64,000 nt of DNA from Mimachlamys varia. Taxonomy: Eukaryota; Mollusca; Bivalvia; Pectinida; Pectinidae. A program made the translations under genes and the position numbers. The stretch lies in the NCBI GenBank assembly GCA_947623455.1, contig OX392536.1:6815282-6879281 (forward strand), in the 5' to 3' direction. The notes under the pieces are model-generated. The model was given only the letters and a program-made list of their open reading frames with translations. It did not search any database and was not told the DNA's origin. Positions 1 through 64,000 of this stretch are shown piece after piece. The number at the start of each line of letters is the position of its first letter. The first letter of the stretch is position 1.

Positions 1-935
1 ATTAAAATCAGATAAAATAATATATATAAAAAACAGAACAGAAAATGATTTCAACAATAAACGACAACAACGAAATTCATGTTCAGAATAAAGACTCACT
101 TGTAATTAAATATTTTGATTGTAGTTAATTGCTATATATAAGATACCAACATTGGGTTGCGTTGTGACATTTTGAGTACTTTCGTCATGTTTTCAGCTTG
201 CTTTGCCTGAACTACACTGAGGACAACATTACATGAACCTAGCGACAAGTTATAATTTGACGTCATGAAGTATTTCAACGGAAATAATGAAGGTCATGTG
301 ACCCCATTCGGACCAACGAGTAATAGTTGTTTCATTCCTTAACTGGAATTACTGTCATACACGCGACTTACATCGAGGACGAACACCGAACTCAACTTCT
401 GTGCATAGCTACCATTTAATCAAAAACATCGGTGTATACATTTTACAGACTTGATGCAATATGAGGAAGATGCGGAACGTAATATAAATTTACCTGACTA
501 GAGCTAACACTGATAAAATTGTAACAATAGTGTTACATACCAATCATACTATAAAGTCGAGCAAGACCTCGACTCACCATTGAAAACCACCATGATCATT
601 TTCACAGACTTACATAGAATCCGCTACCAGTTACTTGAGTTCAATGTCCTTTTCATATAAGGTCTCTCATTGCACTATACACTTGGTTCAAATCCTTCTT
701 ACTTTTATATGATTGAACATGCTAAGAGAGATCGTTGCCATTTGCCCTTATTGACCATATCTGCATAAGATGGATACCAGATGGTAGGAATTATTCCACC
801 ACCCGCTAGCTTATATAATCCATGCATCGCTTCTCTAATCCCTGATTTAATATTTTTCTATGATAGCATTGTAACCAAAAAGCATAAACAGCGTTTTTTC
901 TGTTCAATCTTCATTAGTGTGACAATAAAATTTTG
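1..935. other. no recognisable feature
   Basis: AT-rich non-coding sequence. I see no ORF with protein-like composition, no tandem repeat and no clear relative elsewhere in the window. Confidence 0.5.
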
Positions 936-1106
936 AGAAAGCCGAAGCGTTAACCAATCCATAATTTGAATTCAAAATCGATGAAATTAGGGGCGAAATA
1001 TGAATTAACGAAAGATTTACACTGAGTCTCTTGTGGGAAAAACAAGAGAATAACACCAGGTGTTTGGGATCAGTAAACGTCTTCTGCTTAATCGACGACA
1101 ACCGCT
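936..1106 (-). repeat. retroelement 3'-tail module, degenerate copy
   Basis: Reverse-strand copy of the commonest dispersed repeat in this window. It keeps the landmark order of that module: the terminus beside the 'gaagcgttaac' word, then the AAAATCGAT and AGGGGC words, the AAAGATTTAC word, AAGAGAATAA, and the CGTCTTCTGCTT word. It differs from other copies by scattered substitutions, so it is old. The small ORF overlapping it is not a gene. Confidence 0.75.
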
Positions 1107-1366
1107 AAATAAACCTTTACACTGACACTACTTGCCTTTATGAACTAATGCTTTTGAATACACACTCCAATAATTTCATTTACAGTCTAATGTAATTCAA
1201 ATGACACGAAAATGGCACAATGTCTTCCAAAACTTTGTATTGCATCTAACGCAAGCAAAATGATTCCATAGTTGGGTTTTAAAGGGACAAAACATTTGAA
1301 ATTTGGACGAATCCCTGATTACGCTTATCACCTTGTGAACAAGCAGGGCCAGATTATGTGTTTTTT

Positions 1367-1405
<39 letters not shown>

Positions 1406-1789
1406 ATAATGATGATAATGAAGCAGCTCGCATATGTTTATGTAACAGTTGTTAAGCAATACTAAAACAGTTTGTAGTGTTTATTTTTCGAGGGTTCCAA
1501 AAGGGTTAGTTAGAGATCGAAATACATATTGCATCAACCGCAGACCAAATGACAAAAGTAAATTGGGGTTGCAATGACGTGATTGTAAAATAAAATTCAT
1601 AATCGCTATCAATAAAGATGATGATGAATCATAGAGAAAATATATAAGATTTCAATAAAGCTTCCAATATATCGCTTGTTACTCGTCAGTTAATCTTGTT
1701 CGTTGTTTAGTTAAATTATTAATAACACGCTGTCTTAAAGTGACAGGGAGCAAATGTTTCATTAACTAACATTGAAATTATCCTGTATT
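1107..1789. other. intergenic, with trinucleotide tract
   Basis: Non-coding. The only feature is an imperfect CTG/ATG microsatellite at about 1366-1425. The alanine and serine run readable on the reverse strand is a product of that microsatellite. Confidence 0.6.
1366..1425. repeat. CTG then ATG/AATG microsatellite
   Basis: A run of TGC units changes into GATGAT and GATAAT units. It gives poly-Ala or poly-Ser in a spurious reverse-strand frame. Confidence 0.9.
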
Positions 1790-1990
1790 TATTTAATTCT
1801 TAATCTTGATTCATAAATCAAAGTGGTTTTTCGCAATAGACCTACCGGATTCTTCATTGGCTTAGAAAGTTTGGTGGATTCCCATCTTTTGGCCCCTAGC
1901 ATCACTGATGAGTCCTAGAAGGACGAAACAGCTCTATTATGCAGTTTAATTCATTTTCTCGGCATACTGTATATATTGCTTAATTTATTT
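1790..1990 (+). mobile_element. hammerhead-bearing retrozyme-like repeat, fragment
   Basis: Forward copy of the ribozyme-bearing family. It shares with the other copies a stretch ending in the TTTTGGCCCCTAGCATCA word, the ribozyme core, and a downstream GGCATACTGTAT word. The 5' part is degenerate and the 3' part is missing. Confidence 0.7.
1899..1942 (+). ncRNA. type I hammerhead ribozyme motif, intact core
   Basis: Best-preserved catalytic core in the window. Order: stem I 5' strand GCATCA (1899-1904); core CTGATGA (1905-1911); stem II GTCC/GGAC with loop TAGAA (1912-1924); core GAAA (1925-1928); short stem III; then the cleavage region (1934-1936). Both invariant core boxes match the known consensus (CUGANGA and GAAA). 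The cleavage triplet reads CTA instead of the GTA seen in other copies, and one stem I pair is lost, so this copy is probably weak or inactive. Confidence 0.75.
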
Positions 1991-1999
1991 CATTGACAA

Positions 2000-2633
2000 G
2001 GCATGTGCTTAAGCAAAGAAAAAACAAAACCGAAAGATTTAACTAGCTTCGCTGAAGGCACACTCTTTGTTTGTTTACTATCGATGTAGGACACCATATT
2101 AAGCTTTGTGATCTGTCCTTTACTGTTTTAAGTCAGCTAACAAAGGGAAAATTTAAATGCAGAGGGTGTTAAAGCATGCTATATATAATCTTATCTTAAA
2201 ATAAGAAGTCCAATACACTAAAAATACAACATGAAGAGAGTTGACATCGATCTACGACGAACCGTGTTTGATTTTAGCAATAGGAACGGAAAGAATTGGT
2301 AAGTGTTATGTATCATAAATTATAACTTTTTTTTGTGGAAGGAAATATTGTTTAAATGATAATATGAACGGGGAAGTTGATCTTCTTAACAGTCTAGCAG
2401 GAAGTTATGTACAAGAAGTTTGAACAATAAACCACTAAAGGGTGCTCATGACTGTCTTGACTTACGGCTACCCATCCTTATTGACTTAAAATCTTGTCAT
2501 CAAAACCTGCTCAATTGACGGAATAGAAATATGAGAGAACGGGTGTTGCACAAGTTAACCAGGACACAAAAATGCTTAAGTACAGTACAAGTCAGTCGGT
2601 TTTTTTCTGAGTTGATATGTCCTAATATATATA
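2000..2633. other. no recognisable feature
   Basis: AT-rich non-coding sequence without repeats I could match to other parts of the window. Confidence 0.5.
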
Positions 2634-2783
2634 GAAGACGCTTACTCTTCCGGAACACCTAGTCTAATTATGCTGTACGTTTTCAAGTGGTTCCGCATTA
2701 ATCGGTCCTTTATTCATAGTTTTCCTCTAGTTAAATCGATTTTGAGTTCGAATTATGGTTTTGTTGACGATTTGGTATTCTCT
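2634..2783 (+). repeat. retroelement 3'-tail module
   Basis: Forward copy. It begins at the GAAGACGCTTACTCTTCCGG word and ends at the conserved terminus TTTGGTATTCTCT. It contains the ATCGATTTTGAGTTCG word. The short ORF through it is incidental. Confidence 0.85.
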
Positions 2784-3404
2784 ATTTTTCCCCTTTACCT
2801 CGGAGATGTTTTATGTAAATGGTTTATTGTAGACAAGAAATTATATCGTTGATAGGATACCTTTGTTCACCGATGAAAGTAAATCATTGCATAAATGATT
2901 TCAACGACTATCTTTGTCTCCTCTTGTCATTTTGAGAATACCGAGGATTTTTCAATTTAAAATTGGGCACATTAATATGGACAAAGAATAGATTTTTTGA
3001 ACCCTGATAATTTACAATATAGGTTACAGTATAAATGCTATATTACACAATCACATGCTATTTCTAGTTTCACCAATATTTTACATTACAATGTATATTC
3101 TTACACTCAGGCAAATACACTTGTTTTTAGTATTGCTTTCCGTTTTTGTTTCTTTGCAACCATTTGCTTATAGTTATCATTTTATCTTCTTTCTGAAAAC
3201 AACTGTGCCAATTTGTATCAAGTTTTTTTATGAACCATAAATCGGACATTGGGATTATTGGACTGGGCCTCTACAGGCCTGGGAGGCGGGGCTAAAACAA
3301 TCGAAATATATTTTAATCCACTTCTGCATAAACAGTAAAGAATAAATGCATATGTGTTCATGGCCTTATTCTCTTTTACGTTACAAATTTCTCCATGAAT
3401 GTCT

Positions 3405-3480
3405 TTCCTTACATTGTCCCCCTAGTTTAATTGATTTTGAGTTTGGATTAAGGTTTTGTTGACTCTTTGGTATTCTCTTA
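3405..3480 (+). repeat. retroelement 3'-tail module, terminal fragment
   Basis: Forward copy of only the last 75 bp or so, from the CCCCTAGTTTAAT word to TTTGGTATTCTCTTA. Confidence 0.8.
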
Positions 3481-4734
3481 TTTTTATAATCACTTCAAGA
3501 ATCTTGATCGAATTGTGAAGTAATGGCGTTATGGCCAATTGGGCATGCCCCAGGAAAGGTCTATTTTTACACTATGATTATAAGCCTTTATTTATACATT
3601 TTGAGCTTCTCCTTCAAAACCACTGGGTCAATCTGGATCACATTTAGCATGAAGTATCTTTGATACATCGGGATATTAAATTATGAATTTATTGGGGCTG
3701 ATATAAAAATCTGCTATTGAATAAACAGTGACTTAAGTTAGTTCTCATGATACAAACCAATTCTAATATGTTTGCAAGATCATTTTCTTTACAGCTACAT
3801 GTAGCTTTTTATCAACAAAATGCAAACCGATGCAAAACTTTTCCCCCCTCTTGGCACCTTGTTTATCTTTTTGCTAGTGGCTAGTGTTATTATAAAGACA
3901 GGTAAACAGTGAATTTAAATATATCTATCATGTTGCATCCAGAATATTCTGGATATTTCTACAAGAACATTCTAGTTACTTAAAAGCATATATAACATGG
4001 ACTTGTGCTATCTCCTCAGAGCACTGTTTGTACACCTTGTGATTCATGTACACCTTTGCCTTATACGGATTTCAACGACACCATATCATCGGAGTAACAC
4101 ATTTCACGGTACCTGACATTACTATTTCTCATCCGTGAGCTGCTTTAATTATAGTTTGGAGAAATTGGTAGTTACATTTAATTTATGTTGTTATCTATTT
4201 GTAAATAGATCTTTCAATGTCAATTATTCTTTGTTATTTTGTTGGCTTTACTCTGGTTTATTTTTGAACGTAACAACTGTTTCACATTTCGTTGTCAATT
4301 CCGTTCGATCAGGCTGCATCATGTTGAACGCAATTAGAATACCACAACAAACTCTCAAGGGGGCCATCCATCAAACGCGAAGGTCAACCACTGAAGTTAA
4401 ATGTAGACGATATCGTTGGAAAAACAAACTGTAAACAGAAACAATACTGTTAAAGGGGAGATGATAAACATAGGTTTTGTTGATCGCTTTCGCGTCAATA
4501 CAACAGTTGTCCATTAGCTTTGATAAGGACATCTGCGTCACAGAACACTGACAAGACACGATGTTTGATATTGCGTAATCACAGTTGGACGACAGCTGTT
4601 ACCATCTGCATTCTTTGAAATAAAACTTATTAGTTTTACGCCCAAACGATCGAGCTAAATAGAAGATATCCCTAGCCGAGCGGTATATTGCAGCTAGTAA
4701 TTACGAGGGTTACGTGATAAAAAATGGGCATTTC
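3481..4734. other. no recognisable feature
   Basis: Non-coding. Open frames at about 4135-4434 show no domain, and no splice structure supports them. Confidence 0.5.
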
Positions 4735-5272
4735 ACAACAAAGTTCTACCATAAACTTTGACGATTTCGATTTTCCGATCGTGAACTTTCCCTTTCTTGA
4801 TAGTAATATTCCTGCTTTACCAATCTATAGTGTTAACATGTCGAAGTTATTTCGTTGTTCTAGGGCTAGTTCTTAATATCAAGATCGACATATGCAGGTT
4901 GAAGAAAACTAGGAGCAAATTTTGTGGGCGATATCTTGTTCTCATGAGATATATTCTGGATCCATATATGATATAAAGGTGGATGTTTTTGACTATGCCA
5001 ATAAGTATATCTCCTTGTTGTGGTTAAGAATGATGTAAATGTTTACTCTTTAAGGATGATACATTTACTCGAATGAGAAGTAGACATTTACATGGCGACT
5101 GCTGGTGAAATGAACCATACGAAGCTTATTCTTCCGGAGCACATACTCTTTTTACTTTGTGCTTTTTCAAGGATCTCCACATAAATCTTTTCTTTGTTCG
5201 TATTTTGCCCCATTTTTAATCGATTCTATGAGGTCAAATTATATTTTTGTTGAAGCTTTGGTATTGTCTGAA
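4735..5272 (+). pseudogene. reverse transcriptase C-terminal relic followed by its 3' tail module
   Basis: The stretch at about 4758-4870 reads as a decayed relative of the RT fragment at 19.5-19.9 kb: it keeps FDFPIVNFPFLDSNIPAL, then a SKLFRCSRAS segment, then a stop. Past intermediate sequence that also occurs at 44.1 kb, the usual tail module runs from about 5070 to the TTTGGTATTGTCTGA terminus. RT coding sequence and tail occur in the same order as at 19.5 kb and, reversed, at 33 kb. The copy is inactive, with stops and indels. Confidence 0.7.
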
Positions 5273-6340
5273 GTTTCATCTAGCATATTCCTTCACTCAA
5301 ATGTATGAAGGTGCTAATCCAATTCGCGTGATATCTCCCCGAACACGTTAGTATTATAATTCATCAAAAATATCAAAATGAAGAGGCTGATTTGCTAATT
5401 GGCATTAGCAGAAATATTGAATTTATTCATTTTTGATTTTATTTTTTTCCGTAAGCTCAATAGAGAGTATTATAAAAAAAGAAATACATTACAATACCAT
5501 AAGCGTATTGCAATCTTTGAAATAGTCTCAAATGGCAGTATGCTATGATGAATATATAATTCTACCACGATAGGTGGGTTTTATTCAACTGTCAGGGTAT
5601 CAAAAAACATTACAACTGTTGAATAACAATATGTTCTACCACACAAAAGATGAAATGAATTTTGATTGACTTACACGATGAACTTTGACCGGAATAGCTT
5701 CATTTGCTGTTTGTTGACGTCATTGTCATTTGGCGGGAAGATACGATTCGATAGTTCACTCAAGTTAGTTAATTTTTAAAAGTTTAAAAGCTTGTGTCCT
5801 TTGTAACTTTTGTAAGTTAAATAACTTGAGTGAAATAAAAACCATATATCTAACAACCACTTGTGTAACCTCTATTTAACGTCTATTGACTTGAGGTTGA
5901 ATGACTGGTGTCTTAACGTTAACTGTTGAAGACAAATCAGTGACATAATTCAGCTAAAGCCAGATACAAAAAAACAGACATTTTGCCGAATAGACGCCTC
6001 CACAAGCTCTCCGAATAAATATTTAATTTCTTTTTATGTTCGAAAACAAATTTACAGCACTAATGAATAAAATTCCGAATATCTTGAATACGACTTTTAA
6101 GTTCAGATCAATGATACACCATCTCTGTTGTACTCCTCCATTCTAACACTTTGGACATGATGTGATATGGAAATTTCATCTTCCACCTATGTAGAGATAT
6201 ACAGGGTTTTACACATCTTGGGTTGACATGATAACACCATAGTCGAATGAGAGCGCCAAGGACCTATTTTCACTTCCTTATTAGGCGAACATGAAGCCCA
6301 ATATATACGTTAAATCACCTTTATATTGCAGAATAAGATA
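5273..6340. other. intergenic, part of a fold-back family
   Basis: Mostly featureless AT-rich DNA. About 5640-5880 resembles the fold-back element at 34.26-34.64 kb, sharing the TTGACGTC and CAACAACCA-type words, but only one arm is clear here. Confidence 0.45.
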
Positions 6341-6430
6341 CACAATCGAGCCAAATAGTGAATTACTTGCACCATGCAGCTGTTTGGTCCTTCAAGGACT
6401 CGTCATTGATCATTGATGCTAATCACCGAC
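6341..6430 (-). ncRNA. degenerate hammerhead ribozyme relic
   Basis: Read on the reverse strand, the region has a perfect stem II (GTCC, loop TTGAA, GGAC) in hammerhead context. The core boxes are mutated: CTGANGA has become ATGACGA and GAAA has become CAAA. The cleavage triplet is GCA. It is a dead copy of the retrozyme-like family. Confidence 0.6.
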
Positions 6431-7073
6431 AGAAAGAAATATCCAAATGCAGATGAATAACATCCATATAAAACCTTTTACATTTGTAGAACAGAAAAAG
6501 AAAGAAAAACCTTTTCGAAAAAAGTGTTTTCCCTGTTAAATATGTTTTTGAAATAAATGCAAATTCAATTTCTATAATGTGTAGTTTATTCTATAAAAAA
6601 GAACAGAAACCAAACCAACAAAGAAATCACTATGCGTGTTAACTACAAAATAAACGTTTCCTGCCATTTAGAGCGCACTCATTAGCTGTGCATAAACTAT
6701 TCTTAAGGAATAGAAGCCCTCATGAGTGTTCGCAAAAAGTCAATAATTGGTTTTATGACGTTTAGCATTTTTGATTTTTCAAGATATCATCATTTTTTAT
6801 TAACTGAATGTTCAGACCACTTCTAAGCAGACTTAAATAACACGCAGACGTTATATTAATGTGTCGGAATATGAATAATTTCCACGCCGAACGAATTGCG
6901 AGGTAATTGTACCTGATTAAGCCTAGAACATGCATATATGTAAGCTAATATCTCAAACTTGACCATGGCACATGCGACCTAGCAATCATACGAAAGGGTC
7001 ACTTGGAGGACACTCACGATCCATGTTGAATTAATGCAATTCTACTGTTCTTTATGTTCAACAAAAAACAATC

Positions 7074-7182
7074 AGAGAATACAAAAGCGTCAACAAAACC
7101 ATAATCCGAACTCAAAGTCGATTAAACTAGAAGCAAAATAGGAACAAAGGAAATATTTACATGGACACCCTCGTAAAAGTAA
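7074..7182 (-). repeat. retroelement 3'-tail module
   Basis: Reverse-strand copy beginning with the terminus word CAGAGAATAC, then GCGTCAACAAAACC and CGATTAAACTAG, and ending after the CCTCGTAAAAGT word. Confidence 0.85.
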
Positions 7183-7229
7183 AAAGAGAAAACGACGGCA
7201 TGATAAAATTAAAAAAAACTTTCACAAAA

Positions 7230-7530
7230 AATTAACCATAAACAACTGAAAGGTGAGATTTTCTGCGCAAATATAGGGTATGCTTAATCTGGCTGGCTAG
7301 TTCGTTTTCGTCAAAAAACCTCAAGGAAAAAGTTGAAATTTTGAAAATGGTAGCCAGTCAAAACTGTTTTCTTGGTTTTTGAGCTTATTCATGTAGATGA
7401 TATGAGAGAAAGACTCTTTCATGACCAAAGGTGTAAGATAGGGAAATTCTACCATTAAGGTTTTCAAATTTGGCAAAACCCCTCCGGTGGAATGTCCCTA
7501 TCTTACATCCCTGGTCATGAAAGAGTCTTA
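7230..7530. mobile_element. fold-back repeat with 33-bp inverted arms
   Basis: Positions 7412-7444 and 7495-7527 are inverted copies of one another (30 of 33 positions pair by eye), separated by 50 bp. A related but more diverged block lies at 28.8-29.17 kb. The structure suggests a small non-autonomous element, and the family is unknown. Confidence 0.6.
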
Positions 7531-7539
7531 TAATCTTAG

Positions 7540-7835
7540 TTATCTCATTTGAGTAGTGGCACGGTACATAATATACACATTTTCGTATTACACGATTTGC
7601 AATTATACAGACCTGGTTTCATTTTACTTCTAAATTCATAAATTAAATGGGTTTTACGCACCTATCCCTTCGACTTCTACATTAGTTTAAAAACAATTGG
7701 ATTCACACCTTTTGGCCCACTAGCATCACTGAAGAATCCTAGGAGGACGAAACAGCTTATAATGCAGTTTACTTTTTTTCGGGACACTGTATCTTTTATC
7801 AAATTTCAAAGGTGCAGCATATGTGTATGTTATGC
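7540..7835 (+). mobile_element. hammerhead-bearing retrozyme-like repeat
   Basis: Forward, nearly full unit. It starts at the CTCATTTGAGTAGTGGCACG word, passes TTTTACGCACCT and CTTTTGGCCC, the ribozyme, and the AGGTGCAGCATATGTG word. Confidence 0.75.
7723..7765 (+). ncRNA. hammerhead ribozyme motif, core kept, cleavage site damaged
   Basis: GCATCA, CTGAAGA (7729-7735), stem II ATCC/GGAC with TAGGA loop (first pair lost), GAAA (7749-7752). One base of the GTA cleavage region is deleted. Core boxes fit CUGANGA and GAAA, but the copy is probably inactive. Confidence 0.65.
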
Positions 7836-9474
7836 TATCCAACAATGTGACGTCACAATTGATCAGCAATGACGTGGGCAGAAAAAAGTTAAAGGCGACG
7901 TGATCAATCAAAACCTTTCATAAAATTGTAACCATAAACATTAGATAGCTGATGGAATTTCCCTATGTAACATTCATGGTAATGAAAAAGTCTGATAAAT
8001 ATTTCTCTTTTGGTATGACAAATAAAATTCAGAACTGATGTCTGTTTACTTCTTTCTAGTCAAGGCATCAGCCAACAGGACTTTCCGCTGCTTCCTCATT
8101 GTTTCTGCTGCCTAATCTCTGCCTAATACAGAGTATCCTTGATGACCATTTTGATTTATTTTCTTAATATCTTCAATAGCTCATTGCATCAATTGTTACA
8201 ACATAATACTTTTATTTCAGTGAATATGTGTTTATAGGGACATAAACAAAGAATTGACACCAATATCCTCTCCGGTATTATCTTTTTCTGAGGTAACGGT
8301 ACTTATATATTCACCTCAGCATACGATTTATGGCGGCAGGCAGAAAGGTTGTCTGTGGTACAGTGTACTTATCAGTCTGTGTTTCTCTTAAGCCTGCTTA
8401 GTTTACCTTTCGGTAAGCAAATTTAGCTTTGAAGACAGGGAGCATCTGTCAATCATGCACTTGCAAATGCCGCAGATTTAAGTAGCAGAGGTGAACAATT
8501 GATGACAATAAAATAATTTTGCCAGAAATAAAGAGTTTTCATGAATGGAAACGAGAGGTTTCGATATCATAGAATCATTTTTTTTTTTTGCTTTTTAAAA
8601 ATATCTTTAAATACAAAAAAGCATGTGTGTTACGTCATCTTCCACGTGTCATATTTCTTTTGCGGCTCTATGGCGGACGGATGAATTTGGCAGATTTCCA
8701 ATGTCGATGCGACAAGTTTCATGTGAATGAAAAACATCGCATGCCACTCGATCGGACTCTGACCTCGCTACCGATTCATATTTGTCATGGAATCTGCACA
8801 GAGTTAGCAAACGCAATATGTCATTCATAATGCTTCTGTCAGATTTAAATTCCGATACGGATTTAAAAATACCAGAGACGCGATTTGACTTCATATCAAG
8901 CTTTTGGTTCATATTATAATACTACGAAACGCGAGTCGGTTCATGGAAATTCCGGCTACAATGTTTTGGGGTTTAGAACGATATAAACAAAGGATTATTA
9001 CAACTACATATACATCGTATGTTGCACCACATGTTATCTTAGAGCGTATGCTTTTTTTTGTAAAGAACTGAAAACATCTACCAAAGCTAGAAGCAGAGCA
9101 ACATAGGCCTTGAAACAATGCAAAATGAATGAAAAAATGAATATTGACTTGACTGTAAGTTTGCATGCTTATTTTAATTACCGTTCAGAGTGAACATTAT
9201 GAGATCCACTACTTACAAGAGAAAAGGCAGTTTGCGATACAAAATGAAAACCAAACAACAGTCGATATTTTGGCCGAACGTTTAAACTACACTCAACGAT
9301 CTACACGATAAGGGTATGATAATGGCTGTGGCAGGAGACATCGGTTAAATTGATCATTGATCATTTTAAGTTTTAAGTTTGCCCCTTGTTTAATCTTCTT
9401 ATTATTATATTGATGCTTTAGTATTATCTGGTTTTTTTTTGTTTTCCATAGGAGTTGTTCAAGTTCACATAACA
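7836..9474. other. intergenic, no gene seen
   Basis: Non-coding. A fragment at about 8616-8650 matches the 3' part of the ribozyme-bearing repeat (GTGTGTTACGTCATCTT). Overlapping ORFs at 8588-8912 run in opposite strands through it and show no domain. Confidence 0.5.
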
Positions 9475-9830
9475 CGTACACATGCTGCACCTTTTAAACT
9501 AAGTAATTGATGCAGTATACCGAAAAAGTGAATTAAAGTGCATCATACAGCTGTTTTGGTCCTTCTAGGACAGGTCAGTGTTTCTAGGGGCCAAAAGGTG
9601 GGAATCAAAATGTTCTAAGCTAATGAAGAAGCAGAAAAGTCAGACTCGCAAAACCCCTTCCTTTACTTTATGATTTCAAATCGTGTACTTTAAAAAATTG
9701 TATATTATGTACCGTTCCACTACTCAAATGAAATAACTGTAACTATGGAGGTTTAAGCAAACTTCAGGAACTAAAAAATCCACGAGCTGAGTCTACCACC
9801 CCCTATCATGAAAATTGACGTACCACACGC
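9475..9830 (-). mobile_element. hammerhead-bearing retrozyme-like repeat, full unit
   Basis: Reverse-strand unit of about 355 bp with all landmarks: the CTGCACC word, the ribozyme region (9540-9590), the TACGAAAATG-like block, the ACTCAAATGA block, and the CACCCCCTATCATGA end. The ribozyme keeps stem II and the GTA/TGATGC cleavage region, but the core boxes read CTGACCT and CCAAAA in place of CTGANGA and CGAAA. Confidence 0.75.
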
Positions 9831-9868
9831 ACACACACACCCACACACACCCACACACACATACACAC
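9824..9868. repeat. CA microsatellite
   Basis: Interrupted (CA)n tract directly at the end of the retrozyme-like unit. Confidence 0.95.
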
Positions 9869-10689
9869 TTACTCTCATTTAGACTTTTAAAATATTTGAT
9901 AGTCCAAATGTGGTCCCCTCATTTGCTATCTTCACATTGATAATTTCTTATGTATTCACCATTTTCTAATATGAACAGTTTTCATTTTTTTTTAATTGAG
10001 AAAACAAGCATTCGTTTTGATTTGTAGATATTGGAAAATAGATTTTTCGAGATCAAAACTTATATAAAACTAAAAGTTGTTGGCTAACAATTTTACGGGC
10101 TTTTTACACCTTTGGCCGTTTTGGTCTTTCGTTAGAAATATCATGTTTTTTTCATTTTTAAAGGTTAGAGTGAAATTAATCAGAAAACTGGAAGTTTTTT
10201 TTTTTTTTTTTTTGGTTGGAAGGCAAAAACGATATTCATTAGGCAAAGGAATAACGTAATTTGACAACATTTGATGTTCACCATGTCCTAGTGCCACATC
10301 GGGGTCGCTAAACTGTGAACTCAGGGGTCTCTATTCTGAAGCGGAAGAAAGAAGGCCAGGCAAGGAAAATTGTTCGTGGCGTTCCAAATACAATTTTCAT
10401 TTATTTTTAACATAGCTCACGGACCGCAGTCATATTTCAGAGACCAATGTTGTGCAAGTCGGCTTTTGCACATTGTAAACAGCAAAGTATGTGTTTGGTT
10501 TATTTTGGCTGTGGAATTCCAGAATTCATAATTTTTATTATCGGCTTTTCAGGTGGACACGGGGTCTCTTAATATGTGAACCATGGGGTCTCTACTAAGC
10601 AATTAAGAATTTCAGCTTCTCCTTGCTAATATTGCCAAATAGACCAATACTACACTGTTTTGCTACATAAGCTTACAAAATCGCAGTAT
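9869..10689. other. no recognisable feature
   Basis: Non-coding. It contains a T-homopolymer at about 10,195-10,214, which creates the spurious Phe/Lys-rich ORFs on both strands. Confidence 0.5.
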
Positions 10690-11340
10690 ATGTATAACTA
10701 CAAAGCATTTTTAAGTCGTTATTACGAGATTCGTTAGGTCGTTACTACGAGATACATGTACGTTCAGTCGTTATTACTAGTTACTCTAATTCGTCATTAC
10801 GAGATATAAATGTACGTTATGGGGGATGGAATTTACTGGAATGGTACGCATCAGTATTTAAATGTCGAATTAGACAACAAACAATATGTGTTTTGAAAAA
10901 AACTGATCGATTGTCTTTTTATCAACGATGTTTTTTATTTTGATTGTTAACTATTTTTTTTTGTAATTACCCGAAACGTTGACTAAACTAAAGGTACTTT
11001 GTCATTTAAAATGTAACTATTTAAAATATATGATCCATTTAGCCGTGAAAGGCAAACAATCGCTTTCAATTGAATAGCCTTCATTCCAGTGTGTTTCTGT
11101 CCAAATAATACCCTGGCACTGGTTTTGTTATTTGTAAGAATGCAATTAGGATTTAATTAAACTTGACCCTTTGACATTGAAAATACATGAATGTCACTTA
11201 TTTGAACAAATTTGTAGCCCTTCATCTCAGCATGCTGCTGGTCAAATACCATTAAACCTGGTCTCTTGGTTATTGAGACAATGTCTTTTTACGCTTCTAA
11301 GCGTATTCAACTCATGTGACATTGGAAACACTATATAAGT
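10690..11340. mobile_element. repeat with palindromic TCTCGTAATAACGAGA words, copy 1
   Basis: A degenerate stretch of GTCGTTATTACGAGAT words (about 10,710-10,810) is followed by 500 bp that reappear at about 13,005-13,500. Shared landmarks are AATATGTGTTTTGAAAAAAA, CAAATAATACCCTGGCACTG and GAATGTCACTTATTTGAACA. Array and flank therefore belong to one repeated element. Confidence 0.7.
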
Positions 11341-11689
11341 AAAGGTCAATCATTTGAATAAACTTCGTAATTGTTCATTGATCCAATATTAATACCCTTG
11401 GTCTTTTAGTTTTTGAGACGAAGTCGCGATCGTTTTGAGTAAAATCTTAACGTCGGACGACAGACAGCGGACGGACACTACGCCAAGCCAATACGGCAGA
11501 TGAAATCATAATGTACAAGCATGGTTGTATTATCAAAACTGCTAAATTTATGTTGCTTCGTTGGAAAGCGGTTGGTCAATAGATTCAATGTTAATAAAGA
11601 ACTTGAAGAGCTGTTTCGTCTTTGAATGACCGTAGCTGTAAATATGACGTAAAAGAAAAGAAAACCAAAATCTTCTTATTAAGTTATAT

Positions 11690-12290
11690 TTCACATACAA
11701 ACATGAACGATACAATGTATTCATCAATTATGACCTTTTGTGAGGTCAACATGGTGTTATACTTACCTGGTAGAACCAAATACTGAGGGCGAAGCATGGG
11801 GTCAATATTGTAAATTAAACCAGGATAGTATAAAATCGCATTGACCAAATCAAAGGCCCTTGATTTTTAAATCAGATATGCAACTTGATTGCAAAATAAA
11901 ATTGCAAAAGAATAAAATCGCACAAGGCCTATACCTATCTTGGTAAAGCAAACAATTTACAATGGGGCACTGTGACGTCGCTATGATTATGACATCATAA
12001 ACGCAGTATTTACTCGGTGTTTCTAAAAGTAGGGGGGGGGGTGCTAGGAAACCCGAAGACAAAAATAGTTTCATCTTTATCTTTTTCATCTTTATTATTG
12101 TCCGTGTAAAACTTTAATCATCAGTGCATAAGAATGGTATGTTAATGGCTGTATTTTAACATTTGGATTTAAACCTAGATTTATTTAAATGTTGCATTAC
12201 ATTGATATCACAAATTTTAGTACGTTAAAGATGCGAGTCCCTGAAAAAAAAAAACTTGCTAAATGCCACTTGAATCGGAATAATCATCTC
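11690..12290. mobile_element. repeat block shared with 13.7, 51.7 and 61.5 kb
   Basis: About 11,870-12,030 and 12,060-12,260 recur at 13,730-13,850 and 14,180-14,360. The first part also recurs, more diverged, at 51.69-52.03 kb and 61.50-61.84 kb. Landmarks are CCTGGTAGAA, ATGTGACGTC-like words and TTTACTCGGTGTTTCTAAAA. There are no coding features. It looks like a non-autonomous DNA element family. Confidence 0.65.
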
Positions 12291-12714
12291 TGCACAATTT
12301 CCGCGCATGTAACAGTACAATGCAACAGTCGACTGTTGCACCCTGGCGTAACTTTACCTGGTTTTAAGTCTTTAGGTGGATTTTGTTTTCATCAAAACAA
12401 TCAAAATTACTTTAAATAGACTTAGATATGAGAATAGGGGACAATCGAACCATATCTAAAACACACAAATATTAAAGTAAAAAAGTATGTGAGCACACGC
12501 CTATATATAAGAAAGAGTACCGAATTTAAAAAAATCAAAAGCAATCAAACGCAGGGTAGTTTTGTTTTTAATTCGAGAGTGCTCTTGAAATATGTCCTGT
12601 GATTTTACATTCGTTCAAAATTTACTGTGCCGGGAGAATAAGCAAGCATTCCCGGGCCTGTCCACTTTATTTTCTGCTATTGCGAATTATATCATTACTT
12701 TATAACACCATTGC

Positions 12715-12995
12715 GTATCTCGTAATATTGACTTAGCTTAACTCGTAATAACGAGATAACTTATCTCGTAATAACGACTTAACTTATCTCGTAATAACGA
12801 GATACCTTATCTCGTAATAACGACTTAGCTTATCTCGTAATAACGAAATAACGTATCTCGTTATAACGACTTAGCGTATATCGTAATAACGAGATAATTT
12901 ATCTCGTAATAACGACTTAATGTTTCTCGTAATAATGACGTAAGTATAGCGTATCTCGTAATAACGACTTAGCGTAACTCGTAATAACGAGATAA
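12715..12995. repeat. palindromic tandem array (TCTCGTAATAACGAGA type)
   Basis: About 280 bp built from TATCTCGTAATAACGACTTA and its inverse TTATCTCGTTATTACGAGA-like words. Each CTCGTAATAACGAG word is self-complementary, so the array can fold into serial hairpins. It has no coding potential. Confidence 0.9.
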
Positions 12996-13004
12996 TTTTT
13001 TTCA

Positions 13005-13500
13005 TGTGGTACTAATCGGCTTTCGTACATCAGTGTTTAAATGTCGAATAAGACAAGAAATAATATGTGTTTTGAAAAAAAAACTGTATATCAACGATAT
13101 TTTTTTTTATTTGATTTTATTTTTTGCAATATTGTTATAAGTACCATCACAAGGGGCCGAACGGACCTGCTTCGCTTACCCGAAAAGTAGACTTAAATAA
13201 AGGTACATTGTCATTTTAGATGTAACTGTTAAAAACATATTATCCATTTAGCCGTGGTAGGCGAACAATCGCACTCAGTTGAACAGGCTTTCACCCCAGT
13301 ATGCTTCTGTCCAAATAATACCCTGGCACTGGTTTGTTATTCACGAGAATGCAATTGTAATTTAATTAAACTTGACTATTTGGCATTGAATATACATGAA
13401 TGTCACTTATTTGAACAAACTTTCTTGCCCTTCATCCCAGCATGTTACTGGTCTAATACCATTATTATTGGCCTCTCTGTTATTGAGACCACATGGATCT
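13005..13500. mobile_element. flank of the palindromic array, copy 2
   Basis: Duplicate of about 10,830-11,330, with the same landmarks. The ORF at 13,254-13,502 reads through this repeat and is not a gene. Confidence 0.7.
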
Positions 13501-13562
13501 GAGAATTTGTTACAGCTAGTTTTGGACCTAAACTATGATGTTTAGAGTAATTTTAAACTTTG

Positions 13563-13591
13563 TTTTTTTTTTTTTTGGGGGGGGGGGGGGG
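13563..13591. repeat. T-run followed by 15-G run
   Basis: A homopolymer T tract (to 13,576) abuts a G tract (13,577-13,591). The G tract may be polymorphic or mis-sized in assembly. Confidence 0.9.
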
Positions 13592-13719
13592 TGATCAATT
13601 TTCAATAAAAATTCCCCCTCAATGGTCATAAAGGCTAAAGGGTGGAAAGCTTTCGAGGTCGAAAAATCGACCCCACCTACCTGTATTGCATCAAAATCAC
13701 ATTTCTAGTTGAGGAACGA

Positions 13720-14380
13720 ATAATTAGATATGCAACTTGATTGCAAAAACTATCTAGGTAAAGCATAAAATTTACAATGGGGCACTGTGACGTCGCTATG
13801 ATTATGACGTCATAAACGCAGTTTTTACTCGGTGTTTCTAAAAGTATTTGTGCTCAAGCCTAATTTCTTATTCAGACTATAATTTATTTTAAAATCTACT
13901 TTTGACAAAGTTTTGAAAAAAAGTTGAAGAGATATTGAGTCGAACGCTGTTTTCAACATTCATAATGATTTTTTGACTCTTTGACATGATTGAGGTGAGT
14001 TTCAAGAAAGCTGACTTGAGCACAGAATCCATGCTTGAGCATGAGTACGGTTTCATGAATACGGACCTAGGTCAATATTATACAATTGTTTCATCGGTAC
14101 TTAGGGGAACAGTCACATCATTGCTCCGAGGTAGCAGGGGGGACCTAGGGAACTGTTGCCCCAAGCTGAAGGCATAGAAAATTTCATCTTTATCTTTTTC
14201 ATCTTTATTATTGTCCGTGTAAAATTTTAATCATTAGTGCATAAGAATTGTATGTTAATGACTGTATTTCAACATTTTGATTTAAACCTAGATTTATTAA
14301 AATGTTAAATTACATTGATATCACAAATTTAAGTACGTTAAAGATGAGAGTCCCTGAAAAATTATTTTGCTAAATGCCGC
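13720..14380. mobile_element. repeat block, second copy of 11.87-12.26 kb
   Basis: Matches 11,870-12,030 and 12,060-12,260, with an unrelated insertion of about 330 bp between the two matching parts. The insertion contains the 63-residue ORF at 13,986-14,177. That ORF shows no recognisable domain. Confidence 0.65.
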
Positions 14381-14404
14381 TTCAATTGACCCCGGATGGA
14401 ATAA

Positions 14405-14760
14405 ACATCTCCGTAATAACGACTTAGCTTATCTCGTAATAACGACTTAGCGTATCTCGTAATAACGACTTAGCGTATCTCGTAATAACGAGATAACGTA
14501 TCTCGTATAAACGACTTAGCGTAACTCGTTATAACGACTTAGCGTATCTCGTAATAACGAGATAACGTATCTCGTAATAACGACTTAGCGTAACGTGTAA
14601 TAACGAGATAACGTATCTCGTAATAACGACTTAGCGTAACTCGTAATAACGAGATAACGTATCTCGTAATAACGACTTAGCGTATCTCGTAAAAACGACT
14701 TAGCGTAGTCGTAATAACGACATAACCTATCTCGTAATAACGAGATAAATATTTTTTTTC
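14405..14760. repeat. palindromic tandem array, second large copy
   Basis: About 355 bp of the same CTCGTAATAACGAG/ACTTAGCGTA words as 12.7-13.0 kb. The 98-residue reverse ORF at 14,585-14,881 is a translation of the array. Confidence 0.9.
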
Positions 14761-15751
14761 GTGTGGAACTAATCGGCTTTCGTAAATACCTTATTAAGTA
14801 TATTCGAAAACTTGTGATATATGTTTGATATCTTATTCTTTGTATTGAATTGTGTATTTGACACACCTTTATGAAATACAAAACACTATATACTTACATA
14901 CTACTCAAAATTAATATGACATATATCCAATCAGACAAGGTATACTATGAGCAATGTGCTATCCAATCAGAGGTGACCTTCCATAGTAAGTACCTCCAAT
15001 ATCTGAATACAATTTATTGCCCATGTAGCAGTCTCTGAGTAGAGTGTCGAAATCGAACATATAGATGAAAGTGTAGTGTTAGTACACGTGACAATCTACA
15101 GTCGTTTCACGATAATAAATATAAACTAAAAGGCCAATTAGGAGTTAAGGGAGCTTTGATTACACATCAGCGCACAGTTAGGCACTTTCGTGTTTGAAAT
15201 GATGACAGTAACACAAGTGGCAAACTTACAGTATTTATAGTAAATAAAATAGATTATTACAGGTGTGCAGATTTTAAAACATTAAATATCATACAACAAC
15301 GATAAATCTTACTGTGAATCAATTTAAATAGAGACATTTAAGGGCGTTCTTAACATTTACATTTTAACGATATTATAAAATTCGACACAAATTGGTCAAT
15401 TCCAAGGCAAGTGAAAGGTTAGGTAACTCTTCATTTATTTTATTCTATATCAGATACACCATTACAGTTCATCCCTCCCGAGTACCGCTACCAATCCCTG
15501 TAATTATCGCTACGGGTGCTGATTACAGCTCAGACCAACGATTTGTCGATAGTCTCCCTTAGTGCGTTAGATAGTTTAAATAACATTACATGATACTTAT
15601 ATTCTTTATAGTATATCTTTCCCTCCCCTATAATATACAATCTTGTGTTTTGCATTCGATAATTTTGTGATGAATATAGACAATATGTTATGATGTATAT
15701 TCGAACATTTGTGATGTTTGTTCTAAATCTTGTTATTTGTATTGTACAGTA

Positions 15752-15912
15752 AAAAAATCAGAGAATACCCAAGCGTCAACAAAACCATAATCCGATTAAA
15801 CTAGAGGCAAAATAAGAACAAAAGAAAGATCTACACGGAGGATATCGACGACACCCGCAATGTAAATATCCAAGTAAACCTCAAGTTCTCAAAACGAAAA
15901 CTGAGTACCATT
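15752..15912 (-). repeat. retroelement 3'-tail module inserted at the satellite edge
   Basis: Reverse copy from TCAGAGAATACCCAAGCG to the GAGTACC word. One satellite-like unit lies upstream (15,727-15,748) and the main array downstream, so the module probably inserted into the array edge. The middle of the module is deleted. Confidence 0.8.
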
Positions 15913-15929
15913 GTACAGTCTTAGTATGT

Positions 15930-16425
15930 TCGAAAGTTTGTTATTTGTACTGTGCACTCTTGTTATTTGTACTGTGCACTCTTGTTATTTATACAGTACA
16001 ATCTTGTTATTTGTACTGTACAATCTTGTTATTTGTACAGTACAATCTTATTATTTGTACAGTTCAATCTCGTTATTTGTACTGTACAATCTTGTTATTT
16101 GTATTGTATAATCTCGTTATTTGTACTGTACAATCTTATTATTTGTACTGTATAATCTCGTTATTTGTACTGTACAATCTTGTTATTTGTACTGTACAAT
16201 CTTGTTATTTGTATTGTACAATCTTGCTATTTGTACTGTACACTCTTGTTATTTGTACTGTACACTCTTGTTATTTGTACTGTACACTCTTGTTATTTGT
16301 ACTGTACAATCTTGTTATTTGTACTTTACAATCTCGTTATTTGTACTGTACAATCTTACTATTTGTACTGTACAATCTCGTTATTTGTACTGTACAATCT
16401 TGTTATTTGTACTGTACAATCTTGC
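15930..16425. repeat. 22-bp tandem satellite, about 22 units
   Basis: The unit is close to CTTGTTATTTGTACTGTACA plus AT. Because 22 is not divisible by three and the unit lacks stops, all three forward frames stay open (up to 166 codons). The Cys/Tyr/Leu-rich reading frames are artefacts. Confidence 0.95.
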
Positions 16426-16494
16426 TCATGGTATGCCTTGTCTGATTGGATATATTTATATAGTAATTTTGAGCAATAACATTAATGCAGTATA

Positions 16495-17130
16495 AGAAGT
16501 GGCTAGGCCCGAGGACCGAGCCTTGAGGGACACCTGATCCGACTTGGGGTAGAGTCGGACATTTACCTATCCTCTACTGCAGCTGAAGTCCTGTTTCTTA
16601 GAAAGTTACTGATCTACGTTTTTGTATACGAGTTAGCCTTTCTGGTGATTCCGTAACTTTTAAGATTTTTGGATAAGGAGGGTATGGTTAACCTTATCAA
16701 AGGCCTTAATAAAGTCCAAAATAAAAAAAAATATCTGTGTGTTAACCGTCTTCTTAATGTTTGGAGATGTCATTTATAAATTTTAATAACTGACCTTCAC
16801 GACATCTTGACTGTCTGAAACTGTGTTTTAAGGGGTAAAAGATGTTGTTCTCCGCATGATTCATGATGTTACTTACTATGATGTGTTTGAAAAATCTTAC
16901 AACAAATGCAAGTCAGAGAAATGGGACGGTAGTTTTCTAGGTTGAATTTTTTTTGATAAACAAGATCAATATTAGCTATTCTGTAGTCAGATGGAACATG
17001 GAAGGTGTCCAATGAACTCTGCAAGGTTAGACAGAGAATAGAGGAAATTTCTGTTGCCTGTATTCTGGGTTTGATGTGGTCGGGACCAGCAGCTTAAGAA
17101 GTGTCAATATTGTGGAGTAGTTTGTAAATT
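16495..17130 (-). pseudogene. LINE-type reverse transcriptase relic
   Basis: Reverse strand. Three motifs appear in the correct order in shifting frames: FNLENYRPISLT (16,911-16,946), LDFIKAFDKVNHT (16,681-16,720) and SGVPQGSVLGP (about 16,503-16,540). A GGPDHIKP-like segment lies upstream at about 17,080. These are motifs of non-LTR retrotransposon RTs (Jockey/CR1-type region). Several stops and frameshifts are present and the catalytic YxDD region is not reached, so it is a dead fragment. It abuts the inverted-repeat element at 14.9-16.5 kb. Confidence 0.85.
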
Positions 17131-18224
17131 CAATTTGCTGTAATTTGTATGATGTTCAAGTGATCACGGACATTGCTCTTTAGCTGGTACATGTAGCCGG
17201 TCTCATAGGCAATGTTGAAAACAGATCCCTACATGTATGTGTAAATGGGTAAAGCTCTATATCTTGGTTCCATATTTGTAATGTTGTGCCCTTTTTCAGG
17301 ATAGACAATGTGTATGCATTGCCGTTTTCTGATATCAAAAATACTTTTTGATATCCGATATATTGCGTGTAAAACGTTGCAATATTGTAACATCTTGTGA
17401 TTTGCCAATCGCTATCGAACCACCTGTAACGTTGGCAACATGTTGAACCATCTCAAATGTCGCAGCTTCCAAGATCGCAGAAAAGATGCAAGGCTGACCA
17501 TGTTATACAAGATCAGTCACAACAAAATAGCCATTACCAACAAGCATCTCACTCCAATTTCCAGACAATCCAGGCACAGTCATCAAACATCCTTCCAAAC
17601 AATTTCATGAAGAACGTCCGTTAGTAAAGAATCATTCTTTCCATGGATTATCAAACATTGGGTTAACCTCCCAATTGAAACTATCTTTTTCGACTCTTTG
17701 CGTTCCTTAAATTCAGCCATCTACTCTCACCAATATTAATTTTTTTTCCTTCTCTCCATACGCACACACACCCAGCCACACACACACACACACACCCATG
17801 CAACGCCACACACACACACACCAACAAACAGATATATAAGATCACAGAAAACACGAAAAAATCGTTAATTATATCTTTCTCATTCACACTTAAAGATGTG
17901 TTACACTCTCAAATCAATGTTCATGATCACATACATTCGCACGTAAATATTGCATAAAACTTCTACATGCTGGTCACCTATCAACACACTAAATCACAAA
18001 GCAACATAACAAAGCAATAAAGCAGATAAAATAAAGCAGATAAAATAAATTTAATGATTGCCAAAAAAGGCCAAAGAAATTCCAACGACATATTTTAATT
18101 TTTTATTTAAGTGACTAATAGTAGTATATGACAAGAAGAGATCATATCAAGTAATTGTGTTCAAACTTTTATCTTATTTTTTGGCGAAATTGTGTTTCCA
18201 TACGGATGTTGCTTTATGGAACAC
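17131..18224. other. intergenic, CA microsatellite
   Basis: Non-coding. A CA microsatellite with interruptions at about 17,756-17,822 generates the reverse Cys/Val-rich ORF. AATAAAGCAGATAAAATAAA-type A-rich sequence lies near 18,015-18,050. Confidence 0.6.
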
Positions 18225-18600
18225 ACATACACTATATGCTGCACCTTTTAAATTAAGTAATAGATACAGCATACCGAAAAATGAATTAAACTGCACCATA
18301 CATCTGTTTCATCTTCCTAGGACTCTTCAGTGATGCCAGAGGCCAAGAGATGAGAATCCAAAATTACTAAACAAATGTAGAAGCAGAAGAATCAGGTATG
18401 TAAAACCCCTTAAATTTATGAATTTAGAAGAAAATTTAACTTGTTCTGTATAATGTCAAATCGTGTACTACGAAAATGTGTAAATTATGTACCGTGCCAC
18501 TATTCAAATGAGATTAACCGTGGCTATGGAGGCTCCAGCAAACCATGGGGACTATAAAAAACCACCAGCAGAGACTGCCACCCCCTGTCATTAGAAATGA
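18225..18600 (-). mobile_element. hammerhead-bearing retrozyme-like repeat, full unit
   Basis: Complete reverse-strand unit of about 370 bp. It carries all landmarks of the family in order, from the TGCTGCACCTTTTAAATTAA word through the ribozyme and the GTACCGTGCCACTATTCAAA block to CACCCCCTGTCATTAG. It has no protein-coding content. The ORF starting at 18,545 is incidental. Confidence 0.8.
18293..18336 (-). ncRNA. type I hammerhead ribozyme motif, best overall fold
   Basis: Reverse strand, 5' to 3': stem I GCATCA; core CTGAAGA (18,324-18,330); stem II GTCC/AGAT with loop TAGGA (three of four pairs, one GU); core GAAA; stem III AC/GT closing a four-base loop; cleavage triplet GTA (18,301-18,299); stem I 3' strand TGGTGC, which pairs fully with GCATCA if a GU is allowed. 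All invariant residues of CUGANGA, GAAA and the NUH site are present. Two-pair stem III hammerheads of type I are known in newt, schistosome and metazoan retrozyme repeats. Confidence 0.8.
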
Positions 18601-19490
18601 CCTCTTCGTCATGTATGTGTATTATCCATTGAGAGATTATAGCGTTGTTTTCACTGATTCGCTTTGGAGTTGTGCAAGTGCTATATTAAGTTTTTCACAA
18701 CCCGCCATCTATCAACACACTAAAACATAACATAACGTAACAAAGCAATATAGCAGATAATATAAAGTTATAGAGCGCTTTATTATACCATTTTATCACC
18801 GTCATTAAACAATTGCCAAAAAAGCAGAAATTCCTACTGATATATTTTTATTTTCATTCAACTGACTAATAGTAGTATATGGCAAGAGGATATCATATCA
18901 AGTAATTTTGTTCCAACTTTTTCTCTTGTTTTATAACGGGTTACAAAATAAAAGGCGAAGTTTTATTTCCACACGGATGATGCTGTAGGCTTAGGTAAAT
19001 GATTGTGACTAAAGTATCTCGTTCTGTAAACCAATAACACACAAATGAAGCTTAACTAATATACATGTAGCAGATGAAAATTAATAACATACGAATGCTA
19101 ATTGGCGCCGTACCGTTTCGTCTCTTCGTTCCTTTCTATTCGTCTCTTGGGAGGCGACAGAACGACGGAATACTAATTATAAACTCTTTGTAGCGACGGT
19201 GCCATCGTTATTCTTGCTTTGGCTCATCTAACACGAAGGCGAGACACAAGCCATAATTATTGTTTCGTTGCTTCATAAATCGTGCAAATCACGAAAAGAC
19301 GAGATGAAACAACAAAAACACTACTTTGTGCATAATGATGGGCAATATAAATCTTAACAGACTAAAAGTGTCAATCTGAAGAACAGAAATACCAGGAAAA
19401 AGTGATGCAATTTAGTTTTCAACTGCAATAGATTAGCTTGACTACGACAAATAAAGAGAAGTAAGGGGTCCTATATCAATCCTCATGTAT
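18601..19490. other. no recognisable feature
   Basis: Non-coding. About 18,710-18,900 resembles 17,985-18,150 (ACATAACAAAGCAATA and GACTAATAGTAGTATATG words), so the two retrozyme-flanking stretches share a local duplication. Confidence 0.5.
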
Positions 19491-19499
19491 TTTTTTGTT

Positions 19500-20140
19500 A
19501 TTAATCTGAACGACCTGGGTAACAAAAACCTTGCCATATCTTTCAATTTCACTTTCAGGTATATCGACGATGTGTTGTATATAAACAACAAGAAGTTTGC
19601 TGACCTAGTTGATCGTATATACCCTACTGAACTTGAGATTAACGACACAACAGACTCCTACATCAGCTCCTTACCTCGATCTTTACTTAAAGTATGACCA
19701 ACACGGGCAACTTACTACTAAACTGTATAATAAACGTGACGATTTCGATTTTCCGATCGTAAACTTTCCCTTTCTTGATAGTAACATCCCTGCTTCTTCA
19801 TCCTATGGTGTTTAAATGTCGCAGTTGATTCGTTATTCTAGGGCTTGCTCTGAATATCGAGATTTTCGTGATAGATGTCAACTGCTGACGAACAAACTTA
19901 CTCAGTTGTCGTTTTGAGGACTTGATGTTTACTTGGATGTGACAAAGATTTGCATGGCTGGTGTCGTCGATGAAGCAGAAGACGCCTACTCTTCCGGAAC
20001 ACCTGGCCTTATTCTCTTGTGTTTTTAACGAGAGTCTCCATGTAAATCTTTCCTTTTGTTCCTATTTTGCCCACGGTTTAATCGATTTTCAGTTTGGAGT
20101 ATGGTTTTGTTGACGCTTTGGTATTTTCTGATGTTTTTTA
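19500..20140 (+). pseudogene. reverse transcriptase C-terminal relic with 3' tail module
   Basis: Longest RT relic of this family. Across two frames it reads FNFTFRYIDDVLYINNKK (YIDD catalytic motif), then DRIYPTELEI, a frameshift near 19,660, YLDLYLKYDQHGQLTTKLYN, RDDFDFPIVNFPFLDSNIP, YGV, a shift, then SQLIRYSRACSEYRDFRDR. The dispersed tail module follows directly (19,920-20,140). The thumb-like segment after YxDD recalls Penelope-like RTs more than LINE RTs, but this assignment is tentative. It is not functional: frameshifts and no upstream domains. Confidence 0.8.
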
Positions 20141-21290
20141 AGAGTTTCTGTGTAAATGAAAAATATGGATCCAAAATCACAGCAATATCATCAAAATAGA
20201 TAACAAATAGTTTTATAAAATAAAAAGAAAATAATAAATTCCTGTTCGTTTTGATATCGACCACAGTGCGATTCGTGACAGCGTTCAGCCAATCAACAAC
20301 CGAGAACACCTTCACATCGACGCTAATGATTTAAGTTGCAACTTAAGCGGAATCCGAAGTACTGCTAAAAATAACTCCGACACTCAAGATCTGCTTTCAG
20401 TAAGTCACTTATGATCCAACGAGGTTAGCCTGATTTTAGGAGGGCACATATAAAATGTAATTAGATAGTTTCTTTGATGCGAATTAATTTGCTTCTTGAC
20501 TTTCCTGTCTTGTTTCCGTTGCGGCAGTTGTTGGTCTTTCATGCCTTTCTGTATATCCGTTTTCTCACTTCTCAATACAGATACTATCGGCTAGCACAGC
20601 TATTTACAGGATCTCTCTTTTCAGCATTTGGGAATAAAATCAATGATTTCGAAAAGCAGGCAGATATTCCCAAAGAGTAAACAACACACGTTATTGATGA
20701 AAAACGCTCGCAGTTTTATAAAGCTTGACAAAAATGAACTTACAAACCGGTGTCTCAGAAGGGTAAGCGGTTTCCTTGCTTACATTCGTCTTGAGTCACA
20801 TTGTTTTAAATAATAATAATAATATACAATATTTGATATAGCGCACTATCTAGCTAACATAAACCACTCTAAAGCGCTTAACAGTACATAGATACACAAT
20901 TCGTATACAGTCAATACAATTAACACATACAGTTCTGTCATATACAATTCTGAGGAGTTCGCAGGAGCTGCCTTATCGGGCGCTAATTACTTGTCCTATA
21001 CCACCTGGCTAATATCCCCATATGTGTGTGTGTGTGTATGCGTGTGTGCTGGAGATGAATTGTGTTCTGTTTGTAGTGGAACCGTGTTTCCAACGGCATC
21101 TTTTATAGTGCCACCACACTTGAATGCCGGTGTATGTTATGTACACGTATATTTTAGAGGCTGTGGTATGTTCGTGTTAACCTACTTATCAGAGTCGGGA
21201 ATGTTTGCCGATTTAAAGTGCTGCTTCAATGAAACATACTGTCGAATGCCCCCCCAGCAGAACACCCCACGTGACATATACTGACATATA
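20141..21290. other. intergenic
   Basis: Non-coding. It holds a TG microsatellite at 21,021-21,050. An AATATTTGATATAGCGCAC stretch at about 20,825-20,890 recurs (reversed) beside the RT relic at about 33,240-33,285. ORFs at 20,474-20,813 show no domain. Confidence 0.5.
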
Positions 21291-21298
21291 CTGACAAT

Positions 21299-21346
21299 AT
21301 GTCAACCAGTCGTTCTAATTCAATAACGCTGAGAGCTGGGCAAGGT
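21299..21346 (+). other. weak candidate first coding exon
   Basis: An ATG at 21,299 opens 15 codons (MSTSRSNSITLRAGQ) that end at a consensus splice donor, AAG followed by GTAAGT (21,345-21,350). I find no matching downstream exon, no TATA box and no domain. The perfect donor is the only support. Confidence 0.2.
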
Positions 21347-21350
21347 AAGT

Positions 21351-22419
21351 TGCTAATTTTGCTTAGAACTCTTGTATGTATAACTCGGCTTGGAGACAGA
21401 ACCAAAAGTCTTCCGTACGGGGGCGAACGCTCAACTGAGGCAAAATGTGAGGTAGTGTCAAGGGGAATATTAGGTAGGAGAGAGATTTTTGAAATTTTAG
21501 TCACTTTAACGATCGTGTAAAGGGAATACATTTTTCGCGACCTATCTGCAGGGCTCGGGCATTGACATCGAATCTTAAAAACTTATAATTAAAAAATTAA
21601 AAACATCACCTCGAAATTAATATCATTATATGTGCTATTCACCAAATAAAATAAAATCAAAATGCTGACCATGAAAAAGTGTAATGGTTGTCTGAAGCTA
21701 ACTATTGGAATTATATCCTGTAGGTTCGTTCGAAAGAATTCAGTTTTTATTTTGAAACATCTGATATTCAATTAAACACATGCATACCAAATAGTAGACT
21801 ACTTTGACCAAGGACGCGACTCTAGAGAAAAGAAAGCGTATTATAATCTACCATGATAAAATGAACATTTACCTACGGTTGTATATATTGATTATACTAG
21901 TAAGCTGATTTTTGTTTTTGTAGAAAACTTGTGCTGCGTTTCATGTGAAACACCATATGTTCGAATAGCAGGGGTGTCACTGTCAAGAAAGGGGAAAATT
22001 AGCGATAGAAACATCGAAATCTAAAAGGTAAAGATCGAAGTAAACAGCTGATGAAGAACAGTCTGAGTTTTCCTTGAATTCAAGTTCAGAATGTTATTTA
22101 CGATCGACCTGGTCAACAAACTTTTTGTTATGCATAGAAAATACATTTTCGATATATCCGAAATTGAAATGAATTTATTTGATAAGGTTTTTATTTCCTG
22201 TCCTGTTTAGCAAAACATTTTCGTTAGTTAATCATAAAATTGTATTTTAGAGTACAATGTCATGTAAAAATTCGGAATGTAAACCGTTTAAATATACAAA
22301 ATGTACTAAACCCGGGCGTCGTGATCTGTTAGCGACTTAACTTAAACTGTAGTAACCCTTAACAGAAAACAATGAAATAAGATATTCACCTACTGTGGAA
22401 ATACAGCTTTAATGTGAAA
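21351..22419. other. no recognisable feature
   Basis: AT-rich, non-coding, no repeat match seen. Confidence 0.5.
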
Positions 22420-22670
22420 CATATATACTGAGATTGGTTTTTTTTTGTACACAAACAGGAATTGAAAACTTAAGTTGCGAACTTTCGAAAACGTCTGTTT
22501 CCTTTGTCAAGCAAAGAGTACAATAGCCGAGTGTCGGTGTTCTGACCGCTGAAATCAGCTCACTACCCAAAATAGGGCGAGTTGGAGAAGTCAGCTGTCA
22601 AAAACGTTGAGCGACATTTCGTCCAAATGTACTCTAGTACTACAGGTAGTTCGTTTAATGTGGAACCTTT
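22420..22670. repeat. repeat shared with 24.18-24.71 kb
   Basis: The stretch TATATACTGAGATTGG to CTACAGGTAG recurs at 24,180-24,705, where it is split by a tail-module insertion. Shared landmarks are CTTTCGAAAACGTCTGTTTC and GCGACATTTCGTCCAA. This copy represents the uninterrupted site. Confidence 0.8.
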
Positions 22671-23365
22671 TACGCAGGTGGTGTTTTTACATAGCATGCC
22701 GAGTTGACAGGTAATACTCTGATTTGATATAACAGATATAATTACAAAAAAAGATTGGTTAAATGTGAATGTACATATATCTCCAGAAGCTTGAGTGTGA
22801 GAATTTTGCTTCTTTGTGTTCTGCAATAAAACAACGTTTATCAGATAAAGCGAAGTATTTATGAAGTCAGCTCAAAATACATACTTTTTATTTCCCGCAT
22901 CTTTTTCTTGATATTATTATTCATATCATAGGGGTTCCTTTGATTTGTCGCTTTTCACCTTGATGAATGCTGTCTGGACCGTATCGTAGGCCGAACATGT
23001 CAAGCCATAAAGAGAACTGTACTCGCATTTGTGCATTATAAAGTAAATAAATATATTCACGAAAACTCATCTCCACCCGCACACGCCAGTTCGATAGTGA
23101 AAGGTCGTGACTGATAAACTATTTTTAAAGTTTAATTCACTGTGAATTAGCTACTATTACAAGCCACTTGTCGCCAGAAACCTGGAAGATCACGTTTAAT
23201 TCCAATTTGTTTCTTGCTTCTATATTTTACAGTTACTCTTAATCTGATATTTCTTAGCTTCGTGTAGGCCCAGTAGACGCATCTTGCCTCCACACATGTC
23301 TGTCTGGTGCGCGTGTGAGAACTAAACGAAATCCATCGTCCTCACGTTGCCGGTTGCTGCGTAAA
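22671..23365. other. no recognisable feature
   Basis: Non-coding, no repeat match seen. Confidence 0.5.
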
Positions 23366-23944
23366 ATACCGTATAGCAGGAACTTTTAGGGGGCTTTAAT
23401 TTTGCGATTTGGCAGGCTCGTATATAAATCGCCAAAATTTAACCCGTCAAATTTTAACACCGCCAAATAACAAGACGCGAAAATAAATAAGAGAATACCG
23501 AAGCGTTAACATAATCATAATCCAAACTCAAAATCGATTAAACCAGGTGCAAAATATGAACAAAGGAAAGATTTACATGGAATTGTACAAGAGAATAAGA
23601 CCAGGTGTTCCGGAAGAGTAAAATTTTAACCTTCAGCAATAGTTTTCGTTCCGACCATCATTTACCTTCGATCACTCCTGTTGCTCCGTTAACTTTCGAG
23701 ACTGGGAGTGATGGGTATTTTTTTGTTTGATACACAACAAATTTAATCAATATGGATAGGATATATTGACATAACATATTAATTTGTATATCCCAGTAGG
23801 TAATATATATATGCTCGAGGCCAAATAAAAACCCTAGATTTATTGAAAAAAAAAACAAAGTTTAACCCGCTCAAATTAAACTTTCACTTTTTATGACTAA
23901 ATCGCCAAATTTCATGACCGCTAAAATTTCCCGCTGTACGGTAT
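23366..23944. mobile_element. TIR element, about 580 bp, non-autonomous
   Basis: The ends are inverted: ATACCGTATAGCAGGAAC at 23,366 against the complement of CCGCTGTACGGTAT ending at 23,944 (21 of 24 bases pair). Inner arms share GCGATTTGG/CCAAAT-type words. There is no transposase. A reverse tail-module copy (23,488-23,625) lies inside. This type of terminus is common in marine invertebrate repeats; I cannot assign a superfamily. Confidence 0.65.
23488..23625 (-). repeat. retroelement 3'-tail module nested in the TIR element
   Basis: Reverse copy from AGAGAATACCGAAGCG to CAGGTGTTCCGGAAGAGTAA, with a short internal deletion. Confidence 0.85.
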
Positions 23945-24179
23945 ATCTTGAAAATACACCACTTCATCTTTGCTGGTAACCCATTCCAACAAAGCACCAT
24001 CCCGCTAGCACCATCCATCCATCTGTCGCTGTAGACCTGATTTAGATCAGCCAATTCTTTCATCAATCATACCAATCGTCATGTAATGTAATTCTGTAGT
24101 CATCATTCTCGCAGATAATTATTAACAACTGAAATGAAGACAAAGTTATACAAGATAACAATTCACCGAACAATGATAA

Positions 24180-24710
24180 GTTATATATACTGAGTTTGTT
24201 TTGTACAAAAACAAGAATTAAAAAAAAATCAGAGAATACCAAAGCGTCAACAAAACAATAATCCGAACTAAAAAACTAGGGGCAAAATTTGAACGAAGGA
24301 AAGATTTACATGGAAACTCTCGTAAAAGCACAAGAGAATAAGACCAGGTGTTCCGGAAGAGTAAGCGTCTTCTGCTTCATCGACGACACCCGCCATGCAA
24401 ATCTTGGTCACATTCAAGTAAGCATCAATCCCCAAAATGAGAACCGAGTCATCATTATCATCACATCAAGTAAATACACGAACAAGCAAACTCGAAAACG
24501 TCAATCTTCATATCACACAAAGAAAACTTAATTTGCGAGCTTTCGAAAACGTCTGTTTCCTTTGTCAAGCAAAGAGTACAATAGTCGGCGTTCTAACCGC
24601 TGAAATCCGCCCACTACCCCAAGTAGGGCGGGTTAGAAAAGTCAGCTGTCAAATACGTGGTGCGACATTTCGTCCAATTGTACTCTAATACTACAGGTAG
24701 ACAGGGGGAT
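24180..24710. repeat. second copy of the 22.42-22.67 kb repeat, interrupted
   Basis: Left part 24,180-24,223 and right part about 24,528-24,705 match 22,420-22,670. The interruption is exactly one tail-module copy, so 22.4 kb is a paralogous empty site. Confidence 0.8.
24226..24528 (-). mobile_element. 5'-truncated retroelement tail, insertion with defined ends
   Basis: Reverse copy, longest clean example of the module (about 300 bp). It runs from an A-run plus TCAGAGAATACCAAAGCG, through CCTCGTAAAAG, CCAGGTGTTCCGGAAGAG, the CATCGACGACACCCGCCATG word and GAGAACCGAGTCATCATT, to CATATCACACAAAGAA. It splits the repeat described at 24,180-24,710. The A/T-rich 3' junction and variable 5' truncation fit target-primed reverse transcription. 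Confidence 0.8.
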
Positions 24711-24816
24711 GGGTAAGATGTTTACCAATTCCGTCCCTTATTGGGGCAAACTACAAAACTACAAAACAAACTAAGTATACATCATATATAACAAACTTAC
24801 GAATCTTATTCCTAAT

Positions 24817-25175
24817 TATCATCATAATTGTTCGTATAAAATTTACTGATATTGTTAAGGATACATTTTTACCAGTAAAATATCGAAAATTGTTCATTCT
24901 ATAAAAGTGATATTTTTCACTAGTGAAAAATATCACTTTTCTGATTTGACCAATCAGAATGCTGTTTACAAACGCCGTTTAGGAACATCAAAAGCTGCCA
25001 TTGCAGATTTTCCTATTAAAAATGAAATAACAGAATATCTAACAGTATCCTCAGTAACACCAAACATATTTCACTCGTGTGGCTAATATTTTGATATTAT
25101 ATCAAAATATTAAAATATTAGTCCCACTCTTGAAATAAATTTGGTATTACTGAAGACACCGTTAGATATCTATAT
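24817..25175. mobile_element. composite fold-back element
   Basis: Two palindromic parts. A perfect 38-bp palindrome lies at 24,903-24,940. A fold-back of about 140 bp lies at about 25,033-25,172, with arms carrying CAGTAACACCAAACAT and its inverse, meeting at TTTTGATATTATATCAAAA. The same composite is present in the last intron of the unit 1 gene (49.42-50.85 kb), there split by a further insertion of about 1.07 kb. Confidence 0.75.
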
Positions 25176-26159
25176 CTTGTACATTGAGTTTTTTCTACTG
25201 GTGACATCATTAAGCCCAACGAATCATCGACGAGCGTTGTAACTGTGCTGGTAGCAAGACTCCGTGCTAGCTTTATCTTTACAGCCCATCGTACACAGAA
25301 TCGACAATATTCAACTCAACAAGAAGCTGCCTGTGATACGACAGAGAGTGTCTATAAATATCAGCTTTATCTGTAGTTACTGTTGTTCGTGTCATCAATA
25401 CAAGAAACATACTTAGGCTACCTAACTAAACTCGTGAAAATATTCATATCTACATGTATATGTGACCCAATAATTAATAATAATTTTCACGAAAATTCAA
25501 AAATTGGTATCTCCCTTTGACAAGGAACAGAAACAAAATTAAACAAAATAGCATTCTTTTGAAAAAATAAAAAAACAGAAATAAATGAAGAAATTGAAAA
25601 AAAAAACAAATCTTTTCTTTCTACTGAAATGCTATTTTGGTATTTTCATCACAGATGAATTCATGAAAATCCCTACAAATGAATGTTGAAGAATCGTTTT
25701 ATAAAAACCAAGCTCGTTAAAGCCGGTATCGTCCGAGGTAAAATAAAATAAAAAACAAATATATCATACATTTTAAATTGGATATGTGGTCGTATATAAG
25801 ATGAAATGGTTAAGAATGCATAATCCGCTGAATGGAGTAAGGACATGATATAGGAATACTAAAGCAACCCTGTCCCTCAAAATGGACCACGTACCTGTTC
25901 TAGTTGTACGCTTCGGTTGTAATTGACTCTAACAGTGATGCTGGGTTAAACAGCCTTAGCCATAGAACTAATGAGACTAATATACCGATACTGAAGATGT
26001 GAGGGTCCTTAATGAAGTGAAAATGCATTAGGCTTTATTCTAATCAACTAAAGGCTATACAAAAGTGTCTATGTAACATTCATTTGTAAACCTTCAAAAT
26101 TTGTTTCAAAAGTGCAAGTCCAAATAACAAAAATATGCTAGCTTAAGTACACGTACCAA
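25176..26159. other. no recognisable feature
   Basis: AT-rich non-coding DNA without detected repeats. Confidence 0.5.
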
Positions 26160-26465
26160 ACCTTGAGTATGCACATCGTGCATACATGGTGTACACACCG
26201 TACCTATATAGTGCATAAATCGTGGACACACCGTTCACACATATTGCATAAATTGTGCACACACCGTTCACACATATTGCATACACCGTGTACACACCGT
26301 TCACAGATCGTGCATACATCGTGCACATTCCGTTCACACATAGGTCATACATCGTAAATACGTTGTGTACATACCGTTCACACATCGTGCACACATCTTT
26401 CACATAGTGCATACACTTTTAAACATCGTGCATACAGCGTTGTCAACTCGTTCACACATGGTGTA
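26160..26465. repeat. 33-bp tandem repeat, about 9 units
   Basis: Units resemble ACACCGTTCACACATATTGC followed by ATAAATTGTGCAC, with variants. A unit length divisible by three keeps frames open on both strands, which explains the His/Cys-rich ORFs at 26,143-26,412. Confidence 0.9.
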
Positions 26466-26639
26466 CGCAATTAAGCTATATAATTTAGACGAAATATTTA
26501 TGTACAATTAATTTGTAAACTTTAAAATCACCTTACATAATTGAAAATCATCAAGAATATAGTACAGTTGTGGAGAATAACGCTCCAAAAATTGAGTGCC
26601 CACATCATGCACAGACCTTTTCATGATGATGACCAAGTA

Positions 26640-26855
26640 ATCAAACTTATATGAATCACTCTTGTTGGCCTGGAATCAAACGCACGAGAGGTCTGAATGT
26701 TGGAGGCTCTGGAGTACCCGATAAAAACCTACGTCGTTGGGCAGGTGACCCCATACCTTTACATATTCGGTCAATTAATCGAACTCCGGCCGCTTTGGTG
26801 AAAGGTAAGTTGCCTATCAACTCCACCACCCGACCACCCTTATCTTGTTAGCATT
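26640..26855 (-). mobile_element. tRNA-derived SINE, family B
   Basis: Reverse strand. A tRNA-like head (about 26,800-26,852) is followed by a central segment related to the CGGAGGTTTTCTCCGGGTGC block of the 32.2-kb copy, then a tail with the CAACAAGAGTGATTCATATA word. The ORF at 26,651-26,851 is an artefact. This copy is more diverged than the one at 32.16-32.37 kb. Confidence 0.75.
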
Positions 26856-28560
26856 GTATTGCCCATACTGATAATGAAAAAAAACATGTCTTTTATATAA
26901 CACACTGTGAGGAATAAGCATCAAATGCGCAGATCCTAACATGTTCCTTTTTAAGCAGACATTTACTAGATAATAACTGGTGGTATTTCCTTAATTTTAG
27001 AAAAAAGGAGGAAGTAATATGCTGCAAAGAAAGGAAGATGATGAATGCTAAATGACACGAATGCAACACCTCGCCTGGTGCACCCGATGCCATTATCTAA
27101 CCAACTGCCGGGAATCATCTTTATCTGCAGAAGTGATTTGATAAAAAAAAAAAAACAGCATTACTCTGAATGAAACAAATATGTCTTTGTTTATTAAAGA
27201 ATTCTTTGAAATTCCCTTTTCATTTAATTGTGGTTAGGTATTACGCATGCCTGCAGATATTCTTACAGGAACTGAAATCCTGTTGACAAGATTTTCCAAA
27301 AAGGTCAAACATATCTATCTATGTGACCTGTATCCGAGCAGGCCGACCTTGTTTACTAGATTCAATAATGCAGAGGATGTGTCTTCAATCCTGAAAATAG
27401 AGACCAGTGATTTCGATTCAAGCACTTGTTTTTAATCACAAAGAGAATCAGGCCTCGTGCTGTGTTACGTAAATGAGCCCCGGAAGATGTACGATATCGG
27501 CGCTAATTAAGCCTGGATTCATCTCCGTTTACAGGTGGTGCTACAATGATCTGTGTGAGAAAGAGGATAAACTGTTCAGGGAGCTCCATAATCTACAACA
27601 TTTTTAAAACCACCTAGCGAAAAAAAAACTTTTTTTTTCGATCTTGTGATAAAGGGGGCGTCCGCATCATGACTCATGTATTACTGTCAGTAAAGACATC
27701 AAGACGCAATATTATATTGTTGGTTTATTTTTTAACAATGAACAAGCACGTGTGGAGCTAACACGTTTCGATATCAGAATAACCGTGAGATTGCAATAAA
27801 TATGTCGAAAATATATTGATGGCGTCATTTCTGATGATCTGAAGTCATGTGTTGTTACTGGTCAAGTTTTTTATCAGTTGTGTTATGTTCTCAAGATCAC
27901 ATGGTCTTATTATACAGTACTCACGGTTTTATTAATGTTAAGTTAATGAATTCTGTTTTAGAATAGGCGCGGTCAGTGTCAGAGATGGCCTTAGTCGGAA
28001 TAAAAGGGATTTAAAGAGATTTGTTTTTTCATTTGTATCTTATCTTTCACCATAGATACATGTAGGTATTTGCTTTCTAATGTAGGTAACGCCAGTTGTC
28101 TAAACGTTTATTGTCATATAGAGACGTTATTTATATGATGGCACTATTAAATGGTAATGTTTATTACAATTTTACTGAAATAATATACCAAAGTTCATTC
28201 GATAACGGCTACCTTTACAGGTTTATTTGATTACAATATGAAGCTAATGAGACACCTTATCGATCCAAAATCCGAAGTCAAAGCCCCATGACACCGACAA
28301 ACATAACCGTTTTCCCAAATCTGTCTCATCATGCAATGGTAAAGAATAGTTTGAAGATCCAGTTGATATTTACAAATACTAAAAGAGGCTCTACTGGAAA
28401 TTATTAGTTGTATGATGAAATAGGAGCTGTTTATATAAGAAGCAAAACATTTGAATAATAAGCATAGCAAGGCTTATCGATGTTTTATAACATTTTCCCC
28501 TGAGATTTGTGTTGATATATTGTAAAAACCTATATCATGTGAGAAACACTCTCTTATTTC
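26856..28560. other. no recognisable feature
   Basis: Non-coding. ORFs here are short and without domains. A T-run lies at about 27,632. Confidence 0.5.
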
Positions 28561-28564
28561 ATGT

Positions 28565-28692
28565 TTCGCTTACTCTTCCAGAACACTTGGTCTTATTCTC
28601 TTGTGCTTGAAGGGGTCTTGTTCATATTTTGCCCCTACTTCAATCAATTTTGAGTTCGGATTATGGTTTTGTTGTAGCTTTGGTATTCTCTT
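28565..28692 (+). repeat. retroelement 3'-tail module
   Basis: Forward copy from GCTTACTCTTCCAGAACACT to TTTGGTATTCTCTTA. Confidence 0.85.
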
Positions 28693-28734
28693 ATTATTTC
28701 CGTTTGTTTAGTATAAAGCTTGCCCGTGTTAAGA

Positions 28735-29170
28735 AAGGGTGTCAAAATGATTGAACCTTGACATGACATCATGATTTCGGTGCCGAAATGCGACAGAGGT
28801 GATGTGATCAATTCAAAAAATTCATAATATTTACCATTAATAGCCATTATACAACACAGAATGATAAAACAAATGGTTCTAAGTAAACATTGTTTGGAAA
28901 TTGATGGCTGATTGGTTTTCTCCAAAACAAAAGGAAAATCAAGGAAAAAGTTTGAAATTGTAGACAGTCAAAGCGAATCTCCATTTTTTTTTAAAAATCT
29001 ATCTGGTCGATGGAATAAGAGAATAATACTATTGTGTAATTATAGCATAAAAAGTGTACAATAAAAAAGAAATCTTCCTGTCTCCGGATTTTCATATTTG
29101 AAAATCGATTGGGCAGACCTCCCTTATTTAACCCCTCTGGTCGGGAAGAATCTTATAATTTTGTTAATCT
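28735..29170. repeat. diverged relative of the 7.23-7.53 and 7.86-7.96 kb repeats
   Basis: Shares the GATGTGATCAATTCAAAA, AAGGAAAAAGTTTGAAATT and TGGTCGGGAAGAATCTTATA-type words with the region around 7.3-8.0 kb. Its inverted arms are mostly lost. Confidence 0.5.
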
Positions 29171-30110
29171 TAACAATAACAATTTTCTATTCGGTTTCAA
29201 GATATTTTCTTATTATGGTAACAATAAAAATTATCTAACTAGTTTTTTTTTAATGATGGTCTTATATTATTAGGTGTTTTCTTCCTTAACACTGTCCGTC
29301 CCCAAGGTAGGCCGTAGACTAAAAGATAGAATGTAACCCGTTACGTTGTGATGAAGATGCATTTAGATCAGGTATGGTTTTGGGAATGGATTGGTGATAA
29401 TGATAATTGATTTTTTTTCTCTTATACATGGAAAAAACAAGCTTCATTTATTATTTGTAAACATATCAGCTTGCATGTACAAGGACAGGTTTGGAATTTC
29501 AAGACGCAAATCTTTCAGACAAATAGATGCAAAGGATTGATGTTAACAAAACATAGGTGAATTTTGCTGACGTGACATATTTTGATCGCTTTGCGTCGTA
29601 TACCGTACGTCGTACGTAAACGTTTTACTTATTTAACATAGATATTCCCTGCGTTAAAGGAAATATTGCCAGAGGGTTTATTTGTAAACCTTCGTGCAAT
29701 GTGTCCACAAGTGATCTGTTAACCTTTTGGCAAGGGAAAGCAAAGTGGACGATAGTTTGTATACAGAATGTACAGTGTTTCTGTTTTCACTAGGAATTTT
29801 TTTTTATTCGGCGAGAATCATTCCTAAAAGAATATGGTATTGTAAAATTGGGGTTGCTACAAACAATAATAAGTCAATATTTCAAAAAATCTTCCTCGTC
29901 AGATATAAATGTACTACAGTCAAGATATGTGTATACATGGAAAAATGGAAAGATCTTTAAATTCGTTATCTAAATTGTTATTTTAATTACCCCAAAAACA
30001 ATCCGTTTTCGTTTGAGGAAGTTTGACTTTTGGTTACATTTTGTTCATCTGAACCCAGGAAAACCTTTTTTGGATAAAAGTGACATTAGAAAATGAAAAC
30101 AAATTGTCTC
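29171..30110. other. no recognisable feature
   Basis: Non-coding, no repeat match found. Confidence 0.5.
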
Positions 30111-30113
30111 GCT

Positions 30114-30985
30114 TATTGGCTGGAGGTGTGAGGCAACAAAAAGGGGAACGCTGACAAGAATGTGAGGCAACAAGAGGGGGATCGCTGACTAGAGTGTGAG
30201 GCAACAAAGGGGTATCGCTGACTAGAGCGTGAGGCAACAAAGGTGGGATTGCTGACTGGAGTGTGAGGCAACGAATGGGGGGATCGATGGCTGGATGTTT
30301 GAGGTAACAAACAGGGGGTCGCTTGCTGGATGTGTGAGGCAACAAAGGGGAATCTCTGACTAGAGGTGTGAGACAACAAAGGAGGGTCGCTGACTAGAGT
30401 TTGAGGCAACAAATGTGGGATTGCTGACTAGAGTGTGAGGCAACAAAGGTGGGATTGCTGACTGGAGTGTGAGGCAACGAATGGGGGGATCGATGGCTGG
30501 ATGTTTGAGGTAACAAACAGGGGGTCGCTTGCTGGATGTGTGAGGCAACAAAGGGGAATCTCTGACTAGAGGTGTGAGACAACAAAGGAGGGTCGCTGAC
30601 TAGAGTTTGAGGCAACAAATGTGGGATTGCTGACTGGAGTGTGAGGCAACAAAGGGGGGATCGCTGACTAGAATGTTAGGCATCAAAGGGGGGGGGGGGG
30701 TCGCTGACTGGAGTGTGAGGCAACAAAAGGGGGATCGCTGATAGGATGTGTGAGGCTACAAAGGTGAATGTTTGACTTGAGGTGTGAGGCAACAAAGGGG
30801 GAATCGCTGATGGTTTGGGTTATGAGGATACAAAGGGGGATAGCTGGCTGTTGGCTGGAGGTGTGAGGCAACACAGGGGGATTTTTATCTTTGTCTGGAT
30901 GTTTAGGGCAACAAATGGAGAAATCGCTGGCTCTTTACTGGAAGTGTTGGGCAACAAAGGGGGGATCACTGATTACATTTTTTGT
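30114..30985. repeat. 34-bp minisatellite with 206-bp higher-order repeat
   Basis: About 25 units resembling GTGTGAGGCAACAAAGGGGG plus ATCGCTGACTAGA. The block starting at 30,261 recurs at 30,467 almost unchanged, giving a six-unit higher-order period of 206 bp. Units after 30,680 are longer and more diverged. The Pro/Ser/His-rich reverse ORFs (up to 103 codons) are translations of this array and not genes. Confidence 0.95.
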
Positions 30986-31487
30986 ATAGGCTGAAATTGT
31001 GAGGTAACACTTGGAAAATCGCTGTTTTTGGGTCTTTCTGCAATATATATACAATATACAAGTTTCGGGATGGTAATGCCATCGGATACATTTGGAAACT
31101 GATATTTGTGGTAATAGTTGGCCTTCTGTTTCCAAATGTTTGGTTTGTACAGAGAAATAACACTAGTCAAACTTCAACAAAAGATAATCTAGAATTAGTT
31201 GACACATTTCAAAGATTAAATCAATTAGTATTAGACAGAAATATATTCCAGTGGTTGACAAATAGGCAAATTGGCTAATTGACAAAAAAAATATATTTCG
31301 CAATCACAAAATATTTTTTTTAAGTTGTTATATTTTGCTTACAAGAAAGGCATTGTTTTTGACTTTGTATACATAGTGTTTTATCCATTAAATCTCATCA
31401 AAGAAATGGAGTTACCAATGCCTACAGATCGTATAGTTTCGATTTTCGTAATGTATGCTCATGATTATACTTATACGATTCCCATAT

Positions 31488-31615
31488 TGTTGCCTCACAC
31501 TTCCAGCCAAAATCAAGCGATTCGCCCTTTGTTGCCTCACACCTCCATTCAACGGTCAGTGATTCCCCCTTTGTTGCCTAACACCTCCAGTCAACAGCCA
31601 GCGATCCCCCCTGTA
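31488..31615. repeat. inverted cluster of the same minisatellite
   Basis: Three to four units in the opposite orientation (TTGTTGCCTCACACCTCC words), 500 bp beyond the main array, making a long inverted repeat of satellite units. Confidence 0.85.
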
Positions 31616-31719
31616 CGTCTGAGGAAAGAGTCGCTGTCAAATCGGCGATGACGCAAGGACAAAAATGCACGAACATTACGTCATTACCTGCCTCCAACAA
31701 ATACATAGTTAATATTTTG

Positions 31720-31800
31720 TTCATATTTTGCCCCCAATTTAATCGTTTTTGAGTTCGATTTATGGACTCGTTGACGCTTCGCTAAATTCTGATTTTTTTA
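31720..31800 (+). repeat. retroelement 3'-tail module, terminal fragment
   Basis: Forward copy from TTTGTTCATATTTTGCCCCC to CGCTAAATTCTGATTTTTT. Confidence 0.75.
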
Positions 31801-31852
31801 TATCAATGCCTTTCACATTTATACCTTTTCTTAAATTATATTGAATTTATAA

Positions 31853-32147
31853 ATGATATGACGATGGACGTTTTTGAGTTTGCTTATTACTGTGTTTACT
31901 TGTTGTGATGACACTGATGACTCGGATTTCATTTCGATTGACTGATGCTTACTTGGATCTGACCAAGATTTACATGACAGGTTTCGTCGATGAAGCAGAA
32001 TACGCGTACCCTTCCGGAACACCTGGTCTTATTCTCTTGTGCTTTTACGAGAATCTCCGTGTAAATATTCCCTATGTTCCTATATGTTGCCCCTAGTTTA
32101 ATCGATTTTGAGTTCGGATTATGGTTTTGTTAACGCTCTGGTATTCT
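31853..32147 (+). mobile_element. retroelement 3'-tail, long forward copy
   Basis: About 295 bp with all landmarks. It starts upstream of the ACTTGTTGTGATGACACTGA region and ends in GGTATTCTCTGA. It begins and ends at nearly the same places as the 24.2-kb insertion. Confidence 0.85.
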
Positions 32148-32156
32148 CTGACCTGT

Positions 32157-32367
32157 TATGAAACAACTTATAACAACTTATATGAATCCCTCTTGTTGGC
32201 TCGGATGTTAGTGCGCGAAGGGTCTAATTTTAGAGGGAAACGCAGCACCCGGAGAAAACCTCCGTGGTCGGGCAGGTGACCCATACCTTTTCACGTCCGT
32301 TCGGGGAATCGAAATCCGGCCTCCATGGTGAAAGGCAAGTGCGCTATCCACTGTACCATCAAACCAA
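32157..32367 (-). mobile_element. tRNA-derived SINE, family B
   Basis: Reverse strand. Pol III promoter: box A-like ACAGTGGATAGCGCACTTGC and box B-like GGATTTCGATTCCC, spaced as in a tRNA. A central block CGGAGGTTTTCTCCGGGTGC follows, then a tail. It lies directly beside the tail-module copy ending at 32,147. The central block recalls conserved SINE domains known from molluscs (possibly the MetaSINE type), which needs comparison. Confidence 0.8.
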
Positions 32368-32649
32368 AATATTCAGAGATATCCCGCCTTCATTACTCCA
32401 ACAACCCAGGTGAAGTATAAAATGGTCTGAGATTGGTGTTGCGGTATCTTTGCTGAAGCACTTTGGTTAGGTGGCACTATAAACGATGGCGTTGGAAGCA
32501 CGGTCCCAGGTCCCACTACCAACAGATCACAATACATCTCAAGCACAGGGAAGTATTATCCTATTGGCATATCTAATACAAGTAGTTAGCGCCTGAAAGT
32601 GTATTTTTCAAAATAGTATATCTAAGCACTTTAAATCGTTTGAGGAAAA

Positions 32650-33285
32650 AATCAGAGAATACCAAAGCGTCAACAAAACTATAATCCGAACACACAAGTA
32701 CAAGAGAATATGACCAGGTATTCAGGAAGAGTAAACGTCTTCTGCTTCATCGACGACATCTGTCATGTAATTCTTGGTCACATTCGAGATAACATCAATC
32801 TTCAAAATGAGAACCGAGTCATTATTGTTAATCACAACAAGTAAACAAACTAATAAACAAACTCAAAAACGTTTATATTCATATCACACAAACATACAAA
32901 ATAGTTGTCGATGAGATCAAGATGACGACCATAAAACTGCATTTCCCGAATTCCTGTTGCGTAAGTTTTTTTGTCATCTTGTTGACATCTATCACGAAAA
33001 TACCGATATCTAGAGCAAGCCCTAGAATAACGAATCAACTGTGACATGTAAACAACATGTTGTGAGAAGCAGGGTTGATACTATTAAATAAAGGGAAAGT
33101 TCACGACGGGAAAATCCAAATAGCCACGTTTGTCATACAGCTTAGTAGTGAGTTTAATAAAGGGCAAGGTAAGCCCTGATGTAGGAGAGTCTGTTGTGTC
33201 TTTAATCTCAAGTTCAGTAAGGTATATACGATCGAGTAGCTTATGTTAGCTGGATAAGGTGCTATATCAAATATTGTTTGTTTAT
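32650..33285 (-). pseudogene. reverse transcriptase C-terminal relic with 3' tail, reverse strand
   Basis: From the 5' side on the reverse strand: DRIYLTELEIKDTTDS (about 33,235-33,185), LTTKLYDKRG and DFPVVNFPF with shifts, then an open stretch starting MSQLIRYSRACSRYRYFRDR (33,047) and continuing to FYGRHLDLIDNYFVCL. The coding end is followed by the tail module (about 32,870-32,650) to TTTGGTATTCTCTGA. It shows the same RT-then-tail order as at 19.5 kb. Frameshifts and a deletion in the module make it inactive. Confidence 0.8.
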
Positions 33286-33869
33286 TGATTTTTAAGCAGT
33301 CACAACAAGTAGGCATACTGGAGAGCATGATCATTGATATATGGAATATTGATGACACAATAAGTACTTGTCTAATAAAATATTCAGCTCATTATATATT
33401 AGGTTACTATTTATAGATATAACCGGCCAAAGGCCTTGGATATGAAAGTATACGGAGGCGGCCGCCGGTACATGTTGTACACCAGCTTATGCACCAACCG
33501 CCACGTGGTGTTTGCCTAGATTTTCCCATATCTAGTTTATTGGCATACACTATCTAAGTACTTAATTTTTAGTTAATATAATATATATTTATAATGCACG
33601 CACATATGTACGATATACAAATAATATAAACATCAAGAAAAAACTACAAAATATACATAATTACTTACCTATAGGCCTAGTACAAAACAGACGGCAGACG
33701 GCCCACTCCACCATGCCCGTTCTTGAAACCGATATAAAAACCGAAACGGCTTTAGTCGGATAGTTGATACTAATTATTTAATTAAAATTTGATAAATTAT
33801 TTATGTTCGGTTAATATTTAATTACAGTTTAAATAAGTATTAGATTAATAGATGATAATTTTTTTTTGA
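33286..33869. other. no recognisable feature
   Basis: Non-coding. A GC-richer patch at 33,455-33,510 has no ORF of note. Confidence 0.5.
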
Positions 33870-34040
33870 CTATCTAAAAAGTGTTAGGAAGTTTATACTA
33901 CATAATGATACATTATATTTATCAATAAGACCAAGTAGGCGGCCATAAAACTTGCTTAAGTCTTCGTCAACATGCATCTTTTGTATCCCTGTGTTGTTAA
34001 TTGTGATTAAATGAATTACATTCGAAGGACAAGTTGTCAA
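33870..34040 (-). pseudogene. small fragment of the same RT C-terminus
   Basis: Reverse frame keeps DEDLSKFYGRLLGLIDKY, equivalent to FYGRHLDLIDNY of the 33-kb relic. Nothing else of the element is seen. Confidence 0.65.
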
Positions 34041-34468
34041 TAAACATTCATTGTGATTAATTACAGATACACAAAGCATAAATGTGATCAAAAGGGAAAA
34101 CATATATCGTACAACTGAAAAGCAGTGTTCAATTGATATATTTGAAGTTCTTTTAATAGTCTTGAAAAATGTGTCTTAAATCTGTTTCTAACCCCATACA
34201 ATATTTTATTCCAATCTCGGACTATTGTATAAACGTGACAACTGTTAGATAAATTTATGTGGTATATGACCTTCCGGACTTTTGATTGGATGAAAATTTA
34301 ACTTTGACCGGGAATCACATGATTCAATGCCACGTGCGGATTGTTGACGTCGGCATCGATTGGTGGCAAAGTCACAACTTGACGGAATATATACGAGATG
34401 ACGTCTTTTCGGGCAAATAGTCCGCGGTTCACTCTAGAAAACAACATTGCCACTGCAACGTAGAAACA

Positions 34469-34617
34469 GGTCACACGACTAATGGTTATTGGATATGAAA
34501 TTTATTTCACTCTCGTTAATTATTTTTCAAAGTTAATAAAGACACTTGCCATACTTTTACAAAATAATTACTTTGAATGAAATAATTCCATATCCAACAA
34601 CCATTCGTTGTGTTACC
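34469..34617. mobile_element. fold-back element, arms about 55 bp
   Basis: Left arm 34,469-34,527 (ACTAATGGTTATTGGATATG) and right arm 34,559-34,615 are inverted copies with roughly four in five bases pairing, around a loop of about 30 bp. Related sequence with one clear arm lies at 5.7-5.88 kb. Confidence 0.65.
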
Positions 34618-35887
34618 TCTATTTCCCAAACAATGCCTCATAATTTTATAAAACAATAACAAAAAATATGATGGTTTAAATGTTCTTTTAGAGGAAGCGA
34701 TCCTCATATATTGGATTGTATTTGTTTCGATTGATTGAAGTCAAAAAATATTTAAAAGTGCTATTTTTTCTTGGGTTAAAGCAAGTACAATTTTGATATA
34801 ATTCAACTAATCCATGTAATAAATTCAAATTTCATACAGAAGTTACCAAGCAGGTTTCCGTTTTTAAACCAATTTTGAACCGACATATTGTGCTAAATGG
34901 AAATCCAATAAGTCAGTAGCTGAATTAATTGTCAAAGGTGTGGCGCTATCGATCATACAGAAAGCAAAGCTGATAGTTGCCTTGGTACAAAACACCACCG
35001 CGATCTAAATCTGGATCTGGATGAGGTTCTTGGAGTAGTTTTGTCCATATTCTAAAAATATCTAATAAGAGAATGCTAGCTGTTAAATCCAATAGTACAT
35101 CCACATGAAATGTATCAAGCTGAAATGCTTTTCCTACCTCATAGCTATGTACAGTTATAAGAATTCGACAAATGAAGAACAACAATGCAACGTAATGAAC
35201 TTACCGTAAGGCTTTCTGAATATGAGACTCACCCTAATTGACAATGATGGCCTAGCCATGCACATACGCATCATTGCATCATGTTGCACGTTCAAGATTT
35301 ATGTATGACACGCAGGCTTCTCTGTAATTACGTTTGGACAATCCGACGTGGTTTATTTTGTTTCACTTTTTTTTACATTGCAGTAAATCAGTTGTATTAT
35401 TATATGCCGTGGAATTTTGGCATCGAATCATGATCATTGTGAAATGTATTATTCCAAAAAGTCTTCTATCAGTGTATTTAGTCTGGATTCACCTCTGTCA
35501 CGATACCAAAACCCGTTTATAAACCTCAGGGGCAAAACCAACTTATATGGAATCTTCCTGATAGACTGTTTTCCATGTCAGTGTCATTATCAATAAGCTC
35601 TTTATCAAACCCTTAAAGGAAGCAGACCATGAGCAAAGAGGCTGATTCTTGGAATATCCTAAATATGAATCATTAACATATATCAAATATGTTTTTTGTT
35701 AGAATAAACATCCAGATTGCAATCTTATCTCTCTACACACGTTGGCAGTCTATCTTAATTTGGCGTTTGCGCCCATGCGTTTCCCTACGTGTTGTAAATA
35801 CAATGTATACATAGTTCACGCTCATTTTTTACTCCATACATGAACAAGTATGATGTATTCTTTATAAAAGAATTTTTAATGACCAGC
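34618..35887. other. no recognisable feature
   Basis: Non-coding. Short ORFs without domains. Confidence 0.5.
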
Positions 35888-35962
35888 TATGTTTTGCCCC
35901 TGATTTAATCGATTTTGAGTTTTGATTATGATTTTGTTAACGCTTCGGTATTCTCTTATTTA
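35888..35962 (+). repeat. retroelement 3'-tail module, terminal fragment
   Basis: Forward, from TTTTGCCCCTGATTTAATCG to CTTCGGTATTCTCTTA. A separate forward piece of the middle of the module lies at 36,302-36,398 (TTTACATGGTGGGAGTCGTT to TTTCGGAACACCTGGT). Confidence 0.8.
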
Positions 35963-36398
35963 TTATTAAATTCTATTTTTGTTTATAGGTCAAGCTTGAA
36001 ATCCGGCTGAGATTAATTTCATTCCCAGTTGTAAATAAGGACAGATAAAACATACAAATTCGTTTGCAAAATAAAGTGTCCATATTGCAGATGATGAATT
36101 TTGTTGATGACGTCATGTGGCAGACAAGTGCTAGAATAGTTTACATTGCGTTGACATTCTAGATTACAGTCAATTTTTCAGGTGTTAAGCATAGGCATTT
36201 TGTTATTCCCCAGTTAAAAGCCGAAACCATTAAATGTTCTGTTGGGTCGAGTATCAACTGTTACGTCACTTTTATCTAGGGAATAATTGGATCTTCCTTT
36301 GAGGACCTGGCTTCACTTGGAGGTTACCAGATTTACATGGTGGGAGTCGTTCGTGAAGCAGGGGACACGCTTGCTCTTTCGGAACACCTGGTTCTGAT

Positions 36399-38600
36399 CT
36401 AAAAAAGAGGTCAGAATAATAGTTAACTTTCAGTTGTTCAAAAGCGAATGCACTACTTTTATGGTTTTTTCTTTTTCTTCTTTATGACGACTTTCATTCT
36501 TTTCAAGCGAGGCTACCGTTCTGCTATTCGGAGCCTCTCTAGAAGCATGTAAAAGAGCAAACCTCATGCCGGTTCCAATGACTTAATAAGATAGCACTGA
36601 TCACATTTAAACTAGCTCGTCTTAAGTGTTGTGTTATTGTTTGTTTCAGATATATCAGGCATATGATATAATTGTTAAAGTTCGCAAAGATTAAGTTTTT
36701 TGGGTCAGTTTAATTGAGGTAATTTCAAAATACCAAATCGCATTTTTTTTCATGAAGAACGACGTGCTTTATCTCATGACGTAGGCAGTAAGGAGGGAAG
36801 ACAGCTTTTACATTAATTTGATAATTGATTTCACGTTTACTTTAATAATCACCAATAGATATAATCTCTACGATTTTGTTAAAATAAACAAAACTCAATT
36901 TACGTCTCGGAATATCATGTAACCACTCGAAAAAAAAAGAATAAATAAGTTTTAAACTTTAAAACAGAAACCTTTTTCCCTATTGGGCCCCACCCCTCAG
37001 GCACCATGATGGTAATATCAACCGTTTATACGAAATTGAATCCCCTTCTCTTAAGGATACTTCTGACTAAATTTGCGCAGCGTGCGTGTGTTACGTCATC
37101 CTAAATTTGATTCAGTTTATTTATATATTGCTTGTTTGTTATCATTCTATTCATGTTTATATAAGAGTATGAATATACAATTGTACACATAACGCATTGT
37201 TGAGAGTTAATTTATGTTAATTCACAAATTCAATATAGCACAGATGTCATTTGTTTAAAATTATAAGAAGGCGAATAATTAACGGAGTGAAAAGTGAAAT
37301 ATATTTCACTAGGCCAATTTTACTTTGGCAGGTCAATATAACGACAAAATTTTGAAAACGAAGGTCTTTCATGGTTAATTGAATATCAGTCAATGGTGTT
37401 TTTTATCATTGACGATAATGAGAGCATTGTAAGGTTACAACAAAATGTGACCATGCTGATAATATTGATCTAATGTTTCTGAATATAGCGACACCGAGCA
37501 AACACCATAAATCACGCGTCATTGACCTCCACGTAATTAATGAGCGCGTGGAAAAGTAATATTATCTGATGTTGTTGTTTACTGTATTGAAGAAAAAGCA
37601 TGTAAATAAGTGTGATATATTATTATTTGTCATAAATAGAAATCGTTAACATTGTCATCCAATGGTAGTCATATTCGGTATTTTGGTACCAAAACGATTT
37701 TGCATCACAGCAGATTATCTTTGCAATTTGTTTCAATATTTTTGGGTTTCGTTTTATTCTATGTGAAAGATATTTCGTCGGGATTATATATATTTCGAGG
37801 ATTTTCTAAAACCTCAAAAAAAAAAAAAAAAAAAACCAACGACATCAAAACTCCAATATGCTTTTACAGTATATCAAATTCTTTTTTTCGTAAATATTAC
37901 ATGCAAACGTCATAAATGGTTGGAATATCATTGCGATATAAGATATTTATCTGAATGGATCTGATAATGCTTCCAACTTCTTCACAGCTCATGTCATTAA
38001 ATGTATTTAAAGAGTCATCATGAAGTGTTTTCCCGTTAAAACTGTGCCTTGTTTTATCATTGGTATTCAGTTTTGTTTAATATATATATATTTTTTATTT
38101 GTTTTGTGTACAACATAGCATTATCTTGAAGTCCTTGAACGCGAGACACATACAATCTATAATTTATGCAATATTATCTAAAATTAACAAATAGGCAAGC
38201 ATATCACCTCAAGTTCATTATAAATAAAACACCTTGAACATAAAGCTTCACATTAAGTATGTATGTCAAAAAAAGAAAATTGATTGCAAATAAGAAATAT
38301 CTTAAATATTGAAATCGAATTGATAGAACCTTGTCAAAATGGGCCAATCTAAGTGGAACCATTCCGTTAGTTGTATATGGTTTATAGCAACTCTTGGATA
38401 GCACTTCTGTTGAAAATTTGGTATTCCCTGAGTTTTTGTATTAACAAAATTATTGATAATGATCAAAGGAATATTTGCTATTTAAGCATTTTTGAAACAT
38501 ATAACAGACATGTTTATGTCAATGCGGTTAAATTGTTGATGCAACCTTGCGCAGTCAACATCACGCTCATCTTTTACATATACTTGATTTCTACCAAGAA
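36399..38600. other. no recognisable feature
   Basis: AT-rich non-coding DNA. A 21-base A-run lies near 37,817. Confidence 0.5.
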
Positions 38601-38621
38601 TATGTCCTTGTTGTGTTCCAG

Positions 38622-38859
38622 ATAAAACCACAGTGCAGTGGCAAGTATCCACACAGGCAATCGATATTTGATGCTTCCCTTTGGACAAGGCGGGAAACCC
38701 TTGGGAGTTCGGGGAGCGCAGTTTCCGACACAGACACCGCCATGGAGCCTAAACCACCGATCATCAGGAAACCGGAGAAAGCCAGAAGGATGTAATCCTA
38801 GAAAGTCTGGCTTTAATAATGATGAGCTGCCGGACATATACAAAGGATTCTTAAAATGA
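38622..38859 (+). other. possible coding exon, GC-richer island
   Basis: A good splice acceptor (TTGTTGTGTTCCAG, ending 38,621) precedes a stretch markedly GC-richer than its surroundings. It is open in two forward frames: one ends at 38,795 (…PKPPIIRKPEKARRM), one at 38,859 (…NNDELPDIYKGFLK). The reverse strand is also open. I recognise no domain and see no partner exon. It could be a terminal exon, or GC-rich non-coding DNA that stays open by chance. Confidence 0.3.
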
Positions 38860-38984
38860 TATATACCACGACAATACGTGTACGCGATATATCTAGCATA
38901 AATCACTTGCAGAAAGCAGTCAACCTCCGCAAGATGTCTGTTTGTGTGTCTATTGATGTTTATATCATATATATATCAGTTCGT

Positions 38985-39465
38985 GTTAAGCTGATGTGTT
39001 TATATATGGTCCATTTGTGTGGGTGTGTGTGTTGGTGTGTGCTGTTGTGGTGGTGGTGTATGTATGTGATTTAGGGTGTGTGTTGGTGTGTGCTGTGGTG
39101 GTGTGTGTATAGGGTGTGATTTAGGGTGTGTGTGTTGGTGTGTGCTGTGGTTGTGTGTGTATAGGGTGTGATTTAGGGTGTGCTGTGGTGGTGTGTATTT
39201 AGGGTGTGTGTTGGTGTGTGCTTTGGTTGTGTGTGTAAGGGTGTGATTTAGGGTGTGTGTTGGTGTGTGCTTTGGTTGTGTGTGTAAGGGTGTGATTTAG
39301 GGTGTGCTGTGATGTTGTGTGCTGTGGTTGTGTGTGCTGTGGTGGTATGCGCTGTGATGGTGTGTGCTGTGGTTGTGTGTGCTATGGTTGTGTGTGCTAT
39401 GGTGGTGGTGTGTGTGTGTGATTTTGGGTGTGTGTTGGTGTGTGTTGTGGTGGTCTGTATTAATT
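38985..39465. repeat. TG-rich minisatellite
   Basis: Irregular units such as GTGTGTGTTGGTGTGTGCTG alternating with AGGGTGTGATTTAGGGTGTG. Val/Cys-rich ORFs at 39,309-39,585 are artefacts. Confidence 0.95.
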
Positions 39466-40044
39466 TCGCTGTGTTTATCTGTTGCTATTAATACATATAT
39501 TTCTGAAAAACACTTAAATAGGTTATTAAATCAATACCTTTTGAAAACCACATATATGTTGTTTTTTCTTCTAAATGTGGCATGATGATTTAATAATGAC
39601 ACGACGAGGGTTCGAGAGAGGCATGTTGATACAGGCAACTTGTTGTAAGGTCGCCACAATAATCTCACAGTGAAATATTCTATATCCTTGTGTGATATGA
39701 ATGTAAAAAAAGGATGCCATTATACAAATAAATCAGTTCTCACTTTGAGGACGTGACATTAACTTGAAAATAGCATTGTTTTATATGACGGATGTCGGCG
39801 ATGAAGTAGAAGACGCTTGAATATACTCTTCTTGAACATATTTGTTGATATCACCCTTAGTTAATAGTCAAACCAATTTTAGTCCAGATAATGATTGTTT
39901 TCTCATATTCGTACATCGAGATATATGGTCCGGGTAAATCAATTCAATAGGTCTTAACAAGAAGCAAACATTTCCTATCGAAAGCTATTCTTTCTTTGAT
40001 TTTTAAAATAAAATTCCAATCTTATGTTTTCTTTAATTCATAAA

Positions 40045-40255
40045 AGTGTCGATCTGAGTTGGATGTGACCAAGAATTTCATGGCGGGTGTCGTCGATGAA
40101 CCAGAAGGCGCTTACTCTTCCAGAACGCCTGGTGTTACTTTCTTGTGCGTTTACGAAGGTTTCCATTTAAATCTTTACTTTGTTCCTATCTTGCCTCCAG
40201 TTCAATCAGTTTTGAGTTCGGATTATGGTTTTGTTGTCGCCTTGATATTTGCTTT
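40045..40255 (+). repeat. retroelement 3'-tail module
   Basis: Forward copy of about 205 bp from the TGTGACCAAGAATTTCATGG word to CGCCTTGATATTTGC. A more decayed forward piece lies at 39,735-39,835. The 117-codon ORF at 40,059-40,412 reads through this repeat. Confidence 0.85.
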
Positions 40256-40419
40256 TTTTTATATATCTTTGCGCATTTATCTTTGTAATAAGGTATACAC
40301 GAATTTCATCATTGTTAAAATTTCAAAATTGAGTTTAAATTTGTATGTAATAATAAAACAAATACTGTTTACGTACTGTATTTGTACGGTTCATAAGATA
40401 ACACTTTCGTAGTACCTGA

Positions 40420-40640
40420 TTTGAAACTAATTTTACTTCCTAATTCATTAATTGAAGTGTTTTAAACACCTGACCCTTCTGCTTTTTATTTGCTTAGAAA
40501 TTTTGGATTCCCACCTTTTGGCCCCTAGCATTACTGACGCGTCAAAAAAGGACGAAACAGCTGTAGGATGCAGTTTTTTCGGCATACTGTATCTTTTACT
40601 TGTATGTGTGTGTTTCATGTCATCTTTTAACATTCTCACA
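40420..40640 (+). mobile_element. hammerhead-bearing retrozyme-like repeat, fragment
   Basis: Forward partial unit with CTTCCTAATTCATTAATTGA, the ribozyme and the GGCATACTGTATCTTTTACT word. The ribozyme (40,528-40,571) keeps GAAA, stem II (three pairs) and GTA. The first core box reads CTGACGC, losing the last invariant A, so it should be inactive. Confidence 0.75.
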
Positions 40641-41514
40641 CACTGGAGCGGTTTTAGATTATTAGATTTTAAAAGAATTTGAAGATATTAAAGCCTCAAA
40701 AATCTATAACCCGAAATCAAATCGGAGAAAAAACCAAAAAAATTAAAATTGCTACATATTGCTAAAGAGGATAAGACCAGGTGTTTCGAAAGAGCATGCG
40801 TCCTCATCAATGGTGCTGTCCATGTATCTTTCGATCAAGTCTAAATAAAGATTACGTCCTCAAAATTAGAACTAAGGCGTCATTAAATATTCATATACAA
40901 TTGTGATATGACTTTCATTTATTTTTAAGAAGATTATATTGTTTTATATGTAATAAAGCAGAAAAAACAGAGTATCAATATTCAAGGACAATTTTTTCCA
41001 TAAAACAATTTTATTTTCGATCAATTGCACGATTTTGCAAGCATGTCATGTCGGCACTTGTAATTTCCGGTAATTCTGTAGCCAATCGATCAGAAAAAAT
41101 AACAATTATATAAAACGATGAGATGGCTCGGCTATAGCAATATCGGCAGTGATTGGCAGCCCTCTCGAAAAGTTACATTAGGTTTAATAGACTACTGCAA
41201 TATGCGCCAACATAACGGGGAAAAATGATGTAAGTCGGCCTGTTTCGTGTTGTTAAATTCAAACTCAGTACAGCAAATTTTGGCGAAATCTTCCTTTAAT
41301 GAATGTTTGAAATGCGGAGAATTATGATAACACCATCAGGGATGAGATTGGTCACCCCTGATGGTTTAAGAAAATGTAAAACATTTTCAGATGAATATGG
41401 TATCTTACAATATAAAAATGTACTATTAGTAATCACTAAAACATGTTGTATGATGTTTTCGCTATAATGTGATCACATATGCATAGCGCTAAAACCAGAT
41501 TAAACGAAATACAT
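40641..41514. other. no recognisable feature
   Basis: Non-coding. A weak reverse trace of the tail module (AAGACCAGGTGTTTCGAAAG) lies near 40,775-40,810. Confidence 0.5.
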
Positions 41515-42010
41515 AATGACATCCTTACAAAACCATAATCCGAACTCATAATCAATTAAACTAGGGGCAAAATATGATCAAAGGAAAACATTACACTGAG
41601 ACCCTCGTAAAAGAACAAGAGAACTCAACATCGATTAAAGTAGGGGCGGGCACGCTGTGAACAAAATGGAAAGATTTACGTGAAACCCCTGCAAAAGTAC
41701 AAGATAAGAAGACCAGGCGTTCTGGAAGAGTAAGCGTCTTCTGCTTTATTGACCACACCCGTCATGTTAATCAGGTTTTCTGGAAGAGTGAGCGTCTTCT
41801 GCTTTTTTGGCAACATCCTTTATGTAAATCAGGGTCACATCCATGTAAACATCTACATTTTTTGTAGTTCTCAAAATGAGAATTGAGTATAATTGGTAAT
41901 CACCACAAGTAAGCACACTAATCAGCGTACTCAAAAACGTCCAACTTCATATCACTTAAATATACAGAATAGTTCTCAATGAGACAAAGATGGCGACCAT
42001 AAAACTTGCT
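41515..42010 (-). repeat. retroelement tail, internally duplicated, at the left edge of the tandem units
   Basis: Reverse strand. Module terminus at about 41,518. The segment around CCTCGTAAAAG to GGAAGAGTAAGCGTCTTCTG is repeated (41,600-41,760 and 41,770-41,840). Sequence up to 42,010 is the RT C-terminal coding remnant (KFYGRH-type reading, ATGGCGACCATAAAACTTGC on the plus strand). The right part, from about 41,880, is the point where similarity to 52.24 and 62.05 kb begins. Confidence 0.75.
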
Positions 42011-42445
42011 CATAGAGGAAGACACCCCCCCCTCCCCAACTCGCTAGCATCTACGCAAACATGATGTATTAATACAAACTGAATTAACTGGTTTCATAAT
42101 TTGTGTTTTCTGTATTGTTAAACTGTCCTTTAGCAATTGAAATGTACAATGGGAATCTTAATATTTCAAGTACAATCTCGTATAAAAATTAATACTCATT
42201 ATGTAAATACCAACAATTTTGAAAGAAAAGCTTGTGATATCAATATACGAAGAACAAATTTGTGTTTTTATTTAAATTGTCCAACCACTTATGACATGTT
42301 CATCAATAAATACAGTAAAATAAAAATACAGTTTAACGAAAACAAAATAGTTTGGTTCGACCAGGATCATTTTGTCTAAGGGTAGATTGCTATCGTTTCC
42401 TAAACTCTCATGGCACAATTGTAAACCAGGAGTTCAAGAAAACTT

Positions 42446-42655
42446 TGTTTTGGTTTATTTTGTTTAACGTCCTTTTAACAGCCAGGGTGATTTAAGGACG
42501 TGTCAGGTTTACGAGGTGTAGGAAAGCCGGAGTACTCGGTGAAAAAGCACCGACCTACGGTCAGTACCTGGCAACGTGGGATTCGAACTCGCAACCCAGA
42601 GGTGGAAGGCTAGTGGTAGAATGTCCGAACACCTTAACCACTGGGCCGACGCGTC
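42446..42655 (-). mobile_element. tRNA-derived SINE, family A, full copy
   Basis: Reverse strand. The tRNA-like head has box A TGGTTAAGGTG (fits TRGYNNARNNG exactly) and box B GAGTTCGAATCCC, with a long variable-arm-like insert between them. A body follows with CCGTAGGTCGGTG and CACCGAGTACTCCGGC, and then a tail. No free tRNA would fold: no CCA-side acceptor partner is seen. Confidence 0.85.
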
Positions 42656-43659
42656 TCTATTCAAGAAAACGATCATGTCTTGATATCAATACAATTTTAC
42701 ATAGTGGAATATGCCTTTAACACGTCGATCGAATCAAGGTCTCGAGACTGTAGTTTAATGAAATATTTTAATTAACATTTTAATCAACATGGCTTAAGTT
42801 ATGTAGGCGATGTAGAACTCGTTGGCTTCATGTCATTAATAAGAACGTCACCTCGTGTTTAACAATGACACGTGCTCATATTCTAAATAAACAAATCCCC
42901 ATCTCATGTATTGATTTAGATATCAAATTTGAACATTTGATAGATCTAGTGTCTGACTTTTAATCACAATAAGTTAATATATAAGAAGCAAAAATTCGGA
43001 CTCTTCACTGTCCGTCGTAGATTAGATACATAAAGGGTAACGATATAAAATCGATTTTTTTTAAGTCTTTACTTAAAAGGATGCTGACGAGTTATCCAAA
43101 CATGTTTTGAAAATCCTGTTTTGATTTCTGCCTAACACATACTTATACAAACTGTATGTGATGTAAACAACTATTTCTTTACTTCTCTTAAAAAGTGTTT
43201 TAGTCATATGACTTTGTAAAGACTTCCATTAAAGTGAAAATGCAGATAGTTTTACGTTATTTCCTTTTAAAAGTAAATTTTATAGACTAAAACTGACTTC
43301 CGAACATAACTGCAATATGGCTATTATGGAAACTGCTACCAAAATAATATGAGCAGCAAAGTAAGTTCTGGTGTTTCAGGCGAAGGAGTTTTATAAGGAT
43401 TAACTTCGCGGTTCATTTAGAGTATACTCAGGGTTTTTGTGTGATAAGCCCATAACATGAAAATATATTCAAGTTAATCCTTAATGAAATAAAACCACCA
43501 TTAAGCCCCCATGTCATAGTAACATGAATTATTACTACTTATAAATAAACAAACAGAAATAACTCGAATTCTCAAAACATTTTTTGCATGTCTAAGCTTT
43601 ATCTTTAATAGCAGATTGAATACAAGTTATTATAAGACAACGCATTTGCGAGAAAAAAT
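42656..43659. other. unit sequence without gene
   Basis: Non-coding, collinear with 53,110-54,340. Confidence 0.6.
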
Positions 43660-43805
43660 AGAGAATACCAAGAACAAACCCATAATCTGAATTCAAAATC
43701 GATTAGGCTAGGGGCAAGATACATGTATAAACAAAGGAAAGATTAACATGGAGACCCTTGTAAAAGTACAAGAGAATCAGACTAGGTGTTCCGGAAGAGT
43801 TCTTC
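43660..43805 (-). repeat. retroelement tail module (unit 1), reverse
   Basis: Reverse copy ending at GTTCCGGAAGAGT. The equivalent in unit 2 is 54,340-54,478. A forward copy follows at 44,075-44,345 (unit 2: 54,770-55,025), so each unit carries an inverted pair of modules 5' of the peptide gene. Confidence 0.85.
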
Positions 43806-44345
43806 CCGGATATGATACATGTCCAGGCTAGTTCATTACACCAATAGGATGTGGTGATTGGTGATAAATTTTAAGCTTCGATAATCTGATATTTTTATCT
43901 AACACAAAAACATGTATAACCATACACATACACATTTCAACTCAATTTATCGTGTAATCCCTTTTCAACCTTCATACCTGGCCCTCTTATATCATCGAGT
44001 TAGATTGTCCCAATCGTGGTATCATTGGTAAAGATCCTGTTTCATTGTATGTTACGAAGGTGAAACGTTATGAATATATTTAATAATATGTCTTCTTGTT
44101 GTGGTTGAGAATTGTGCCTCCTTTCTCACTTGGAGGCTATGACATTTATTTGAATGTTATCTACATTTACATGATTGATGTCATCGATGAAGCAGACACT
44201 TTCTCTCCCGAAACATCTGGTCTTATTCTCTTCTACCTTTTCAAGGTTCGTCGTATAAATATTTCCTTTGTTCATATGTTGCCCCTAGTGTAATCGATTT
44301 TGAGCTCGGAGTTGGGTTTTGTTGACACTTCAGAATTCTCTGATT

Positions 44346-45379
44346 GTTTTCGGAGGCACACTCATGATAAGCTGTAATCAGTCTGCATGTCTAGTATGAA
44401 TAAAATAAAGCTTTGACCATCAGAAATTCTCTGAAAGTTATACAAAACCACATTTCAGATATCTCGTGTGATAAAAATTAAAATATTACTGAAATTGATA
44501 TGTCTGAGTCATGTTTTCTAATGACAGTAACATATCTTAGTTACATGTAAGGCGTAACATGGATCAGAAATTCAAGACCAGAAATGTATTCGAATCGAGA
44601 AATTTCGAAATCTCAACGGATACTTTAAACGGTTGAGCTACTGTAACTCAAACTTTAACTTATGTAAAAAGTCGTCTGTGATCTACTCAATCCAATTCTG
44701 TTAATTTACTCTCTCCTTTGATAAAATGCAAAGATACATAAAACCCCATACCACTTTCCTTAGGTATATTTTGTCAGACACCTAATACAATAAGTAAGAG
44801 AGGCGAATTGACGGCAAGACTTGGGTCGGTGGGGGTCTCGCACCATCGAACTCGAGACTGATGCTGTATCCAGTTTATCTACATTTGTACATGCATCAGC
44901 CGGTTCAGATGTTCGACCTAATCAAGTTTCGCTACATTCAATTTTATTTCTAAACAATGATGTCAATGTGTATAAATAACGTTCAAATAACAAAAAATAC
45001 ATCAGGTAAAAATAAACAATTTCGACAAATTTAGATTTTAATGTATAAAAGAGCAGCAACAGGTTGACGCGATAGCAATCAGCTTATTGATAAATCAATT
45101 ATTTCAATTTTTGAAATCATCAATATATTGCGATCCAATACAACATACTAAAAATGTACTTGTTATTTAAACTTCTTTTTTAAAATAATATTGTTTATAT
45201 ATTTGTTGCCGTTTGCCACGAATCCATTAATTGATTTGATACATATGTACGTATATGTGTTTTATTCATTTAAAAAGCCTTAAAGTCGAAATAATAATTT
45301 TAAAATATGAATATGCACCAAATTTAGATTTAAAAACTGTTAATTGAAAGGCGACAGGTTGTAGAAATTGACACCAGCT
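44346..45379. other. upstream region of peptide gene 1
   Basis: Collinear with 55,026-56,242. A TATAAAAGAGCAGC word at about 45,046 is altered to TATGAAAGAGCAGC in unit 2, so it is unlikely to be the main promoter. No other gene seen. Confidence 0.5.
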
Positions 45380-45387
45380 TATAAATT
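45380..45387 (+). promoter_or_regulatory. TATA box of peptide gene 1
   Basis: TATAAATT, 96 bp upstream of the ATG. The same spacing to the ATG is kept in copy 2 although about 15 bp differ just upstream. A TCACACT initiator-like word lies about 30 bp downstream (about 45,409), implying a 5' UTR of some 65 nt. Confidence 0.6.
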
Positions 45388-45475
45388 GAGTTGTATACAC
45401 GTCCCTTCTCACACTCATACCGAGAGTTCTCCTGACGTTGTCCTAGCTTACAGCATACAACATCATCCTACAGAG

Positions 45476-48400
45476 ATGAATATTTCTCTTTTTCTGTTGC
45501 TGGTTGTGGCGATTCCAATGGTGCTCGCAGGGAGGTGGAGAAACAGAGAAAGAGGTATGTGTATTCCGATTGTCAATGTTTACTTAAATGATAACAATAT
45601 AATTGCTTTAATATACACAATTGACCGGACATTTGTTTGTTTGATCTGGCTCGACTTGGGCATATTAATGTATAATCACAATGTATTTTCAGTTTGATAA
45701 TTGTACAAAAAGCACATATGACAATAACCCCATTATAATTATGCATAAGGTAAATTGTTCTTATTGAATCATAAAAACAAAATATGAATACAAATGATAT
45801 AATTGCAAAACATATTGGTCAACAGGGATTTTGAAATAAAACAGTGGTACCCAACACCTTTCATTTCGAAGAGTAATGGCACGGTACATAATATACTCAT
45901 TTTCGTAGTACACAGTTTGAAGAACTAGTTTAATTTTACTTCTAAATTCATAAATTAAACGGGTTTTACGCACCTACCCTTACCCTTCTGCTTAGAAATG
46001 TTTGATTCCAACCTTTTAGCCCCTAGCATCACTGAAGAATTCTAGGATGACGAAACAGCTGTATGATGCAGTTTATTTCATTTTTTTCGGTGGTATACTG
46101 TATCTATAACTTAATTAAAAGGTGCAGCACATGTGTGTGTTACGTCATATTGCATGATAGGGGATGGCAGACTATCCTGGTGGATGTTTTAGTCCCCGAG
46201 GTTTGCTGGAGCCTCCGAAGCTACAGTTAACTCATTTGAGTAGTGGCACGGTACAAATTTTCGTAGTACACGATTTGAAATTCTACAGTACATATTTAAT
46301 GTTGCATCTGCATTAATAAATCAAATGGGTTTTACGCACATGACCCTTCTGCTTCTACATTTCCACATTTAAAAATTTTGGATTCCAACCTTTTGGCCGC
46401 TGTCATCTCTAAAGAGTTCTAGGAGGACGACGAAACATCTGTATGATCGAGTTTCATTATTTTTTTCGGCATACTGTATCTATTACTAAATTTAAAAAGT
46501 GCAGCATATGCGTTTGTTACGTCATCTTTGAAATGATGGAGTTTAGGGGCACCTTGCTATTAAAGTCCTACAAAAATATCAGTTATATCAGCGGAGGGAC
46601 GTAATGAAAGGAAAATGCAAAGGCAAATTCCATACGATTCTGGTAAATATCGTTTAATGACCCAATATACGTAACTTTCAGCAATAAATGAAACAAACAT
46701 TAAGCATTTGTTAATATCAGCAATTTTTAAGATAAATTCCTAAATAGGTATCGGTTCACCAGCAGTTGAAACTCGGTATTTGTAAACTTGCTTCCATTTG
46801 GACATGCCGTCTAACTTGTGGTGCACACTTATATTATTTCTAACTTTTTAAAATTTTCTGTCAGGACTTTTTTGTAGTAACCGCTCAGATGTAATTCGTT
46901 TTAGCTTTATTTTTGTATTGTTATCAACTGGGGTTTAGGAATGTTTCAGAATCACGAAAAAACAAATCCCTGAAGATACGTATATTTTGCCTTAAATATA
47001 AAAACAATCAAAACAAAAAATAAAGTTCGGGGTCACGTCCTGCACAAAAATCAGTTTTAACATACAAATTTAATTTAGATTTTTAAACACTAAATATGAT
47101 TCTGGTGAATATCGTTTAATGACTGTTAAATGTATATATAATTGATTTAATTTAAATTCCATTTCTATTTGTTAATTAAACTATTTCCGCCTGTTAACTA
47201 TGCTCATGTCTGTTTTGCAACAAAAGAAACCAAGCAGTCTCCAAACAAACAAAAATACAACTTGCCAAAGGAAAAGGCGCAGTAAAGTAAGTGTAGGTTA
47301 ACAACGCTATATGAAGTCAAATTGAGAAGAAAATAACACTGTTATATGAAAGCCACAATGTCAGATTCAATATATTCATTTATTCATTTAATAAACAAGA
47401 TAGATTCAGGATCATTCTTGATGTATTTTCATAAACCGTTTATTTGAACCAAACACTAAAACTCGGGATCACTTTTAAGTCCTAAACAAGAATCAGTTTT
47501 AGAAATACAAATATCGCTTATTTTAGTTTTATTTAAAAGCACAGCTTCCGGGCAAAGTTCTTGAATAGTAGCACATGCATGCCTAAACAAGGTTGCTTCC
47601 CCTGCTATCCTTTCTTGGTTTTTTTTTGGTTTTTTTTTTTGGCCGGAAGTAATAATCCATTTAGGAAACCGGAAACACGTCACACAATTACGTTACGTAA
47701 CACAATTACGCTTCATCACATTCAGCTTCCATCGACAGACATTATCAATGTCTGATGCATTCATCGCTGTCATTGTTTCAGAAGCTGGGTTGTTTTGGGG
47801 TATTTATGACTTGCCGACTTAAACCTTGAATTTATGGAAATTGTATCTCTTTCTGAAACGGTCCATGGATGATTCTCAGTAAATATCAGAGATTAACAAT
47901 AAAGTTACGCACTTTTAAGGCTTTGTCTTTGACATTTTGTTCCTTCAAACTGCATATATATATATATTACAGCAGACGATGACATACAAACGCAGGACAC
48001 ATTGAAGGACCGTGCAGAGGGGAAAAGTCGTCGTGGAACCGAAGTCGATGTTGGTTAGTTTTGCACAGCTTAACGGAACCAAAATGTCATATATTTGATT
48101 TATTTTTGTTTACCTATACCTAAAAGTACATTTAAATGTATACATTCCAAAACGCTTTGGTATTCTCTGATTGTTTTCCACAAAACCTCTCGATTTGAAG
48201 AGTAATATCAACCTTAGTTTAATTTTTAAATTTTAATATATATATATCTAACTAACAATTGTTATTCAAAGGATAGCACTTTTGTAAATAAGGTAAGGAC
48301 AAATCTTACTGGCTAAAAATGCAACAACTCATTCTTCTTCCTAAATTATTCCAAACAGAACAAACAAATAGCATGTATTTGAGCAGGGAATTCATTAGAG

Positions 48401-49264
48401 AATGTGTGAATCAGTTACATATGGACGCTGATTGTGCTTGAGTTGACGTCAGTTCTGGAACAAGTATAAATGTAACTTTCTAACATAACAATAAATATTA
48501 TTTTCTCTGAACAACTTGCTATTATTGAAGACGCTTACTCTTCCGGAACACCCTGTCTTATTCTCTTGTACTTTTACCAGGGTATCTATGTAAATCTTTC
48601 CTTTGTTCATATTTTGTCCCTAGTTTAATCGATATTGAGTTCGGAATATGACTTGGTTAACGCTTCGGTATCTCTATTTTTAAAATTGTACGTCATTAAG
48701 AGAAAAAATCAGTTTTTAATCTTTGTTTACAATTTTTTTTTTTCATGACAGGCATCAATAAATCGAATTGGGACATGGAAAGGAAAATATTTTCAAACAG
48801 AAAGCGTACGCTTGTTATGGACCCAACTTCCTCTCCCAAAAACTTCGTCGGGTTTATATGTCCACTCGGTGTTTGGGTAATAATTTGACTAAACCAAATT
48901 ATTAAATAGATTAACATATCAGATACACTCTAGGTTTTTTAAATTATAGATATATACAATTACTGCCTTTTTAACAATGGCAATTGCGTATGCTCTGAAT
49001 TTTGAATTAGCAAGAGTCATAATAACGCTTTCTAACTCTATAAGTCAATATTTGAAGTACGAAAAACACCTTTGATTTTTGTTATTTAACAAATTGTGGA
49101 AGAACATACAACAAACTATTTTCGGAAATTGCAGAAATATGTTATGAGTTACTCTGTGTATTCAATATAGGCTTAACAGTACCATTTACCTTTTGACATT
49201 ATTTTAAATGGAGGCATGAAAACCAACTTTAGCAATTTTGTTTTCTTAGGCGTGTTATGCTTGA
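45476..49264 (+). CDS. secreted peptide precursor, copy 1 (spliced)
   Basis: Exons: 45,476-45,554 (signal peptide MNISLFLLLVVAIPMVLA then GRWRNRER); optional 46,592-46,642; 47,973-48,053 (acidic, ADDDIQTQDTLKDRAEG, then KSRRG); 48,752-48,876 (basic, NRKR site, PKNFVGFICPLGVW); 49,250-49,264 (ACYA, stop). Introns before exon 3 are all phase 1, the next is phase 0. Length is 99 residues, or 116 with the optional exon. Consensus GT/AG sites support every junction; the weakest is the exon 3 donor (GG then GTAATA). A signal peptide, an acidic propeptide and dibasic sites indicate a processed secreted peptide. Cleavage after NRKR would leave 27 residues with a C-X6-C loop. The family is not recognised. 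If another exon 3 donor is used (phase 1), the frame reaches exon 5 (51,295), where this copy has a 1-nt deletion relative to copy 2. Intron 1 hosts a dimeric retrozyme-like repeat. Confidence 0.6.
45870..46560 (+). mobile_element. retrozyme-like tandem dimer in intron 1 of copy 1
   Basis: Two head-to-tail units of the ribozyme-bearing family. Unit starts are at 45,871 and 46,238, a period of 367 bp, with ribozyme cores 377 bp apart. Shared words are AGTGGCACGGTAC, TTTTACGCAC, CCTTTTGGCC and GTGCAGCA. Head-to-tail copies each with a hammerhead are the genomic form described for metazoan retrozymes. Confidence 0.8.
46026..46069 (+). ncRNA. type I hammerhead motif, first unit
   Basis: GCATCA; CTGAAGA (46,032-46,038); degenerate stem II ATTC/TGAC; GAAA (46,052-46,055); GTA cleavage triplet (46,061-46,063); TGATGC, which pairs perfectly with GCATCA. 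Core and stem I are perfect, but stem II is weak (two pairs at most). The second unit's motif (46,404-46,449) reads CTAAAGA with a three-base insertion before GAAA and is dead. Confidence 0.7.
46592..46642 (+). CDS. exon 2a of copy 1, shortened
   Basis: Counterpart of the 81-nt exon 2a of copy 2, lacking its first 30 nt and the original acceptor. A substitute AG (46,590-46,591) would start the exon exactly where the frame is kept (phase 1 in, phase 1 out, 51 nt). The donor TCTG followed by GTAAAT is intact. The substitute acceptor has no pyrimidine tract, so the exon may be skipped; skipping also keeps the frame. Confidence 0.35.
48536..48685 (+). repeat. retroelement tail module in the intron before exon 3 (copy 1)
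   Basis: Forward copy from GAAGACGCTTACTCTTCCGG to CGCTTCGGTATCTC. The unit 2 equivalent (59,812-59,935) has lost part of the end. The insertion therefore predates the unit duplication. Confidence 0.85.
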
Positions 49265-49419
49265 GAAGTGGATCAGCACAAGGTACCAGGTAACATTTGT
49301 AATACAATCAAACATAACTGGTGTAGTAAAACAACATTGCAACATAAAATGTTTTGTGGTTGACACAAAAATCCTCTTCAAACCTGCATAATGTACAAAT
49401 ATAAAATAATAATCATTTA

Positions 49420-50850
49420 TTACATTTTTACCAGTGAAATATCGAAAACCTTTCATTCTATAAAAGTGATATTTTTCACTAGTGGGAAATATAATCTTTT
49501 TCACTAGTGAAAAATATCACTTTTTCTTCTTTGAACAATTAAAACCCTGCTTACAAATGACGTTTGGGAAAATCAGAAGCTGCCACTGTAGATTTTCATA
49601 TAAAAATGCAATAAACAGAATATCAAACATTATTAATTAACTACTTGCATATTGACAAAAATATGAGAAAACTGCCCAATCAATATCAAAACAAAGGTGT
49701 GCCAATATGAAGTAAACTGGGCCAATATCGACGAACTGGGCCAATATGGGATAAACTGGGCCAATATCTATAATGCGCCAATCGAACGCACACTAAACTG
49801 TTCGGAACATTTCTACACTTATTAGCGATAACTACACACAAACTCGAGACCGACAACGTTCACTTTAGTACCGCCTTATTGCATGATTTGACATCGACAG
49901 AAGACAACAAACTATAAACAGAGCACTCAACAGCTCCACCAAAACGCCGAGTTTAGAAATGATTGAGAAATGAATGACATGAAATAACTTTAGGCTGGAT
50001 ACAAAGTGTTACGTGAGTAAGCCAATCATTGCCTGATATCGCAGTAGTACATAATCCGATTCGGATCCTCATCCTGCTTCGTTATCATTACGAAGCAGGA
50101 TCATAATCGGATCAGTATTCAAATATTTGATCACTTTTTGCATACATTCTTTTAACACAATAAATGTCTCAATAGAATAGTAATAACAACGAAGTTTCCT
50201 TAGAATTGATAACTATAGTTTTATTTGTCCTTGTGATTAGTTTTGAAGATCTAATTCACCAGAAATTGCGATTCAAACTCAAAAGTCTGTACAAAACAAA
50301 AAGAATTATCTTCGAGTAGAGTGAACTTGACTATAAAATACTTTAAGTCCTACAATAAAACATAGAAAAAAATGTTTTACCTTTCAAGAATATAAATGAA
50401 ATTAAGTCAGTATATGTTTAGTTTACAGGAGGAAACACCTGAACTACACGTATGTTTTGAATTTGTTGTTAATAAAATTTGTTTAATTTATGCATTTTTT
50501 TTTATTTTTTAAATTTTAATTATCGCCAATATTAAATATGCAAGTAGTTAATTAATAAAAGTATCATTAATCAGCTAATCCACATTGCCCCAGTTATTAG
50601 GCCTCGGTTTGTCACATTAGCCCTCGGCCTGCGGCCTCGTGCCAACATGACAGATCTTGGCCTAATAACTGGGCCAATATTGAATTAGCTGATTAATAAC
50701 CCTATAGTATCTTCAGTAATACCAAACATATTGTCTCGTGTGGCTAATATTTTGATATTTTTCACGAGTGCGAATATTTCAAAATATTAGCCCCACTCGT
50801 GAAATATATTTGGTATTACTGAAGACACTGTTATATATCCTCTATATATG
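49420..50850. mobile_element. nested fold-back insertion in the last introns of copy 1
   Basis: Absent from the same intron of copy 2 (empty site near 60,640). Outer element: same composite as 24.82-25.18 kb, with CACTAGTGAAAAATATCAC palindromes at 49,460-49,525 and a fold-back at 50,700-50,845. Into it is inserted a TIR element with perfect 22-bp inverted ends (49,632-49,653 and 50,535-50,556). Next to that is a small fold-back with 14-bp perfect ends ATTAATCAGCTAAT (50,566-50,697). Confidence 0.8.
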
Positions 50851-51294
50851 AAAATATTAATGTAGATATGTTAATGAATACAGTTTTCTTATATTTACAC
50901 CCAAAATGAAAATTGTAAAGCATTACTTTGGTGTATTAAAGGTAAAATGTCCAGGCATAGATATTTCATTGATGCTAGGATGCAATTATTCACTTACAAG
51001 TATATGGTAATATCCAGTCGCAGAAAAATGTTAAAAATGCTAGAAAAACATAGTTTTTTGGCCACGACAAGACTTATGTGTGAAAATTAATTTGCGTAAT
51101 TTTGAAAAAGCACATATAATTCACAAATGTGATACGGCAAAGTAAATGGAAATCCAGTTGATAATGCTATGTTGTGGTGCCTTGTTTTTTTTCAAACTAC
51201 ATGTATCGCAAATTGATTTTCAAACTCAAATCTTACATATCCAATAATACCAAGATGACAACTGAAATCATATTTTCATTTTATTTTCTTTCAG

Positions 51295-51405
51295 ATCATT
51301 TCAAGGATACCGTTGTGGCTGTTGATTATAAAGCTTTCGCAGTTCGAAAATAGTAGTAATGTGTAAAAAGATTAAACAGACGAAATAAAACATCAACATA
51401 TATCA
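51295..51405 (+). other. terminal exon and poly(A) signal of copy 1
   Basis: A strong acceptor (TTTATTTTCTTTCAG) opens the last exon; AATAAA lies at 51,384-51,389. The 33-nt exon 4 (49,250-49,282) joins it through an AAG/GTACC donor. With the preferred frame this exon is 3' UTR. Confidence 0.55.
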
Positions 51406-51689
51406 CATTTTTGATTTCCCTTTTTTATAAATAACAATCTTCGGCCTTGGCACAAATAACATTACAGCGATACAAGCAATTTTATAATCATAATACATAC
51501 ATTTATATCAACATGGATTTAAAAAAAATGTGTTGATATATTATGAATATTGATCCCTGTTTTTACTTTGATGTGATTAGCTATTATCTCGATATTGACT
51601 GATATACATGTATGTTGCCCATAAAGGACAACGCTATAGTATTGCCACTGCAAACTACAAATAGCCAAAGAAGACTTTTAAATATACAT

Positions 51690-52060
51690 GTTCATGTATG
51701 GTAGAAATATCAGCTCAACCGACGACAAATATATATCAATTATGGACCTTTGCTGAGGCCAATATGATGTTATACCGACCTGGTAGAATCAAATATTAAC
51801 GCCCTATATTCAATATTTTAGATTCTACCAGGTCGGTAAAATCACCATTTTGACCGAATCAAAGGTCCTTAATTTTTATATTAGATGTGAAACTTGTTTG
51901 CAAAATACTTAATTGAATTAAATCTGTCTTGATAAAGAAATGAAATTTACAGTTGCATGCATGGGTACTATAAAGTCACAATAATTATGACGACACAAAT
52001 GCAATATTTACTCGGTGTTTCTAAAAATAGAAACATCACGTTGATATCACAAAATATGGA
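51690..52060. mobile_element. repeat block related to 11.69-12.03 kb with hairpin
   Basis: Similar words in the same order as the block at 11.7 kb. It contains a perfect 18-bp inverted repeat TACCGACCTGGTAGAATC (51,773-51,790 and 51,821-51,838). The unit 2 equivalent is 61,500-61,870, with the hairpin at 61,580-61,597 and 61,628-61,645. Confidence 0.7.
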
Positions 52061-52942
52061 CCTTCATGTGACCATGTTTTAACCAATGAGAATTGAGGAA
52101 ACTCAGACCACATGTCACATATTGTGTCATCAAATACAATGGAAACATAACATAAGTAGACGGTTAAGAATAACATAATGAGTTTGGAGCGATACAAATT
52201 AAACAGTATTCATGATTAAAACAATTCTAAGGACCGAGTCATTGTAAATCACAACAAGTAAACACACTAATGAGCGTACTGAAAAACTTCATATCACTTA
52301 AAGATCCAAATAGTTCTCAATGAGACAAAACTTGCAACCATAAAGACCCCCACTCGCTAGCATCTACGCAAACATGATGTATTAATATAAACTGAAATAA
52401 CTGGTTTCATAATTTGTGTTTTCTGTATTGTTAGATTTTCCTTTAGCAATTGAAATGTACAATAGTATTCATGATATTTCAAGTATATTCTCGTATCAAA
52501 ATTAATAATCACTATGAAAATACCCACAGTTTTGAAGGAAAAGCTTGTTATATCAATATACGAAGAACATATTTGTGGTAGGGGTAGGTGAAATATACAA
52601 ATTACAATAGAAGCTCGCGAGGGAAGTAGAGGAAATTGAAATAGTCATTAATCAATTTGATTTAAATACTAGAAATAAATACACGATCAACATTGTCAGA
52701 GTAGCTATAATGTCCTGTAAAATATTTTAGATACAGTTGTCAGCGAAATTCAAGAACTTTCGAAGTTTTCATTGAAATAGTTTAACCACTTCTGACATGT
52801 TCATTAATATATACAGTAAAAAAAATACAGTTTAACGAAAACAAAACAATTCGGTCGGACCAAGAGTATTTTGTCTTAAGGTAGATTCCCTATCGTTTTC
52901 TAAACTCTTATGGCACAATTGTAAACAAGGAGTTCAAGAAAA

Positions 52943-53112
52943 CTTTGGTTTGGTTAATTTTGTTTTATGTCCTATTAACAGCCAGGGTCATTTCAGGACG
53001 TGCCAGGTTTTGGAGGTGGAGGAAAGCCAGAGTACATGGTGAAAAACCACTGACCTACGGTCAGTACCTGGCAACTGCCCAACGTGGGATTAGAACTCGC
53101 AACCCAAAGCTC
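52943..53112 (-). mobile_element. SINE family A, headless copy in unit 2
   Basis: Same SINE as 42.45 kb, but the tRNA head upstream of box B is deleted. The sequence jumps from CGCAACCCAAAG to CTCCTTTATTGATATC, whereas unit 3 retains the whole head between these words. Confidence 0.8.
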
Positions 53113-54339
53113 CTTTATTGATATCATTACAATTTTACACAGTGGAATATGCCTTTAACATGTCGATCGAATCATGGTCTGGAGACTGTAGTTTAATAAA
53201 ATATTTTAATTAACATTTTAATCAACATGGCTTAAGTTATGTAGGCGATGTAGAACTCGTTGGCTTCATGCCTTTAATAAGATCGTCACCTCGTGTTTAA
53301 CAATGACACGTGCTCATATTCTAAATAAACAAATCCCCATCTCCTGTATTGATTTACTTATCAAATTTGAACATTTGATAGATCTAGTGTCTGACTTTTA
53401 ATCAAAATAAGTTAATACATAAGCAGCAAAAATTCGGACTCTTCACTGTCCGCCGGATATAAGATACATATAGTGTAACGATATAAAATCGGGATTTATT
53501 TAAGCCATAGCTTAATTGATGCTGACGAGTTATGTTTTGAAAATCCAGTTTTGATTTCTGCTTAACACATACTTATACAAAATGTATGTGTTGTAAACAA
53601 CTATTTCTTTACTTGTCTTAAAAAGTGTTTTAATTACTTCAAAACTATATTTTGTATTTTGAAGTTAGAATTTTGTAATATGACTTTAGAAGGCATCAAT
53701 TAAAGTTTAAATGTAGATACTGTCACGGTGATTCCTTTTAAAAGTAAATTTTATAGACTGAAACTGACTTCCAAACATTCATGCAATATGGCTATTATGG
53801 AAACTGCTTGCAAAATAATAAGAGCATCAAAATAAGTTCTGGTGTTTTAGGCGAAGGGATTTACGTGCATCCATGACTCTTTGGCGTGAAATACAAATAA
53901 TTTAATTTTGTTTAAAACAAGCATTTTCATTGGTTTAAAAAGTTATGTTATAAGCCCTTAACGTAAAAAATGGCGTCAACGTTTTTAACGTCGCTTTTGA
54001 TTGGTTGATGCTGCAGCGAATCAATTTGTAAGAGAAAGGAGTCCAGCAGTAAAGTTAATATTCGCAGGGTATAGATTAAATTATAAGGATTAACTTCGCG
54101 GTTTATTTAGAGTACAATCCGGTTTTTTGTGTTATAAGCACATAATATGAAAATAGATTCAAGTTTATCCTTAATGAAATAAAACCACCATTAAGCCCAC
54201 ATGTCACAGTAACATTACGTATTACTACTAATAAACAAACAAACAAAACTAACTCGAATTCTCAAAGCTGTCTTAGCTTTATCTTTAATACCAGATTGAA
54301 TACAATTTGTTATAAGACAATGCATTTGCGAGAAAAAAA
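53113..54339. other. unit 2 sequence without gene
   Basis: Collinear with 42,656-43,659 except for the unit-specific insertion at about 53,875-54,075. Confidence 0.6.
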
Positions 54340-55025
54340 TAGAGAATACCAAGAACAAAACCATTATCCGAATTCAAAATCGATTAGACTAGGGGCAAGA
54401 TATAAACAAAGGAAAGATTTACATAGAGACCCTGGTAAAAGTACAAGAGAATAAGACCAGGTGTTCCGGGAGAGTTATTCCCGGACATGGCACATGTCAA
54501 GGCTACATATGTAGTTCATTACACCAATAGGATGCGGTGATTGGTGATCAATTTTAAGCTTCGATTATCTCTGATATTTTTATCTAACACAAAAACATGC
54601 GTAACCATACACATACACAGAACTCAATTTATCGTGTAATCCCTTTTCAACCTTCATACCTGGCCCTTTTATGTCATCGAGTTGGATTGTCCCAATCGTG
54701 GTATCATTGATAAAGATCCTGTTTTAATGTATGTTACGAAGGTGGACGTTATGAATATACTTAATAATATGTCTACTTGTTGTGGTTGAGAATTGTGCCT
54801 CCTTTCTCACTTGGAGGCTATGACATTTATTTGGATGTTATCTACGTTTACATGATTGATGTCATCGATTTAGCAGATACTTTCTCTCTCTCGAAAATCT
54901 GGTCTTATTCTCTTCTACCTTTTCAAAGTTAGTCGTATAAATATGTTCTTTGTTCTTATTGTGTCCCTCGTGTAATCGATTTTGAGCCCGGAGTTAGGTT
55001 TTGTTGACACTTCTGTCTCTCTGAT
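54340..55025. repeat. inverted pair of tail modules (unit 2)
   Basis: Reverse copy at 54,340-54,478 and forward copy at 54,770-55,025, collinear with 43,660-44,345. Confidence 0.8.
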
Positions 55026-56242
55026 TGTTTTCGGAGGCACACTCATGATAAGCTGTAATCAGTCTGTGTATCTTGTATAAATGAAATAAAGATTTGTCCG
55101 TCAGAAACTCTTTGAAAGTTATACTAAACCACATTTCAGATATCTCGCGTGATAGAAATTAAAATATATCTGAAATTGATATATCTGAGTCATGTTTTCT
55201 AATGACAGTTACATATCTTAGTTACATGTAAGTCGTAACATGGATCAGAAATTCAAGACCAGAAATGTATTTGAAGCGAGAAATTTCGAACTCTCAACGG
55301 ATACTTTTACCAACTTTTTTATCTTACACCAATGCACTAAAAAAAAACTAAAAAAAAACAACCTTATCCATTTTTTCAATCACGCCTCTTTGCAACCAAC
55401 CCCTTCACTATCCATGATCATCAATATTGATGGAGGACTGTAAATATATGAAGATGAAGATACTTTACACATTTGAGCTACTGTAACTCAAACATTGGCT
55501 TATGTAAAAAGTCCTCCGTGATCTACTCAAACAAATTCTGTTAATTTACTCTCTCCTTTGATAAAATGCAGGGATACATAAAACCCAATACCACTTTCCT
55601 TAGGTATATTTTGTCAGACACCTAATACAATAAGTCAGAGAGGACGAATGCACTGCAAGACTTGGGTCGGTGGGGGTCCCGCACCATCGAACTCGAGACA
55701 GATGGTGTATCCAATTTATCTACATTTGTACATGCATCAGCCGGTTCAGATGTTCGACCTAATCAAGTTTCGCTACATTTAATTATATTTCTAATCAATG
55801 ATGTCAATGTGTATAAATAACGTTCAAATAACAAAAAATACATCAGGTAAAAATAAATAATTTCCACAAATTTATATTTTAATGTATGAAAGAGCAGCAA
55901 CAGGTTGACGCGATAGCAATCAGCTTATTGATAAAGATCCGGTCAATTATTTCAATTTTTGAATTCATCAATATATTGCAATCCAATACAACATACTAAA
56001 AATGTACTTGTTATTTAAACTTCTATTTTTAAATAATATTGTTTATATATTTGTTGCCGTTTGCCACGAATCCATTAATTGATTTGATACACATGTACGT
56101 ATATGTGTTTTATTCATTTAAAAAGCCTTAAAATCGAAATTATAAGTTTAAAATATGTATTTGTTCCAAAGTTAGATTCAAAAACTGTTAATTGTAAGGC
56201 GACAGGTTGTAGAAATTGACACCAGCTTGTTATTACATTTTC
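55026..56242. other. upstream region of peptide gene 2
   Basis: Collinear with 44,346-45,379. A copy-specific A-rich stretch at about 55,310-55,440 creates an ORF (55,240-55,443) without domain. Confidence 0.5.
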
Positions 56243-56250
56243 TATAAATT
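56243..56250 (+). promoter_or_regulatory. TATA box of peptide gene 2
   Basis: TATAAATT, 96 bp before the ATG, as in copy 1. Confidence 0.6.
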
Positions 56251-56338
56251 GAGCTGTATATACGTCCCTTCTCACACTCATACCGAGAGTTCTCCTGACG
56301 TTGTCCTAGCTTACAGCATACAACATCATCCTACAGAG

Positions 56339-59300
56339 ATGAATATTTCTCTTTTTCTGTTGCTGGTTGTGGCGATTCCAATGGTGCTCGCAGGGAGGTT
56401 TAGAACTGGAGGAAGAGGTATGTTTTTTTCCGACTTCGTGTTAATGCTTAATTAAATAATAATAATAAGATTGTTTTAATATCCATAATTGACCGGATAT
56501 TTGTTTGTTAATAAGCAGCAGGTTCTGGCTCGTCTTGGGGATATTAATGTATATTTACATTTGCGTTGCAACCCACTATATGAACATTACCAGCAAAAAT
56601 ACCTTTCATAAAAGTGTGAAAGCAGTGGTTCTCGAGACTTAGCACGTGGTTTAATTATGACGTTATAGATCAAGCTTGTTCACTGAGAGTCGTGTCGCTC
56701 CGCTTCGAATAACATAGAGAATGCCCTTGCGTCAAACGCTCAAATGCCTAATTATTATCATTGGCGCCAATTTTATTCAAGCTGGGCTGTTCCGACAATG
56801 TCGTTTAAATGACGACACAAATACAAATGCAGGTAATAAATTATTAATTGGCAAAAATATAATTGAAGTTAAGCAATTGTTCTATAGCACTATAAAGGTT
56901 AAAAAATGACTTTCAATCCTTATATAATCAAACTGTATTTTCAGTTTGAAGATTGTACAAAATAAAGCACATATGACAATAACACCATTATAATTATGCA
57001 TAAGATAAATTGTTCTAATTGAATCATCAGGTAAAATATCAATTCAAATTAGGAATACTAGAGCAAAAACTGTTGATACCACAATTAACATGAGTAAAAA
57101 ATATAATTGCAACAGGAATTTTGAAATGAAACAATGGTACCCAACACCTTCGTTTCAAAGAGTAATGACACGGTACATAATATACACATTTTCGTAGTAC
57201 ACGATTTGAAGAACTAGTTTAATTTTACTAAGTCTACATTAGTTTAGACATTTTTGATTCCAACGTTTTAGCCCCTAGCATCACTGAAGAGTTCTAGGAT
57301 GACGAAACAGCTGTACAATGCAGTTTTTGTCGGCGGCATACTGTATCTATTACTAAATTAAAAGGTGCAGCACATGTGTGTGTTACGTCATCTTTCATGA
57401 TAGGGGATGGCAGACTCTGCTGGTGGATGTTTTTGTCCCCGAGGTTTGCTGGAGCCTCCGAAGCTACAGTTAACTCATTTGAGTAGTGGCACGATACAAA
57501 TTTTAAAATTAATTTAAAATTATACAGTACATATATAATGTTGCATCTACATTAATAAATCAAAGGGGTTTTACGCACATGACCCTTCTGCTTCTACATT
57601 TCCACATTTAGAAATTTTGGATTCCAACCTTTTGGTCGCTGTCATCTCTAAAGGCTTCTAGGAAGACGACGAAACATCTGTATGATCGAGTTTAATTATT
57701 TTTTTTCGGCATACTGTATCTATTACTAAATTTAAAAAGTGGAGCATATGTGTGTGTTACGTAATCTTTAAAATGCGTTTATTAAAAAAAATGGAGTTTA
57801 GGGGCACCTTGTTATTAAAGTCCTACACAAATATTAGTTTTAAATACATATATACTTTAGATTTGTATACAATTGGTTTCCTTCACAGAAGACGATGTTA
57901 TTAAAACTGCAGACAGAGCGGAGGGACGTAAGGGATGGAGAATGCAAAGGCAAATTCCAAACAATTCTGGTAAATATCGTTTAATGACCCAATATACGTA
58001 ACTTTCAGGAATGAATGAAGCAAACATTAAGCATTTATCTGATATCAGCAATATTCAGCATAAATTCCTACATAAGTATCGGTAAGCCAGCAGTTGAAAT
58101 TCGGTATTTGTAAACTTGCTTCCATTTAGACATGCAGTCTAACTTCGGCTTGTTGTTTTCGTGGTCAACACTTATATTATTTTTATTTTGTTTTAATTTT
58201 CTGTCAGGATTATTTTTGTAGTAACCGCTCAGATTTAATTCGTTTTAGCCGTATTTTTGCATTGTTTTCAACTGGGGTTTAGGAATGTTTCAGAATCACG
58301 AAAAAAATCCCTGAAGATACGTATATTTTGCCTGAAATATAAAAACAATCAAAACAAAAAATACAGTTCAGGGTCACTTTGCCATTGACATCCTGCACAA
58401 AAATCTGTTTTAAAATACAAATATGATTTAGATTTTTTAACACTAAATATGATTCTGGTGAATATCGTTTAATGACTGTTAAATGTATATATAATTGATT
58501 TAATTTAAATTCCATTTCTATTTGTTAATTAAACTATTTCCGCCTGTTAACTATGCTCATGTCTGTTTTGCAACATAAGAAACCAAGTCTCCAAACAAAC
58601 AAAAATACAATTTGCAGAAGGAAAAGGCGCAGTAGAGTAAGTGTAGGTTAACAACGCTATATGAAGTCAAATTGCGAAGAAAATAACACTGTTATATGAA
58701 AGCCACAATGTCAGATTCAATATATTCATTTATTCATTTAATAAACAAGATACATTCAGGATCATTCTTGATGTATTTTCATAAACCGTTTATTTGAACC
58801 AAACACTAAAACTCGGGATCACTTTTAAGTCCTAAACAAGAATCAGTTTTAGAAATATAAATATCGTTTATTTTAGTTTTAATTTAAAAAGCAACTTCCG
58901 GGCGAAGTTCTTGAATAGTAGCACATGCATGCCTCAACAAGGTTGCTTCCCCCTGCTATCCTTTCTTGTTTTTTTTTTTTATCATTTTCGTAAGGAAGTA
59001 CATATGTAGTAATCCAGTTGGGAAACCGGAAACACGTCACACAATTACGTTACGTAAACAATTACGCTTCATCACATTCAGCTTTCACCGACAGACATTA
59101 TCGATGTCTGATGCATTCATCGCTGTCGTTGTTTCAAAAGCTGGGTTGTTTTTGGGTATTTTTGACTTGCCGACTTAAACCTTGAATTTATGGAAATTGT
59201 ATCTCTTTCTGAAACGGTCCATGGATGATTCTCAGTAAATATCAGAGATTAACAATAAAGCTACGCACTTTTAAGGCTTTGTCTTTGACATTTTTTCCAT

Positions 59301-60506
59301 TCAAACTGCATATATCTATTTTACAGCAGACGATGATATACAAACGGATGACACAGTGAAGGACCGTGTAGAGGGGAAAAGTCGTCGTGGAACCGAAGTC
59401 GATGTTGGTTAGTTTTGCACAGCTTAACGGAACCAAAATGTCATATATTTGATTTATTTTTCTTTACCTATACCTTAAAGTACATTTAAGTGTATACATT
59501 CCAAAACGCTTTGGTATTCTTTGATTCTTTTCCACAAAATCTCTCGATTTGAAGAGTAATATCAACCTTGGTCTCATTTTAAAATCAAACTATTGCTTGT
59601 TATTCAAAGGATAGCACTTTTGTTAATAAGGTAACGGCAAATCGTACTGGCTAAAAATGCAACAACTCATTCTTCTTCCTACAATATTCCAAACAGAAGC
59701 AGCGAATACATTAGAGACTGTGCTTGAGTTGACGTCAGTTCTGGAACAAGTATAAATGTAACTTTCTAACATAACAATAAATATTATTTTCTCTGAACAA
59801 TTTGCTATTATTGAAGACGCTTACTCTTCCGGAACACCCTGTCTTATTCTCTTGTACTTTTACCAGGGTATCTATGTTAATCTTTCCTTTGTTCATATTT
59901 TGTCCCTAGTTTTGAGTTCGGATTATGATTATTATTTTGTTCAAATTGTACGTCATTAAGAGAAAAAATCAGTTTTTAATCCTTGTTAAATTATCTTTTT
60001 TTCATGGCAGGCATCAATAAACGGATACGGGACATGAAAAAGAAAATAATTTCAAACAGAAAGCGTCTGGTTGTTATGGACCCATCTGTCTTTCCTAAAA
60101 ACTTCGTCTGGATTATATGTAAACCCGGTGCTGTGGTAATAATTTAACTAAACCAAATTATTAAATAGATAAACATATCAGATACACACTAAGTTTTTTT
60201 TAAGTATAGATAAAATACAATTACTGCCTTTTTAACAATGTATTTTGAATAAGCAAGAGTAATAATAACGCTTACTAAGTCTATAAGTCAATATTTGAAG
60301 TACGAAACACACTTTTGGTAATTGTTATTTAACAAATTGTGGTATAACATACAACAAACTATTTACAGAAATCGCAGAAATATGTTATGATTTACTCTGT
60401 GTGTTCAATATAGGCTTAATAGTACCATTTACCTTGTGACATTATTTTAAATTGAGGCATGAACACCAACTTTAGCATTTTTTTTTCTTAGGCGTGTTTT
60501 GCTTGA
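56339..60506 (+). CDS. secreted peptide precursor, copy 2 (spliced, most intact)
   Basis: Exons: 56,339-56,417 (signal MNISLFLLLVVAIPMVLA, then GRFRTGGR); 57,889-57,969 (exon 2a, EDDVIKTADRAEGRKGW…); 59,327-59,407 (exon 2b, ADDDIQTDDTVKDRVEG, KSRRG); 60,011-60,135 (basic; INKRIRDMKKKIISNRKR, then MDPSVFPKNFVWIICKPGAV); 60,492-60,506 (ACFA, stop). Length is 126 residues. All sites are GT/AG, with phases 1-1-1-0. The signal peptide is identical to copy 1. The region after NRKR would be a 27-residue peptide with a C-X6-C loop. Alternative exon 3 donors (T/GTAAAC at 60,118 or G/GTGCTG at 60,127) are phase 1 and would continue through exon 4 into exon 5, ending …EGYRCGC at 61,130 with four cysteines. 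Only cDNA can decide. Function is unknown; a host-defence or signalling peptide is an inference from architecture. Confidence 0.6.
57160..57800 (+). mobile_element. retrozyme-like tandem dimer in intron 1 of copy 2
   Basis: Same dimer as in copy 1, with ribozyme cores at 57,284 and 57,648. It predates the unit duplication. Confidence 0.8.
57278..57321 (+). ncRNA. type I hammerhead motif
   Basis: GCATCA; CTGAAGA (57,284-57,290); stem II GTTC/TGAC with loop TAGGA (three pairs); GAAA (57,304-57,307); GTA (57,313-57,315); then CAATGC, which pairs at four of six stem I positions. The core is intact and stem I weakened. The second unit's motif (57,643-57,689) reads CTAAAGG and is dead. Confidence 0.7.
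57889..57969 (+). CDS. exon 2a of copy 2
   Basis: 81 nt, phase 1 on both sides, acceptor TTTCCTTCACAG, donor TCTG followed by GTAAAT. It encodes EDDVIKTADRAEG, then a basic part (RKGWRMQRQIPNNS). It has the same length, phase and acidic start as exon 2b (ADDDIQT…DRVEG), so the two arose by exon duplication. It is already included in the whole-gene entry and is listed separately because its use is optional. Confidence 0.55.
59812..59935 (+). repeat. retroelement tail module in the intron before exon 3 (copy 2)
   Basis: Equivalent of 48,536-48,685, shortened at its 3' end. Confidence 0.8.
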
Positions 60507-61098
60507 GAAGTGGAGCAGCACAAGGTACCTCATTTGTAATAAGATCAATTATAACTTATGTAGTAAAACAACATTGCAACATAAAACACAAAAATCTTCT
60601 TCAAACCTAAGTCATGTACAAATATAAAAAATAATAATCATATATATAAATATACATGTAGATATGTTAATGAATACAGTTTTTATATAAATTTACACCT
60701 AAAATGAAAAATGTAAAGCATTACTCTGGTGTATTAAAGGTAAAATGTTCAGACATAGATATTTTATTGATGATAGGATGCAATTGTTCACTTACAAGTT
60801 TATGGTCATGTCCAGTCGCAGAAAAGTGTTAAAAAATGTGAAAAAAAACATTGTTTTTTGGCCACGACAAAACTTATTTGTGAAAATTAATTTGCGTAGT
60901 TTAAAAAAAAAACACATATAAATCAGAAATATGAAACGGAAAAGTAGATGGAAATCCAGTTGCTAATGCTATGTTGTGGTGCCTTGTTTTTTTTTTCAAA
61001 ATACATCTATCGCTAATTGATTTTCGTACTCAAATCTTACACATCCGGTAATACCAAGATGACAACTGAAATCATACTTTCATTTTATTTTCTTTCAG

Positions 61099-61210
61099 AT
61101 CATTTAGAGGGATACCGTTGTGGCTGTTGATTATAAAGCTTTCGCAGTTCCAGAATAGTTGTAATGTGTAAAAAGATTAAACAGACGAAATAAATCATCA
61201 ACAAATATCA
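61099..61210 (+). other. terminal exon and poly(A) signal of copy 2
   Basis: Acceptor TTTTATTTTCTTTCAG; AATAAA at 61,189-61,194. It is 3' UTR in the preferred frame. In the alternative frame it supplies the end DHLEGYRCGC. Confidence 0.55.
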
Positions 61211-61499
61211 CATTTTTTCTTTTTCTTTTTTTATAGATAACAATTTTCGGCATTGGCACAAATAACATTACAGCGATACAAGCAATTTTATAATCCTAAT
61301 ACATACATTTATATCAATATGGATTAAAAAAGAAATGTATTGATAAACCATTATTATTGATCCCTGTTTTTACTTTATGGTGATTAGCCATTATCTCGAT
61401 ATTGACTGATATACATGTATGTTGCCTATAGAGGACAATGTTACAGTATTGCCACTGCAAACTACAAATAGCCAAAGAAGACTTTTAAATATACATGTT

Positions 61500-61870
61500 C
61501 ATGTATGGTAGAAATATCAGCTCAACCGACGGCAAATATATATCAATAATGGACCTTTGCTGAGGTCAATATGATGTTATACCGACCTGGTAGAATCAAA
61601 TATTAACGCCCTATATTCAATATTTTAGATTCTACCAGGTCGGTAAAACACCATTTTGACCGAATCAAAGGTCCTCAAATTCTATCTTAGATGTGAAACT
61701 TGTTTGCAAAATACTTAATTGAATTAAATCTGTCTTGATAAAGAAATGAAATTTACAGTTGCATGCATGGGTACTATAACGTCACAAAAATTATGACGTC
61801 ACAAATGCAATATTGACTCGGTTTTTTCTAAAAATAGAAACATCAGGTAGATATCACAAAATATGAACCT
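61500..61870. mobile_element. repeat block with hairpin (unit 2)
   Basis: Equivalent of 51,690-52,060. The 18-bp inverted repeat is perfectly kept. Confidence 0.7.
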
Positions 61871-62249
61871 CCATGTGACCATCTTTTAACCAATGAGAAT
61901 TATGGAAAGTCAGACCACATGTGACATATTGTGTTATCAAATACAATGGAAACATAACATAAGTAAAGGTTTAAGGTTAAGCATAACATAATGAGTTTGG
62001 AGCGATACAAATTAAACAGTATTCATGATTAAAACAATTCTAAGAACCGAGTCATTGTAAATCACAACAAGTAAACACAATCATGAGCGTACATAAAAAC
62101 TTCATATCACTTAAGGATACAAAATAGTTCTCAATGAGACAAAACTGGCGACCATAAATTTGCTCATAAATGAAGACCCCCACTCGCTAGCATCTACGCA
62201 GACATGATGTATTAAAACTGGTTTTATAATTTTTGTTACTCTGTATTGT

Positions 62250-63590
62250 TACGATGGGTATTCCAAAAATAATGTCAATTGCATCGGTGCTCATATAGCG
62301 GAAGTGCTTTTGTTCATTTTAATTTGCTTTGCCCTTCAAAATACTCTCTGCCAGCTAGAACACCTTTTTAGCCGGTCAATCCATTTTTGGACGCATTTTT
62401 CATACTCTTCAATGGGTACACCCATCAGACACTGATAAACAGCAGATCAAAGGGCATTTCTCGAATTGTATTTCTACCAGATAAATTATATTTAAGTTTT
62501 GAAAAGAGAAAATAGTCGCAGGGGGCCAAGTCTGGCGAATACGGAGGGTGCGGAAGGACGGTATCCTTCTCTGACTCTAAAAAGTCAGTCACAATACGTG
62601 CCTTGTGAGCGGGTGCATTATCATGCAAAAGTCGGACATACTTAAGTCCTGTTTTGGGGCGGCGACTTTTGTAGTAGTTTTTCAACTTTCTCAGAACAAC
62701 GTTTTTATAGAACTTGCCTGTGACCGTTCTGCCTTTTGGCACCGGGATTTGAATAGCTGGACCCTTATTAGTGAACAAAATAGCATATAAAACCTTCTTT
62801 ACCGTTCGTATTCGTTTGGCAATACTTGGGCCTCTGGCATTTATTAGTGGCCCATTTTCGGTTGGCAAATTTCCGCTTTGGTTCAAAATAATACACCTAG
62901 GTCTCATCACCAGTGACTATATTATCAAAAGCCTTTTTACTATATTTTGGGTACATTTTGAGAAGTTTTTGTTGCCATTGTTACACGCGTCTTCTTTTGC
63001 TCATCCGTTAACAAATGGGGTATCCATCTTGCATTTATCTTTCTAACTTTTAGGTGTGTCTTCAAAATTGCATGAACTCTTGTTAACGACAAGTTTGTCA
63101 TTCGCGCCAATTGTCTTACGGTGAATCGAGCATCAGTTTGGAGGATATTTCGGATTTTTTCTATGTTATCTTTGGTCGTAGTTGATGCAGGACGACCTGG
63201 GTGAGCAGCATCTTTCAGTTGCTGCTGACCAGCACTAAATTTACCTACCCACCTACAAACAGTCCTGTGAGACATTACGCCTTCCCTATAAATGTCACAC
63301 ACCTCGCGGTGAATATCTACAGCCTTTATGCCGAGTAATGACCTACCTTTTATAAAGGCCCTAATTTTAAGAACATTTTCACCTCGTTTTCCTGTGATTT
63401 TGTGTCTTGTCTACAGAATAGGCTATGGAACGATGTACACTGTACCGAGGCCAGTGAACATGTGGACGAGATATTTACCTGTGTCACGAGCCAGGGATCA
63501 CGTAATCGACACGAGGTGGTTTTGTGTATAAATTGCACGATTTCCGCGAAATAAAGCACAGATGACATTATTTATGGAACACCCCTCGTA
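62250..63590 (-). mobile_element. mariner-type transposon, inactive
   Basis: About 1.34 kb, flanked by TA. The terminal inverted repeats are 62,250-62,277 and 63,563-63,590 (24 of 28 bases pair; ends TACGA). It encodes a degraded transposase on the reverse strand. It sits between unit sequences that correspond to about 52,437 and 52,906, so about 470 bp of unit DNA is missing at the insertion. Confidence 0.9.
62425..63302 (-). pseudogene. mariner transposase, DD34D, broken
   Basis: N-terminal part (63,302-62,940) has helix-turn-helix features: SHRTVCRWVGKFSAG, the HPGRPAS linker, then VRQLARMTNLSLTRVHAIL. The catalytic part keeps the first Asp in IVTGDET (about 62,910), then HDNAPAHKA (second Asp) and SPDLAPCDYF (third Asp). 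There are 34 residues between the second and third, as in mariner. Breaks: a stop directly after TGDET where mariners have Trp, and frameshifts near 62,950 and 62,790. It acted on TA targets by cut and paste; this copy is dead. Confidence 0.9.
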
Positions 63591-63626
63591 TGGCACAATT
63601 GTAAACAAGGAGTTCAAGAAAACTTT

Positions 63627-63845
63627 GGTTTGGTTTTTTTTGTTTTATGTCCTATTAACAGCCAGGGTCATTTAAAGACGTACCAGGTTAAGGAGGTGGA
63701 GGAAAGCCGGAGTACCCGGTGAAAAACTACTGACCTACGGTCAGTACCTGGCAACTGCCCAACGTGGGATTAGAACTCGCAACCCAGAGGTGGAGGGCTA
63801 GTGGTAGAATGTCCGAACACCTTAACCACTCGGCCGACGCGGCCC
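63627..63845 (-). mobile_element. tRNA-derived SINE, family A, full copy in unit 3
   Basis: Same insertion as in units 1 and 2. Box A is intact and the box B core is mutated (GAGTTCTAATCCC), shared with unit 2. Confidence 0.85.
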
Positions 63846-64000
63846 TATTCAGGAAAAGCTCCTTTATTGATATCATTACAATTTTATATAGTGGAATATG
63901 CCTTTAACATGTCGATCGAATCATGGTCTGGAGACTGTAGTTTAATAAAATATTTTAATTAACATTTTAATCAACATGGCTTAAGTTATGTAGGCGATGT

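Follow-up and report, generated by a model that had tools for sequence, protein, structure and literature searches.

A tandem cluster of four predicted secreted prepropeptide genes with a variable mature exon in Mimachlamys varia

Locus organization and the predicted precursor

The window, by which we mean the whole 64,000-nucleotide stretch of Mimachlamys varia DNA analysed here, contains two tandem units of about 10.5 kb each, which hold gene copies 1 and 2, and the beginning of a third unit.

42405..52904, + strand: tandem unit 1 with gene copy 1 (self-comparison)
52905..63584, + strand: tandem unit 2 with gene copy 2 (self-comparison)
63585..64000, + strand: start of unit 3 (self-comparison and genome search)

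The initial annotation had described tandem secreted-peptide genes, a description that our analysis supports, and its two copies became four: copies 3 and 4 lie in the same assembly just outside the window, with exon 1 of copy 3 just beyond the window end at genome position C10:6881834. Five probes were compared with the 975 Mb assembly, and each returned these four loci and no others. A mariner-like element sits inside tandem unit 2, near the 3′ end of the unit. The exons of copies 1 and 2 are as follows.

45380..45386, + strand: copy 1, TATA-box-like TATAAAT (copy alignment)
45476..45554, + strand: exon 1 of copy 1, with the signal peptide at 45476-45535 and then a variable tail
46592..46642, + strand: copy 1 exon 2a, first 30 nt and original acceptor gone, rest of the frame open
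47973..48053, + strand: copy 1 exon 2b, 27-residue module
48752..48876, + strand: copy 1 exon 3, RKR site, variable mature region, donor GTAATA
49250..49264, + strand: coding end of copy 1 in exon 4, with the second cysteine of the predicted ring and the stop codon
51295..51400 (end approximate), + strand: copy 1 exon 5, most likely 3′UTR, AATAAA at 51384-51389
56243..56249, + strand: copy 2, TATA-box-like TATAAAT (copy alignment)
56339..56417, + strand: exon 1 of copy 2, with the signal peptide at 56339-56398 and then a variable tail
57889..57969, + strand: copy 2 exon 2a, 27-residue module
59327..59407, + strand: copy 2 exon 2b, 27-residue module
60011..60135, + strand: copy 2 exon 3, RKR site, variable mature region, donor GTAATA
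60492..60506, + strand: coding end of copy 2 in exon 4, with the second cysteine of the predicted ring and the stop codon
61099..61205 (end approximate), + strand: copy 2 exon 5, most likely 3′UTR, AATAAA at 61189-61194

The TATAAAT of both copies is what we take, from the general consensus, to resemble a TATA box.

The additional copies settled the 3′ end, since all four retain GTAATA as the donor of exon 3, and joining exon 4 to it yields a cysteine followed by a stop codon. For copy 3 this join would use an exon 4 acceptor of its own, which was chosen by eye and falls just below the pyrimidine filter of the scan. Given this junction and the exon 4 stop, each precursor ends, past RKR, in a predicted mature peptide of 27-30 residues, and a C-x6-C spacing is found in all four copies; the two cysteines are predicted to form a single C-terminal disulfide ring. 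The coding part thus probably ends in exon 4, and exon 5, at which the initial annotation ended its gene span (61130), most likely belongs to the untranslated 3′UTR.

A different 3′ end, with the exon 3 donor placed 8 nt further upstream and both exon 4 and exon 5 translated, would give a four-cysteine product ending in YRCGC near the previously annotated end, and copy 2 does yield a clean 140-residue frame in this way. In the exon scan, phase-1 exon 4 and the shorter form of exon 3 also take ranks 1 and 7 among 109 rows, a list from which the 125-nt form of exon 3 is missing because only symmetric exons were kept. However, the excess of differences runs on through the eight disputed bases, three of which differ, and halts at GTAATA; if the exon 4 donor common to the copies is used, copies 1, 3 and 4 lose the exon 5 frame. 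Because copy 3 lacks the early donor and the exon 5 frame is intact only in copy 2, we rejected this splice model as the main one and regard it as very improbable. An alternative native donor at 49290 puts exon 5 of copy 1 in frame; it is weaker in copy 3 and absent from copies 2 and 4. Approximate donor scores, calculated from general donor-site frequencies, favoured neither splice model decisively.

With the exon 4 ending, the precursors run from charged modules through RKR to a near-neutral, cysteine-bearing C-terminus. RKR is invariant among the four copies, and seven columns of the 27-30 in the mature region are also invariant (M, P, K, F, C, C and the last A). The net charge of the mature peptides is 0 in copy 1 and +1 in copy 2 and, judged by eye, about +2 in copy 3 and about +1 in copy 4; most membrane-active antimicrobial peptides differ in charge from such nearly neutral peptides. 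In the precursor, the signal peptide would be followed by a short basic tail and by one or two charged 27-residue modules, each encoded by a symmetric phase-1 exon; next would come a basic segment that closes with S[N/D]RKR, and finally the 27-30-residue peptide with its putative single C-x6-C ring. The signal peptide would route the precursor into the secretory path, where a furin-like protease could cleave after RKR, the ring would close and the short peptide would be set free.

Exon divergence and tests of selection

When the differences between copies 1 and 2 were recounted, the initial figures were reproduced for the signal peptide (0/60), exon 2b (5/81) and exon 3 (24/125). By the Nei-Gojobori method, the 24 differences of exon 3 comprise 22.5 replacements and 1.5 silent changes, where 23 replacements had been counted before, and the six differences in the 19 bases of the exon 1 tail, all of them formerly taken as replacing, include five that do so. 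Exon 3 was likewise confirmed to be more divergent than its own flanks, taken as the 65 bases upstream (6/64) and intron 3 (29/354), with p=0.0015. Its 24 differences exceed those of all 4739 overlapping non-exon windows, the best of which has 23, and the non-overlapping non-exon blocks (39-40) have a mean of about 9.2 differences (sd 5.2, maximum 22). The divergence of exon 3 is above chance, yet divergence between copies 1 and 2 is patchy; the richest 125-column window, with 27 differences, starts within the tail of exon 1 and consists chiefly of intron 1. When all four copies are compared, exon 3 is the most variable of 13 segments, with 46 of 119 columns variable versus 13/64 and 90/328 in the flanks, and it is faster than the flanks at p<0.01 in four of the six copy pairs, the other two being 1-3 (p=0.11) and the converted pair 2-4 (p=0.54).

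In the proposed reading frame, which has no stop, 37.5 of the 41 differences between copies 1 and 2 are replacements (pN 0.147, pS 0.049). This replacement excess (one-sided Fisher p=0.024, binomial p=0.013) is absent from the other five frames (p at least 0.15). No indel occurs in the 361 aligned exon bases (exon 5 and the stretch missing from exon 2a are outside this count), versus about 4 expected from the introns (p=0.017), and copy 3, whose coding exons 3 and 4 differ in length by 6 nt and 9 nt, respectively, stays in frame. The frames are open in all four copies; by themselves they are weak evidence, because exon 3 stayed open in 32-55% of simulations in which 60, 40 or 24 substitutions were placed at random.

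For copies 1 and 2, omega is 6.8 in exons 3 and 4 (p=0.015) and 4.3 over everything but the signal peptide (p=0.0085), while one-sided counting tests gave 3.1 for copies 1-2 (p=0.028) and 2.8 for copies 1-4 (p=0.044), all of these p values being uncorrected. The exon 3 contrasts 1-2 and 1-4 amount to one, since copies 2 and 4 share this exon (2 differences in 126). The initial annotation had proposed dN/dS across more copies as a check on an accelerated mature region, and the outcome weakened the claim: omega was 1.58-1.73 in four data sets, not significantly above one (p 0.099 to 0.28), and 1.7 when copy 3 was added (p=0.19). Significance was confined to the 1-2 contrast and, in the counting tests, to 1-2 and 1-4.

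Such values, along with omegas of 0.93 and 1.17 for exons 3 and 4 in pairs with copy 3, could also come from a relaxed or partly decayed family, in which exon 3 would be near-neutral and its peak a stretch spared gene conversion between copies. Intron 3 of copy 3 is itself 22-23% divergent, copies 2 and 4 are near-identical across exon 3, and splice signals are damaged in copy 1, which lacks part of exon 2a, and in copy 4, where AA replaces AG before exon 2b. We nevertheless find decay fairly unlikely in view of the four open frames, the in-frame coding length changes, the invariance of RKR and both ring cysteines, and the omega of 6.8 in copies 1-2.

Probable gene conversion and a mosaic copy

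The identity of the signal peptide between copies 1 and 2, formerly described as frozen, is real but less telling than it had seemed. It belongs to a 138-nt identical run that also spans the 5′UTR, and since an intron holds a comparable run of 137 nt, it is not strong evidence on its own. In the 205-220 bases upstream, copies 1, 3 and 4 show no substitutions and two gaps per pair, and the identity of signal peptide and promoter is partly the result of recent homogenisation. Copy 4 is a mosaic, with a copy-3-like promoter, copy-1-like modules and a copy-2-like ring, the near-identical tract over exon 3 being common to copies 2 and 4. We propose that the mature exon would diversify among copies while unequal exchange and gene conversion would homogenise and reshuffle the remainder.

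It is conceivable, though we think it rather doubtful, that the locus is lineage-specific and that exon 3 serves as an exchangeable variable cassette, with conversion homogenising promoter, signal and pro-modules and moving whole exon 3 types between genes, and selection keeping the ring types apart. If this were true, the cassette locus would be a small germline diversification system with an undescribed ring-peptide family, acting in defence or in self/non-self recognition.

Possible role and comparison with known families

The interpretation that we prefer, and hold to be slightly better than an even bet, is a four-gene tandem cluster of diversifying secreted prepropeptides with a defence-type role. 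The near-neutral charge of the mature peptides and the lack of significance for omega once copy 3 is included weigh against it. For the earlier "defence or effector" reading, the pattern of exon 3 variability stands, whereas the role itself is something we infer, host defence or barrier effector being the likeliest. If expressed, the genes would form a compact secreted ring-peptide family for which the resources searched gave no credible match, and their four-copy array would display the exchange of a variable exon between genes directly. Such a family would supply new single-disulfide peptide scaffolds and give a small, readable case of germline diversification of secreted peptides in an animal.

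The low net charge, the single C-terminal ring and the sharing of exon 3 types by different genes would also suit a secreted signalling or recognition ligand (hormone-like, or for gamete or self recognition), that is, a short hydrophobic one-ring peptide acting on a receptor and not directed at microbes. A C-x6-C ring is also found in allatostatin-C type neuropeptides. Hormones are usually conserved, however, and here only seven columns are invariant in a mature region of 27-30, with Pfam and PDB giving no credible match; we judge such a ligand quite unlikely.

The initial annotation did not recognise the family, and we likewise obtained no credible homologue from Pfam, PDB or a protein set poor in multi-exon genes. 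At E up to 10, Pfam returned no families, whether queried with the four-cysteine model of copy 2 or with four segments taken from copies 1 and 2. Among PDB entries, a coagulation factor VII fragment (E 0.41) was taken as a chance match, and so were two perforin-like chains (E 0.67 and 1.6) that a profile built from the four mature peptides picked up. The protein-set search gave 15 word candidates, none with an E value up to 10, and the exon 3 reading frames of the two copies in the window gave no candidates. This absence is weak evidence because the set is probably poor in short multi-exon genes, which are unlikely to be present in it as whole proteins. The same set contains mariner-like transposases (2789 matches to the mariner query), and names are almost absent among the mariner matches listed (120 of 2789). 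Viral contigs scanned with the signal-peptide DNA gave no matches, sigma-70, tRNA and Rfam scans gave nothing, and a literature search for printed sequences gave nothing relevant, its sole matches being to one six-letter string.

In the cited excerpts, myticalins and modiocalins have a conserved signal peptide, a hypervariable mature region, a basic cleavage site and a phase-1 intron, and their genes are clustered, with pseudogenes (PMC5577615, PMC12294457). The four-gene cluster shares those traits. As far as these excerpts go, however, the mature part of myticalins and modiocalins is central, strongly cationic and without cysteine, and an anionic part is C-terminal, whereas here the variable part is C-terminal, near-neutral and, by prediction, ringed. 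Myticalins are described with three exons, the first 5′UTR-only, whereas the predicted coding sequence here spans five exons from the first detected one, and the myticalin signal consensus as published is unlike our signal peptide.

The excerpted account of CRP-I of Mytilus gives many sequence groups with a conserved signal and propeptide, dibasic cleavage and a variable mature region that is encoded by the final exon and evolves under positive selection (PMC10138031). The conserved signal peptide, the dibasic cleavage (predicted here) and the variable mature region recur in our genes, but CRP-I is portrayed there with a six-cysteine C-C-CC-C-C knottin array, and the mature region here has two cysteines. 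Myticin-C of Mytilus galloprovincialis, in the portion cited, has probably tandem genes, a less diverse signal peptide and omega above one in the mature and C-terminal regions (PMC3164099). Tandem genes and low signal-peptide diversity are common to both, and omega above one recurs here with significance for copies 1-2 only. By that account, myticin-C introns are more variable than its exons, with exon 2 close to the introns in variability, whereas here exon 3 exceeds its introns. The mature myticin-C peptide is cysteine-rich, with eight cysteines, unlike the peptides here.

Thanatin, in the section cited, has one disulfide closing a C-terminal eight-residue loop preceded by a hydrophobic segment (PMC7913509). 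The C-x6-C spacing of all four peptides likewise predicts an eight-residue C-terminal loop, here too behind a hydrophobic segment, but thanatin is given there as strongly cationic (pI 10.48; PMC7913509) and our peptides are near-neutral. No thanatin entry was among the two PDB matches to the mature-peptide profile. Frog skin precursors of the brevinin/temporin type, again from an excerpt, combine a conserved signal peptide, a charged propiece and, at the C-terminus, a hypervariable mature domain in which some sites are positively selected (PMC7106915). The conserved signal, charged propiece and variable C-terminal mature part are found here too; these precursors belong in all likelihood to another phylum, have another layout and gave no sequence similarity. 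The ranid "Rana box" ring is one residue shorter than the C-x6-C ring.

The gene copies and their reading frame

The predicted secreted-peptide genes belong to a tandem array, of which the window holds:

42405-52904, tandem unit 1, about 10.5 kb
52905-63584, tandem unit 2, about 10.5 kb
from 63585, unit 3, start only

The window was placed at C10:6815282-6879281 of an assembly of 975,302,275 bases in 71 contigs, where a 161-base probe (5′UTR and exon 1) matched four places: the two in the window (copies 1 and 2), C10:6881758 and C10:6894549. The same four genes alone were recovered with exon 3, the signal peptide and exon 2b, each searched as protein, and with exon 5 as DNA. When copy 2 exon 3 was the query, copy 3 appeared at a mere E=0.195, so that search sensitivity is limited and diverged relatives could be missed. 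Copies 3 and 4 were obtained from the adjoining 40 kb; the sample is four genes of one assembly and may include assembly or haplotype effects.

Left of unit 1, 41892-42398 is a remnant of another unit end that is 81-84% similar to the unit 1 end; the matches listed for it include no gene exon. On the minus strand of unit 2, a mariner-like element (62250-63590) has 28 nt terminal inverted repeats, 89% complementary; its transposase pieces (Pfam DDE_3; Mos1-type HTH) are split over two open frames, and it is therefore probably not intact. An interspersed repeat family has several copies in the window (45992-46148, 46369-46525 and others), including intron 1 of both genes, and a tandem repeat of period about 22 (15816-16492) contains long open frames, probably by chance.

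When copies 1 and 2 were compared in the frame proposed for exons 1, 2a, 2b and 3, no stops were found and 37.5 of the 41 differences were replacements (one-sided Fisher p=0.024, binomial p=0.013). None of the other five frames had a replacement excess (p=0.15 to 0.96), and one of them, on the minus strand, was stop-free too. The exon alignment over 361 bases, in which neither exon 5 nor the part of exon 2a missing from copy 1 is counted, contained no indels, where about 4 would be expected (p=0.017).

Exon modules and the predicted mature peptide

Exons 2a and 2b share a length of 81 nt and phase 1-1, and seem to have arisen by internal duplication. Four of six comparisons among the four stretches around them beat all 300 shuffles (scores 31-60; shuffled maxima 26-35), two did not, and their 27-residue peptides are similar (p=0.015, 5000 shuffles). 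The end of exon 2a with its donor is repeated inside intron 2a (47099-47123 and 58452-58476), probably left over from a further duplication of a module. Copy 1 exon 2a is without its first 30 nt and its original acceptor; the symmetry of the exon means that the frame would survive this loss via a later acceptor or exon skipping. In copy 4, exon 2b is preceded by AA; an AG follows three bases later.

The 3′ end can be read in two ways. A four-cysteine splice model takes exon 3 as 117 nt and exons 4 and 5 as coding. A scan for AG...GT pairs that are both conserved and symmetric in phase listed 109 rows, of which one segment may fill several, and ranked exon 4 first, exon 2b third and the short exon 3 seventh, a 125-nt exon 3 being outside its reach; the exon 4 row in phase 1 fits the four-cysteine model. 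However, the donor that this model needs, 8 bases before GTAATA, is missing from copy 3, while GTAATA itself follows exon 3 in all four copies. We thus favor the 125-nt exon 3 with a C-terminal ring, a predicted disulfide loop. Exon 4 in phase 0 then has cysteine as its second residue, followed by a stop (ACYA, ACFA, GCYILYA and ACFA in copies 1, 2, 3 and 4). In copy 3, exon 4 starts at 72325 (window coordinates continued past the end) and has 9 additional in-frame bases and its own acceptor, which was chosen by eye and lies just below the pyrimidine filter of an acceptor scan that gave eight others; its exon 3 has a 6-base gap that keeps the frame. From the GTAATA donor, the phase-0 exon 4 and these in-frame changes, the mature peptides after RKR are predicted to have 27, 27, 30 and 27 residues in copies 1-4, all with C-x6-C spacing and with seven invariant columns. 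As coding would end in exon 4, exon 5, with AATAAA, would be 3′UTR, and its single-base length difference between copies is of consequence only if it is coding. About 1.4 kb of copy 1 intron 4 (49433-50840), with short palindromic and repeat sequences, is missing from copy 2; a small part of this stretch has a match in copy 4.

Divergence, possible selection and homogenisation

Copies 1 and 2 show clear acceleration; in other copy pairs the signal is suggestive, and once copy 3 is added the ratio does not prove it. Recounting copies 1 and 2 reproduced the identical signal peptide (0/60) and the 5 differences in the 81 nt of exon 2b given in the initial annotation. The 24 differences in 125 nt of exon 3 also stood (21/117 with the earlier donor), but by Nei-Gojobori 22.5 are replacements and 1.5 silent, rather than 23 replacing; in the exon 1 tail, the 6 differences in 19 nt were not all replacing (5 replacement, 1 silent). 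Introns diverge by 6.6-10.4%. Fisher tests against pooled introns, which presuppose an even divergence although the actual one is uneven, gave p=0.00015 for exon 3, p=0.0037 for the exon 1 tail and p=0.0085 for the signal peptide; exon 2b did not differ significantly (p=0.68). Non-exon windows of 125 nt have on average 9 differences (variance 23), and none reached the 24 of exon 3, the highest having 23. An identical run of 138 nt covers the signal peptide, and one of 137 nt lies within an intron. Within exon 3 alone, replacement and silent sites did not differ significantly (two-sided p=0.10; binomial p=0.08).

Selection p values are nominal, uncorrected across tests. Without the signal peptide, pairwise dN/dS was 3.1 for copies 1-2 (one-sided Fisher p=0.028) and 2.8 for 1-4 (p=0.044), and not significant by the same test for 1-3 (1.3), 2-3 (1.2), 2-4 (1.5) and 3-4 (1.1). 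A purpose-written codon model, assuming a star tree though the copies have recombined, gave for exons 3 and 4 an omega of 6.8 (p=0.015) for copies 1 and 2, 1.17 for copies 1 and 3, and 0.93 for copies 2 and 3. A ratio above one with more copies aligned, proposed initially as a test, was not established: omega was 1.70 (p=0.19) in exons 3 and 4 of copies 1 to 3 together. With everything except the signal peptide it was 4.27 (p=0.0085) for copies 1 and 2 and a non-significant 1.58 (p=0.15) for copies 1 to 3; neither the whole coding part of copies 1 to 3 (1.68, p=0.099) nor exon 1 tail, 2a and 2b in four copies (1.73, p=0.28) reached significance. The claim that exon 3 is more diverged than its own flanks held for pairs 1-2 (p=0.0015), 1-4 (0.0015), 2-3 (0.0019) and 3-4 (0.0068), but not for 1-3 (0.11) or 2-4 (0.54).

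Copy 4 is a mosaic. In 300-column windows, its distance to copy 3 is about 1% ahead of exon 1; its distance to copy 1 is then 1-6%, for the most part 2-3%, as far as exon 2b, and its distance to copy 2 is 2-4% from there through intron 3; its exon 2b is still copy-1-like (2 differences, both silent) and the next 250 bases are 1% from copy 2. The upstream 205-220 bases have 0 substitutions among copies 1, 3 and 4. The signal peptide described as frozen is indeed identical, but because of this mosaic and the substitution-free upstream region, part of its freezing is attributable to recent homogenisation. Exon 3 may owe its peak of divergence to ring types (distinct exon 3 sequences) being held apart while the remainder is levelled.

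Likeness to known defence peptides

The family was not recognised at first, and this stands: Pfam has no family for the full earlier four-cysteine model or for four pieces, PDB gave no credible match, and a limited literature search turned up no published account of the family. Mussel and frog defence peptides are described as combining a conserved signal peptide with a variable mature region (PMC5577615, PMC10138031, PMC12294457, PMC3164099, PMC7106915), and those of mussels as forming gene clusters with pseudogenes (PMC5577615, PMC12294457). Against the features given there, each named family tested has at least one defining feature that these genes do not share. The arrangement here, known from the genes, would work like that of the mussel and frog peptides, and the one predicted C-terminal ring resembles that described for thanatin (PMC7913509).
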